Part shown: in pieces, positions 1 to 64,000 of the stretch
Position numbering within the stretch: position 1 is the stretch's first letter
Layout of the letters: each line of letters opens with the position of its first letter
Source: Hippasteria phrygiana
Taxonomy: Eukaryota; Echinodermata; Asteroidea; Valvatida; Goniasteridae
Direction of reading: 5' to 3'
Length of the DNA: 64,000 nt
Assembly (NCBI GenBank): GCA_037893225.1
Contig: JAZGUH010000103.1
Coordinates: forward strand, 3,224,001 to 3,288,000
Position numbers and translations under genes: made by a program
Notes under the pieces: model-generated
Databases searched by the model: none
The model's input: the letters and a program-made list of their open reading frames with translations, nothing else
What the model was told of the DNA's origin: nothing

Positions 1-486
1 TTTACGTTCTTTTTCTGATAATAAACCCAAATCTTCTCTAAAAAAATCTACAAAGCTTTTTGGATACGTATCGCCTGGCCACTTCTCGTTAAAGTTTCTA
101 ATTAACGTATTATATTTTATAAATGTTGTAGGCCTAGTTTTGTGAGTCAACCTAACACCACCGAAGTAAATACCTTTTTCATTTTTAGTAAAAAATTCGT
201 ACCTAATGCGTCTTGGTCTAGTATAGCCTTCCTTATCCCAAAAATCATAAAAAGAATTAGTTAAATCTACATCATCCATCGTCGGCAGTTGTGGTGGTTC
301 ATCCTGTCTGTCTAATTCAAAATCATGGTCGGGGTCTATTCCTAAACCATCCGGTATGTTTAAATCATCGTCTTCAAAATCATCATCGGGGTTTATTACT
401 AAAGCATCATCGGCATCTTGATCATCGACTTGTTCGCCTTCTGTACCGAGCTCGCCCATTTCGAAACCTTCTCCACCTTCAGCCAT
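1..486 (-). CDS. Partial acidic element protein, paralog of the next gene (runs off left edge)
   Basis: An open frame of 162 codons begins with ATG at 486 (minus strand) and is still open at base 1, so the C-terminal part is outside the window. It starts MAEGG, like the neighbouring gene that ends at 505. It then has an Asp/Glu-rich stretch (residues about 20-65) and, from residue 78, a segment beginning SFYDF with a downstream RIRYE and GIY that aligns with residues 75-147 of the neighbour. The two genes are therefore tandem paralogs in the same orientation, 18 bp apart. The start is supported by the identical upstream string TATAAAATGG in both genes. I do not recognise a biochemical function. 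By analogy with the full-length paralog it may continue into a coiled coil and a membrane-interacting C-terminus, but that part is not visible. Confidence 0.75.
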   Translation of the reverse strand, partial: MAEGGEGFEMGELGTEGEQVDDQDADDALVINPDDDFEDDDLNIPDGLGIDPDHDFELDRQDEPPQLPTMDDVDLTNSFYDFWDKEGYTRPRRIRYEFFTKNEKGIYFGGVRLTHKTRPTTFIKYNTLIRNFNEKWPGDTYPKSFVDFFREDLGLLSEKERK

Positions 487-504
487 TTTATAAAGTCGCA
501 TATT

Positions 505-2061
505 TTATTTTTTTTGCACGTATACTAGTATCAAAGTACCAACACCCACCAATAACGTCCACACGTGGTCCGCCAACCAACCTACCGACTTGCTCAATAG
601 ATTTAACAACCAACTCGCGATAGCACCCAAAATACCAGGTAAAGCGGCTAATAACTTACCCCCGAGCTTTTTTAGCAAATTAGCCAAGTTTTTTAAATGA
701 TTACTTATCCAATCTTTCACGTTACCTCCGGTAGGCGGAGTAGGCGTCGGAGCAGGAATAACCGCCGCACCACCCCCACCAAAAGCCAACACCAAAGATT
801 CAACGATAAAACCTATAGCTAAAGCAAACGCGGTTAATATACTTGCAACCGTCACACCCTCTTCTTGAAACAGAATTCTAATCTTTTCTCTTAGCGAGAT
901 ATCACTATCTAGCATTTTATTAAACATTTCTTTGATTCTAACGAGTTGACTTTTGATTCCTCGTTCATTTTCGATCGCCGCTGTCAATCTAGCGGATCTT
1001 TCATCCTTTAGATCTTTTAATCGATTGGCTATTTCTCGTCTCTCTTCTTCGCTCGTTGCTTCAGAGTGTTCAGCTTCGGTTTGATTAATTTCATCATCTA
1101 GCCTTCCTAATCGAGCTAAATTTAATTTTAAATTACCTTTGAGAGTTTGTAACGCTTTGTTTTCACCAGCAATTTCTCTCAAGTTGTTTACTCCCGTAAT
1201 TTTTTTAATTACTATTTCTCGTTCATATAATGCTTTTTCTAGTTCATCCGATACACTTTCTCGTTCATCTAATTCTGTTCTTCGTTTATCTATTACTCCC
1301 CTCGATCTATCTAATGTTTCTACTCGTTCATCTAATATTTTCGCTATTTTATTTAATTCGTTTACTCGTTCATCTAACTCTTTTTTTTGTTTATCTAATC
1401 CTCTTTTGTAGTCACCTAATAATTTACTTGGTTCTTTTATTTCTCCTCGTGAATCTACTTCTATTAATATATCCTCTATTATTTCTTCTACGATTCTTCC
1501 AACTTCATCGGCCGTTTTTGGAAGTTCACTAGTCTCAATATTTTCGGGGTGTAGCTGGCTTATTTCTTGTTGTGCTCGCATAGATACTCTTGTAGGGCGT
1601 AATTGCGCCGTTCCAGTTTTTACCAAACCAAACTCGTCTCGCAAAAAAGGAGCCGGTTTATATCCAGCTTTGGAAATTCTTGGTTTTAACGTACTTAATT
1701 GTACAAACCTTTTAGGATCATTATCATACGTTAACTTTATGTTTTTGTAGTAAATACCATTGTCTTCTTTACGAAAATTTTCATATCTTATATTCGCTGG
1801 TCTTTCGTAACCTTGACCTTTATAAAAATCATAAAACGATTCTGCGTAACCGACTAATTGGCGATGTAAAAGTGGATCTAATCTATCCATCGCTTCATGC
1901 GTCGTTTGTGGGGGTGGAATCGAAAAATCAGTCTCGGCATCAGCATCTTGAAAAATATCGTCGTCATCGGCATCTTCAAAATCATTATCAACATCATCAT
2001 CAGCTTGTTCGTTTTTTCGATCAATTTCCTTCATAGGTATAAAGTCTCCACCTTCAGCCAT
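505..2061 (-). CDS. Coiled-coil protein with hydrophobic C-terminus, element-encoded, function unknown
   Basis: 518 residues. Residues 20-45 are strongly acidic. Residues 75-147 form a domain shared with the truncated paralog to the left. Residues 222-284 are nine unbroken heptads starting mostly with Leu-Asp or Ile-Asp (for example LDERVNE, LDERVET, LDRSRGV), followed by more charged helix to about 385, so a long coiled coil is expected. Residues 404-435 are a hydrophobic Gly/Ala-rich segment, 436-446 is Pro/Thr-rich, 449-490 is an amphipathic helix-prone region, and 499-515 is a probable transmembrane segment before a Lys-Lys end. From memory, proteins with a similar Gly/Leu-rich amphipathic tail occur in Polinton/adintovirus-like elements of aquatic invertebrates. 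A virion or membrane-disrupting role is my inference only. The start is supported by TATAAAATGG directly at the ATG. Confidence 0.8.
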   Translation of the reverse strand: MAEGGDFIPMKEIDRKNEQADDDVDNDFEDADDDDIFQDADAETDFSIPPPQTTHEAMDRLDPLLHRQLVGYAESFYDFYKGQGYERPANIRYENFRKEDNGIYYKNIKLTYDNDPKRFVQLSTLKPRISKAGYKPAPFLRDEFGLVKTGTAQLRPTRVSMRAQQEISQLHPENIETSELPKTADEVGRIVEEIIEDILIEVDSRGEIKEPSKLLGDYKRGLDKQKKELDERVNELNKIAKILDERVETLDRSRGVIDKRRTELDERESVSDELEKALYEREIVIKKITGVNNLREIAGENKALQTLKGNLKLNLARLGRLDDEINQTEAEHSEATSEEERREIANRLKDLKDERSARLTAAIENERGIKSQLVRIKEMFNKMLDSDISLREKIRILFQEEGVTVASILTAFALAIGFIVESLVLAFGGGGAAVIPAPTPTPPTGGNVKDWISNHLKNLANLLKKLGGKLLAALPGILGAIASWLLNLLSKSVGWLADHVWTLLVGVGTLILVYVQKK

Positions 2062-2086
2062 TTTATAAAGTCGTATATTTTATATT

Positions 2087-2320
2087 TTACGTAGTATTCA
2101 CCACATTCTGAGGAATTATTCCTTGACTCACCAACCAAGTCTGAGTAGCTAGAGCGCTACCTACCGTAGCGGTGATTTTAACCGTATCTTCTACGTCTAG
2201 CTTTCCTAAATCGGCGGGCTTAATTTTCAAAAGTTTTTTACTCAACATAGTATAACCTACGGTCAACAAACTCAACACAGCGCCGTGATAAAGAGTATTT
2301 GCAACGTTCTTCGTATCCAT
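2087..2320 (-). CDS. Small hydrophobic element protein, function unknown
   Basis: 77 residues with a hydrophobic segment at about 14-26 followed by a basic KKLLKIK stretch, then a second mildly hydrophobic helix-prone half ending near QGIIP. It sits between two genes of the same strand with short gaps (25 and 32 bp) and starts at GTAAAATGG, the start motif common in this element. Its size and pattern match a small protein I recall as recurrent in Polinton-like elements of invertebrates, but I cannot name it. A small membrane or capsid-associated protein is the likeliest role. A chance ORF is unlikely given the packing and motif. Confidence 0.7.
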   Translation of the reverse strand: MDTKNVANTLYHGAVLSLLTVGYTMLSKKLLKIKPADLGKLDVEDTVKITATVGSALATQTWLVSQGIIPQNVVNTT

Positions 2321-2352
2321 TTTACTTGTACAAATATTTTATTTTTTTTTAT

Positions 2353-2751
2353 TTATTCCATTTCTAATAGTTCTTCAACTTTAGGGGTTACGCTCGCGGT
2401 CTGTACCACCTCTCGCTGGGGTTTACTCTTTTTAAACGCGAGATATCCTAACGATAAAACAACCAAACCAACTATCGCGTATCCCCAGCTCGGAATGTCT
2501 CTCATCGTTAGCGCTGGCGTTTGCTCTTCTTCTACCCTTTGCATTGTTTGTATTTGTTCTTTCATCTTTCTGTTTCTTTCGGCCAGTTTTTTACCTTGCT
2601 CTACTCTTTTAGGGTCTTTTGCTCTTTTTTTTGTGACTCTCGATAGAGCCGGCTGAGTCGGAGCCGGGGGAGGCGGAGCCGGGGGAGACTCTTGGGGAGG
2701 CTGAGCCGGCTCTTGGGCTACTTGATCCGTCGTTGTCGTTTCTAGGCTCAT
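2353..2751 (-). CDS. Proline-rich single-pass membrane protein candidate
   Basis: 132 residues. The first 40 are Pro/Ala/Gln/Thr-rich, residues about 40-70 are very basic and helix-prone, about 86-106 form one transmembrane helix (from WGYAIVGLV to GYLAF) followed by KKSK, and the end is acidic. Its first 143 bp overlap the 3' end of the gene ending at 2609 in another frame. The overlapped part is low complexity in both proteins (Pro-rich here, Ser/Gly/Pro-rich there). The start has TATAAAAG just before the ATG. A single-pass protein with a cytoplasmic or interior basic arm is what the sequence shows; the role is unknown. Confidence 0.65.
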   Translation of the reverse strand: MSLETTTTDQVAQEPAQPPQESPPAPPPPAPTQPALSRVTKKRAKDPKRVEQGKKLAERNRKMKEQIQTMQRVEEEQTPALTMRDIPSWGYAIVGLVVLSLGYLAFKKSKPQREVVQTASVTPKVEELLEME

Positions 2752-3277
2752 CTTTTATAATAGTACTACTATTATTTGTTATTATATTACTACTACTATC
2801 TACCTGTAAATGTTTAGTCGTGATCAACATAGCAACCAAAGGAGACAAATAAACCCCATAATTGTAATGCACTTCACAAAGTAAACTAGACAAGCTGCTA
2901 GAAATAACGGGATCTTTTTCTAAGTCGTTGATAAGGGCTTCTTCAGAATCTAAACAAAGTTTATAACCGAATGGTGAGGCCAGCGGCAAAGTCGCGCCTA
3001 AAGCTTTTGCGTAAACGGTTAACACGCAACTCCCCAAACTGACTATCATTTCTTTACCGAGCTTGGCTTCGTATCTTTTATATAGCTTTTCTTGTTTTTC
3101 TACAGTCAAGCCCTCTATTTCATTGACGGAGTATTCTTTACCGAAATATTTTTTAGAATCACCACTCGCAACTACGCCCAAAAGTCTATTTTTGGATATA
3201 GTTGCTTCTGGGATCGTGGGTGTAGCAGCTATGGGTTCTTGAGATAACGTGCTTAGAGATTCTATCGACTTGCTCAT
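2609..3277 (-). CDS. Conserved element protein with Ser-rich basic tail, function unknown
   Basis: 222 residues. Residues about 33-160 look like a folded, mostly helical domain beginning near DSKKYFGKEY and ending near the hydrophobic YLSPLVAML. Residues about 175-222 are a disordered Ser/Pro/Gly tail ending in KKKSKRP, which could bind nucleic acid or act as a nuclear signal. The domain resembles, from memory, a family often found beside capsid and ATPase genes in invertebrate Polinton-like elements; I know of no demonstrated function. The 3' end overlaps the start of the next gene by 143 bp in a different frame. The start has TTTTAAATG, a weaker version of the common start motif. Confidence 0.7.
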   Translation of the reverse strand: MSKSIESLSTLSQEPIAATPTIPEATISKNRLLGVVASGDSKKYFGKEYSVNEIEGLTVEKQEKLYKRYEAKLGKEMIVSLGSCVLTVYAKALGATLPLASPFGYKLCLDSEEALINDLEKDPVISSSLSSLLCEVHYNYGVYLSPLVAMLITTKHLQVDSSSNIITNNSSTIIKDEPRNDNDGSSSPRAGSASPRVSPGSASPGSDSAGSIESHKKKSKRP

Positions 3278-3392
3278 TTAAAATAGAACTATATTTTTTA
3301 ATCTTATTTCTACAAGAAATATAATCGTAAGAAAATAAAGATAAGTTGATGGCTATTACTAGTTTTAATAATAGGTCTAGATATTCTATCAT
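3186..3392 (-). CDS. Possible small membrane protein (doubtful)
   Basis: 68 residues with a hydrophobic N-terminal segment (about residues 4-22), a Cys and then a basic helix. Its 3' part overlaps the beginning of the 222-residue gene by 92 bp in another frame. In favour: it fills an otherwise empty gap and has TATATAAAATATG at its start, like other genes here. Against: it is short, overlapping, and I recognise no family. It could equally be a chance ORF inside the promoter region of the downstream gene. Confidence 0.3.
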   Translation of the reverse strand: MIEYLDLLLKLVIAINLSLFSYDYISCRNKIKKYSSILNEQVDRISKHVISRTHSCYTHDPRSNYIQK

Positions 3393-3412
3393 ATTTTATA
3401 TATGACTAGATA

Positions 3413-3570
3413 ATCTATAGATCTACTATCTATAGATCATCTATCAGTTATCTATCAGTTATCTATCAGTTATCTAATAGGTATCTAATAGGTACCTATC
3501 AGTTATCTAATAGGTACCTATCAGTTATCTATCAGGTATCTAACAGTTATCTATAGATCAACTATAGATC
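3413..3570. repeat. 11-bp tandem repeat
   Basis: Thirteen consecutive 11-bp units run from 3428 to 3570. Most are variants of ATCTATCAGTT, ATCTAATAGGT and ACCTATCAGTT. Both flanks carry the partly palindromic unit ATCTATAGATC (3413-3423, 3428-3438 and 3549-3559). It fills the gap between the ATPase stop and the genes to its left, and its last unit and a half lie within the last codons of the ATPase. A regulatory or replication role is possible but not shown. Confidence 0.85.
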
Positions 3571-4196
3571 AACTGCCAACAGACAGGAGGATCAGTTTTT
3601 ACCACTAATTTACTAAAAGGGGTGTCTCTTAAGATCTTTTTAATTCTCGATCTTTCTTCTAAAGGCACCGCATCATTTTCATCGAGGCATGAATCGAAAC
3701 TATTTTTATCTTTGCAATAGAACAATACGACAAATGCAGTTTGAGCTCTAAAATCTGTCATTACGCAATTATACTTTTGAGTCATTAACCAACAGTAGTG
3801 ATTGTCGTGCCTACCGCTAAACGCCAATTTCGTTAAAACGCAAGTGTTTTTTCCGAACGCCGCCTTACGATATTTTATGTCTTGTTCCGAGCTACAATCG
3901 TCTATCAAAAATAGAACGTGCGATCCTTTAAATCGAGCTCTATAAAATGCTAAAGCTTCGTTGAGTGTCACCTTTTCTACCTCTAAATCGCATGGGTATA
4001 TCTCGGGGTCTAACCACAACCAACGTCTCTCGAGATAAGTCTTGTTGTTGCTTAACGTAGGACAAATAACTACGATCTTTTCAAAGTGATCTTTATACTC
4101 AGTTTCTAATAGATCTAAAATATATTTGGTTTTACCCGAATTAGTCCTACCGCAAACTATCGCGCAGTGTGGTGTTTTTGGAAACGTTTTATGCAT
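3558..4196 (-). CDS. Virion packaging ATPase, FtsK/HerA (A32-like) family
   Basis: 212 residues. A Walker A loop, GRTNSGKT, is at 16-23. A Walker B strand, HVLFLIDD, ends at Asp99-Asp100. A downstream MTQ at 138-140 is in the place of the sensor Gln typical of this family. Family knowledge: these ATPases pump the DNA genome into the capsid in Polintons, adintoviruses and nucleocytoplasmic large DNA viruses. The length is normal for the compact Polinton version. It lies immediately downstream of the capsid gene (23-bp gap, same strand), which fits a late morphogenesis cluster. The start is the first Met, with TTAATAAACC before it. The C-terminus reads into an 11-bp repeat array. Alternative P-loop ATPases are unlikely given the context. 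Confidence 0.88.
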   Translation of the reverse strand: MHKTFPKTPHCAIVCGRTNSGKTKYILDLLETEYKDHFEKIVVICPTLSNNKTYLERRWLWLDPEIYPCDLEVEKVTLNEALAFYRARFKGSHVLFLIDDCSSEQDIKYRKAAFGKNTCVLTKLAFSGRHDNHYCWLMTQKYNCVMTDFRAQTAFVVLFYCKDKNSFDSCLDENDAVPLEERSRIKKILRDTPFSKLVVKTDPPVCWQLIYS

Positions 4197-4219
4197 GGTT
4201 TATTAATAAGGTTTACTTT

Positions 4220-5497
4220 TTAAGAATAACTACCGCTAAATCGTCCATCTTCTAGCACCAACTGACCATCCATCACCAAGAAAACGTAACACGTTAGAGA
4301 ACCAGCTGTCTCAGCCTCTCTTTCTAAATGGAGAGAAATACCTCCACCTACGTCTCCTATTTTCCTGCCAGAACCGTGACTTTTGTTGTCGTCGGTTACC
4401 CTCGTATCTAGCCAAAGACCGTAACTAGTGTTTAAGTAATCTCCTAGAGTCATATCGTGTAATTCCAAGTCTTTGGACACCCTGGCACCAAATTCTGTAT
4501 TAGAGTCTCCGAAAAACTTGGTAATCTCGTCCCAGTGTTGATAACGCTTCATGCCCTGACTATACAATTGATTCGGCTTACCCTCTATCGTAACGTCTAC
4601 TTTTTCGATCTTTGGATTATAAAAAATTCGAGGATCCTTTTCGCCCGATTCTTTAAATAAAAGAAGTATACCTTTGAGACTTCTAATGGCTTGATTGAGA
4701 TTAATGTTCCAAGTAGTATCGGACTTGTTTAGCGTTAAAACCGTATATCTTTGAACTTTTTCGTATAGAAAATGAGTTTTACCTCGATATTTTTGTCTGA
4801 TATTATCTGCCAATGTTTTATTAGTCACCGTTTCAAACTCGAGATCTAACCCAGAAATTTTATACTTTGCGTTGTTATCGGTAGATTTTACTACGCTATC
4901 GTGATCGTTAAATGTAAATTCGTAAGTTAGTCTGTCTTTGAGCGTCGATGGACTAAAAGGCTGATGATCCGTAAGCATTTCAAAATCTAGAGGAATGTAA
5001 TATCGATTACCGTAAGCGTTGGCAATCGCTTTGTCTTTTCCACCATTCGCGCTAGTAATCCCATCGCTAGCGCCGATTCTGAGTTTCGTGATGTTGCTAT
5101 CTTCGAGTCCTCGATACGCATCGTTCGCGCTGGCTGGTCGCCACATGTCTTTATACGCGTTATATACATCGGCATCCGTAAACGCTACGAAATCTTTACC
5201 TTCTAGTTTGATTCTTACGCCGCTAATTAAATTTCGTGCGACGTTATAATATAGAGTTCTTGCATCGTCTTCGCCAGTGCCTTCAGATTCTAAGTCTATA
5301 TTAAAAGCTAATCGTACTGTACCCGGTACGACTACATCGTCTTGACTCAACATAGGAAATTCAACGATCAACAGACTGCCGGCCGATGCGGTACTAGGAT
5401 TATGAGTAATAACCATCGATTGTCTCAATCCCTTCAACGCTCTAGGATTTTTTAAACTTCTGTGTGGATTCAGTTTGCTTCCATAAATTGCGTTCAT
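4220..5497 (-). CDS. Major capsid protein (double jelly-roll hexon type)
   Basis: 425 residues, rich in beta-prone segments with no membrane helix. Recognisable features are the segment around YYIPLDFEML followed by PFSPSTLKDRLTYEFTFND at about 166-199, and a C-terminal beta-rich end (TCYVFLVMDGQLVL). This pattern matches the capsid proteins of Polinton/adintovirus-like elements as I recall them. The double jelly-roll fold itself is inferred from family membership. It sits between the ATPase and the conserved small protein next to the integrase. The start is the first Met with GTAAAATG directly upstream. It is on the short side for a hexon-type protein, but no frameshift or stop is visible. 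Confidence 0.78.
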   Translation of the reverse strand: MNAIYGSKLNPHRSLKNPRALKGLRQSMVITHNPSTASAGSLLIVEFPMLSQDDVVVPGTVRLAFNIDLESEGTGEDDARTLYYNVARNLISGVRIKLEGKDFVAFTDADVYNAYKDMWRPASANDAYRGLEDSNITKLRIGASDGITSANGGKDKAIANAYGNRYYIPLDFEMLTDHQPFSPSTLKDRLTYEFTFNDHDSVVKSTDNNAKYKISGLDLEFETVTNKTLADNIRQKYRGKTHFLYEKVQRYTVLTLNKSDTTWNINLNQAIRSLKGILLLFKESGEKDPRIFYNPKIEKVDVTIEGKPNQLYSQGMKRYQHWDEITKFFGDSNTEFGARVSKDLELHDMTLGDYLNTSYGLWLDTRVTDDNKSHGSGRKIGDVGGGISLHLEREAETAGSLTCYVFLVMDGQLVLEDGRFSGSYS

Positions 5498-5536
5498 TTT
5501 ACTTAACGAAACAAAAAAATAAAAAGCAAAAAACGT

Positions 5537-5950
5537 TTAAATAAACTTATAAACTAAGTAACCTAAAACAGCAGTGCCTCCTAAGATAAATACAATTTCA
5601 CCATCTTTTTGACCTTCGCTAGGTGCGTAAAAGTCCGACAATACAGGTTCGCGAGGTAATCTTATATCTTCGTTGGTTACTTCGTTATATTCTCTCAACG
5701 CCTCATCTACATTTTGAAAATCTTTTTGAGCCCTGGCTTCTTTATGTAGTCGATCGTTTAGATAATCTAGATACTTGGTTCTTTGTTCTACCCACTCTTG
5801 TTTAGCTCGAGTTAATTGTTCTAAAGCGAGGTCGTGTCGTTTACGTTCTTCAGCCGACGACCCACCCATACTCGAAAATAGAAAGTTCGATCCGCTAAAC
5901 GCTAAAGCGTTTACAATAGCTCCACCAATCATCATTAATGCACTCGCCAT
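5537..5950 (-). CDS. Small conserved element protein with two hydrophobic ends
   Basis: 137 residues if translation starts at the ATG at 5950 (MASAL). An upstream in-frame ATG at 6001 would add 17 residues but would overlap the divergent integrase start codon at 5992, so I prefer 5950, which has TTATTAAAAATGG. The N-terminus (about 3-30) is hydrophobic and Gly/Ala/Phe-rich. Residues about 33-90 are a charged coiled coil (AEERKRHDLALEQL and onward). The C-terminal 20 residues are a transmembrane helix ending in YKFI. From memory, this architecture is one of the commonest small ORFs beside capsid genes in Polinton-like elements. The role is unknown; a structural or membrane-associated virion protein is plausible. 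Confidence 0.75.
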   Translation of the reverse strand: MASALMMIGGAIVNALAFSGSNFLFSSMGGSSAEERKRHDLALEQLTRAKQEWVEQRTKYLDYLNDRLHKEARAQKDFQNVDEALREYNEVTNEDIRLPREPVLSDFYAPSEGQKDGEIVFILGGTAVLGYLVYKFI

Positions 5951-5991
5951 TTTTAATAAGTCGTTAAAATTTTTTCTGCTTTTAAAATAAA
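5951..5991. promoter_or_regulatory. Divergent intergenic region, probable bidirectional promoter
   Basis: This 41-bp AT-rich gap separates the small conserved protein (leftward) from the integrase (rightward). It carries TAAAATAAAATG-type sequence on the integrase side and TTATTAAAAATG on the other. It must hold the start signals of both genes unless they lie inside coding sequence. Another divergent gap of exactly the same length is at 8509-8549. Confidence 0.5.
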
Positions 5992-6999
5992 ATGGAAACA
6001 AAACTAAGTAAAATATTTTACAGCCCTAAAGGATATTGGAAAGGTGCAGGCGCTATAAAAAAATTATCGTTAAAAGCTAACGTACCCGAGCCAGACGTTA
6101 GAAATTGGTTGAGAAAACAAGCCATGTGGCAAATATATTTACCACCCCCCAGTTTTATACCGAGACCTACGAGTCTCAATAAGGTTATAGGGAGGCCTAA
6201 TGAACAACATCAAGCGGATCTGTTGTATCTACCTCACGATGTAGTTAGACGAAAAAGATATAAATACGCGTTGACAATCGTGGATGTGGCCACTCGATAT
6301 AAAGAAGCTGAACCCTTGACGAATAAAACGAGTACTCAAGTTGTAGAGGCTATAAAAAAGATTTACAAAAGATCGCCCTTGTCTTGGCCTCTCACGATAA
6401 AAGTAGACCCCGGTACAGAATTTATGGCTGAATTTAATACTTTGATGCGGACTCGCAACGTCGCAGTACAGAAAGGCGAGGTTGGTAATCATAGAGCTCA
6501 AGGTATAGTAGAAAGATTTAATCGTACTTTAGCCGAAAGATTATTCGGTCATCAATACGCTCAAGAAATGTTAGAGCCTACCGAGCGTAGCCGAGAGTGG
6601 GTAAAAAGATTACCCGAGGTCGTAGCTGCGTTAAACGACGAAGAAACTAGATTGATATCGACTATGAAAGGTAAACCGTTAACTCCTCGAGCGGCTATGT
6701 CTCAGTTAGAAATAAAACAATTGAGTTCCTCGGGGCTCAAGAGTCCCGAAGATCTTTTAAGCGTAAATGACGATATCGTTAGATATCTTTACGCTCCTGG
6801 AGAGCTCGAAAAAGACGTTAGAAGAAGAGCTACCGATCCTATTTGGAGCTTAGAAATGTATACGATTAGAAGGAGAACGACAAATCCCGGACAGCCCGCG
6901 TTATACTGGCTGAATAACGGTCCCAAGAGATCGTTCGTTAAGAAAGAATTAATGGTCGTTCCATCAGATACTGAGTTACCGCCTTCTTCAGCGACGTAG
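5992..6999 (+). CDS. Retroviral-type integrase (rve, DDE family) of Polinton/adintovirus kind
   Basis: 335 residues. The catalytic triad is visible as Asp76 (QADLLYL), Asp139 (KVDPGTEF) and Glu174 (GIVERFNRTL); the last two are separated by 34 residues, as expected for a DD35E-type core. The N-terminal 50 residues look like a helix-turn-helix (VPEPDVRNWL) rather than the His-His-Cys-Cys zinc finger of retroviruses. The C-terminal 60 residues (YTIRRR to SFVKKELMVV) look like the small beta-barrel or chromo-like tail of Polinton integrases. Family role: it inserts the linear element into host DNA and makes a short target duplication. All active residues are present. It is divergent from the gene at 5537-5950 and overlaps the next gene tail-to-tail by 12 bp. 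TAAAATGG is at the start codon. Confidence 0.93.
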   Translation: METKLSKIFYSPKGYWKGAGAIKKLSLKANVPEPDVRNWLRKQAMWQIYLPPPSFIPRPTSLNKVIGRPNEQHQADLLYLPHDVVRRKRYKYALTIVDVATRYKEAEPLTNKTSTQVVEAIKKIYKRSPLSWPLTIKVDPGTEFMAEFNTLMRTRNVAVQKGEVGNHRAQGIVERFNRTLAERLFGHQYAQEMLEPTERSREWVKRLPEVVAALNDEETRLISTMKGKPLTPRAAMSQLEIKQLSSSGLKSPEDLLSVNDDIVRYLYAPGELEKDVRRRATDPIWSLEMYTIRRRTTNPGQPALYWLNNGPKRSFVKKELMVVPSDTELPPSSAT

Positions 7000-8508
7000 A
7001 ATATCGTAAGCTAGATACCCAACTCCAGCAGCGGCCATTAAACCAACGACTAAAGCCGTTTTTTCTTGTTCGTGCGAGTCTGGCGGTGGCGTAGCTGCTC
7101 GCGTAGCTACGCTCGTAGGGTGTATGATCTCAGGTAGCGGAGGTGTAGGGGTTGGTGACTCTAAATCGTCTAAATCGTCTAAATCGTCTAAATTCTGCTG
7201 GGTTACTACCTTACTCTCTTTTACGGGAGAGGGCTGGGTTGGTGGCGACGTCGCCAGGTCGTCTAAATCGTCTAAATCGTCTAAGTTCTGCTGGGTTACT
7301 GCACTACTCTCTTTTATGGGGGTTGGTGGCGTTACGACCGTAGGGAGTACGTCTGAGTTCAAGTTGATGTTTAATCCTATCGATGCGTCGGGTGTAGCTA
7401 TCTGTATATTATTATTATAACCTCGGTGAATACCGACCAAAAGCTCCATATTTGATGGCATCAAGTACAATCCAGGGCCAATCACAAAGTTTAACGAGCT
7501 TCTAGCGTACTGTAAAGAATTTTGAAATCTGGTTATAGAAGATTCCAAGTCCGTATGGCTGTTGATGATGTCTTCTACTATATTTTCAAATTGTCTTTGC
7601 GAATCTAATCCGGTACCCGCAGTTAGTATACTCGTTTTTGTTTGGGCTTGCGCACCGAGTATGGCGTACACGTACGTTCTAATGCTTTCGTTTATTTTTT
7701 CTATACCAACGTCGGTAAACGAGCTCTTCTGGAGTATAAACTTTCTAAAACCGAGTCGTACAACGTCTACGGATTGTCTGATATACGCGATCGTTATTTT
7801 ACTAAAATGTTTCGCATCGCCCGACTCTACAAATCCCATGTAGGTGGCGCCGGGGTTCATAGCTTCATAATCGTATTCCCACAATTTATTAGCCGTCACA
7901 TAGTCACCCGTACTAGGGTCATATTCAGCCGAAACCTTGTAAAGCTTAATAGGGGTATAATTTTTACCGGGTACGGGTAAAGGTATATCTGGCGAGTACT
8001 TGTTTATTTTAAACAGGTAAGAATAAGCGGTACCTAATCCTCCAGAAGTTAAGTCTACGGTCTGTTTAAAACTCAAGTTTGGATCGACATTAAAATGTCG
8101 ACAAATATCGCTATAAGCGCCTTTATCGATGCCATTGTTTAGATCGTCGAATGTATTGTCTTCTGGAACTGGGCATTTTAGAAAGTAAAGTATCTTTCTG
8201 ATCGTGAAATATACGTGAAACTTGAATAAAGCCGATATTACGGGGTTTTTATGTAGCAACGATTCTAGTCCTACGCCGCAACCCGACGTCGCGCACCAAA
8301 ATGCGAAGTTGAGTTGATTTTGATAAAACGTCATGGGGTCCGATGCGTAACGTTTGACCACTTCGTCGTGTTTTACGTCGGACATTTTATAAGCGCTAAA
8401 TATATCCGTTAAATTAGAGATAAAACTCGCGTTCGTGTTGGCGTTTACGATGATATTAGGTTGACTCAAGTGCATGTTCAACGGGGTACTCTCCGGGGCG
8501 AATTTCAT
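6988..8508 (-). CDS. Large conserved element protein with C-terminal membrane anchor, function unknown
   Basis: 506 residues. Residues 1 to about 365 are a folded region with a Cys/Gly-rich segment (FWCATSGCGVG, about 70-80), the segment SIRTYVYAILGAQAQT (about 270-285) and a beta-rich end (GPGLYLMPSNMELLVG). This pattern is familiar to me from Polinton-like elements of cnidarians, but I know of no assigned function. Residues about 390-480 are a Pro/Thr-rich linker with two copies of a block containing VTQQN followed by LDDLDDLDDL. The last 25 residues are one transmembrane helix ending in Arg-Arg. It overlaps the integrase stop by 12 bp on the opposite strand. A minor virion protein anchored in or threading a membrane is an inference. 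The start has AATAAAATG. Confidence 0.78.
   Translation of the reverse strand: MKFAPESTPLNMHLSQPNIIVNANTNASFISNLTDIFSAYKMSDVKHDEVVKRYASDPMTFYQNQLNFAFWCATSGCGVGLESLLHKNPVISALFKFHVYFTIRKILYFLKCPVPEDNTFDDLNNGIDKGAYSDICRHFNVDPNLSFKQTVDLTSGGLGTAYSYLFKINKYSPDIPLPVPGKNYTPIKLYKVSAEYDPSTGDYVTANKLWEYDYEAMNPGATYMGFVESGDAKHFSKITIAYIRQSVDVVRLGFRKFILQKSSFTDVGIEKINESIRTYVYAILGAQAQTKTSILTAGTGLDSQRQFENIVEDIINSHTDLESSITRFQNSLQYARSSLNFVIGPGLYLMPSNMELLVGIHRGYNNNIQIATPDASIGLNINLNSDVLPTVVTPPTPIKESSAVTQQNLDDLDDLDDLATSPPTQPSPVKESKVVTQQNLDDLDDLDDLESPTPTPPLPEIIHPTSVATRAATPPPDSHEQEKTALVVGLMAAAGVGYLAYDILRR
7160..7316. repeat. Internal coding repeat with LDD triplets
   Basis: Two copies of a block, 7160-7224 and 7259-7316, each contain a 9-bp repeat of type TCTAAATCG (three to four units) followed by a matching flank through TTCTGCTGGGTTACT. 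They encode the duplicated VTQQN plus LDD-repeat segment of the 506-residue protein. The two copies differ at a few bases, so the duplication is not brand new. Confidence 0.8.
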
Positions 8509-8549
8509 TTTATTTTTAATAAACCAAATATTTTAATCTTTTACATAAA
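8509..8549. promoter_or_regulatory. Divergent intergenic region, probable bidirectional promoter
   Basis: This 41-bp gap separates the 506-residue gene (leftward, AATAAAATG at its start) from the first penton-like paralog (rightward, ACATAAAATGG at its start). It is AT-rich and the only space available for the start signals of both genes. Confidence 0.5.
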
Positions 8550-9248
8550 ATGGAATCGCACGTTTTTGAAATGTTTGATAATGAACGAACGTTTAGACTG
8601 TCAAAACCTATAGATAACTCAAAGGGAGATTACAGTATGAGTTTAACCAGCGCGATAGTAACCGCGGGCTTCTACAACATGGCTAGTAATAGCGAAATTC
8701 TCTATTTTATACATCAAGTCGATCCAAGCACGGGAAGAAGAACGGGTAGTACGGATGGTAGAATTGATATTCCTGCTGGATTTTACGATATAGATTGGAT
8801 CGAAGGCCGACTAAGTAAATTAGTTTGGTTAGAAGTCTCCGTAGATAAACTTAATAAAAAAATATCTTTAAATGTAACGGAAGAAAATAACGTTCTACGC
8901 TTTGATAAAAACATTAAACAATTGTTGGGGATAACGGTTAAAAACTTAGTTTTTGGCGTAGATTATGTAGGGAATTATAATACAATGCCTGTCGATGCAA
9001 TGTTTTTACATTGCGATCAGTTATCTACGTCTAATAATTTCTATAACGGAAAGAGCACGCACTTGCTAGACGTTATACCGATAACGAAAAGAGACGATAC
9101 GCTCGTAGAGCGTGCGAGATTAACCGCTCGTAGACTCGTGGGTGATAAGATAAACCAACTTAGCTTTAGTATCAGAGACCGAGACGGCGATTTAATAAAT
9201 AATCGAGGAAAAAAGATTAGTTTTAACTTGACGATAGGTAAATTTTAA
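8550..9248 (+). CDS. Penton-like minor capsid protein candidate, copy 1
   Basis: 232 residues, beta-rich with no membrane segment. The N-terminus MESHVF is followed by NERTFRLSKPIDNS. A conserved central segment reads FLHCDQLSTSNNFYNG followed by STHLLDVIPI, and the C-terminus is LSFSIRDRDGDLINN. Size and pattern fit the single jelly-roll minor capsid (penton) family of Polinton/adintovirus-like elements, which would occupy the vertices of the particle built by the capsid protein at 4220-5497. The assignment rests on recalled resemblance and context, not on a diagnostic catalytic motif. A paralog follows 34 bp downstream in the same orientation. The start has ACATAAAATGG. Confidence 0.65.
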   Translation: MESHVFEMFDNERTFRLSKPIDNSKGDYSMSLTSAIVTAGFYNMASNSEILYFIHQVDPSTGRRTGSTDGRIDIPAGFYDIDWIEGRLSKLVWLEVSVDKLNKKISLNVTEENNVLRFDKNIKQLLGITVKNLVFGVDYVGNYNTMPVDAMFLHCDQLSTSNNFYNGKSTHLLDVIPITKRDDTLVERARLTARRLVGDKINQLSFSIRDRDGDLINNRGKKISFNLTIGKF

Positions 9249-9282
9249 AAGATTTTTTAAAGCTTTTGTAAGCTTTAATAAA

Positions 9283-10005
9283 ATGGAATCGCACGTTTTT
9301 AAAATGGATGGTAACGAACGAACGTTTAGTCTGTCAAAACCTATAGATAACTCCGAGGGAAATTACTGTATGAGTTTAAACAACGCGATATTTACCGTCG
9401 GTTTTGTTAATATAACTCAACGTATGACTATAGGATGGCAAATATATGGCGACACCGTCGCCACCCAAAACGGTGAAACGGTAATTCCGCCTGGAAATTA
9501 TACTATCGATGAGTTAATAGATGAATTTAATAAATTAAGATTGATCAGAGTTTCCGTAGACAAGATTAATAAAAATATTATTTTTAATCTCGGTGTATTA
9601 TTGACAGATAAACATGTTATTATTACGTTCGATCTATATACTCGAAAAGTGTTGGGTCTACCCTCTAGTTGGTTCCCCGTTGTTGGTAGTGAACTTGTAG
9701 GCTATTATAATATAAATTACTTGAATACAATTTTTTTACATTGCGATCAGTTATCTACGTCTAATAATTTCTATAACGGAAAGAGCACGCACTTGTTAGA
9801 CGTTATACCGATCGCATATATTGAGGCTGATTCGGATATAATAGCGACTGTCCAGAATAAAAGAAAAACTGTCATACCTCTAATTAGGAGTAAAATACCC
9901 GAACTGAGTTTTTCTTTCAGAGACTGCGATGGCGAGTTAATCGATAATAACCATAAGAAATTTATTTTTCGAGTAGATATATATCGATCGTCTTGTTCTG
10001 GCTAA
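9283..10005 (+). CDS. Penton-like minor capsid protein candidate, copy 2
   Basis: 240 residues, a tandem paralog of the gene ending at 9248. The N-terminus (MESHVF, NERTF.LSKPIDNS) and the central HCDQLSTSNNFYNG segment are the same, and the C-terminus LSFSFRDCDGELIDN is similar. The part between (about residues 40-140) has diverged strongly. An almost identical DNA patch of about 80 bp encodes the central segment in both copies. The last 44 bp overlap the 3' end of the polymerase gene on the opposite strand. Having two penton-like proteins suggests vertex variants or different partners, but that is inference. The start has TTTAATAAAATGG. Confidence 0.63.
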   Translation: MESHVFKMDGNERTFSLSKPIDNSEGNYCMSLNNAIFTVGFVNITQRMTIGWQIYGDTVATQNGETVIPPGNYTIDELIDEFNKLRLIRVSVDKINKNIIFNLGVLLTDKHVIITFDLYTRKVLGLPSSWFPVVGSELVGYYNINYLNTIFLHCDQLSTSNNFYNGKSTHLLDVIPIAYIEADSDIIATVQNKRKTVIPLIRSKIPELSFSFRDCDGELIDNNHKKFIFRVDIYRSSCSG

Positions 10006-13000
10006 AACGATAACCGTAAGCCAGAGTATCTATACCGTTAGGTAAAATATATCTCTTCGTATCTAAAGGATTTAACGATTGCTTGACTTGAGCCTCTGTG
10101 TATATCATGTGACGCTCAGTTCCAAAACGAATCATCTTATTTGAATAGCATTCGTTCGATAAAACGCATCGCTTGTACTTTTCGTAAGATAGATCGTTGT
10201 TTATAACCACTCGGTTTACGCCTTTGGCCTTCTTTAGTATATCGTGTTCCCCGTATAAAATCGAGTACATCTTCGATCTGATGCAAGTAGCTTCGCTTAT
10301 GACTTTTCCTCCGCATTCGTCTTTAAATTTACCGATAACTTTCTTGTTTGTATCGTCGTATAAAAAGTGGTCTTTCTCGTAGTTAGAAAAATCGTACAAG
10401 TCGGACTGTTTTTCTAGATCCCGATAAACGTCTTTCGTATAGATAATCAAAAGCAGCGAGTCCGTGTCTGTATACATCAATCTTACTTTATCACAATACG
10501 TCTTTTTTAATTGGTTGTAATAAAAGTCGTACATTAGAGTCTTCGAGAGGTCTAAGATACTAACGCCGCAGTAAATCGGTTTATTTAAATACGTTTTCTT
10601 TTTGTACGATTCCACGAATGAGAGACCGCATTCTTTAAACGCCGTAGTAGACTTGTAACAAGGTTTAGAAACCATCTCTTTGTATTCTTTTACTTGATCG
10701 TTTCTCAGTAGCACACCATCTATTCTATTTCTGACGTTTTCCATCGTTTTGCCAAATACAGAATTATTCATTAATTTGAAAAAGTCTTTTTCAAAATCCG
10801 ACTTTGCTTTCGTTCTGAGTTGCGTGTTTTTATCGATGTATGATTTCATCCAAGGTTTTTGTTTAAATTGTAACGCCCGATGTACTTTATTTAGTTTTAG
10901 GCCCAATGTCAAACACTGTTTCAAATTGACGTAGTGCAATACATATTTTTCTTTGCGATATAGCGTACCTGTTAATTTTTTTACCTTAGCTGTGTCTCCT
11001 ATATCACTCACCAACTCTCGTTGATACTCGGATAACCATTCTTCAGGTATGATTATATTATCGGCGGCTAAAGGATAATCGTTGTGTAGATCGTGTAGTT
11101 CGGCTGGATATTCCAGGTCAACTTCTAACATATATCCCGTTTTAGCCTTATCTTTTAACGCCATGATGCGATCGTGGGTAAATTGACTCGTACTGACCCA
11201 TTTAAATCCTCCGTAAGGTATAGCTCGACTCATGGCCCATCCGTAGAGGTTGTTAGCGTCTAGATAGAGAATATACGAATCGGGTTTATCTCGATCGTGA
11301 GATTCTAGGTACTTATTGTTGGCCTTGGCATAGCGACATGAGCCGACGCTCGATATTCCTCCTCTTTTCGCTTTTTCAAAAAATAGATGTTTATCTATAT
11401 CGGTTAATAATTCTAATTCTATTTTAGTGTGCCTCAGCAACGCGTCCCAACTTAACCCCGGTGCTGTGAAGTAGTTGGCTGGATCCAACTTGTAATTCGT
11501 TCTACACATTTGCCTAAAATTCTGGAATACGCCGGCTAGTAATAGAGTATCCGCGGTTACGTACAAGTCGTGGTATTCGCCCATGTTTTTTATATTAAAG
11601 GTCCGCCATACTCGGTGCGCGCGCGAGTAGTCTTCGTCCGTTATATGTTTGTCCTTTAGAGCGCTAAAAAAATGGTGTTTAGCCGGCAGACTAGTTTCGC
11701 TAAATCGTTCAAAGCTGTCCATGTACTCGTACGGATATACACCCTTTTGTAATAAGAGGTCCGCGTTTTCTTCGCCATAACGTTTCAGGAGTAGCCTAAA
11801 AGCGTCTCTCGGGCAAGACGTTACCAATTTGTCGAGACCGCTAGACATAAAATGAAACGAGTCGATAAATCTATATTGACCGATCGAAAATGAAATGTAT
11901 TTTTCTGAATTTTTGGGTATACACCAGATATCTCGTTGGTACTTAGAAATACCCTGCATGATCAAGTGCGCGTCATAGTTTTCTAAGTTGTGAAAGATGA
12001 CCGGTATTTTCGTTTCGTTGGGTTTTACTCGTAATTTAAGATTACAGTAAGCGTGCGCGGCTCCTCTGTACTTACCGGTAGTGTGGCAATGATCTCTGAC
12101 TTTTCGAAATTTGTTAATTTTCTTTTGGCAAAACGTACATGTTTTCTCGACGTATCCCTTTTCGTTTTCGTACGTGTATTCTTCAAGTTCTTCTTTACTT
12201 TTGGGTTCTACGGGTTCGCAGCACAGGCAATTACACGAGTAATTTGGATAAATCGCTCTCTCGCAAATCCAGCACTCGTTAGAGTTTAGGTGAATTTTTT
12301 CTTCAGTAAGCGTATATATTATCGGTTTAATGCGAGCTAGTAATTCATTAATCTTAGGTTCGAGTTCTTGCAACGAGGTTATAAAATTGTCTATAGCGCG
12401 TTCACCTCTATAAGTCTTTCGCTTGATCCGCTTGCCATCGCATCTTACTACAACGTAAGAATAACCGCAGGCTTTGTGCGTTGCGATTTTACCCTCTGGT
12501 GCTTCTGTAGCTACACTCGCAGAGGGTACCAAGATAGATTCAAAATCCGCGTATATGACGTAGGGTGCATCTTGTAAATTCTTAAAGTTTTTAAACTTGA
12601 GAATGCTTTTGTCCAAGTATTTATTCGCATTTTCATGCGGCATTTTAACGGTAGATAAAGCAGAGTCTATTCCTTCGCAATCTTCTACGTGTCTGTCCAG
12701 CTTCTCTTTCGAACAAAAATGCGTTAAACATCTCAAGCAAAACAGTTTGCGATGCTGACTATTGGTAACGCAAGATAAGAATCTAGACAAGTCATTTATC
12801 CAACAATAATGACCGTCATATAATAGCAAACTGATAGTTTCTACATCGTATGGTCTTTTAGATAAATATAGCGGATATATCAAGCCCCTTTTATCTTGCG
12901 GATAGGTTTTATTTTTGCAGTCTGCGTCGTATCCCAACACGTTTATACTTGTATCGTTTTGTCTTTCTATTCTCGCTATCTGATTTATGGGTGTGGGGAA

Positions 13001-13945
13001 GTCTATGTTGGTGAAGTTTAATCCATCATCAGTTTTATAATTAGAAGCTCTGTTTTTTTGCCAAGTATACAGCGGGTTGGTTTCTATTTGGTTTTTAACT
13101 TTATCGGTATATATACCTAGGGCGGCTCTTAAACACCATCTTATACACTCTTGATCTTCGTTTTTGATGTTGACGGTTGCGTGTTTGTTAGTTATATACT
13201 CGGGTAGTTTTACGTAAGAAGCGCCTACCAGAGGGTTCACTCTGTTTATGTTTATGTAAAACGCGACTATTTTATCTATAGTCCAACCACTTCCTTCATT
13301 CGTATATTTATCTATCTGAGATAATATCGTTTCGTATTGCTGCCTGATAGCTACAGCTATCTCGCTCTTGTTTAAGACTCGATTTTGATAACTAAAATGA
13401 GTAGCGGTTGATTTTGTAGTCTCAACGCCCGATTTTTTTACATACTTTATTTTCATGGCGATCTGTAGTTTCATCGTTTTTATTTCTCTTAATTCAGCGA
13501 CGATTTTGTTTTTTATCATCGACGTATGGGTGTTGTAAAATTGCTCCGGATCGTCGGTAAACAGAATCGGAATCAGTTCCAAATTTCGATAACTGTTTTC
13601 AAATCTTCTAGTCTCTCGAAAGTCTGCTTCTCGAAAAGTATTTTTCTCCTTAAATCTTAGTATAGCATCGATGTAATCTTTTTTTATCGCTCGACCATTT
13701 CTACCCGTTGATACGACTCGTAAATTTTTATCGCGCGCGAGTCGCTCTAACGAAGCTTTAGATCGTATTCTAAAATTTTTAAATTTTTCTTCTTCTCTTT
13801 TTATAGCTAGAATATAATCTCGCCTGATATACGTATTACGGCGTCCTGTTGGTGTTCCTAAAGATAATTTATACTTATCGACATATCTTTTTAAAGATTT
13901 TTTGTTCCATCTATTGTACTCTCGAATCGTGGGTTGTGTTTCCAT
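9962..13945 (-). CDS. polB: Protein-primed family B DNA polymerase (Polinton/adintovirus type)
   Basis: 1,327 residues, intact. Exonuclease motifs: DFE at 467-469, NLENYDAHL with Asp658, and YVTADT with Asp799. Polymerase motifs: A, LDANNLYGWAM with Asp896; B, KLMNNSVFGK at 1057-1066; C, YTDTDS with Asp1160 and Asp1162. The N-terminus has two SAP-like helical repeats (about 8-50 and 58-98). A C2HC zinc finger uses Cys403, Cys406, His419 and Cys423. A Cys-rich insert at about 558-640, with CxxC at 603-606, DHCH at 618-621 and AYCNL near 634, resembles the endonuclease VII/HNH fold between Exo I and Exo II. Family role: replication of the linear element from a terminal protein primer. The 5' end faces the right end of the element. 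TATAAAAGATGG is at the start. The 3' end overlaps the second penton-like gene by 44 bp. Confidence 0.93.
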   Translation of the reverse strand: METQPTIREYNRWNKKSLKRYVDKYKLSLGTPTGRRNTYIRRDYILAIKREEEKFKNFRIRSKASLERLARDKNLRVVSTGRNGRAIKKDYIDAILRFKEKNTFREADFRETRRFENSYRNLELIPILFTDDPEQFYNTHTSMIKNKIVAELREIKTMKLQIAMKIKYVKKSGVETTKSTATHFSYQNRVLNKSEIAVAIRQQYETILSQIDKYTNEGSGWTIDKIVAFYININRVNPLVGASYVKLPEYITNKHATVNIKNEDQECIRWCLRAALGIYTDKVKNQIETNPLYTWQKNRASNYKTDDGLNFTNIDFPTPINQIARIERQNDTSINVLGYDADCKNKTYPQDKRGLIYPLYLSKRPYDVETISLLLYDGHYCWINDLSRFLSCVTNSQHRKLFCLRCLTHFCSKEKLDRHVEDCEGIDSALSTVKMPHENANKYLDKSILKFKNFKNLQDAPYVIYADFESILVPSASVATEAPEGKIATHKACGYSYVVVRCDGKRIKRKTYRGERAIDNFITSLQELEPKINELLARIKPIIYTLTEEKIHLNSNECWICERAIYPNYSCNCLCCEPVEPKSKEELEEYTYENEKGYVEKTCTFCQKKINKFRKVRDHCHTTGKYRGAAHAYCNLKLRVKPNETKIPVIFHNLENYDAHLIMQGISKYQRDIWCIPKNSEKYISFSIGQYRFIDSFHFMSSGLDKLVTSCPRDAFRLLLKRYGEENADLLLQKGVYPYEYMDSFERFSETSLPAKHHFFSALKDKHITDEDYSRAHRVWRTFNIKNMGEYHDLYVTADTLLLAGVFQNFRQMCRTNYKLDPANYFTAPGLSWDALLRHTKIELELLTDIDKHLFFEKAKRGGISSVGSCRYAKANNKYLESHDRDKPDSYILYLDANNLYGWAMSRAIPYGGFKWVSTSQFTHDRIMALKDKAKTGYMLEVDLEYPAELHDLHNDYPLAADNIIIPEEWLSEYQRELVSDIGDTAKVKKLTGTLYRKEKYVLHYVNLKQCLTLGLKLNKVHRALQFKQKPWMKSYIDKNTQLRTKAKSDFEKDFFKLMNNSVFGKTMENVRNRIDGVLLRNDQVKEYKEMVSKPCYKSTTAFKECGLSFVESYKKKTYLNKPIYCGVSILDLSKTLMYDFYYNQLKKTYCDKVRLMYTDTDSLLLIIYTKDVYRDLEKQSDLYDFSNYEKDHFLYDDTNKKVIGKFKDECGGKVISEATCIRSKMYSILYGEHDILKKAKGVNRVVINNDLSYEKYKRCVLSNECYSNKMIRFGTERHMIYTEAQVKQSLNPLDTKRYILPNGIDTLAYGYRFSQNKTIDIYLLEK

Positions 13946-14340
13946 CTTTTATAATGGCAATATAATATTTTTTTTTTAAATAAAAATTTATTTAATTTTT
14001 TTGGCTTGCAACAAATCATTTTTTTTGCCTTGTTTCGCCGGGCGCCCTGGAGATTTAGTATCTCTGTAGACTATGGAAAACAGTGTTTATTTTCTTGATT
14101 TTGTGCTAATTTTGGTGTATAGGTACCCAGCAAAATTTTGGGCGATTTTTGGGCGATTTTTAGACTATTTGTTTTTTAAAAAATTTGATGTATGTACCCA
14201 CAGCAAAATTGGAGAAGAAGGTGAAAAATCGGGTTTTGTCGCTGAATCGGCATCTTCTATACTACTGGTCGCTATTTGACTTGGGTAAACCTTTGGCATT
14301 ATTTAAAGGTTTTACCCAAATCAGCGGCCTCCTATTGTGT
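13946..14340. other. AT-rich right flank of the element, end not located
   Basis: Immediately upstream of the polymerase are homopolymer A and T tracts (13966-14030) that probably include its promoter. Further on are two copies of GGGCGATTTTT (14139-14161), two similar ACCCA(CA)GCAAAATT strings (near 14124 and 14196), and an imperfect hairpin with arms TTGGGTAAACCTTT (14281-14294) and AAAGGTTTTACCCAA (14305-14319). The right terminus of the element should lie here, but with the left end outside the window I cannot match a terminal inverted repeat or target duplication. I see no gene. Confidence 0.45.
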
Positions 14341-14940
14341 ACGAATTGTAATTGACAAACTAATATTACCACACCACCAGACACCCTTTACTAAATTGCA
14401 AAATTGAATAGTAATGACCTGGTCAGTTTGTGGTGACTTTGGCGGTTTTATGGAGTCCTCTAAAGTGGCGCACTAAGGCGTTTCCCCTAATTTCGTCAGA
14501 TAGTTTTAACAAACTTCTTGTTTGGTCAAACTCATCCAGTTGAATATTGGTACTATTACCTTAATAAAACTTGCTTCGTGAATCATGTAACTTTTTAATT
14601 TCTTGATATTGTTTTTATAAGTCAATAATATGGTGCCGGCGGTTGTCTGACGTGGCGGCCTTAAATAAACTTCAATCAATTTTAAATTTTAGAGTTGACC
14701 AACTATGATTAATCATTACCTCCGTTCATATACCCAACTTCGTGTCCTATTTGAAATTGTTCACCGCGCATTTAAAATTATAAATCGGATAATCGAGCCG
14801 ATGTAACATTTTCCTCATGATTTTGAAACGGGTCAGTTTCTGTGCAATTTTGGGTAAACTATTACTCAGACAAGGCGCACAAGAAGAAAACTCAAAAGTC
14901 CACTACGTTTATAGACCATAGAGAGCAAACAACAAGGGCC
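14341..14940. other. Intergenic region, nothing recognised
   Basis: This AT-leaning sequence has only short open frames without family resemblance or start context. I see no RNA gene, repeat or transposon terminus that I can support. It is probably host flanking DNA beyond the element. Confidence 0.4.
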
Positions 14941-14964
14941 AGGCCCGTAGCCAGACTTGGAAGT

Positions 14965-14989
14965 GGGGGGGGGGGGGGGGGGGGGGGGG
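14965..14989. repeat. Poly-G tract (25 G)
   Basis: An uninterrupted run of 25 G follows the string GGCCCGTAGCCAGACTTGGAAG. That string resembles dispersed repeats I recall from marine invertebrate genomes, possibly a transposon end, but I cannot confirm this. The run length is likely to be imprecise in any assembly. Confidence 0.9.
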
Positions 14990-15205
14990 TCTTTTCAAGT
15001 GAAAGTGGATGTGTTTCAGATTTGTTTTCAAAATGTTTTCGGCCCCGCAAGATAATTTAGAAAAGCGGTGGTGGGGTGTGTGTGGCTAGAAATCTCTTTT
15101 GGCTCCCCTTACGCCTGTATTGTACTAATAGGCCACATTATATCGCCGCTGTCAATGTATGCGACGATAACAAAAATGTCAAGCGGACCATACAGCAAAA
15201 AGAGA

Positions 15206-15271
15206 GGGGGGGGGGGGGGTGATCGTCCGACCCCTCTGCCCCCCCCCCCCCCCCCCCCCCCCCACCCCCCC
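15206..15271. repeat. Paired G and C homopolymer runs
   Basis: Fourteen G (15206-15219) are followed 19 bp later by 25 C (15239-15263), one A and seven C (15265-15271). The G and C runs are complementary and could pair as a hairpin or form G-quadruplex-type structure. They are in inverted orientation to the G tract at 14965-14989, 250 bp away. Confidence 0.9.
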
Positions 15272-15690
15272 TTAGCATGAACATTCATCCTTGATAAAAA
15301 CATGATTACCAACCAAATTTGTATTACTTGTGACTGGTAGTCAGATGTTTGCTTATCATGAAAATCACATTGGATTTTGGCTAGTATTGTAGTAACCTGT
15401 TTTTAATAAGGCCGACGTTTTTGTGCAAAGCAAACTTTTGTGCTTAGCAGCTCCGTTAAATCTGCCCCTGTTCTTTGCTCTATGGTTAGACGACGCGCCA
15501 CTAAATCATACGGGCCCACCATCATTACTATCCCCCATAGGCCTATTTTTGGGGCAGAGAGGGGATGAAAAATCCTGCCTGGAACTCAGTGATATAAGTG
15601 TTTATAGTATAAGAAAAACCTTCCCTCTCCTACTTTTAAACTATTTTGAATAAAACATTTTCTTAGCTGTTTTTGGAGATGCTATATACA
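15272..15690. other. Intergenic region, nothing recognised
   Basis: Only short open frames (the longest about 76 codons) with no recognisable product. I see no RNA gene or mobile element end. Confidence 0.4.
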
Positions 15691-15697
15691 CAGTGTA

Positions 15698-15754
15698 CAA
15701 ACCACAGACTGCACTGGGAGTAACTTCGTAACGTCTTGCTCAGTCTGTGGTTTG
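15698..15754. repeat. Inverted repeat, 14-bp perfect arms
   Basis: CAAACCACAGACTG (15698-15711) and its exact reverse complement (15741-15754) enclose a 29-bp loop. A further copy of the right arm with its flank, CTCAGTCTGTGGTTT, is at 16509-16523. This suggests either a small hairpin or the remains of a dispersed element about 0.8 kb long bounded by these arms. Confidence 0.75.
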
Positions 15755-16690
15755 CATTTAAAAAAAAATGCATTTTTCGTCATCAAATTTCAGTAGAAAT
15801 GTCAAAGAGAGGGAATAATGGTATATTCCAATATATTCCAGTGTCAAAATTCATAATTTTCGTCAAAACATTGAAGTGTAACCCCTTAGTACCACTACCT
15901 AATATGTTGAGCGTTGACGCGCGTGCATTTGCTCTACGCCTGTAGTAAAAACTGGAAGATTCAAAATTTTAAACTGACGGGCCCAGTCCACACAAAAATA
16001 ACTCAAAACCGTGGAATACATATTTGGGTATTATAATTACTTTAAAAAACCAAAATTTACTGTAAAGTTATTAAAATAAATCGATTTTCTGTGAGGCATG
16101 CAAAATTTAATTTTATGGGTTATTCTGTGACAGGCCAGACATGTTTCTAAAGCTGGCAGAAAAGTTTTTTAAAAATCTGACTTTACTTTTTGTTAAATTA
16201 CGACACTGCTCTCAATATTCCAGCAAATTTTGAGACTATACAGGAATTTGTTATTTTTTTTCAACCTAAAGAAATCAGTAAGGGTCATTCTGTGACATTC
16301 TACTATTTGTAATTTCTCGTTAAAATTGAGGTCTTCCGGCAACATTAACTTATGTGTGGTAGGTTGATCTAATTGAATTGTTCAAGTCCACTTTTACCAT
16401 GTTGCAATATAAAGAAGGTACACATAAACACAAAGGGAGTAATTTCAAAAAACGGGTCTGGCCCTACGGAGCTAGACAATACTTTGCAGAAAGAGGGCAC
16501 CAGGTTTTCTCAGTCTGTGGTTTCTGAGCGACCAGAGAATACAATCCTCGTTCAGGAATTTCTAAAATCCGAAATTAATTAAATATAGCTAATTCTACAT
16601 GTGGAAAAGTTAATCATTATTAGAATTTTCTTAAATTTAATGAAGAAACTGAATCAATTTTATCAATTAAACAACATTCCCTTACAAAAA
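15755..16690. other. Intergenic region, nothing recognised
   Basis: AT-rich DNA with no supported gene. Apart from the extra copy of the 15-bp string at 16509-16523, I find no repeat or structure to report. Confidence 0.4.
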
Positions 16691-16858
16691 TGTCCTGTGG
16701 TATTTTTGTGGTACCTACTAGGTACCACAGAAATTACCACAGGACAGTGTGATGCACTGTGGTATTTGTTGTGGTACTTACTGGATACCACAGGACAATG
16801 TGAGGTCCTGTGGTATTTGTTTGGTACTTACTAGATACCACAGAAATTACCACAGGAC
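16691..16858. repeat. Cluster of hairpin-forming inverted repeats
   Basis: The first unit is bounded by TGTCCTGTGGTA (16691-16702) and TACCACAGGACA (16735-16746) and contains an inner near-palindrome with 11-bp arms TGTGGTACCTA and TAGGTACCACA around one C (16707-16729). A degenerate second unit follows. A third unit is bounded by GTCCTGTGGTA (16805-16815) and TACCACAGGAC (16848-16858). All units share the GTGGTAC and TACCAC words, so this is a small tandem array of cruciform-prone units next to the minisatellite. Confidence 0.8.
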
Positions 16859-16874
16859 AGTGTGGGGTGCACTC

Positions 16875-17098
16875 CTATGTGTCCCGGGTTCTATGCGTCC
16901 CGGGTTCTATGCGTCCCGGGTTCTATGCGTCCCGGGTTCTATGCGTCCCGGGTTCTATGCGTCCCGGGTTCTATGCGTCCCGGGTTCTATGTGTCCCGGG
17001 TTCTATGCGTCCGGGGTTCTATGCGTCCGGGGTTCTATGCGTCCCGGGTTCTATGCGTCCCCGGTTCTATGCGTCCCGGGTTCTATGCGTCACGGGTT
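16875..17098. repeat. 16-bp minisatellite, 14 copies
   Basis: Fourteen head-to-tail copies of CTATGCGTCCCGGGTT fill the interval exactly, with a few single-base variants (GTGTCCC, GTCCGGG, GTCCCCG, GTCACGG). Each unit contains the palindrome CCCGGG. Because 16 is not a multiple of three and the unit lacks stops in every phase, all three forward frames stay open, giving spurious ORFs of 120-150 codons. Ten bases separate its end from the first satellite monomer. Confidence 0.95.
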
Positions 17099-17342
17099 CT
17101 CTTTGCCGCAATTATGAACAGGGAAAGGAGGGGCGTTCATCTGAAAATTTGGCAAACGTTAAGCAGTCACAATGCAGTAAACGGGAGAACGCACACAGAG
17201 TTCATGGGAAACAATTTGTTTCGAGGTTTGAATTTTCTCGAAGAGTTCTAACGCTATGAAGCTGGCGATGGTCTCAAATTGTTGCGCTAGATCTAAGCTA
17301 CCCATACGTGTGAAAATTACTGGATTTGGTCAATATCCCATT

Positions 17343-20300
17343 CAATTATGAACAGGGAAAGGAGGGGCGTTCATCTGAAAATGTGGCAAACGTTAAGCAG
17401 TCACAATGCAGTAAACGGAAGAACGCACACAGAGTTCACAGAAGGACATTTGTTGCGAGGTTTGAATTTTCTTGAAGAGTTCTAACGCTGTGAAGCTGGC
17501 GATGGTCACAAATTGTTGCGCTATATCTAAGCTACCCATACGTGTAAAACTTACTGGATTTGGTGAATATACCATTCAATTATGAACAGGGAAAGGAGAG
17601 GCGTTCATCTGAAAATTTGGCAAACGTTAAGCAGCCACAATGCAGTAAACGGGAGAACGCACACAGAGTTCATGGGAAAAAAATTGTTGCGAGGTTTGAA
17701 TTTTCTCGAAGAGTTCTCACGCTATGAAGCTGGCGGTAGTCTCAAATTGTTGCGCTAGATCTAAGCTACCCATACGTGTGAAAATTACTGGATTTGGTAA
17801 ATATCCCATTCAATTATGAACAGGGAAAGGAGGGGCGTTCATCTGAACATGTGGCAAACGTTAAGCATTCACAATGCAGTAAACGGGAGAACGCACACAG
17901 AGTTCACGGGAAGACATTTGTTGCGAGGTTTGAATTTTCTTAAAGAGTTCTAAAGCTCTAAAGCTGGCGATGGTCTCAAATTGTTGCGCTAGATCTAAGC
18001 TACCCATACTTGACCAACAATTACTGGATTTGATCAATATCCCGTTCAATTATGAACAGGGAAAGGAGGGGCGTTCATCTGAAATGTTGGCAAACGTTAA
18101 GCAGCCACAATGCAGTAAACAGGAGAACGCAAACAGAGTTCACGGGAAGAAATTTGTTGCGAGGTTTGAATTTTCTCGAAAAGTTCTAACGCTGTAAAGC
18201 TGGCGATGGTCTCAAATTGTTGCGCTAGATCTAAGCTATCCATACGTGTAAAAGTTACTGGATTTGGTCAATATCCCATTCAATTATGAACAGGGAAATG
18301 AGGGGCGTTCATCTGAAAATGTGGCAAACGTTAAGCAGCCTCAATGCAGTAAACAGGAGAACGCACATGGAGTTCACGGGAAGAAATTTGTTGCGAGGTT
18401 TCAATTTTCTCGAAGAGTTCTAACGCTGCGGCGATGGTCTCAAATTGTTGCGCTAGATCTAAGCTACCCATACTTGTGAAAATTACTGGATTTGGTCAAT
18501 ATCCCATTCAATTATGAACAGGGAAAGGAGGGGCGTTCATCTGAAAATGTGGCAAACGTTAAGCAGTCACAATGCAGTAAACGGAAGAACGCACACAGAG
18601 TTCACAGAAGGAAATTTGTTGCGAGGTTTGACTTTTCTTGAAGAGTTCTAACGCTGTGAAGCTGGCGATGGTCTCAAATTGTTGCGCTATATCTAAGCTA
18701 CCCATACGTGTAAAACGTACTGGATTTGGTGAATATACCATTCAATTATGAACAGGGAAAGGAGAGGCGTTCATCTGAAAATTTGGCAAACGTTAAGCAG
18801 CCACAATGCAGTAAACGGGAGAACGCACACAGAGTTAATGGGAAAACATTTGTTGCGAGGTTTGAATTTTCTCGAAGAGTTCTCACGCTATGAAGCTGGC
18901 GATGGTCTCAAATTGTTGCGCTAGATCTAAGCTACCCATACGTGTGAAAATTACTGGATTTGGTCAATATCCCATTCAATTATGAACAGGGAAAGGAGGG
19001 GCGTTCATCTGAAAATGTGGCAAACGTTAAGCAGTCACAATGCAGTAAACGGAAGAACGCACACAGAGTTCACAGAAGGACATTTGTTGCGAGGTTTGAA
19101 TTTTCTTGAAGAGTTCTAACGCTGTGAAGCTGGCGATGGTCACAAATTGTTGCGCTATATCTAAGCTACCCATACGTGTAAAACTTACTGGATTTGGTGA
19201 ATATACCATTCAATTATGAACAGGGAAAGGAGAGGCGTTCATCTGAAAATTTGGCAAACGTTAAGCAGCCACAATGCAGTAAACGGGAGAACGCACACAG
19301 AGTTCATGGGAAAAAAATTGTTGCGAGGTTTGAATTTTCTCGAAGAGTTCTCACGCTATGAAGCTGGCGGTGGTCTCAAATTGTTGCGCTAGATCTAAGC
19401 TACCCATACGTGTGAAAATTACTGGATTTGGTAAATATCCCATTCAATTATGAACAGGGAAAGGAGGGGCGTTCATCTGAAAATGTGGCAAACGTTAAGC
19501 ATTCACAATGCAGTAAACGGGAGAACGCACACAGAGTTCACGGGAAGACATTTGTTGCGAGGTTTGAATTTTCTTAAAGAGTTCTAAAGCTCTAAAGCTG
19601 GCGATGGTCTCAAATTGTTGCGCTAGATCTAAGCTACCCATACTTGACCAACAATTACTGGATTTGATCAATATCCCGTTCAATTATGAACAGGGAAAGG
19701 AGGGGCGTTCATCTGAAATGTTGGCAAACGTTAAGCAGCCACAATGCAGTAAACAGGAGAACGCAAACAGAGTTCACGGGAAGAAATTTGTTGCGAGGTT
19801 TGAATTTTCTCGAAAAGTTCTAACGCTGTAAAGCTGGCGATGGTCTCAAATTGTTGCGCTAGATCTAAGCTATCCATACGTGTAAAAGTTACTGGATTTG
19901 GTCAATATCCCATTCAATTATGAACAGGGAAATGAGGGGCGTTCATCTGAAAATGTGGCAAACGTTAAGCAGCCTCAATGCAGTAAACAGGAGAACGCAC
20001 ATGGAGTTCACGGGAAGAAATTTGTTGCGAGGTTTCAATTTTCTCGAAGAGTTCTAACGCTGCGGCGATGGTCTCAAATTGTTGCGCTAGATCTAAGCTA
20101 CCCATACTTGTGAAAATTACTGGATTTGGTCAATATCCCATTCAATTATGAACAGGGAAAGGAGGGGCGTTCATCTGAAAATGTGGCAAACGTTAAGCAG
20201 TCACAATGCAGTAAACGGAAGAACGCACACAGAGTTCACAGAAGGAAATTTGTTGCGAGGTTTGACTTTTCTTGAAGAGTTCTAACGCTGTGAAGCTGGC

Positions 20301-22244
20301 GATGGTCTCAAATTGTTGCGCTATATCTAAGCTACCCATACGTGTAAAACGTACTGGATTTGGTGAATATACCATTCAATTATGAACAGGGAAAGGAGAG
20401 GCGTTCATCTGAAAATTTGGCAAACGTTAAGCAGCCACAATGCAGTAAACGGGAGAACGCACACAGAGTTCATGGGAAAACATTTGTTGCGAGGTTTGAA
20501 TTTTCTCGAAGAGTTCTCACGCTATGAAGCTGGCGATGGTCTCAAATTGTTGCGCTAGATCTAAGCTACCCATACGTGTGAAAATTACTGGATTTGGTCA
20601 ATATCCCATTCAATTATGAACAGGGAAAGGAGGGGCGTTCATCTGAAAATGTGGCAAACGTTAAGCAGTCACAATGCAGTAAACGGAAGAACGCACACAG
20701 AGTTCACAGAAGGACATTTGTTGCGAGGTTTGAATTTTCTTGAAGAGTTCTAACGCTGTGAAGCTGGCGATGGTCACAAATTGTTGCGCTATATCTAAGC
20801 TACCCATACGTGTAAAACTTACTGGATTTGGTGAATATACCATTCAATTATGAACAGGGAAAGGAGAGGCGTTCATCTGAAAATTTGGCAAACGTTAAGC
20901 AGCCACAATGCAGTAAACGGGAGAACGCACACAGAGTTCATGGGAAAAAAATTGTTGCGAGGTTTGAATTTTCTCGAAGAGTTCTCACGCTATGAAGCTG
21001 GCGGTGGTCTCAAATTGTTGCGCTAGATCTAAGCTACCCATACGTGTGAAAATTACTGGATTTGGTAAATATCCCATTCAATTATGAACAGGGAAAGGAG
21101 GGGCGTTCATCTGAAAATGTGGCAAACGTTAAGCATTCACAATGCAGTAAACGGGAGAACGCACACAGAGTTCACGGGAAGACATTTGTTGCGAGGTTTG
21201 AATTTTCTTAAAGAGTTCTAAAGCTCTAAAGCTGGCGATGGTCTCAAATTGTTGCGCTAGATCTAAGCTACCCATACTTGACCAACAATTACTGGATTTG
21301 ATCAATATCCCGTTCAATTATGAACAGGGAAAGGAGGGGCGTTCATCTGAAATGTTGGCAAACGTTAAGCAGCCACAATGCAGTAAACAGGAGAACGCAA
21401 ACAGAGTTCACGGGAAGAAATTTGTTGCGAGGTTTGAATTTTCTCGAAAAGTTCTAACGCTGTAAAGCTGGCGATGGTCTCAAATTGTTGCGCTAGATCT
21501 AAGCTATCCATACGTGTAAAAGTTACTGGATTTGGTCAATATCCCATTCAATTATGAACAGGGAAATGAGGGGCGTTCATCTGAAAATGTGGCAAACGTT
21601 AAGCAGCCTCAATGCAGTAAACAGGAGAACGCACATGGAGTTCACGGGAAGAAATTTGTTGCGAGGTTTCAATTTTCTCGAAGAGTTCTAACGCTGCGGC
21701 GATGGTCTCAAATTGTTGCGCTAGATCTAAGCTACCCATACTTGTGAAAATTACTGGATTTGGTCAATATCCCATTCAATTATGAACAGGGAAAGGAGGG
21801 GCGTTCATCTGAAAATGTGGCAAACGTTAAGCAGTCACAATGCAGTAAACGGAAGAACGCACACAGAGTTCACAGAAGGAAATTTGTTGCGAGGTTTGAC
21901 TTTTCTTGAAGAGTTCTAACGCTGTGAAGCTGGCGATGGTCTCAAATTGTTGCGCTATATCTAAGCTACCCATACGTGTAAAACGTACTGGATTTGGTGA
22001 ATATACCATTCAATTATGAACAGGGAAAGGAGAGGCGTTCATCTGAAAATTTGGCAAACGTTAAGCAGCCACAATGCAGTAAACGGGAGAACGCACACAG
22101 AGTTCATGGGAAAACATTTGTTGCGAGGTTTGAATTTTCTCGAAGAGTTCTCACGCTATGAAGCTGGCGATGGTCTCAAATTGTTGCGCTAGATCTAAGC
22201 TACCCATACGTGTGAAAATTACTGGATTTGGTCAATATCCCATT
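17343..22244. repeat. Three copies of a 7-monomer, 1,634-bp higher-order repeat
   Basis: The monomer order B, C-prime, D, E, F, G, C (234+234+236+234+228+234+234 = 1,634 bp) repeats at 17343, 18977 and 20611. Marker variants recur at this exact spacing: the CACAAATTG variant of type B, the AAAAAAATTG variant of C-prime, and the TTGACCAACAATTACTGG end of type D. A fourth copy of the same order occurs at 23175-24808 and another B-led run begins at 48781. Confidence 0.92.
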
Positions 22245-25200
22245 CAATTATGAACAGGGAAAGGAGGGGCGTTCATCTGAAAATGTGGCAAACGTTAAGC
22301 ATTCACAATGCAGTAAACGGGAGAACGCACACAGAGTTCACGGGAAGACATTTGTTGCGAGGTTTGAATTTTCTCGAAAAGTTCTAACGCTGTAAAGCTG
22401 GCGATGGTCTCAAATTGTTGCGCTAGATCTAAGCTATCCATACGTGTAAAAGTTACTGGATTTGGTCAATATCCCATTCAATTATGAACAGGGAAATGAG
22501 GGGCGTTCATCTGAAAATGTGGCAAACGTTAAGCAGCCTCAATGCAGTAAACAGGAGAACGCACATGGAGTTCACGGGAAGAAATTTGTTGCGAGGTTTC
22601 AATTTTCTCGAAGAGTTCTAACGCTGCGGCGATGGTCTCAAATTGTTGCGCTAGATCTAAGCTACCCATACTTGTGAAAATTACTGGATTTGGTCAATAT
22701 CCCATTCAATTATGAACAGGGAAAGGAGGGGCGTTCATCTGAAAATGTGGCAAACGTTAAGCAGTCACAATGCAGTAAACGGAAGAACGCACACAGAGTT
22801 CACAGAAGGAAATTTGTTGCGAGGTTTGACTTTTCTTGAAGAGTTCTAACGCTGTGAAGCTGGCGATGGTCTCAAATTGTTGCGCTATATCTAAGCTACC
22901 CATACGTGTAAAACGTACTGGATTTGGTGAATATACCATTCAATTATGAACAGGGAAAGGAGAGGCGTTCATCTGAAAATTTGGCAAACGTTAAGCAGCC
23001 ACAATGCAGTAAACGGGAGAACGCACACAGAGTTCATGGGAAAACATTTGTTGCGAGGTTTGAATTTTCTCGAAGAGTTCTCACGCTATGAAGCTGGCGA
23101 TGGTCTCAAATTGTTGCGCTAGATCTAAGCTACCCATACGTGTGAAAATTACTGGATTTGGTCAATATCCCATTCAATTATGAACAGGGAAAGGAGGGGC
23201 GTTCATCTGAAAATGTGGCAAACGTTAAGCAGTCACAATGCAGTAAACGGAAGAACGCACACAGAGTTCACAGAAGGACATTTGTTGCGAGGTTTGAATT
23301 TTCTTGAAGAGTTCTAACGCTGTGAAGCTGGCGATGGTCACAAATTGTTGCGCTATATCTAAGCTACCCATACGTGTAAAACTTACTGGATTTGGTGAAT
23401 ATACCATTCAATTATGAACAGGGAAAGGAGAGGCGTTCATCTGAAAATTTGGCAAACGTTAAGCAGCCACAATGCAGTAAACGGGAGAACGCACACAGAG
23501 TTCATGGGAAAAAAATTGTTGCGAGGTTTGAATTTTCTCGAAGAGTTCTCACGCTATGAAGCTGGCGGTGGTCTCAAATTGTTGCGCTAGATCTAAGCTA
23601 CCCATACGTGTGAAAATTACTGGATTTGGTAAATATCCCATTCAATTATGAACAGGGAAAGGAGGGGCGTTCATCTGAAAATGTGGCAAACGTTAAGCAT
23701 TCACAATGCAGTAAACGGGAGAACGCACACAGAGTTCACGGGAAGACATTTGTTGCGAGGTTTGAATTTTCTTAAAGAGTTCTAAAGCTCTAAAGCTGGC
23801 GATGGTCTCAAATTGTTGCGCTAGATCTAAGCTACCCATACTTGACCAACAATTACTGGATTTGATCAATATCCCGTTCAATTATGAACAGGGAAAGGAG
23901 GGGCGTTCATCTGAAATGTTGGCAAACGTTAAGCAGCCACAATGCAGTAAACAGGAGAACGCAAACAGAGTTCACGGGAAGAAATTTGTTGCGAGGTTTG
24001 AATTTTCTCGAAAAGTTCTAACGCTGTAAAGCTGGCGATGGTCTCAAATTGTTGCGCTAGATCTAAGCTATCCATACGTGTAAAAGTTACTGGATTTGGT
24101 CAATATCCCATTCAATTATGAACAGGGAAATGAGGGGCGTTCATCTGAAAATGTGGCAAACGTTAAGCAGCCTCAATGCAGTAAACAGGAGAACGCACAT
24201 GGAGTTCACGGGAAGAAATTTGTTGCGAGGTTTCAATTTTCTCGAAGAGTTCTAACGCTGCGGCGATGGTCTCAAATTGTTGCGCTAGATCTAAGCTACC
24301 CATACTTGTGAAAATTACTGGATTTGGTCAATATCCCATTCAATTATGAACAGGGAAAGGAGGGGCGTTCATCTGAAAATGTGGCAAACGTTAAGCAGTC
24401 ACAATGCAGTAAACGGAAGAACGCACACAGAGTTCACAGAAGGAAATTTGTTGCGAGGTTTGACTTTTCTTGAAGAGTTCTAACGCTGTGAAGCTGGCGA
24501 TGGTCTCAAATTGTTGCGCTATATCTAAGCTACCCATACGTGTAAAACGTACTGGATTTGGTGAATATACCATTCAATTATGAACAGGGAAAGGAGAGGC
24601 GTTCATCTGAAAATTTGGCAAACGTTAAGCAGCCACAATGCAGTAAACGGGAGAACGCACACAGAGTTCATGGGAAAACATTTGTTGCGAGGTTTGAATT
24701 TTCTCGAAGAGTTCTCACGCTATGAAGCTGGCGATGGTCTCAAATTGTTGCGCAAGATCTAAGCTACCCATACGTGTGAAAATTACTGGATTTGGTCAAT
24801 ATCCCATTCAATTATGAACAGGGAAAGGAGGGGCGTTCATCTGAAAATGTGGCAAACGTTAAGCAGCCACAATGCAGTAAACGGAAGAACGCACACAGAG
24901 TTCACGGGAAGAAATTTGTTGCGAGGTTTGAATTTTCTCGAAGAGTTCTAACGCTGTGAAGCTGCCGATGGTCTCAAATTGTTGCGCTGGATCTAAGCTA
25001 TCCATACGGGTAAAAGTTACTGGATTTGGTCAATATCCCATTCAATTATGAACAGGGAAATGAGGGGCGTTCATCTGAAAATGTGGCAAACGTTAAGCAG
25101 CCTCAATGCAGTAAACAGGAGAACGCACATGGAGTTCACGGGAAGAAATTTGTTGCGAGGTTTCAATTTTCTCGAAGAGTTCTAACGCTGCGGCGATGGT

Positions 25201-25504
25201 CTCAAATTGTTGCGCTAGATCTAAGCTACCCATACTTGTGAAAATTACTGGATTTGGTCAATATCCCATTCAATTATGAACAGGGAAAGGAGGGGCGTTC
25301 ATCTGAAAATGTGGCAAACGTTAAGCAGTCACAATGCAGTAAACGGAAGAACGCACACAGAGTTCACAGAAGGACATTTGTTGCGAGGTTTGAATTTTCT
25401 TGAAGAGTTCTAACGCTGTGAAGCTGGCGATGGTCACAAATTGTTGCGCTATATCTAAGCTACCCATACGTGTAAAACTTACTGGATTTGGTGAATATAC
25501 CATT
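22245..25504. repeat. Mixed 930, 1,634 and 1,166 bp higher-order units
   Basis: The monomer at 22245-22478 is a hybrid with the type D left part and type E right part. It is followed by F, G, C, then a full 7-monomer unit (23175-24808), then a distinct monomer type (24809-25042) marked by GCTGCCGATGG, GCTGGATC and CGGGTAAAAG. Spacings between successive F monomers are 930, 1,634 and 930 bp. Confidence 0.85.
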
Positions 25505-28500
25505 CAATTATGAACAGGGAAAGGAGAGGCGTTCATCTGAAAATTTGGCAAACGTTAAGCAGCCACAATGCAGTAAACGGGAGAACGCACACAGAGTTCA
25601 TGGGAAAAAAATTGTTGCGAGGTTTGAATTTTCTCGAAGAGTTCTCACGCTATGAAGCTGGCGGTGGTCTCAAATTGTTGCGCTAGATCTAAGCTACCCA
25701 TACGTGTGAAAATTACTGGATTTGGTAAATATCCCATTCAATTATGAACAGGGAAAGGAGGGGCGTTCATCTGAAAATGTGGCAAACGTTAAGCATTCAC
25801 AATGCAGTAAACGGGAGAACGCACACAGAGTTCACGGGAAGACATTTGTTGCGAGGTTTGAATTTTCTTAAAGAGTTCTAAAGCTCTAAAGCTGGCGATG
25901 GTCTCAAATTGTTGCGCTAGATCTAAGCTACCCATACTTGACCAACAATTACTGGATTTGATCAATATCCCGTTCAATTATGAACAGGGAAAGGAGGGGC
26001 GTTCATCTGAAATGTTGGCAAACGTTAAGCAGCCACAATGCAGTAAACAGGAGAACGCAAACAGAGTTCACGGGAAGAAATTTGTTGCGAGGTTTGAATT
26101 TTCTCGAAAAGTTCTAACGCTGTAAAGCTGGCGATGGTCTCAAATTGTTGCGCTAGATCTAAGCTATCCATACGTGTAAAAGTTACTGGATTTGGTCAAT
26201 ATCCCATTCAATTATGAACAGGGAAATGAGGGGCGTTCATCTGAAAATGTGGCAAACGTTAAGCAGCCTCAATGCAGTAAACAGGAGAACGCACATGGAG
26301 TTCACGGGAAGAAATTTGTTGCGAGGTTTCAATTTTCTCGAAGAGTTCTAACGCTGCGGCGATGGTCTCAAATTGTTGCGCTAGATCTAAGCTACCCATA
26401 CTTGTGAAAATTACTGGATTTGGTCAATATCCCATTCAATTATGAACAGGGAAAGGAGGGGCGTTCATCTGAAAATGTGGCAAACGTTAAGCAGTCACAA
26501 TGCAGTAAACGGAAGAACGCACACAGAGTTCACAGAAGGAAATTTGTTGCGAGGTTTGACTTTTCTTGAAGAGTTCTAACGCTGTGAAGCTGGCGATGGT
26601 CTCAAATTGTTGCGCTATATCTAAGCTACCCATACGTGTAAAACGTACTGGATTTGGTGAATATACCATTCAATTATGAACAGGGAAAGGAGAGGCGTTC
26701 ATCTGAAAATTTGGCAAACGTTAAGCAGCCACAATGCAGTAAACGGGAGAACGCACACAGAGTTCATGGGAAAACATTTGTTGCGAGGTTTGAATTTTCT
26801 CGAAGAGTTCTCACGCTATGAAGCTGGCGATGGTCTCAAATTGTTGCGCAAGATCTAAGCTACCCATACGTGTGAAAATTACTGGATTTGGTCAATATCC
26901 CATTCAATTATGAACAGGGAAAGGAGGGGCGTTCATCTGAAAATGTGGCAAACGTTAAGCAGCCACAATGCAGTAAACGGAAGAACGCACACAGAGTTCA
27001 CGGGAAGAAATTTGTTGCGAGGTTTGAATTTTCTCGAAGAGTTCTAACGCTGTGAAGCTGCCGATGGTCTCAAATTGTTGCGCTGGATCTAAGCTATCCA
27101 TACGGGTAAAAGTTACTGGATTTGGTCAATATCCCATTCAATTATGAACAGGGAAATGAGGGGCGTTCATCTGAAAATGTGGCAAACGTTAAGCAGCCTC
27201 AATGCAGTAAACAGGAGAACGCACATGGAGTTCACGGGAAGAAATTTGTTGCGAGGTTTCAATTTTCTCGAAGAGTTCTAACGCTGCGGCGATGGTCTCA
27301 AATTGTTGCGCTAGATCTAAGCTACCCATACTTGTGAAAATTACTGGATTTGGTCAATATCCCATTCAATTATGAACAGGGAAAGGAGGGGCGTTCATCT
27401 GAAAATGTGGCAAACGTTAAGCAGTCACAATGCAGTAAACGGAAGAACGCACACAGAGTTCACAGAAGGAAATTTGTTGCGAGGTTTGACTTTTCTTGAA
27501 GAGTTCTAACGCTGTGAAGCTGGCGATGGTCTCAAATTGTTGCGCTATATCTAAGCTACCCATACGTGTAAAACGTACTGGATTTGGTGAATATACCATT
27601 CAATTATGAACAGAGAAAGGAGAGGCGTTCATCTGAAAATTTGGCAAACGTTAAGCAGCCACAATGCAGTAAACGGGAGAACGCACACAGAGTTCATGGG
27701 AAAACATTTGTTGCGAGGTTTGAATTTTCTCGAAGAGTTCTCACGCTATGAAGCTGGCGATGGTCTCAAATTGTTGCGCTAGATCTAAGCTACCCATACG
27801 TGTGAAAATTACTGGATTTGGTCAATATCCCATTCAATTATGAACAGGGAAAGGAGGGGCGTTCATCTGAAAATGTGGCAAACGTTAAGCATTCACAATG
27901 CAGTAAACGGGAGAACGCACACAGAGTTCACGGGAAGACATTTGTTGCGAGGTTTGAATTTTCTCGAAAAGTTCTAACGCTGTAAAGCTGGCGATGGTCT
28001 CAAATTGTTGCGCTAGATCTAAGCTATCCATACGTGTAAAAGTTACTGGATTTGGTCAATATCCCATTCAATTATGAACAGGGAAATGAGGGGCGTTCAT
28101 CTGAAAATGTGGCAAACGTTAAGCAGCCTCAATGCAGTAAACAGGAGAACGCACATGGAGTTCACGGGAAGAAATTTGTTGCGAGGTTTCAATTTTCTCG
28201 AAGAGTTCTAACGCTGCGGCGATGGTCTCAAATTGTTGCGCTAGATCTAAGCTACCCATACTTGTGAAAATTACTGGATTTGGTCAATATCCCATTCAAT
28301 TATGAACAGGGAAAGGAGGGGCGTTCATCTGAAAATGTGGCAAACGTTAAGCAGTCACAATGCAGTAAACGGAAGAACGCACACAGAGTTCACAGAAGGA
28401 AATTTGTTGCGAGGTTTGACTTTTCTTGAAGAGTTCTAACGCTGTGAAGCTGGCGATGGTCTCAAATTGTTGCGCTATATCTAAGCTACCCATACGTGTA

Positions 28501-31500
28501 AAACGTACTGGATTTGGTGAATATACCATTCAATTATGAACAGGGAAAGGAGAGGCGTTCATCTGAAAATTTGGCAAACGTTAAGCAGCCACAATGCAGT
28601 AAACGGGAGAACGCACACAGAGTTCATGGGAAAACATTTGTTGCGAGGTTTGAATTTTCTCGAAGAGTTCTCACGCTATGAAGCTGGCGATGGTCTCAAA
28701 TTGTTGCGCTAGATCTAAGCTACCCATACGTGTGAAAATTACTGGATTTGGTCAATATCCCATTCAATTATGAACAGGGAAAGGAGGGGCGTTCATCTGA
28801 AAATGTGGCAAACGTTAAGCAGCCACAATGCAGTAAACGGAAGAACGCACACAGAGTTCACGGGAAGAAATTTGTTGCGAGGTTTGAATTTTCTCGAAGA
28901 GTTCTAACGCTGTGAAGCTGCCGATGGTCTCAAATTGTTGCGCTGGATCTAAGCTATCCATACGGGTAAAAGTTACTGGATTTGGTCAATATCCCATTCA
29001 ATTATGAACAGGGAAATGAGGGGCGTTCATCTGAAAATGTGGCAAACGTTAAGCAGCCTCAATGCAGTAAACAGGAGAACGCACATGGAGTTCACGGGAA
29101 GAAATTTGTTGCGAGGTTTCAATTTTCTCGAAGAGTTCTAACGCTGCGGCGATGGTCTCAAATTGTTGCGCTAGATCTAAGCTACCCATACTTGTGAAAA
29201 TTACTGGATTTGGTCAATATCCCATTCAATTATGAACAGGGAAAGGAGGGGCGTTCATCTGAAAATGTGGCAAACGTTAAGCAGTCACAATGCAGTAAAC
29301 GGAAGAACGCACACAGAGTTCACAGAAGGAAATTTGTTGCGAGGTTTGACTTTTCTTGAAGAGTTCTAACGCTGTGAAGCTGGCGATGGTCTCAAATTGT
29401 TGCGCTATATCTAAGCTACCCATACGTGTAAAACGTACTGGATTTGGTGAATATACCATTCAATTATGAACAGGGAAAGGAGAGGCGTTCATCTGAAAAT
29501 GTGGCAAACGTTAAGCAGCCTCAATGCAGTAAACAGGAGAACGCACATGGAGTTCACGGGAAGACATTTGTTGCGAGGTTTGAATTTTCTCGAAAAGTTC
29601 TAACGCTGTAAAGCTGGCGATGGTCTCAAATTGTTGCGCTAGATCTAAGCTATCCATACGTGTAAAAGTTACTGGATTTGGTCAATATCCCATTCAATTA
29701 TGAACAGGGAAATGAGGGGCGTTCATCTGAAAATGTGGCAAACGTTAAGCAGCCACAATGCAGTAAACGGGAGAACGCACACAGAGTTCATGGGAAAACA
29801 TTTGTTGCGAGGTTTGAATTTTCTCGAAGAGTTCTCACGCTATGAAGCTGGCGATGGTCTCAAATTGTTGCGCTAGATCTAAGCTACCCATACGTGTGAA
29901 AATTACTGGATTTGGTCAATATCCCATTCAATTATGAACAGGGAAAGGAGGGGCGTTCATCTGAAAATGTGGCAAACGTTAAGCATTCACAATGCAGTAA
30001 ACGGGAGAACGCACACAGAGTTCACGGGAAGACATTTGTTGCGAGGTTTGAATTTTCTCGAAAAGTTCTAACGCTGTAAAGCTGGCGATGGTCTCAAATT
30101 GTTGCGCTAGATCTAAGCTATCCATACGTGTAAAAGTTACTGGATTTGGTCAATATCCCATTCAATTATGAACAGGGAAATGAGGGGCGTTCATCTGAAA
30201 ATGTGGCAAACGTTAAGCAGCCTCAATGCAGTAAACAGGAGAACGCACATGGAGTTCACGGGAAGAAATTTGTTGCGAGGTTTCAATTTTCTCGAAGAGT
30301 TCTAACGCTGCGGCGATGGTCTCAAATTGTTGCGCTAGATCTAAGCTACCCATACTTGTGAAAATTACTGGATTTGGTCAATATCCCATTCAATTATGAA
30401 CAGGGAAAGGAGGGGCGTTCATCTGAAAATGTGGCAAACGTTAAGCAGTCACAATGCAGTAAACGGAAGAACGCACACAGAGTTCACAGAAGGAAATTTG
30501 TTGCGAGGTTTGACTTTTCTTGAAGAGTTCTAACGCTGTGAAGCTGGCGATGGTCTCAAATTGTTGCGCTATATCTAAGCTACCCATACGTGTAAAACGT
30601 ACTGGATTTGGTGAATATACCATTCAATTATGAACAGGGAAAGGAGAGGCGTTCATCTGAAAATTTGGCAAACGTTAAGCAGCCACAATGCAGTAAACGG
30701 GAGAACGCACACAGAGTTCATGGGAAAACATTTGTTGCGAGGTTTGAATTTTCTCGAAGAGTTCTCACGCTATGAAGCTGGCGATGGTCTCAAATTGTTG
30801 CGCTAGATCTAAGCTACCCATACGTGTGAAAATTACTGGATTTGGTCAATATCCCATTCAATTATGAACAGGGAAAGGAGGGGCGTTCATCTGAAAATGT
30901 GGCAAACGTTAAGCAGCCACAATGCAGTAAACGGAAGAACGCACACAGAGTTCACGGGAAGAAATTTGTTGCGAGGTTTGAATTTTCTCGAAGAGTTCTA
31001 ACGCTGTGAAGCTGCCGATGGTCTCAAATTGTTGCGCTGGATCTAAGCTATCCATACGGGTAAAAGTTACTGGATTTGGTCAATATCCCATTCAATTATG
31101 AACAGGGAAATGAGGGGCGTTCATCTGAAAATGTGGCAAACGTTAAGCAGCCTCAATGCAGTAAACAGGAGAACGCACATGGAGTTCACGGGAAGAAATT
31201 TGTTGCGAGGTTTCAATTTTCTCGAAGAGTTCTAACGCTGCGGCGATGGTCTCAAATTGTTGCGCTAGATCTAAGCTACCCATACTTGTGAAAATTACTG
31301 GATTTGGTCAATATCCCATTCAATTATGAACAGGGAAAGGAGGGGCGTTCATCTGAAAATGTGGCAAACGTTAAGCAGTCACAATGCAGTAAACGGAAGA
31401 ACGCACACAGAGTTCACAGAAGGAAATTTGTTGCGAGGTTTGACTTTTCTTGAAGAGTTCTAACGCTGTGAAGCTGGCGATGGTCTCAAATTGTTGCGCT

Positions 31501-32250
31501 ATATCTAAGCTACCCATACGTGTAAAACGTACTGGATTTGGTGAATATACCATTCAATTATGAACAGGGAAAGGAGAGGCGTTCATCTGAAAATGTGGCA
31601 AACGTTAAGCAGCCTCAATGCAGTAAACAGGAGAACGCACATGGAGTTCACGGGAAGACATTTGTTGCGAGGTTTGAATTTTCTCGAAAAGTTCTAACGC
31701 TGTAAAGCTGGCGATGGTCTCAAATTGTTGCGCTAGATCTAAGCTATCCATACGTGTAAAAGTTACTGGATTTGGTCAATATCCCATTCAATTATGAACA
31801 GGGAAATGAGGGGCGTTCATCTGAAAATGTGGCAAACGTTAAGCAGCCTCAATGCAGTAAACAGGAGAACGCACATGGAGTTCACGGGAAGAAATTTGTT
31901 GCGAGGTTTCAATTTTCTCGAAGAGTTCTAACGCTGCGGCGATGGTCTCAAATTGTTGCGCTAGATCTAAGCTACCCATACTTGTGAAAATTACTGGATT
32001 TGGTCAATATCCCATTCAATTATGAACAGGGAAAGGAGGGGCGTTCATCTGAAAATGTGGCAAACGTTAAGCAGTCACAATGCAGTAAACGGAAGAACGC
32101 ACACAGAGTTCACAGAAGGAAATTTGTTGCGAGGTTTGACTTTTCTTGAAGAGTTCTAACGCTGTGAAGCTGGCGATGGTCTCAAATTGTTGCGCTATAT
32201 CTAAGCTACCCATACGTGTAAAACGTACTGGATTTGGTGAATATACCATT
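25505..32250. repeat. 6,746-bp satellite block, tandem copy 1
   Basis: A run of about 29 monomers whose internal order and rare variants recur 6,746 bp to the right. Spacings between successive F monomers are 930, 930, 930, 1,164, 930 and 696 bp. It contains the rare variants GCGCAAGATCT (26848), CAGAGAAAGG (27611) and two compound hybrid monomers (29459 and 31555). Confidence 0.85.
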
Positions 32251-35200
32251 CAATTATGAACAGGGAAAGGAGAGGCGTTCATCTGAAAATTTGGCAAACG
32301 TTAAGCAGCCACAATGCAGTAAACGGGAGAACGCACACAGAGTTCATGGGAAAAAAATTGTTGCGAGGTTTGAATTTTCTCGAAGAGTTCTCACGCTATG
32401 AAGCTGGCGGTGGTCTCAAATTGTTGCGCTAGATCTAAGCTACCCATACGTGTGAAAATTACTGGATTTGGTAAATATCCCATTCAATTATGAACAGGGA
32501 AAGGAGGGGCGTTCATCTGAAAATGTGGCAAACGTTAAGCATTCACAATGCAGTAAACGGGAGAACGCACACAGAGTTCACGGGAAGACATTTGTTGCGA
32601 GGTTTGAATTTTCTTAAAGAGTTCTAAAGCTCTAAAGCTGGCGATGGTCTCAAATTGTTGCGCTAGATCTAAGCTACCCATACTTGACCAACAATTACTG
32701 GATTTGATCAATATCCCGTTCAATTATGAACAGGGAAAGGAGGGGCGTTCATCTGAAATGTTGGCAAACGTTAAGCAGCCACAATGCAGTAAACAGGAGA
32801 ACGCAAACAGAGTTCACGGGAAGAAATTTGTTGCGAGGTTTGAATTTTCTCGAAAAGTTCTAACGCTGTAAAGCTGGCGATGGTCTCAAATTGTTGCGCT
32901 AGATCTAAGCTATCCATACGTGTAAAAGTTACTGGATTTGGTCAATATCCCATTCAATTATGAACAGGGAAATGAGGGGCGTTCATCTGAAAATGTGGCA
33001 AACGTTAAGCAGCCTCAATGCAGTAAACAGGAGAACGCACATGGAGTTCACGGGAAGAAATTTGTTGCGAGGTTTCAATTTTCTCGAAGAGTTCTAACGC
33101 TGCGGCGATGGTCTCAAATTGTTGCGCTAGATCTAAGCTACCCATACTTGTGAAAATTACTGGATTTGGTCAATATCCCATTCAATTATGAACAGGGAAA
33201 GGAGGGGCGTTCATCTGAAAATGTGGCAAACGTTAAGCAGTCACAATGCAGTAAACGGAAGAACGCACACAGAGTTCACAGAAGGAAATTTGTTGCGAGG
33301 TTTGACTTTTCTTGAAGAGTTCTAACGCTGTGAAGCTGGCGATGGTCTCAAATTGTTGCGCTATATCTAAGCTACCCATACGTGTAAAACGTACTGGATT
33401 TGGTGAATATACCATTCAATTATGAACAGGGAAAGGAGAGGCGTTCATCTGAAAATTTGGCAAACGTTAAGCAGCCACAATGCAGTAAACGGGAGAACGC
33501 ACACAGAGTTCATGGGAAAACATTTGTTGCGAGGTTTGAATTTTCTCGAAGAGTTCTCACGCTATGAAGCTGGCGATGGTCTCAAATTGTTGCGCAAGAT
33601 CTAAGCTACCCATACGTGTGAAAATTACTGGATTTGGTCAATATCCCATTCAATTATGAACAGGGAAAGGAGGGGCGTTCATCTGAAAATGTGGCAAACG
33701 TTAAGCAGCCACAATGCAGTAAACGGAAGAACGCACACAGAGTTCACGGGAAGAAATTTGTTGCGAGGTTTGAATTTTCTCGAAGAGTTCTAACGCTGTG
33801 AAGCTGCCGATGGTCTCAAATTGTTGCGCTGGATCTAAGCTATCCATACGGGTAAAAGTTACTGGATTTGGTCAATATCCCATTCAATTATGAACAGGGA
33901 AATGAGGGGCGTTCATCTGAAAATGTGGCAAACGTTAAGCAGCCTCAATGCAGTAAACAGGAGAACGCACATGGAGTTCACGGGAAGAAATTTGTTGCGA
34001 GGTTTCAATTTTCTCGAAGAGTTCTAACGCTGCGGCGATGGTCTCAAATTGTTGCGCTAGATCTAAGCTACCCATACTTGTGAAAATTACTGGATTTGGT
34101 CAATATCCCATTCAATTATGAACAGGGAAAGGAGGGGCGTTCATCTGAAAATGTGGCAAACGTTAAGCAGTCACAATGCAGTAAACGGAAGAACGCACAC
34201 AGAGTTCACAGAAGGAAATTTGTTGCGAGGTTTGACTTTTCTTGAAGAGTTCTAACGCTGTGAAGCTGGCGATGGTCTCAAATTGTTGCGCTATATCTAA
34301 GCTACCCATACGTGTAAAACGTACTGGATTTGGTGAATATACCATTCAATTATGAACAGAGAAAGGAGAGGCGTTCATCTGAAAATTTGGCAAACGTTAA
34401 GCAGCCACAATGCAGTAAACGGGAGAACGCACACAGAGTTCATGGGAAAACATTTGTTGCGAGGTTTGAATTTTCTCGAAGAGTTCTCACGCTATGAAGC
34501 TGGCGATGGTCTCAAATTGTTGCGCTAGATCTAAGCTACCCATACGTGTGAAAATTACTGGATTTGGTCAATATCCCATTCAATTATGAACAGGGAAAGG
34601 AGGGGCGTTCATCTGAAAATGTGGCAAACGTTAAGCATTCACAATGCAGTAAACGGGAGAACGCACACAGAGTTCACGGGAAGACATTTGTTGCGAGGTT
34701 TGAATTTTCTCGAAAAGTTCTAACGCTGTAAAGCTGGCGATGGTCTCAAATTGTTGCGCTAGATCTAAGCTATCCATACGTGTAAAAGTTACTGGATTTG
34801 GTCAATATCCCATTCAATTATGAACAGGGAAATGAGGGGCGTTCATCTGAAAATGTGGCAAACGTTAAGCAGCCTCAATGCAGTAAACAGGAGAACGCAC
34901 ATGGAGTTCACGGGAAGAAATTTGTTGCGAGGTTTCAATTTTCTCGAAGAGTTCTAACGCTGCGGCGATGGTCTCAAATTGTTGCGCTAGATCTAAGCTA
35001 CCCATACTTGTGAAAATTACTGGATTTGGTCAATATCCCATTCAATTATGAACAGGGAAAGGAGGGGCGTTCATCTGAAAATGTGGCAAACGTTAAGCAG
35101 TCACAATGCAGTAAACGGAAGAACGCACACAGAGTTCACAGAAGGAAATTTGTTGCGAGGTTTGACTTTTCTTGAAGAGTTCTAACGCTGTGAAGCTGGC

Positions 35201-38200
35201 GATGGTCTCAAATTGTTGCGCTATATCTAAGCTACCCATACGTGTAAAACGTACTGGATTTGGTGAATATACCATTCAATTATGAACAGGGAAAGGAGAG
35301 GCGTTCATCTGAAAATTTGGCAAACGTTAAGCAGCCACAATGCAGTAAACGGGAGAACGCACACAGAGTTCATGGGAAAACATTTGTTGCGAGGTTTGAA
35401 TTTTCTCGAAGAGTTCTCACGCTATGAAGCTGGCGATGGTCTCAAATTGTTGCGCTAGATCTAAGCTACCCATACGTGTGAAAATTACTGGATTTGGTCA
35501 ATATCCCATTCAATTATGAACAGGGAAAGGAGGGGCGTTCATCTGAAAATGTGGCAAACGTTAAGCAGCCACAATGCAGTAAACGGAAGAACGCACACAG
35601 AGTTCACGGGAAGAAATTTGTTGCGAGGTTTGAATTTTCTCGAAGAGTTCTAACGCTGTGAAGCTGCCGATGGTCTCAAATTGTTGCGCTGGATCTAAGC
35701 TATCCATACGGGTAAAAGTTACTGGATTTGGTCAATATCCCATTCAATTATGAACAGGGAAATGAGGGGCGTTCATCTGAAAATGTGGCAAACGTTAAGC
35801 AGCCTCAATGCAGTAAACAGGAGAACGCACATGGAGTTCACGGGAAGAAATTTGTTGCGAGGTTTCAATTTTCTCGAAGAGTTCTAACGCTGCGGCGATG
35901 GTCTCAAATTGTTGCGCTAGATCTAAGCTACCCATACTTGTGAAAATTACTGGATTTGGTCAATATCCCATTCAATTATGAACAGGGAAAGGAGGGGCGT
36001 TCATCTGAAAATGTGGCAAACGTTAAGCAGTCACAATGCAGTAAACGGAAGAACGCACACAGAGTTCACAGAAGGAAATTTGTTGCGAGGTTTGACTTTT
36101 CTTGAAGAGTTCTAACGCTGTGAAGCTGGCGATGGTCTCAAATTGTTGCGCTATATCTAAGCTACCCATACGTGTAAAACGTACTGGATTTGGTGAATAT
36201 ACCATTCAATTATGAACAGGGAAAGGAGAGGCGTTCATCTGAAAATGTGGCAAACGTTAAGCAGCCTCAATGCAGTAAACAGGAGAACGCACATGGAGTT
36301 CACGGGAAGACATTTGTTGCGAGGTTTGAATTTTCTCGAAAAGTTCTAACGCTGTAAAGCTGGCGATGGTCTCAAATTGTTGCGCTAGATCTAAGCTATC
36401 CATACGTGTAAAAGTTACTGGATTTGGTCAATATCCCATTCAATTATGAACAGGGAAATGAGGGGCGTTCATCTGAAAATGTGGCAAACGTTAAGCAGCC
36501 ACAATGCAGTAAACGGGAGAACGCACACAGAGTTCATGGGAAAACATTTGTTGCGAGGTTTGAATTTTCTCGAAGAGTTCTCACGCTATGAAGCTGGCGA
36601 TGGTCTCAAATTGTTGCGCTAGATCTAAGCTACCCATACGTGTGAAAATTACTGGATTTGGTCAATATCCCATTCAATTATGAACAGGGAAAGGAGGGGC
36701 GTTCATCTGAAAATGTGGCAAACGTTAAGCATTCACAATGCAGTAAACGGGAGAACGCACACAGAGTTCACGGGAAGACATTTGTTGCGAGGTTTGAATT
36801 TTCTCGAAAAGTTCTAACGCTGTAAAGCTGGCGATGGTCTCAAATTGTTGCGCTAGATCTAAGCTATCCATACGTGTAAAAGTTACTGGATTTGGTCAAT
36901 ATCCCATTCAATTATGAACAGGGAAATGAGGGGCGTTCATCTGAAAATGTGGCAAACGTTAAGCAGCCTCAATGCAGTAAACAGGAGAACGCACATGGAG
37001 TTCACGGGAAGAAATTTGTTGCGAGGTTTCAATTTTCTCGAAGAGTTCTAACGCTGCGGCGATGGTCTCAAATTGTTGCGCTAGATCTAAGCTACCCATA
37101 CTTGTGAAAATTACTGGATTTGGTCAATATCCCATTCAATTATGAACAGGGAAAGGAGGGGCGTTCATCTGAAAATGTGGCAAACGTTAAGCAGTCACAA
37201 TGCAGTAAACGGAAGAACGCACACAGAGTTCACAGAAGGAAATTTGTTGCGAGGTTTGACTTTTCTTGAAGAGTTCTAACGCTGTGAAGCTGGCGATGGT
37301 CTCAAATTGTTGCGCTATATCTAAGCTACCCATACGTGTAAAACGTACTGGATTTGGTGAATATACCATTCAATTATGAACAGGGAAAGGAGAGGCGTTC
37401 ATCTGAAAATTTGGCAAACGTTAAGCAGCCACAATGCAGTAAACGGGAGAACGCACACAGAGTTCATGGGAAAACATTTGTTGCGAGGTTTGAATTTTCT
37501 CGAAGAGTTCTCACGCTATGAAGCTGGCGATGGTCTCAAATTGTTGCGCTAGATCTAAGCTACCCATACGTGTGAAAATTACTGGATTTGGTCAATATCC
37601 CATTCAATTATGAACAGGGAAAGGAGGGGCGTTCATCTGAAAATGTGGCAAACGTTAAGCAGCCACAATGCAGTAAACGGAAGAACGCACACAGAGTTCA
37701 CGGGAAGAAATTTGTTGCGAGGTTTGAATTTTCTCGAAGAGTTCTAACGCTGTGAAGCTGCCGATGGTCTCAAATTGTTGCGCTGGATCTAAGCTATCCA
37801 TACGGGTAAAAGTTACTGGATTTGGTCAATATCCCATTCAATTATGAACAGGGAAATGAGGGGCGTTCATCTGAAAATGTGGCAAACGTTAAGCAGCCTC
37901 AATGCAGTAAACAGGAGAACGCACATGGAGTTCACGGGAAGAAATTTGTTGCGAGGTTTCAATTTTCTCGAAGAGTTCTAACGCTGCGGCGATGGTCTCA
38001 AATTGTTGCGCTAGATCTAAGCTACCCATACTTGTGAAAATTACTGGATTTGGTCAATATCCCATTCAATTATGAACAGGGAAAGGAGGGGCGTTCATCT
38101 GAAAATGTGGCAAACGTTAAGCAGTCACAATGCAGTAAACGGAAGAACGCACACAGAGTTCACAGAAGGAAATTTGTTGCGAGGTTTGACTTTTCTTGAA

Positions 38201-38996
38201 GAGTTCTAACGCTGTGAAGCTGGCGATGGTCTCAAATTGTTGCGCTATATCTAAGCTACCCATACGTGTAAAACGTACTGGATTTGGTGAATATACCATT
38301 CAATTATGAACAGGGAAAGGAGAGGCGTTCATCTGAAAATGTGGCAAACGTTAAGCAGCCTCAATGCAGTAAACAGGAGAACGCACATGGAGTTCACGGG
38401 AAGACATTTGTTGCGAGGTTTGAATTTTCTCGAAAAGTTCTAACGCTGTAAAGCTGGCGATGGTCTCAAATTGTTGCGCTAGATCTAAGCTATCCATACG
38501 TGTAAAAGTTACTGGATTTGGTCAATATCCCATTCAATTATGAACAGGGAAATGAGGGGCGTTCATCTGAAAATGTGGCAAACGTTAAGCAGCCTCAATG
38601 CAGTAAACAGGAGAACGCACATGGAGTTCACGGGAAGAAATTTGTTGCGAGGTTTCAATTTTCTCGAAGAGTTCTAACGCTGCGGCGATGGTCTCAAATT
38701 GTTGCGCTAGATCTAAGCTACCCATACTTGTGAAAATTACTGGATTTGGTCAATATCCCATTCAATTATGAACAGGGAAAGGAGGGGCGTTCATCTGAAA
38801 ATGTGGCAAACGTTAAGCAGTCACAATGCAGTAAACGGAAGAACGCACACAGAGTTCACAGAAGGAAATTTGTTGCGAGGTTTGACTTTTCTTGAAGAGT
38901 TCTAACGCTGTGAAGCTGGCGATGGTCTCAAATTGTTGCGCTATATCTAAGCTACCCATACGTGTAAAACGTACTGGATTTGGTGAATATACCATT
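32251..38996. repeat. 6,746-bp satellite block, tandem copy 2
   Basis: Directly abuts copy 1. The rare variants GCGCAAGATCT (33594) and CAGAGAAAGG (34357) and the hybrid monomers are all at copy-1 positions plus 6,746, and the F-monomer spacings are the same. The orders differ just outside the two blocks (B versus G before, C-prime versus C after), which sets the limits to within a monomer. Confidence 0.85.
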
Positions 38997-41900
38997 CAAT
39001 TATGAACAGGGAAAGGAGAGGCGTTCATCTGAAAATTTGGCAAACGTTAAGCAGCCACAATGCAGTAAACGGGAGAACGCACACAGAGTTCATGGGAAAA
39101 CATTTGTTGCGAGGTTTGAATTTTCTCGAAGAGTTCTCACGCTATGAAGCTGGCGATGGTCTCAAATTGTTGCGCTAGATCTAAGCTACCCATACGTGTG
39201 AAAATTACTGGATTTGGTCAATATCCCATTCAATTATGAACAGGGAAAGGAGGGGCGTTCATCTGAAAATGTGGCAAACGTTAAGCAGCCACAATGCAGT
39301 AAACGGAAGAACGCACACAGAGTTCACGGGAAGAAATTTGTTGCGAGGTTTGAATTTTCTCGAAGAGTTCTAACGCTGTGAAGCTGCCGATGGTCTCAAA
39401 TTGTTGCGCTGGATCTAAGCTATCCATACGGGTAAAAGTTACTGGATTTGGTCAATATCCCATTCAATTATGAACAGGGAAATGAGGGGCGTTCATCTGA
39501 AAATGTGGCAAACGTTAAGCAGCCTCAATGCAGTAAACAGGAGAACGCACATGGAGTTCACGGGAAGAAATTTGTTGCGAGGTTTCAATTTTCTCGAAGA
39601 GTTCTAACGCTGCGGCGATGGTCTCAAATTGTTGCGCTAGATCTAAGCTACCCATACTTGTGAAAATTACTGGATTTGGTCAATATCCCATTCAATTATG
39701 AACAGGGAAAGGAGGGGCGTTCATCTGAAAATGTGGCAAACGTTAAGCAGTCACAATGCAGTAAACGGAAGAACGCACACAGAGTTCACAGAAGGAAATT
39801 TGTTGCGAGGTTTGACTTTTCTTGAAGAGTTCTAACGCTGTGAAGCTGGCGATGGTCTCAAATTGTTGCGCTATATCTAAGCTACCCATACGTGTAAAAC
39901 GTACTGGATTTGGTGAATATACCATTCAATTATGAACAGGGAAAGGAGAGGCGTTCATCTGAAAATTTGGCAAACGTTAAGCAGCCACAATGCAGTAAAC
40001 GGGAGAACGCACACAGAGTTCATGGGAAAACATTTGTTGCGAGGTTTGAATTTTCTCGAAGAGTTCTCACGCTATGAAGCTGGCGATGGTCTCAAATTGT
40101 TGCGCTAGATCTAAGCTACCCATACGTGTGAAAATTACTGGATTTGGTCAATATCCCATTCAATTATGAACAGGGAAAGGAGGGGCGTTCATCTGAAAAT
40201 GTGGCAAACGTTAAGCAGCCACAATGCAGTAAACGGAAGAACGCACACAGAGTTCACGGGAAGAAATTTGTTGCGAGGTTTGAATTTTCTCGAAGAGTTC
40301 TAACGCTGTGAAGCTGCCGATGGTCTCAAATTGTTGCGCTGGATCTAAGCTATCCATACGGGTAAAAGTTACTGGATTTGGTCAATATCCCATTCAATTA
40401 TGAACAGGGAAATGAGGGGCGTTCATCTGAAAATGTGGCAAACGTTAAGCAGCCTCAATGCAGTAAACAGGAGAACGCACATGGAGTTCACGGGAAGAAA
40501 TTTGTTGCGAGGTTTCAATTTTCTCGAAGAGTTCTAACGCTGCGGCGATGGTCTCAAATTGTTGCGCTAGATCTAAGCTACCCATACTTGTGAAAATTAC
40601 TGGATTTGGTCAATATCCCATTCAATTATGAACAGGGAAAGGAGGGGCGTTCATCTGAAAATGTGGCAAACGTTAAGCAGTCACAATGCAGTAAACGGAA
40701 GAACGCACACAGAGTTCACAGAAGGAAATTTGTTGCGAGGTTTGACTTTTCTTGAAGAGTTCTAACGCTGTGAAGCTGGCGATGGTCTCAAATTGTTGCG
40801 CTATATCTAAGCTACCCATACGTGTAAAACGTACTGGATTTGGTGAATATACCATTCAATTATGAACAGGGAAAGGAGAGGCGTTCATCTGAAAATTTGG
40901 CAAACGTTAAGCAGCCACAATGCAGTAAACGGGAGAACGCACACAGAGTTCATGGGAAAACATTTGTTGCGAGGTTTGAATTTTCTCGAAGAGTTCTCAC
41001 GCTATGAAGCTGGCGATGGTCTCAAATTGTTGCGCTAGATCTAAGCTACCCATACGTGTGAAAATTACTGGATTTGGTCAATATCCCATTCAATTATGAA
41101 CAGGGAAAGGAGGGGCGTTCATCTGAAAATGTGGCAAACGTTAAGCATTCACAATGCAGTAAACGGGAGAACGCACACAGAGTTCACGGGAAGACATTTG
41201 TTGCGAGGTTTGAATTTTCTTAAAGAGTTCTAAAGCTCTAAAGCTGGCGATGGTCTCAAATTGTTGCGCTAGATCTAAGCTACCCATACTTGACCAACAA
41301 TTACTGGATTTGATCAATATCCCGTTCAATTATGAACAGGGAAAGGAGGGGCGTTCATCTGAAATGTTGGCAAACGTTAAGCAGCCACAATGCAGTAAAC
41401 AGGAGAACGCAAACAGAGTTCACGGGAAGAAATTTGTTGCGAGGTTTGAATTTTCTCGAAAAGTTCTAACGCTGTAAAGCTGGCGATGGTCTCAAATTGT
41501 TGCGCTAGATCTAAGCTATCCATACGTGTAAAAGTTACTGGATTTGGTCAATATCCCATTCAATTATGAACAGGGAAATGAGGGGCGTTCATCTGAAAAT
41601 GTGGCAAACGTTAAGCAGCCTCAATGCAGTAAACAGGAGAACGCACATGGAGTTCACGGGAAGAAATTTGTTGCGAGGTTTCAATTTTCTCGAAGAGTTC
41701 TAACGCTGCGGCGATGGTCTCAAATTGTTGCGCTAGATCTAAGCTACCCATACTTGTGAAAATTACTGGATTTGGTCAATATCCCATTCAATTATGAACA
41801 GGGAAAGGAGGGGCGTTCATCTGAAAATGTGGCAAACGTTAAGCAGTCACAATGCAGTAAACGGAAGAACGCACACAGAGTTCACAGAAGGAAATTTGTT

Positions 41901-44900
41901 GCGAGGTTTGACTTTTCTTGAAGAGTTCTAACGCTGTGAAGCTGGCGATGGTCTCAAATTGTTGCGCTATATCTAAGCTACCCATACGTGTAAAACGTAC
42001 TGGATTTGGTGAATATACCATTCAATTATGAACAGGGAAAGGAGAGGCGTTCATCTGAAAATTTGGCAAACGTTAAGCAGCCACAATGCAGTAAACGGGA
42101 GAACGCACACAGAGTTCATGGGAAAACATTTGTTGCGAGGTTTGAATTTTCTCGAAGAGTTCTCACGCTATGAAGCTGGCGATGGTCTCAAATTGTTGCG
42201 CTAGATCTAAGCTACCCATACGTGTGAAAATTACTGGATTTGGTCAATATCCCATTCAATTATGAACAGGGAAAGGAGGGGCGTTCATCTGAAAATGTGG
42301 CAAACGTTAAGCATTCACAATGCAGTAAACGGGAGAACGCACACAGAGTTCACGGGAAGACATTTGTTGCGAGGTTTGAATTTTCTTAAAGAGTTCTAAA
42401 GCTCTAAAGCTGGCGATGGTCTCAAATTGTTGCGCTAGATCTAAGCTACCCATACTTGACCAACAATTACTGGATTTGATCAATATCCCGTTCAATTATG
42501 AACAGGGAAAGGAGGGGCGTTCATCTGAAATGTTGGCAAACGTTAAGCAGCCACAATGCAGTAAACAGGAGAACGCAAACAGAGTTCACGGGAAGAAATT
42601 TGTTGCGAGGTTTGAATTTTCTCGAAAAGTTCTAACGCTGTAAAGCTGGCGATGGTCTCAAATTGTTGCGCTAGATCTAAGCTATCCATACGTGTAAAAG
42701 TTACTGGATTTGGTCAATATCCCATTCAATTATGAACAGGGAAATGAGGGGCGTTCATCTGAAAATGTGGCAAACGTTAAGCAGCCTCAATGCAGTAAAC
42801 AGGAGAACGCACATGGAGTTCACGGGAAGAAATTTGTTGCGAGGTTTCAATTTTCTCGAAGAGTTCTAACGCTGCGGCGATGGTCTCAAATTGTTGCGCT
42901 AGATCTAAGCTACCCATACTTGTGAAAATTACTGGATTTGGTCAATATCCCATTCAATTATGAACAGGGAAAGGAGGGGCGTTCATCTGAAAATGTGGCA
43001 AACGTTAAGCAGTCACAATGCAGTAAACGGAAGAACGCACACAGAGTTCACAGAAGGAAATTTGTTGCGAGGTTTGACTTTTCTTGAAGAGTTCTAACGC
43101 TGTGAAGCTGGCGATGGTCTCAAATTGTTGCGCTATATCTAAGCTACCCATACGTGTAAAACGTACTGGATTTGGTGAATATACCATTCAATTATGAACA
43201 GGGAAAGGAGAGGCGTTCATCTGAAAATTTGGCAAACGTTAAGCAGCCACAATGCAGTAAACGGGAGAACGCACACAGAGTTCATGGGAAAACATTTGTT
43301 GCGAGGTTTGAATTTTCTCGAAGAGTTCTCACGCTATGAAGCTGGCGATGGTCTCAAATTGTTGCGCTAGATCTAAGCTACCCATACGTGTGAAAATTAC
43401 TGGATTTGGTCAATATCCCATTCAATTATGAACAGGGAAAGGAGGGGCGTTCATCTGAAAATGTGGCAAACGTTAAGCAGCCACAATGCAGTAAACGGAA
43501 GAACGCACACAGAGTTCACGGGAAGAAATTTGTTGCGAGGTTTGAATTTTCTCGAAGAGTTCTAACGCTGTGAAGCTGCCGATGGTCTCAAATTGTTGCG
43601 CTGGATCTAAGCTATCCATACGGGTAAAAGTTACTGGATTTGGTCAATATCCCATTCAATTATGAACAGGGAAATGAGGGGCGTTCATCTGAAAATGTGG
43701 CAAACGTTAAGCAGCCTCAATGCAGTAAACAGGAGAACGCACATGGAGTTCACGGGAAGAAATTTGTTGCGAGGTTTCAATTTTCTCGAAGAGTTCTAAC
43801 GCTGCGGCGATGGTCTCAAATTGTTGCGCTAGATCTAAGCTACCCATACTTGTGAAAATTACTGGATTTGGTCAATATCCCATTCAATTATGAACAGGGA
43901 AAGGAGGGGCGTTCATCTGAAAATGTGGCAAACGTTAAGCAGTCACAATGCAGTAAACGGAAGAACGCACACAGAGTTCACAGAAGGAAATTTGTTGCGA
44001 GGTTTGACTTTTCTTGAAGAGTTCTAACGCTGTGAAGCTGGCGATGGTCTCAAATTGTTGCGCTATATCTAAGCTACCCATACGTGTAAAACGTACTGGA
44101 TTTGGTGAATATACCATTCAATTATGAACAGGGAAAGGAGAGGCGTTCATCTGAAAATTTGGCAAACGTTAAGCAGCCACAATGCAGTAAACGGGAGAAC
44201 GCACACAGAGTTCATGGGAAAACATTTGTTGCGAGGTTTGAATTTTCTCGAAGAGTTCTCACGCTATGAAGCTGGCGATGGTCTCAAATTGTTGCGCTAG
44301 ATCTAAGCTACCCATACGTGTGAAAATTACTGGATTTGGTCAATATCCCATTCAATTATGAACAGGGAAAGGAGGGGCGTTCATCTGAAAATGTGGCAAA
44401 CGTTAAGCATTCACAATGCAGTAAACGGGAGAACGCACACAGAGTTCACGGGAAGACATTTGTTGCGAGGTTTGAATTTTCTTAAAGAGTTCTAAAGCTC
44501 TAAAGCTGGCGATGGTCTCAAATTGTTGCGCTAGATCTAAGCTACCCATACTTGACCAACAATTACTGGATTTGATCAATATCCCGTTCAATTATGAACA
44601 GGGAAAGGAGGGGCGTTCATCTGAAATGTTGGCAAACGTTAAGCAGCCACAATGCAGTAAACAGGAGAACGCAAACAGAGTTCACGGGAAGAAATTTGTT
44701 GCGAGGTTTGAATTTTCTCGAAAAGTTCTAACGCTGTAAAGCTGGCGATGGTCTCAAATTGTTGCGCTAGATCTAAGCTATCCATACGTGTAAAAGTTAC
44801 TGGATTTGGTCAATATCCCATTCAATTATGAACAGGGAAATGAGGGGCGTTCATCTGAAAATGTGGCAAACGTTAAGCAGCCTCAATGCAGTAAACAGGA

Positions 44901-46918
44901 GAACGCACATGGAGTTCACGGGAAGAAATTTGTTGCGAGGTTTCAATTTTCTCGAAGAGTTCTAACGCTGCGGCGATGGTCTCAAATTGTTGCGCTAGAT
45001 CTAAGCTACCCATACTTGTGAAAATTACTGGATTTGGTCAATATCCCATTCAATTATGAACAGGGAAAGGAGGGGCGTTCATCTGAAAATGTGGCAAACG
45101 TTAAGCAGTCACAATGCAGTAAACGGAAGAACGCACACAGAGTTCACAGAAGGAAATTTGTTGCGAGGTTTTACTTTTCTTTAAGAGTTCTAACGCTGTG
45201 AAGCTGGCGATGGTCTCAAATTGTTGCGCTATATCTAAGCTACCCATACGTGTAAAACGTACTGGATTTGGTGAATATACCATTCAATTATGAACAGGGA
45301 AAGGAGAGGCGTTCATCTGAAAATTTGGCAAACGTTAAGCAGCCACAATGCAGTAAACGGGAGAACGCACACAGAGTTCATGGGAAAACATTTGTTGCGA
45401 GGTTTGAATTTTCTCGAAGAGTTCTCACGCTATGAAGCTGGCGATGGTCTCAAATTGTTGCGCTAGATCTAAGCTACCCATACGTGTGAAAATTACTGGA
45501 TTTGGTCAATATCCCATTCAATTATGAACAGGGAAAGGAGGGGCGTTCATCTGAAAATGTGGCAAACGTTAAGCATTCACAATGCAGTAAACGGGAGAAC
45601 GCACACAGAGTTCACGGGAAGACATTTGTTGCGAGGTTTGAATTTTCTTAAAGAGTTCTAAAGCTCTAAAGCTGGCGATGGTCTCAAATTGTTGCGCTAG
45701 ATCTAAGCTACCCATACTTGACCAACAATTACTGGATTTGATCAATATCCCGTTCAATTATGAACAGGGAAAGGAGGGGCGTTCATCTGAAATGTTGGCA
45801 AACGTTAAGCAGCCACAATGCAGTAAACAGGAGAACGCAAACAGAGTTCACGGGAAGAAATTTGTTGCGAGGTTTGAATTTTCTCGAAAAGTTCTAACGC
45901 TGTAAAGCTGGCGATGGTCTCAAATTGTTGCGCTAGATCTAAGCTATCCATACGTGTAAAAGTTACTGGATTTGGTCAATATCCCATTCAATTATGAACA
46001 GGGAAATGAGGGGCGTTCATCTGAAAATGTGGCAAACGTTAAGCAGCCTCAATGCAGTAAACAGGAGAACGCACATGGAGTTCACGGGAAGAAATTTGTT
46101 GCGAGGTTTCAATTTTCTCGAAGAGTTCTAACGCTGCGGCGATGGTCTCAAATTGTTGCGCTAGATCTAAGCTACCCATACTTGTGAAAATTACTGGATT
46201 TGGTCAATATCCCATTCAATTATGAACAGGGAAAGGAGGGGCGTTCATCTGAAAATGTGGCAAACGTTAAGCAGTCACAATGCAGTAAACGGAAGAACGC
46301 ACACAGAGTTCACAGAAGGAAATTTGTTGCGAGGTTTGACTTTTCTTGAAGAGTTCTAACGCTGTGAAGCTGGCGATGGTCTCAAATTGTTGCGCTATAT
46401 CTAAGCTACCCATACGTGTAAAACGTACTGGATTTGGTGAATATACCATTCAATTATGAACAGGGAAAGGAGAGGCGTTCATCTGAAAATTTGGCAAACG
46501 TTAAGCAGCCACAATGCAGTAAACGGGAGAACGCACACAGAGTTCATGGGAAAACATTTGTTGCGAGGTTTGAATTTTCTCGAAGAGTTCTCACGCTATG
46601 AAGCTGGCGATGGTCTCAAATTGTTGCGCTAGATCTAAGCTACCCATACGTGTGAAAATTACTGGATTTGGTCAATATCCCATTCAATTATGAACAGGGA
46701 AAGGAGGGGCGTTCATCTGAAAATGTGGCAAACGTTAAGCAGCCACAATGCAGTAAACGGAAGAACGCACACAGAGTTCACGGGAAGAAATTTGTTGCGA
46801 GGTTTGAATTTTCTCGAAGAGTTCTAACGCTGTGAAGCTGCCGATGGTCTCAAATTGTTGCGCTGGATCTAAGCTATCCATACAGGTAAAAGTTACTGGA
46901 TTTGGTCAATATCCCATT
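38997..46918. repeat. Satellite region with a 14-monomer, 3,262-bp unit
   Basis: From 40395 the F spacings run 1,166, 1,166, 930 twice, so the 3,262-bp unit (F G C D E, F G C D E, F G C plus the CGGGTAAAAG-type monomer) occupies 40395-43656 and 43657-46918. The first part (38997-40394) has two further 930-bp units. A private variant is seen in one G monomer at 45170-45185, where TTGACTTTTCTTGAAG is changed at two sites. Confidence 0.82.
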
Positions 46919-49900
46919 CAATTATGAACAGGGAAATGAGGGGCGTTCATCTGAAAATGTGGCAAACGTTAAGCAGCCTCAATGCAGTAAACAGGAGAAC
47001 GCACATGGAGTTCACGGGAAGAAATTTGTTGCGAGGTTTCAATTTTCTCGAAGAGTTCTAACGCTGCGGCGATGGTCTCAAATTGTTGCGCTAGATCTAA
47101 GCTACCCATACTTGTGAAAATTACTGGATTTGGTCAATATCCCATTCAATTATGAACAGGGAAAGGAGGGGCGTTCATCTGAAAATGTGGCAAACGTTAA
47201 GCAGTCACAATGCAGTAAACGGAAGAACGCACACAGAGTTCACAGAAGGACATTTGTTGCGAGGTTTGAATTTTCTTGAAGAGTTCTAACGCTGTGAAGC
47301 TGGCGATGGTCACAAATTGTTGCGCTATATCTAAGCTACCCATACGTGTAAAACTTACTGGATTTGGTGAATATACCATTCAATTATGAACAGGGAAAGG
47401 AGAGGCGTTCATCTGAAAATTTGGCAAACGTTAAGCAGCCACAATGCAGTAAACGGGAGAACGCACACAGAGTTCATGGGAAAAAAATTGTTGCGAGGTT
47501 TGAATTTTCTCGAAGAGTTCTCACGCTATGAAGCTGGCGGTGGTCTCAAATTGTTGCGCTAGATCTAAGCTACCCATACGTGTGAAAATTACTGGATTTG
47601 GTAAATATCCCATTCAATTATGAACAGGGAAAGGAGGGGCGTTCATCTGAACATGTGGCAAACGTTAAGCATTCACAATGCAGTAAACGGGAGAACGCAC
47701 ACAGAGTTCACGGGAAGACATTTGTTGCGAGGTTTGAATTTTCTTAAAGAGTTCTAAAGCTCTAAAGCTGGCGATGGTCCCAAATTGTTGCGCTAGATCT
47801 AAGCTACCCATACTTGACCAACAATTACTGGATTTGATCAATATCCCGTTCAATTATGAACAGGGAAAGGAGGGGCGTTCATCTGAAATGTTGGCAAACG
47901 TTAAGCAGCCACAATGCAGTAAACAGGAGAACGCAAACAGAGTTCACGGGAAGAAATTTGTTGCGAGGTTTGAATTTTCTCGAAAAGTTCTAACGCTGTA
48001 AAGCTGGCGATGGTCTCAAATTGTTGCGCTAGATCTAAGCTATCCATACGTGTAAAAGTTACTGGATTTGGTCAATATCCCATTCAATTATGAACAGGGA
48101 AATGAGGGGCGTTCATCTGAAAATGTGGCAAACGTTAAGCAGCCTCAATGCAGTAAACAGGAGAACGCACATGGAGTTCACGGGAAGAAATTTGTTGCGA
48201 GGTTTCAATTTTCTCGAAGAGTTCTAACGCTGCGGCGATGGTCTCAAATTGTTGCGCTAGATCTAAGCTACCCATACTTGTGAAAATTACTGGATTTGGT
48301 CAATATCCCATTCAATTATGAACAGGGAAAGGAGGGGCGTTCATCTGAAAATGTGGCAAACGTTAAGCAGTCACAATGCAGTAAACGGAAGAACGCACAC
48401 AGAGTTCACAGAAGGAAATTTGTTGCGAGGTTTGACTTTTCTTGAAGAGTTCTAACGCTGTGAAGCTGGCGATGGTCTCAAATTGTTGCGCTATATCTAA
48501 GCTACCCATACGTGTAAAACGTACTGGATTTGGTGAATATACCATTCAATTATGAACAGGGAAAGGAGAGGCGTTCATCTGAAAATGTGGCAAACGTTAA
48601 GCAGCCACAATGCAGTAAACGGGAGAACGCACACAGAGTTCATGGGAAAACATTTGTTGCGAGGTTTGAATTTTCTCGAAGAGTTCTCACGCTATGAAGC
48701 TGGCGATGGTCTCAAATTGTTGCGCTAGATCTAAGCTACCCATACGTGTGAAAATTACTGGATTTGGTCAATATCCCATTCAATTATGAACAGGGAAAGG
48801 AGGGGCGTTCATCTGAAAATGTGGCAAACGTTAAGCAGTCACAATGCAGTAAACGGAAGAACGCACACAGAGTTCACAGAAGGACATTTGTTGCGAGGTT
48901 TGAATTTTCTTGAAGAGTTCTAACGCTGTGAAGCTGGCGATGGTCACAAATTGTTGCGCTATATCTAAGCTACCCATACGTGTAAAACTTACTGGATTTG
49001 GTGAATATACCATTCAATTATGAACAGGGAAAGGAGAGGCGTTCATCTGAAAATTTGGCAAACGTTAAGCAGCCACAATGCAGTAAACGGGAGAACGCAC
49101 ACAGAGTTCATGGGAAAAAAATTGTTGCGAGGTTTGAATTTTCTCGAAGAGTTCTCACGCTATGAAGCTGGCGGTGGTCTCAAATTGTTGCGCTAGATCT
49201 AAGCTACCCATACGTGTGAAAATTACTGGATTTGGTAAATATCCCATTCAATTATGAACAGGGAAAGGAGGGGCGTTCATCTGAAAATGTGGCAAACGTT
49301 AAGCATTCACAATGCAGTAAACGGGAGAACGCACACAGAGTTCACGGGAAGACATTTGTTGCGAGGTTTGAATTTTCTTAAAGAGTTCTAAAGCTCTAAA
49401 GCTGGCGATGGTCTCAAATTGTTGCGCTAGATCTAAGCTACCCATACTTGACCAACAATTACTGGATTTGATCAATATCCCGTTCAATTATGAACAGGGA
49501 AAGGAGGGGCGTTCATCTGAAATGTTGGCAAACGTTAAGCAGCCACAATGCAGTAAACAGGAGAACGCAAACAGAGTTCACGGGAAGAAATTTGTTGCGA
49601 GGTTTGAATTTTCTCGAAAAGTTCTAACGCTGTAAAGCTGGCGATGGTCTCAAATTGTTGCGCTAGATCTAAGCTATCCATACGTGTAAAAGTTACTGGA
49701 TTTGGTCAATATCCCATTCAATTATGAACAGGGAAATGAGGGGCGTTCATCTGAAAATGTGGCAAACGTTAAGCAGCCTCAATGCAGTAAACAGGAGAAC
49801 GCACATGGAGTTCACGGGAAGAAATTTGTTGCGAGGTTTCAATTTTCTCGAAGAGTTCTAACGCTGCGGCGATGGTCTCAAATTGTTGCGCTAGATCTAA

Positions 49901-52900
49901 GCTACCCATACTTGTGAAAATTACTGGATTTGGTCAATATCCCATTCAATTATGAACAGGGAAAGGAGGGGCGTTCATCTGAAAATGTGGCAAACGTTAA
50001 GCAGTCACAATGCAGTAAACGGAAGAACGCACACAGAGTTCACAGAAGGAAATTTGTTGCGAGGTTTGACTTTTCTTGAAGAGTTCTAACGCTGTGAAGC
50101 TGGCGATGGTCTCAAATTGTTGCGCTATATCTAAGCTACCCATACGTGTAAAACGTACTGGATTTGGTGAATATACCATTCAATTATGAACAGGGAAAGG
50201 AGAGGCGTTCATCTGAAAATTTGGCAAACGTTAAGCAGCCACAATGCAGTAAACGGGAGAACGCACACAGAGTTCATGGGAAAACATTTGTTGCGAGGTT
50301 TGAATTTTCTCGAAGAGTTCTCACGCTATGAAGCTGGCGATGGTCTCAAATTGTTGCGCTAGATCTAAGCTACCCATACGTGTGAAAATTACTGGATTTG
50401 GTCAATATCCCATTCAATTATGAACAGGGAAAGGAGGGGCGTTCATCTGAAAATGTGGCAAACGTTAAGCATTCACAATGCAGTAAACGGGAGAACGCAC
50501 ACAGAGTTCACGGGAAGACATTTGTTGCGAGGTTTGAATTTTCTCGAAAAGTTCTAACGCTGTAAAGCTGGCGATGGTCTCAAATTGTTGCGCTAGATCT
50601 AAGCTATCCATACGTGTAAAAGTTACTGGATTTGGTCAATATCCCATTCAATTATGAACAGGGAAATGAGGGGCGTTCATCTGAAAATGTGGCAAACGTT
50701 AAGCAGCCTCAATGCAGTAAACAGGAGAACGCACATGGAGTTCACGGGAAGAAATTTGTTGCGAGGTTTCAATTTTCTCGAAGAGTTCTAACGCTGCGGC
50801 GATGGTCTCAAATTGTTGCGCTAGATCTAAGCTACCCATACTTGTGAAAATTACTGGATTTGGTCAATATCCCATTCAATTATGAACAGGGAAAGGAGGG
50901 GCGTTCATCTGAAAATGTGGCAAACGTTAAGCAGTCACAATGCAGTAAACGGAAGAACGCACACAGAGTTCACAGAAGGAAATTTGTTGCGAGGTTTGAC
51001 TTTTCTTGAAGAGTTCTAACGCTGTGAAGCTGGCGATGGTCTCAAATTGTTGCGCTATATCTAAGCTACCCATACGTGTAAAACGTACTGGATTTGGTGA
51101 ATATACCATTCAATTATGAACAGGGAAAGGAGAGGCGTTCATCTGAAAATTTGGCAAACGTTAAGCAGCCACAATGCAGTAAACGGGAGAACGCACACAG
51201 AGTTCATGGGAAAACATTTGTTGCGAGGTTTGAATTTTCTCGAAGAGTTCTCACGCTATGAAGCTGGCGATGGTCTCAAATTGTTGCGCTAGATCTAAGC
51301 TACCCATACGTGTGAAAATTACTGGATTTGGTCAATATCCCATTCAATTATGAACAGGGAAAGGAGGGGCGTTCATCTGAAAATGTGGCAAACGTTAAGC
51401 AGCCACAATGCAGTAAACGGAAGAACGCACACAGAGTTCACGGGAAGAAATTTGTTGCGAGGTTTGAATTTTCTCGAAGAGTTCTAACGCTGTGAAGCTG
51501 CCGATGGTCTCAAATTGTTGCGCTGGATCTAAGCTATCCATACGGGTAAAAGTTACTGGATTTGGTCAATATCCCATTCAATTATGAACAGGAAAATGAG
51601 GGGCGTTCATCTGAAAATGTGGCAAACGTTAAGCAGCCTCAATGCAGTAAACAGGAGAACGCACATGGAGTTCACGGGAAGAAATTTGTTGCGAGGTTTC
51701 AATTTTCTCGAAGAGTTCTAACGCTGCGGCGATGGTCTCAAATTGTTGCGCTAGATCTAAGCTACCCATACTTGTGAAAATTACTGGATTTGGTCAATAT
51801 CCCATTCAATTATGAACAGGGAAAGGAGGGGCGTTCATCTGAAAATGTGGCAAACGTTAAGCAGTCACAATGCAGTAAACGGAAGAACGCACACAGAGTT
51901 CACAGAAGGAAATTTGTTGCGAGGTTTGACTTTTCTTGAAGAGTTCTAACGCTGTGAAGCTGGCGATGGTCTCAAATTGTTGCGCTATATCTAAGCTACC
52001 CATACGTGTAAAACGTACTGGATTTGGTGAATATACCATTCAATTATGAACAGGGAAAGGAGAGGCGTTCATCTGAAAATTTGGCAAACGTTAAGCAGCC
52101 ACAATGCAGTAAACGGGAGAACGCACACAGAGTTCATGGGAAAACATTTGTTGCGAGGTTTGAATTTTCTCGAAGAGTTCTCACGCTATGAAGCTGGCGA
52201 TGGTCTCAAATTGTTGCGCTAGATCTAAGCTACCCATACGTGTGAAAATTACTGGATTTGGTCAATATCCCATTCAATTATGAACAGGGAAAGGAGGGGC
52301 GTTCATCTGAAAATGTGGCAAACGTTAAGCAGTCACAATGCAGTAAACGGAAGAACGCACATGGAGTTCACGGGAAGAAATTTGTTGCGAGGTTTCAATT
52401 TTCTCGAAGAGTTCTAACGCTGCGGCGATGGTCTCAAATTGTTGCGCTAGATCTAAGCTACCCATACTTGTGAAAATTACTGGATTTGGTCAATATCCCA
52501 TTCAATTATGAACAGGGAAAGGAGGGGCGTTCATCTGAAAATGTGGCAAACGTTAAGCAGTCACAATGCAGTAAACGGAAGAACGCACACAGAGTTCACA
52601 GAAGGAAATTTGTTGCGAGGTTTGACTTTTCTTGAAGAGTTCTAACGCTGTGAAGCTGGCGATGGTCTCAAATTGTTGCGCTATATCTAAGCTACCCATA
52701 CGTGTAAAACGTACTGGATTTGGTGAATATACCATTCAATTATGAACAGGGAAAGGAGAGGCGTTCATCTGAAAATTTGGCAAACGTTAAGCAGCCACAA
52801 TGCAGTAAACGGGAGAACGCACACAGAGTTCATGGGAAAACATTTGTTGCGAGGTTTGAATTTTCTCGAAGAGTTCTCACGCTATGAAGCTGGCGATGGT

Positions 52901-54832
52901 CTCAAATTGTTGCGCTAGATCTAAGCTACCCATACGTGTGAAAATTACTGGATTTGGTCAATATCCCATTCAATTATGAACAGGGAAAGGAGGGGCGTTC
53001 ATCTGAAAATGTGGCAAACGTTAAGCATTCACAATGCAGTAAACGGGAGAACGCACACAGAGTTCACGGGAAGACATTTGTTGCGAGGTTTGAATTTTCT
53101 TAAAGAGTTCTAAAGCTCTAAAGCTGGCGATGGTCTCAAATTGTTGCGCTAGATCTAAGCTACCCATACTTGACCAACAATTACTGGATTTGATCAATAT
53201 CCCGTTCAATTATGAACAGGGAAAGGAGGGGCGTTCATCTGAAATGTTGGCAAACGTTAAGCAGCCACAATGCAGTAAACAGGAGAACGCAAACAGAGTT
53301 CACGGGAAGAAATTTGTTGCGAGGTTTGAATTTTCTCGAAAAGTTCTAACGCTGTAAAGCTGGCGATGGTCTCAAATTGTTGCGCTAGATCTAAGCTATC
53401 CATACGTGTAAAAGTTACTGGATTTGGTCAATATCCCATTCAATTATGAACAGGGAAATGAGGGGCGTTCATCTGAAAATGTGGCAAACGTTAAGCAGCC
53501 TCAATGCAGTAAACAGGAGAACGCACATGGAGTTCACGGGAAGAAATTTGTTGCGAGGTTTCAATTTTCTCGAAGAGTTCTAACGCTGCGGCGATGGTCT
53601 CAAATTGTTGCGCTAGATCTAAGCTACCCATACTTGTGAAAATTACTGGATTTGGTCAATATCCCATTCAATTATGAACAGGGAAAGGAGGGGCGTTCAT
53701 CTGAAAATGTGGCAAACGTTAAGCAGTCACAATGCAGTAAACGGAAGAACGCACACAGAGTTCACAGAAGGAAATTTGTTGCGAGGTTTGACTTTTCTTG
53801 AAGAGTTCTAACGCTGTGAAGCTGGCGATGGTCTCAAATTGTTGCGCTATATCTAAGCTACCCATACGTGTAAAACGTACTGGATTTGGTGAATATACCA
53901 TTCAATTATGAACAGGGAAAGGAGAGGCGTTCATCTGAAAATTTGGCAAACGTTAAGCAGCCACAATGCAGTAAACGGGAGAACGCACACAGAGTTCATG
54001 GGAAAACATTTGTTGCGAGGTTTGAATTTTCTCGAAGAGTTCTCACGCTATGAAGCTGGCGATGGTCTCAAATTGTTGCGCTAGATCTAAGCTACCCATA
54101 CGTGTGAAAATTACTGGATTTGGTCAATATCCCATTCAATTATGAACAGGGAAAGGAGGGGCGTTCATCTGAAAATGTGGCAAACGTTAAGCAGCCACAA
54201 TGCAGTAAACGGAAGAACGCACACAGAGTTCACGGGAAGAAATTTGTTGCGAGGTTTGAATTTTCTCGAAGAGTTCTAACGCTGTGAAGCTGCCGATGGT
54301 CTCAAATTGTTGCGCTGGATCTAAGCTATCCATACAGGTAAAAGTTACTGGATTTGGTCAATATCCCATTCAATTATGAACAGGGAAATGAGGGGCGTTC
54401 ATCTGAAAATGTGGCAAACGTTAAGCAGCCTCAATGCAGTAAACAGGAGAACGCACATGGAGTTCACGGGAAGAAATTTGTTGCGAGGTTTCAATTTTCT
54501 CGAAGAGTTCTAACGCTGCGGCGATGGTCTCAAATTGTTGCGCTAGATCTAAGCTACCCATACTTGTGAAAATTACTGGATTTGGTCAATATCCCATTCA
54601 ATTATGAACAGGGAAAGGAGGGGCGTTCATCTGAAAATGTGGCAAACGTTAAGCAGTCACAATGCAGTAAACGGAAGAACGCACACAGAGTTCACAGAAG
54701 GAAATTTGTTGCGAGGTTTGACTTTTCTTGAAGAGTTCTAACGCTGTGAAGCTGGCGATGGTCTCAAATTGTTGCGCTATATCTAAGCTACCCATACGTG
54801 TAAAACGTACTGGATTTGGTGAATATACCATT
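46919..54832. repeat. Satellite region with mixed higher-order units and a 7,452-bp displaced duplication
   Basis: F spacings are 1,166, 1,634, 930, 930, 696, 1,166 and 930 bp. A rare variant, TACAGGTAAAAG instead of TACGGGTAAAAG, occurs at 46881 and again at 54333, and the F positions around it also match at an offset of 7,452 bp. Part of the preceding 3,262-bp unit therefore has a second copy here. Confidence 0.78.
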
Positions 54833-57800
54833 CAATTATGAACAGGGAAAGGAGAGGCTTTCATCTGAAAATTTGGCAAACGTTAAGCAGCCACAATGCA
54901 GTAAACGGGAGAACGCACACAGAGTTCATGGGAAAACATTTGTTGCGAGGTTTGAATTTTCTCGAAGAGTTCTCACGCTATGAAGCTGGCGATGGTCTCA
55001 AATTGTTGCGCTAGATCTAAGCTACCCATACGTGTGAAAATTACTGGATTTGGTCAATATCCCGTTCAATTATGAACAGGGAAAGGAGGGGCGTTCATCT
55101 GAAAATGTGGCAAACGTTAAGCAGCCACAATGCAGTAAACGGAAGAACGCACACAGAGTTCACGGGAAGAAATTTGTTGCGAGGTTTGAATTTTCTCGAA
55201 GAGTTCTAACGCTGTGAAGCTGGCGATGGTCTCAAATTGTTGCGCTGGATCTAAGCTACCCATACGTATAAAAGTTACTGGATTTGGTCAATATCCCATT
55301 CAATTATGAAAAGGGAAAGGAGGGCGTTCATCTGAAAATGTGGCAAACGTTAAGCAGTCACAATGCAGTAAACGGGAGAACGCACACAGAGTTCACGGGA
55401 AGACATTTGTTGCGAGGTTTGAATTTTCTTAAAGAGTTCTAACGCTCTGAAGCTGGCGATGGTCTCAAATTGTTGCGCTAGATCTAAGCTACCCATACTT
55501 GACCAAAAATTACTGGATTTGGTCAATATCCCGTTCAATTATGAACAGGGAAAGGAGAGGCGTTCATCTGAAAATTTGGCAAACGTGAAGCAGCCACAAT
55601 GCAGTAAACGGGAGAACGCAAACAGAGTTCACGAGAAGAAATTTGTTGCGAGGTTAAAATTTTCTCGAAAAGTTCTAACGCTGTAAAGCTGGCGATAGTC
55701 TCAAATTGTTGCGCTAGATCTAAGCTATCCATACGTGTAAAAGTTACCGGATTTGGTCAATATCCCATTCAATTATGAAAAAGGAAATGAGGGGCGTTCA
55801 TCTGAAAATGTGGCAAACGTTAAGCAGCCACAATGCAGTAAACAGGAGAACGCACATGGAGTTCACGGGAAGAAATTTGTTGCGAGGTTTCAATTTTCTC
55901 GAAGAGTTCTAACGCTGCGGCGATGGTCTCAAATTGTTGCGCTAGATCTAAGCTACCCATACGTGTGAACATTGCTGGATTTGGTCAATATCCCATTCAA
56001 TTATGAACAGGGAAAGGAGGGGCGTTCATCTGAAAATGTGGCAAACGTTAAGCAGTCACAATGCAGTAAACGGAAGAACGCACACAGAGTTCACGGGAAG
56101 AAATTTGTTGCGAGGTTTGAATTTTCTCGAAGAGTTCTAACGCTGTGAAGCTGGCGATGGTCTCAAATTGTTGCGCTAGATCTAAGCTACCCATACGTGT
56201 GAAAATTGCTGGATTTGGTCAATATCCCATTCAATTATGAACAGGGAAAGGAGGGGCGTTCATCTGAAAATGTGGCAAACGTTAAGCAGTCACAATGCAG
56301 TAAACGGGAGAACGCACACAGAGTTGACGGGAAGAAATTAGGTGCGAGGTTTGAATTTTCTCGAAGAGTTCTAACGCTGTGAAGCTGGCGATGGTCCCAA
56401 ATTGTTGCGCTAGATCTAAGCTACCCATACGTGTGAAAATTACTGGATTTGGTCAATATCCCATTCAATTATGAACAGGGAAAGGAGGGGCGTTCATCTG
56501 AAAATGTGGCAAACGTTAAGCAGCCACAATGCAGTAAACGGAAGAACGCACACAGAGTTCACGGGAAGAAATTTGTTGCGAGGTTTGAATTTTCTCGAAG
56601 AGTTCTAACGCTGTGAAGCTGGCGATGGTCTCAAATTGTTGCGCTGGATCTAAGCTATCCATACGGGTAAAAGTTACTGGATTTGGTCAATATCCCATTC
56701 AATTATGAACAGGGAAAGGAGAGGCGTTCATCTGAAAATTTGGCAAACGTTAAGCAGCCACAATGCAGTAAACGGGAGAACGCACACAGAGTTCATGGGA
56801 AAACATTTGTTGCGAGGTTTGAATTTTCTCGAAGAGTTCTCACGCTATGAAGCTGGCGATGGTCTCAAATTGTTGCGCTGGATCTAAGCTATCCATACGG
56901 GTAAAAGTTACTGGATTTGGTCAATATCCCATTCAATTATGAACAGGGAAATGAGGGGCGTTCATCTGAAAATGTGGCAAACGTTAAGCAGCCTCAATGC
57001 AGTAAACAGGAGAACGCACATGGAGTTCACGGGAAGAAATTTGTTGCGAGGTTTCAATTTTCTCGAAGAGTTCTAACGCTGCGGCGATGGTCTCAAATTG
57101 TTGCGCTAGATCTAAGCTACCCATACTTGTGAACATTACTGGATTTGGTCAATATCCCATTCAATTATGAACAGGGAAAGGAGGGGCGTTCATCTGAAAA
57201 TGTGGCAAACGTTAAGCAGTCACAATGCAGTAAACGGAAGAACGCACACAGAGTTCACAGAAGGAAATTTGTTGCGAGGTTTGAATTTTCTTGAAGAGTT
57301 CTAACGCTGTGAAGCTGGCGATGGTCTCAAATTGTTGCGCTATATCTAAGCTACCCATACGTGTAAAACGTACTGGATTTGGTGAATATACCATTCAATT
57401 ATGAACAGGGAAAGGAGAGGCGTTCATCTGAAAATTTGGCAAACGTTAAGCAGCCACAATGCAGTAAACGGGAGAACGCACACAGAGTTCATGGGAAAAC
57501 ATTTGTTGCGAGGTTTGAATTTTCTCGAAGAGTTCTCACGCTATGAAGCTGGCGATGGTCTCAAATTGTTGCGCTAGATCTAAGCTACCCATACGTGTGA
57601 AAATTACTGGATTTGGTCAATATCCCATTCAATTATGAACAGGGAAAGGAGGGGCGTTCATCTGAAAATGTGGCAAACGTTAAGCAGCCACAATGCAGTA
57701 AACGGGAGAACGCACACAGAGTTCACGGGAAGAAATTTGTTGCGAGGTTTGAATTTTCTCGAAGAGTTCTAACGCTGTGAAGCTGGCGATGGTCTCAAAT

Positions 57801-60800
57801 TGTTGCGCTGGATCTAAGCTACCCATACGTATAAAAGTTACTGGATTTGGTCAATATCCCATTCAATTATGAAAAGGGAAAGGAGGGCGTTCATCTGAAA
57901 ATGTGGCAAACGTTAAGCAGTCACAATGCAGTAAACGGGAGAACGCACACAGAGTTCACGGGAAGACATTTGTTGCGAGGTTTGAATTTTCTTAAAGAGT
58001 TCTAACGCTCTGAAGCTGGCGATGGTCTCAAATTGTTGCGCTAGATCTAAGCTACCCATACTTGACCAAAAATTACTGGATTTGGTCAATATCCCGTTCA
58101 ATTATGAACAGGGAAAGGAGAGGCGTTCATCTGAAAATTTGGCAAACGTTAAGCAGCCACAATGCAGTAAACGGGAGAACGCAAACAGAGTTCACGAGAA
58201 GAAATTTGTTGCGAGGTTAAAATTTTCTCGAAGAGTTCTAACGCTGTGAAGCTGGCGATAGTCTCAAATTGTTGCGCTAGATCTAAGCTATCCATACGTG
58301 TAAAAGTTACCGGATTTGGTCAATATCCCATTCAATTATGAAAAAGGAAATGAGGGGCGTTCATCTGAAAATGTGGCAAACGTTAAGCAGCCACAATGCA
58401 GTAAACAGGAGAACGCACATGGAGTTCACGGGAAGAAATTTGTTGCGAGGTTTGAATTTTCTCGAAGAGTTCTAACGCTGTGAAGCTGGCGATGGTCTCA
58501 AATTGTTGCGCTAGATCTAAGCTACCCATACGTGTGAAAATTGCTGGATTTGGTCAATATCCCATTCAATTATGAACAGGGAAAGGAGGGGCGTTCATCT
58601 GAAAATGTGGCAAACGTTAAGCAGCCACAATGCAGTAAACGGGAGAACGCACACAGAGTTCATGGGAAAAAATTTGTTGCGAGGTTTGAATTTTCTCGAA
58701 GAGTTCTAACGCTGTGAAGCTGGCGATGGTCCCAAATTGTTGCGCTAGATCTAAGCTACCCATACGTGTAAAAATTACTGGATTTGGTGAATATACCATT
58801 CAATTATGAACAGGGAAAGGAGAGGCGTTCATCTGAAAATTTGGCAAACGTTAAGCAGCCACAATGCAGTAAACGGGAGAACGCACACAGAGTTCATGGG
58901 AAAAAATTTGTTGCGAGGTTTGAATTTTCTCGAAGAGTTCTCACGCTATGAAGCTGGCGATGGTCTCAAATTGTTGCGCTAGATCTAAGCTACCCATACG
59001 TGTGAAAATTACTGGATTTGGTCAATATCCCATTCAATTATGAACAGGGAAAGGAGGGGCGTTCATCTGAAAATGTGGCAAACGTTAAGCAGTCACAATG
59101 CAGTAAACGGGAGAACGCACACAGAGTTCACGGGAAGACATTTGTTGCGAGGTTTGAATTTTCTTAAAGAGTTCTAACGCTCTGAAGCTGGCGATGGTCT
59201 CAAATTGTTGCGCTATATCTAAGCTACCCATACTTGACCAAAAATTACTGGATTTGGTCAATATCCCGTTCAATTATGAACAGGGAAAGGAGAGGCGTTC
59301 ATCTGAAAATTTGGCAAACGTTAAGCAGCCACAATGCAGTAAACGGGAGAACGCAAACAGAGTTCACGAGAAGAAATTTGTTGCGAGGTTAAAATTTTCT
59401 CGAAAAGTTCTAACGCTGTAAAGCTGGCGATAGTCTCAAATTGTTGCGCTAGATCTAAGCTATCCATACGTGTACAAGTTACCGGATTTGGTCAATATCC
59501 CATTCAATTATGAAAAAGGAAATGAGGGGCGTTCATCTGAAAATGTGGCAAACGTTAAGCAGCCACAATGCAGTAAACAGGAGAACGCACATGGAGTTCA
59601 CGGGAAGAAATTTGTTGCGAGGTTTCAATTTTCTCGAAGAGTTCTAACGCTGCGGCGATGGTCTCAAATTGTTGCGCTAGATCTAAGCTACCCATACGTG
59701 TGAACATTGCTGGATTTGGTCAATATTCCATTCAATTATGAACAGGGAAAGGAGGGGCGTTCATCTGAAAATGTGGCAAACGTTAAGCAGTCACAATGCA
59801 GTAAACGGGAGAACGCACACAGAGTTGACGGGAAGAAATTAGGTGCGAGGTTTGAATTTTCTCGAAGAGTTCTAACGCTGTGAAGCTGGCGATGGTCCCA
59901 AATTGTTGCGCTAGATCTAAGCTACCCATACGTGTAAAAATTACTGGATTTGGTGAATATACCATTCAATTATGAACAGGGAAAGGAGAGGCGTTCATCT
60001 GAAAATTTGGCAAACGTTAAGCAGCCACAATGCAGTAAACGGGAGAACGCACACAGAGTTCATGGGAAAAAATTTGTTGCGAGGTTTGAATTTTCTCGAA
60101 GAGTTCTCACGCTATGAAGCTGGCGATGGTCTCAAATTGTTGCGCTAGATCTAAGCTACCCATACGTGTGAAAATTACTGGATTTGGTCAATATCCCATT
60201 CAATTATGAACAGGGAAAGGAGGGGCGTTCATCTGAAAATGTGGCAAACGTTAAGCAGTCACAATGCAGTAAACGGGAGAACGCACACAGAGTTCACGGG
60301 AAGACATTTGTTGCGAGGTTTGAATTTTCTTAAAGAGTTCTAACGCTCTGAAGCTGGCGATGGTCTCAAATTGTTGCGCTATATCTAAGCTACCCATACT
60401 TGACCAAAAATTACTGGATTTGGTCAATATCCCGTTCAATTATGAACAGGGAAAGGAGAGGCGTTCATCTGAAAATTTGGCAAACGTTAAGCAGCCACAA
60501 TGCAGTAAACGGGAGAACGCAAACAGAGTTCACGAGAAGAAATTTGTTGCGAGGTTAAAATTTTCTCGAAAAGTTCTAACGCTGTAAAGCTGGCGATAGT
60601 CTCAAATTGTTGCGCTAGATCTAAGCTATCCATACGTGTACAAGTTACCGGATTTGGTCAATATCCCATTCAATTATGAAAAAGGAAATGAGGGGCGTTC
60701 ATCTGAAAATGTGGCAAACGTTAAGCAGCCACAATGCAGTAAACAGGAGAACGCACATGGAGTTCACGGGAAGAAATTTGTTGCGAGGTTTCAATTTTCT

Positions 60801-63800
60801 CGAAGAGTTCTAACGCTGCGGCGATGGTCTCAAATTGTTGCGCTAGATCTAAGCTACCCATACGTGTGAACATTGCTGGATTTGGTCAATATTCCATTCA
60901 ATTATGAACAGGGAAAGGAGGGGCGTTCATCTGAAAATGTGGCAAACGTTAAGCAGTCACAATGCAGTAAACGGAAGAACGCACACAGAGTTCACGGGAA
61001 GAAATTTGTTGCGAGGTTTGAATTTTCTCGAAGAGTTCTAACGCTGTGAAGCTGGCGATGGTCTCAAATTGTTGCGCTAGATCTAAGCTACCCATACGTG
61101 TGAAAATTGCTGGATTTGGTCAATATCCCATTCAATTATGAACAGGGAAAGGAGGGGCGTTCATCTGAAAATGTGGCAAACGTTAAGCAGTCACAATGCA
61201 TTAAACGGGAGAACGCACACAGAGTTGACGGGAAGAAATTAGGTGCGAGGTTTGAATTTTCTCGAAGAGTTCTAACGCTGTGAAGCTGGCGATGGTCCCA
61301 AATTGTTGCGCTAGATCTAAGCTACCCATACGTGTAAAAATTACTGGATTTGGTGAATATACCATTCAATTATGAACAGGGAAAGGAGAGGCGTTCATCT
61401 GAAAATTTGGCAAACGTTAAGCAGCCACAATGCAGTAAACGGGAGAACGCACACAGAGTTCATGGGAAAAAATTTGTTGCGAGGTTTGAATTTTCTCGAA
61501 GAGTTCTCACGCTATGAAGCTGGCGATGGTCTCAAATTGTTGCGCTAGATCTAAGCTACCCATACGTGTGAAAATTACTGGATTTGGTCAATATCCCATT
61601 CAATTATGAACAGGGAAAGGAGGGGCGTTCATCTGAAAATGTGGCAAACGTTAAGCAGTCACAATGCAGTAAACGGGAGAACGCACACAGAGTTGACGGG
61701 AAGAAATTAGGTGCGAGGTTTGAATTTTCTCGAAGAGTTCTAACGCTGTGAAGCTGGCGATGGTCCCAAATTGTTGCGCTAGATCTAAGCTACCCATACG
61801 TGTAAAAATTACTGGATTTGGTGAATATACCATTCAATTATGAACAGGGAAAGGAGAGGCGTTCATCTGAAAATTTGGCAAACGTTAAGCAGCCACAATG
61901 CAGTAAACGGGAGAACGCACACAGAGTTCATGGGAAAAAATTTGTTGCGAGGTTTGAATTTTCTCGAAGAGTTCTCACGCTATGAAGCTGGCGATGGTCT
62001 CAAATTGTTGCGCTAGATCTAAGCTACCCATACGTGTGAAAATTACTGGATTTGGTCAATATCCCATTCAATTATGAACAGGGAAAGGAGGGGCGTTCAT
62101 CTGAAAATGTGGCAAACGTTAAGCAGTCACAATGCAGTAAACGGGAGAACGCACACAGAGTTCACGGGAAGACATTTGTTGCGAGGTTTGAATTTTCTTA
62201 AAGAGTTCTAACGCTCTGAAGCTGGCGATGGTCTCAAATTGTTGCGCTATATCTAAGCTACCCATACTTGACCAAAAATTACTGGATTTGGTCAATATCC
62301 CGTTCAATTATGAACAGGGAAAGGAGAGGCGTTCATCTGAAAATTTGGCAAACGTTAAGCAGCCACAATGCAGTAAACGGGAGAACGCAAACAGAGTTCA
62401 CGAGAAGAAATTTGTTGCGAGGTTAAAATTTTCTCGAAAAGTTCTAACGCTGTAAAGCTGGCGATAGTCTCAAATTGTTGCGCTAGATCTAAGCTATCCA
62501 TACGTGTACAAGTTACCGGATTTGGTCAATATCCCATTCAATTATGAAAAAGGAAATGAGGGGCGTTCATCTGAAAATGTGGCAAACGTTAAGCAGCCAC
62601 AATGCAGTAAACAGGAGAACGCACATGGAGTTCACGGGAAGAAATTTGTTGCGAGGTTTCAATTTTCTCGAAGAGTTCTAACGCTGCGGCGATGGTCTCA
62701 AATTGTTGCGCTAGATCTAAGCTACCCATACGTGTGAACATTGCTGGATTTGGTCAATATTCCATTCAATTATGAACAGGGAAAGGAGGGGCGTTCATCT
62801 GAAAATGTGGCAAACGTTAAGCAGTCACAATGCAGTAAACGGAAGAACGCACACAGAGTTCACGGGAAGAAATTTGTTGCGAGGTTTGAATTTTCTCGAA
62901 GAGTTCTAACGCTGTGAAGCTGGCGATGGTCTCAAATTGTTGCGCTAGATCTAAGCTACCCATACGTGTGAAAATTGCTGGATTTGGTCAATATCCCATT
63001 CAATTATGAACAGGGAAAGGAGGGGCGTTCATCTGAAAATGTGGCAAACGTTAAGCAGTCACAATGCATTAAACGGGAGAACGCACACAGAGTTGACGGG
63101 AAGAAATTAGGTGCGAGGTTTGAATTTTCTCGAAGAGTTCTAACGCTGTGAAGCTGGCGATGGTCCCAAATTGTTGCGCTAGATCTAAGCTACCCATACG
63201 TGTAAAAATTACTGGATTTGGTGAATATACCATTCAATTATGAACAGGGAAAGGAGAGGCGTTCATCTGAAAATTTGGCAAACGTTAAGCAGCCACAATG
63301 CAGTAAACGGGAGAACGCACACAGAGTTCATGGGAAAAAAATTGTTGCGAGGTTTGAATTTTCTCGAAGAGTTCTCACGCTATGAAGCTGGCGATGGTCT
63401 CAAATTGTTGCGCTAGATCTAAGCTACCCATACGTGTGAAAATTACTGGATTTGGTCAATATCCCATTCAATTATGAACAGGGAAAGGAGGGGCGTTCAT
63501 CTGAAAATGTGGCAAACGTTAAGCAGTCACAATGCAGTAAACGGAAGAACGCACACAGAGTTCACGGGAAGAAATTTGTTGCGAGGTTTGAATTTTCTCG
63601 AAGAGTTCTAACGCTGTGAAGCTGACGATGGTCTCAAATTGTTGCGCTAGATCTAAGCTACCCATACTTGACAAAAAATTACTGGATTTGGTCAATATCC
63701 CATTCAATTATGAACACGGAAAGGAGGGGCGTTCATCTGAAAATGTGGCAAACGTTAAGCAGTCACAATGCAGTAAACGGGAGAACGCACATGGAGTTCA

Positions 63801-64000
63801 CGGGAAGAAATTTGTTGCGAGGTTAAAATTTTCTGGAAAAGTTCTAACTCTGTAAAGCTGGCGATGGTCTCAAATTGTTGCGCTAGATCTAAGCTATCCA
63901 TACGTGTAAAAGTTACTGGATTTGGTCAATATCCCATTCAATTATGAAAAAGGAAATGAGGGGCGTTCATCTGAAAATGTGGCAAACGTTAAGCAGCCAC
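54833..64000. repeat. Divergent right portion of the satellite array
   Basis: Monomers here carry variants not seen to the left: GAAAAAGGAAATGAG, CACGAGAAGAAATTTG with GAGGTTAAAATTTTC, GGGAAGAAATTAGGTGCG, and a one-base loss giving GGAGGGCG (55320 and 57884). Repeat periods also differ: 2,563 bp (55350 to 57913), 1,166 bp (59194 to 60360) and 1,868 bp (60360 to 62228). The array is still unbroken at the window end. Confidence 0.85.

What the first reader, a model, noticed from the sequence alone, without database searches (positions are those of the whole stretch)
1..13945. Apparently intact virus-like Polinton/adintovirus element
Integrase with a complete DDE triad, protein-primed polymerase with all exonuclease and polymerase motifs, packaging ATPase with both Walker motifs, capsid and penton-like genes are all uninterrupted. 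Old insertions normally decay by frameshift and stop, so this copy is probably young or still mobile, or able to make particles. The activity claim is inference.
Basis: partly seen in the sequence, partly recalled or inferred. Interest (0 to 1): 0.75.

Follow-up and report, generated by a model that had tools for sequence, protein, structure and literature searches.

The report
Intact, recently multiplied Polinton-like virus element
A complete 16.9-kb virus-like mobile element, with its own polymerase, integrase and capsid genes, belongs to a family with several hundred copies in one large genome, many of them intact, so it has moved recently and may still move, perhaps inside virus particles.

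Summary
The observation largely holds, and the whole genome extends it. The window carries the right 14,266 bp of a 16,918-bp element; its left end lies 2,652 bp beyond the window. It has inverted repeats of at least 272 bp without substitutions between them, (AGT)2/(ACT)2 tips, and a 5-bp target duplication; the uninterrupted site occurs elsewhere as a host repeat.
It encodes a DDE integrase, packaging ATPase, a polymerase with vOTU, exonuclease and palm motifs, and a double-jelly-roll capsid protein whose closest solved folds are giant-virus capsids. A 45-base integrase probe finds 423 places in the 944-Mb genome (control 0).
Among best-scored copies, which favour intact ones, frames are open in 120 of 120 (integrase), 98 of 99 (capsid) and 31 of 35 (polymerase). 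pN/pS is 0.11-0.47 in five genes. So it is a young, recently mobile family; particle formation is inferred.
No protease or integrase chromodomain was recognised and duplications are 5 bp, not the 6 bp used for vertebrate Mavericks: a Polinton-like variant, not filed as an adintovirus. The penton label is untested.
Terminal repeats match within a copy but differ between copies, tracking the adjacent polymerase end, as protein-primed replication predicts.

The parts
1..14266 (.). Right-hand 14,266 bp of the 16,918-bp element; the remaining 2,652 bp lie left of the window (G000:C103:3221349-3224000)
   Evidence: Homology with other copies ends at 14266-14269 in 17 of 18; TIR, TSD and empty sites
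1..501 (-). 5' part of a 503-aa gene (whole gene in L009 6975-8486), paralogue of the next gene, with IEVDDQP repeats and a hydrophobic C-terminus
   Evidence: windowed nt identity up to 98-99% near the 3' end
505..2061 (-). 518-aa acidic/coiled protein with hydrophobic C-terminus, function unknown
   Evidence: no Pfam family over its cut-off
2353..2751 (-). 132-aa small protein with one likely membrane segment (judged by eye)
2609..3277 (-). 222-aa protein, unknown
3405..3575 (.). 11-bp tandem repeat between genes, overlapping the 3' end of the ATPase gene
3558..4196 (-). A32-like packaging ATPase
   Evidence: Pox_A32 2.9e-5, above its cut-off; Walker A/B
4220..5497 (-). Double jelly-roll major capsid protein, 425 aa
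5537..6001 (-). Small protein with a likely C-terminal membrane segment (by eye; mechanical ORF starts at TTG, first Met at 5950)
   Evidence: pN/pS 0.47 in 8 copies
5992..6999 (+). rve integrase, 335 aa, D76-D139-E174
   Evidence: 120 of 120 scored copies open
6988..8508 (-). 506-aa conserved protein with no fold match found
8550..9248 (+). 232-aa protein, penton candidate A
   Evidence: no homologue; penton resemblance recalled only
9283..10005 (+). 240-aa paralogue, penton candidate B
   Evidence: 49% aa identity to A; 88-nt block 97% identical (8995-9082 / 9725-9812), suggesting gene conversion
9962..13945 (-). [quoted passage not shown]
   Evidence: Motifs; Endonuclease_7 7.1e-5, just below its cut-off; the nine motif strings checked are identical in 17 of 17 open copies, except ExoIII (one copy differs) and endonuclease VII (two copies differ)
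13995..14266 (.). Right terminal inverted repeat (at least 272 bp), ends ...ACTACT
   Evidence: 99.6% to the left repeat, 0 mismatches and 1 gap
14267..14271 (.). Right copy of the 5-bp target site duplication GGTCG
   Evidence: joined flank found uninterrupted elsewhere

Best explanation
This is a complete, recently inserted member of a large and recently mobile family of Polinton-like integrating virus elements. Most likely life cycle: (1) the vOTU-polymerase starts DNA synthesis at the terminal repeats with a terminal protein as primer and makes a linear extrachromosomal copy (inferred from polymerase motifs and from repeats that match within a copy but differ between copies); (2) the A32-type ATPase packages that DNA into a double-jelly-roll capsid (inferred from genes under purifying selection; particles not seen); (3) the integrase inserts the ends into host DNA with a 5-bp staggered cut (the 5-bp duplications are shown; the enzyme's part is inferred). 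Copies then decay separately.
For: Exact ends, repeats and 5-bp duplications in 10 of the 10 copies with both ends found; 19 copies were examined and 9 had no left repeat within the piece fetched. The joined flank is found uninterrupted at 101 places with <=3 mismatches, 42 of them exact, control 0. 423 integrase places, control 0. Open frames: integrase 120/120 of those scored among 2193 candidates, capsid 98/99 of 1086, polymerase 31/35 of 2018. pN/pS: integrase 0.11, capsid part 0.18, 506-aa gene 0.30, small protein 0.47 (8 copies); polymerase 0.27, and 0.16-0.21 from the endonuclease insert to its C-terminus (17 copies). Capsid fold. Terminal repeats are 96-100% identical within a copy, while right repeats differ between copies by a mean of 0.165, against 0.113 at 4-fold synonymous sites of the polymerase gene (0.086 in its adjacent third); rank correlation with the adjacent third is 0.89, with the other thirds 0.49 and 0.63 (15 copies).
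Against: No maturation protease recognised. Penton unproven. Pfam gives no polymerase domain. Of 20 copies whose polymerase was read, 4 are broken and one of the 16 open ones lacks the usual start; 4 of the 35 best have one in-frame TAG. The scored lists favour intact copies, so the intact fraction of the 423 is unknown. In 9 of 19 copies none of four pieces of this copy's left part was found where expected, so completeness of the ends is shown for 10 only. The first 100 residues of the polymerase show pN/pS 0.97. No transcripts, small RNAs or particles were examined.
Confidence: 0.82

Rival explanations
1. A strictly intracellular giant transposon: capsid genes are carried along or serve intracellular DNA protection, and the element no longer leaves the cell.
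For: Many copies in one genome; no protease recognised; penton unproven.
Against: Capsid gene open in 98 of 99 scored copies, and pN/pS of its sequenced part, 0.18, is near that of the integrase, 0.11.
Confidence: 0.35
2. An old, stable resident kept intact by host benefit (for example antiviral defence), not by its own spread.
For: Such a role is suggested for protist Polinton-like viruses (PMC12220804, start of abstract in the listing only).
Against: 423 places, repeats with 0 substitutions in this copy and breaks at different places in different copies fit spread, not retention at fixed sites.
Confidence: 0.05
3. Free virus or contaminant DNA misassembled into the contig.
For: CpG observed/expected 1.51 in window 1-13945 against 0.71 in 13946-16700.
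Against: Lies inside a 7.57-Mb contig; precise 5-bp duplication; uninterrupted sites elsewhere; copies on many contigs.
Confidence: 0.02

Closest known systems
Polintons/Mavericks (vertebrate Mavericks, PMC8097293; Polinton capsids, PMC4028283)
   Same: Size (16,918 bp; vertebrate mean 16,862), TIR length in the reported range, (AGT)2//(ACT)2 tips, integrase, A32-like ATPase, DJR capsid (Polinton PY matched PBCV-1 VP54), polymerase motifs
   Different: 5-bp instead of 6-bp duplications; no protease recognised (identifiable in 74% of Polintons in PMC4028283, so its lack is not unique); gene order differs from the two-module vertebrate plan; 423 integrase places of all states here, against totals up to 287 per vertebrate genome (axolotl, all defective) and at most 38 intact in one genome. 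Very high loads are known in a protist: up to 30% of the Trichomonas genome (PMC6431247, passages)
Adintoviruses (definition in PMC11071296, section 16)
   Same: Polymerase with OTU-like motifs, rve integrase, DJR capsid; duplicate pentons occur in some
   Different: No chromodomain found in the integrase; capsid model closest to giant-virus capsids; hexon not compared with an adintovirus hexon by BLASTp
'Meldvirus' chimeras (PMC11071296, section 16 and a passage of the Figure 7 legend)
   Same: Adinto-like polymerase and integrase joined to virion proteins resembling those of larger DNA viruses
   Different: Found there in a survey of assembled read sets; here a chromosomal family with ends, duplications and hundreds of places

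Membership tests
Polinton/Maverick | Terminal inverted repeats with (AGT)2//(ACT)2 tips | tested here: met
Polinton/Maverick | 6-bp target site duplication (as used for vertebrate Mavericks) | tested here: not met
   5 bp in 10 of 10 copies with both ends; empty site has one GGTCG
Polinton/Maverick | rve integrase | tested here: met
Polinton/Maverick | Protein-primed type B polymerase (TP-vOTU-EXO-PALM) | tested here: inconclusive
   vOTU, exonuclease and palm motif strings present and nearly invariant in copies; no Pfam polymerase match; TP domain not tested by fold
Polinton/Maverick | A32/FtsK-like packaging ATPase | tested here: met
Polinton/Maverick | Double jelly-roll major capsid protein | tested here: met
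Polinton/Maverick | Single jelly-roll penton | tested here: inconclusive
   Two paralogous candidates; no homologue for the first; not folded
Polinton/Maverick | Adenain-like cysteine protease | tested here: inconclusive
   No peptidase family at E<=1 among the Pfam hits of 14 genes; genome-wide PF00770 search silent, but so were its controls
Adintoviridae | Hexon recognisable by BLASTp to adintovirus hexons | not tested
   No adintovirus hexon sequence was at hand
Adintoviridae | Integrase with C-terminal chromodomain | tested here: inconclusive
   Only rve found by Pfam at E<=1

The most novel reading that the evidence does not exclude
A currently infectious endogenous DNA virus family of this organism whose replication origins (terminal repeats) and terminal-protein region of the polymerase diversify together as matching pairs, so that several origin types coexist in one genome and replicate best with their own polymerase.
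Probability: 0.2. Interest if true: 0.8.

Novelty: new variant of a known kind. Interest (0 to 1): 0.52.

Why it matters
Whether Polintons are transposons or viruses that still make particles is an open question, partly because intact copies are rare: the vertebrate survey found 134 in 17 species, at most 38 in one genome (PMC8097293). A genome with 423 places carrying the integrase probe, and with nearly all best-scored genes open, is a natural system in which transcription, extrachromosomal DNA, insertion polymorphism and particles could be looked for directly. The paired divergence of terminal repeats and polymerase N-terminal third gives a sequence-level handle on protein-primed initiation.

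Full report
What is there. The window is G000:C103:3224001-3288000 of a 944-Mb assembly in 1285 contigs. Its first 14,266 bp are the right part of a mobile element; from 17,109 to the end it is a 234-bp satellite array. The integrase has the DDE triad and matches rve. The ATPase has both Walker motifs and matches Pox_A32. The 1327-aa polymerase carries vOTU Cys and His, a zinc finger, exonuclease I-III and polymerase A/B/C motif strings and an endonuclease VII-like insert. The motif names are recalled, and Pfam returned no polymerase family. The TP-vOTU-EXO-PALM layout and inserted homing endonucleases are described for Polintons in PMC11071308 (abstract and parts 1-2 of section 5 read).

Ends. 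Comparing the right flank with 18 other copies, homology stops at window 14266 to 14269 in 17 of 18 (the eighteenth alignment stops 38 bases earlier), and all 18 show ACTACT at the junction. The same sequence lies inverted at L009:5349, so the element spans C103:3221349-3238266, 16,918 bp. The two 272-bp repeats differ by one gap and no substitution. Nineteen copies, this one included, were examined for both ends: 10 had both, and all 10 have a 5-bp duplication; in 9 no left repeat was found in the 2.2-kb piece fetched, nor any of four pieces of this copy's left part, so their left sides remain unknown. The joined flank of this insertion, with one GGTCG, occurs at 101 places with up to 3 mismatches, 42 of them exact, with a control of 0. 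The element therefore sits in a host repeat and the duplication is 5 bp.

Gene content. From left: 157 aa (+), 208 aa (-), 503 aa (-), 518 aa (-), 132 aa (-), 222 aa (-), ATPase (-), capsid (-), small membrane-like protein (-), integrase (+), 506 aa (-), two paralogues of 232 and 240 aa (+), polymerase (-). No peptidase family appears among the Pfam hits at E<=1 of these 14 genes. A genome-wide search for the adenain family was silent, but its controls were silent too. In PMC4028283 (passages seen) the protease was identifiable in 74% of Polintons, so its absence would not be unique.

Copies. A 45-base integrase probe with up to 3 mismatches hits 423 places (214 forward, 209 reverse; control 0). 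Among the best-scored matches, the integrase is open in 120 of 120 (2193 candidates), the capsid in 98 of 99 (1086 candidates) and the polymerase in 31 of 35 (2018 candidates), the other four with one TAG. These lists favour intact copies. In 20 copies chosen from the integrase list (10 high-ranked, 10 from its end), the polymerase frame is open over at least 1305 aa in 16 and broken in 4, at different places; one of the 16 lacks the usual start. Three integrase copies from the probe list outside the best 120 are also open, 95.5-97.0% identical. For comparison, 134 intact Mavericks were found in 17 vertebrate species, at most 38 in one genome, with totals up to 287 (PMC8097293, passages and sections 7 and 8 read).

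Selection and age. Pooled pairwise pN/pS is 0.106 for the integrase, 0.178 for the sequenced part of the capsid gene, 0.295 for the 506-aa gene and 0.47 for the small protein (8 copies), and 0.27 for the polymerase in 17 copies: 0.16-0.21 from the endonuclease insert to the C-terminus but 0.97 in the first 100 residues. Pairs are not independent. Repeats within a copy differ by 0 to 11 substitutions over 271-282 bp, so insertions are of different ages and this one is among the youngest. At an assumed 3e-9 substitutions per site per year, 0 in 272 would mean roughly under 2 My; the host's rate is unknown, and gene conversion between repeats could make copies look younger. CpG is in excess in window 1-13945 (observed/expected 1.51) and low in 13946-16700, which includes the right repeat (0.71). 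The drop falls at the start of the polymerase gene, so coding and noncoding DNA are confounded; within genes, CpG across codon junctions exceeds the mean of synonymous shuffles in 9 of 9 genes tested. Polymerase genes of all 17 open copies keep 1.55-1.67, so there is no sign of methylation-driven decay.

Ends and polymerase. In the 15 copies with a whole right repeat and an open polymerase, right repeats differ by a mean of 0.165; the polymerase gene differs by 0.059 at all sites and 0.113 at 4-fold synonymous sites, 0.086 in the third next to the repeat. So the repeats change about 1.5 to 1.9 times as fast as synonymous sites, not dramatically faster. Their distances rank almost like those of the adjacent polymerase third (0.89; 0.87 at 4-fold sites) and less like the middle and far thirds (0.49 and 0.63; 0.39 and 0.32 at 4-fold sites). 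Copy C231 has 99% identity to this copy in the polymerase 5' part but 88% in the repeat. Within a copy the left and right repeats, some 16 kb apart, are 96-100% identical. Ends that are copied from one another during protein-primed replication predict this. The repeat-polymerase pairing may be mere linkage with recombination inside the gene; co-evolution of origin and terminal protein remains a conjecture.

Verdict. The element works like a Polinton: best read as a complete, recently mobile, virus-like integrating element. Because 6-bp duplications were tested and not met, and a protease, a penton and a chromodomain were not established, it is described as a Polinton-like variant and not filed as an adintovirus. 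Particle production is plausible but unproven. A search of PMC for 5-bp Polinton duplications listed 8 of 137 papers; among these only the Ginger paper PMC2836005, not read, holds '5-bp TSD', so novelty of the 5-bp duplication is not claimed.

Noticed in passing
window 17109-64000: A 47-kb array of a 234-bp satellite, about 201 copies, with higher-order periodicity at several lags (930, 1164-1166 bp), begins 2.8 kb right of the element after a 16-bp tandem array.
   Followed up: partly
window 8550-10005: Two tandem paralogous genes (49% aa identity) share an 88-nt block at 97% nucleotide identity inside otherwise diverged sequence, suggesting recent gene conversion.
   Followed up: partly
window 505-2061 and L009 6975-8486: Another tandem paralogue pair with 3' segments up to 98-99% identical at nucleotide level while the 5' halves are mostly 36-69% identical.
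   Followed up: partly
window 6988-8508: Conserved 506-aa gene with a confidently predicted core and no fold match found in the PDB or BFVD libraries searched.
   Followed up: partly
window 14267 onward: The element sits in a host repeat: the joined flank occurs at 101 places, 42 exact.
   Followed up: partly
window 1-13945: Marked CpG excess (1.51) and TpG shortage (0.72), opposite to window 13946-16700.
   Followed up: yes
G000:C44, C60, C62, C175 polymerase copies: The four scored polymerase copies with a stop each carry one TAG; whether it is the same position was not checked.
   Followed up: no
left ends of nine copies (C16, C807, C293, C349, C993, C719, C245, C269, C406): None of four pieces of this copy's left part was found where expected; they may be longer or carry a different left part.
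   Followed up: no
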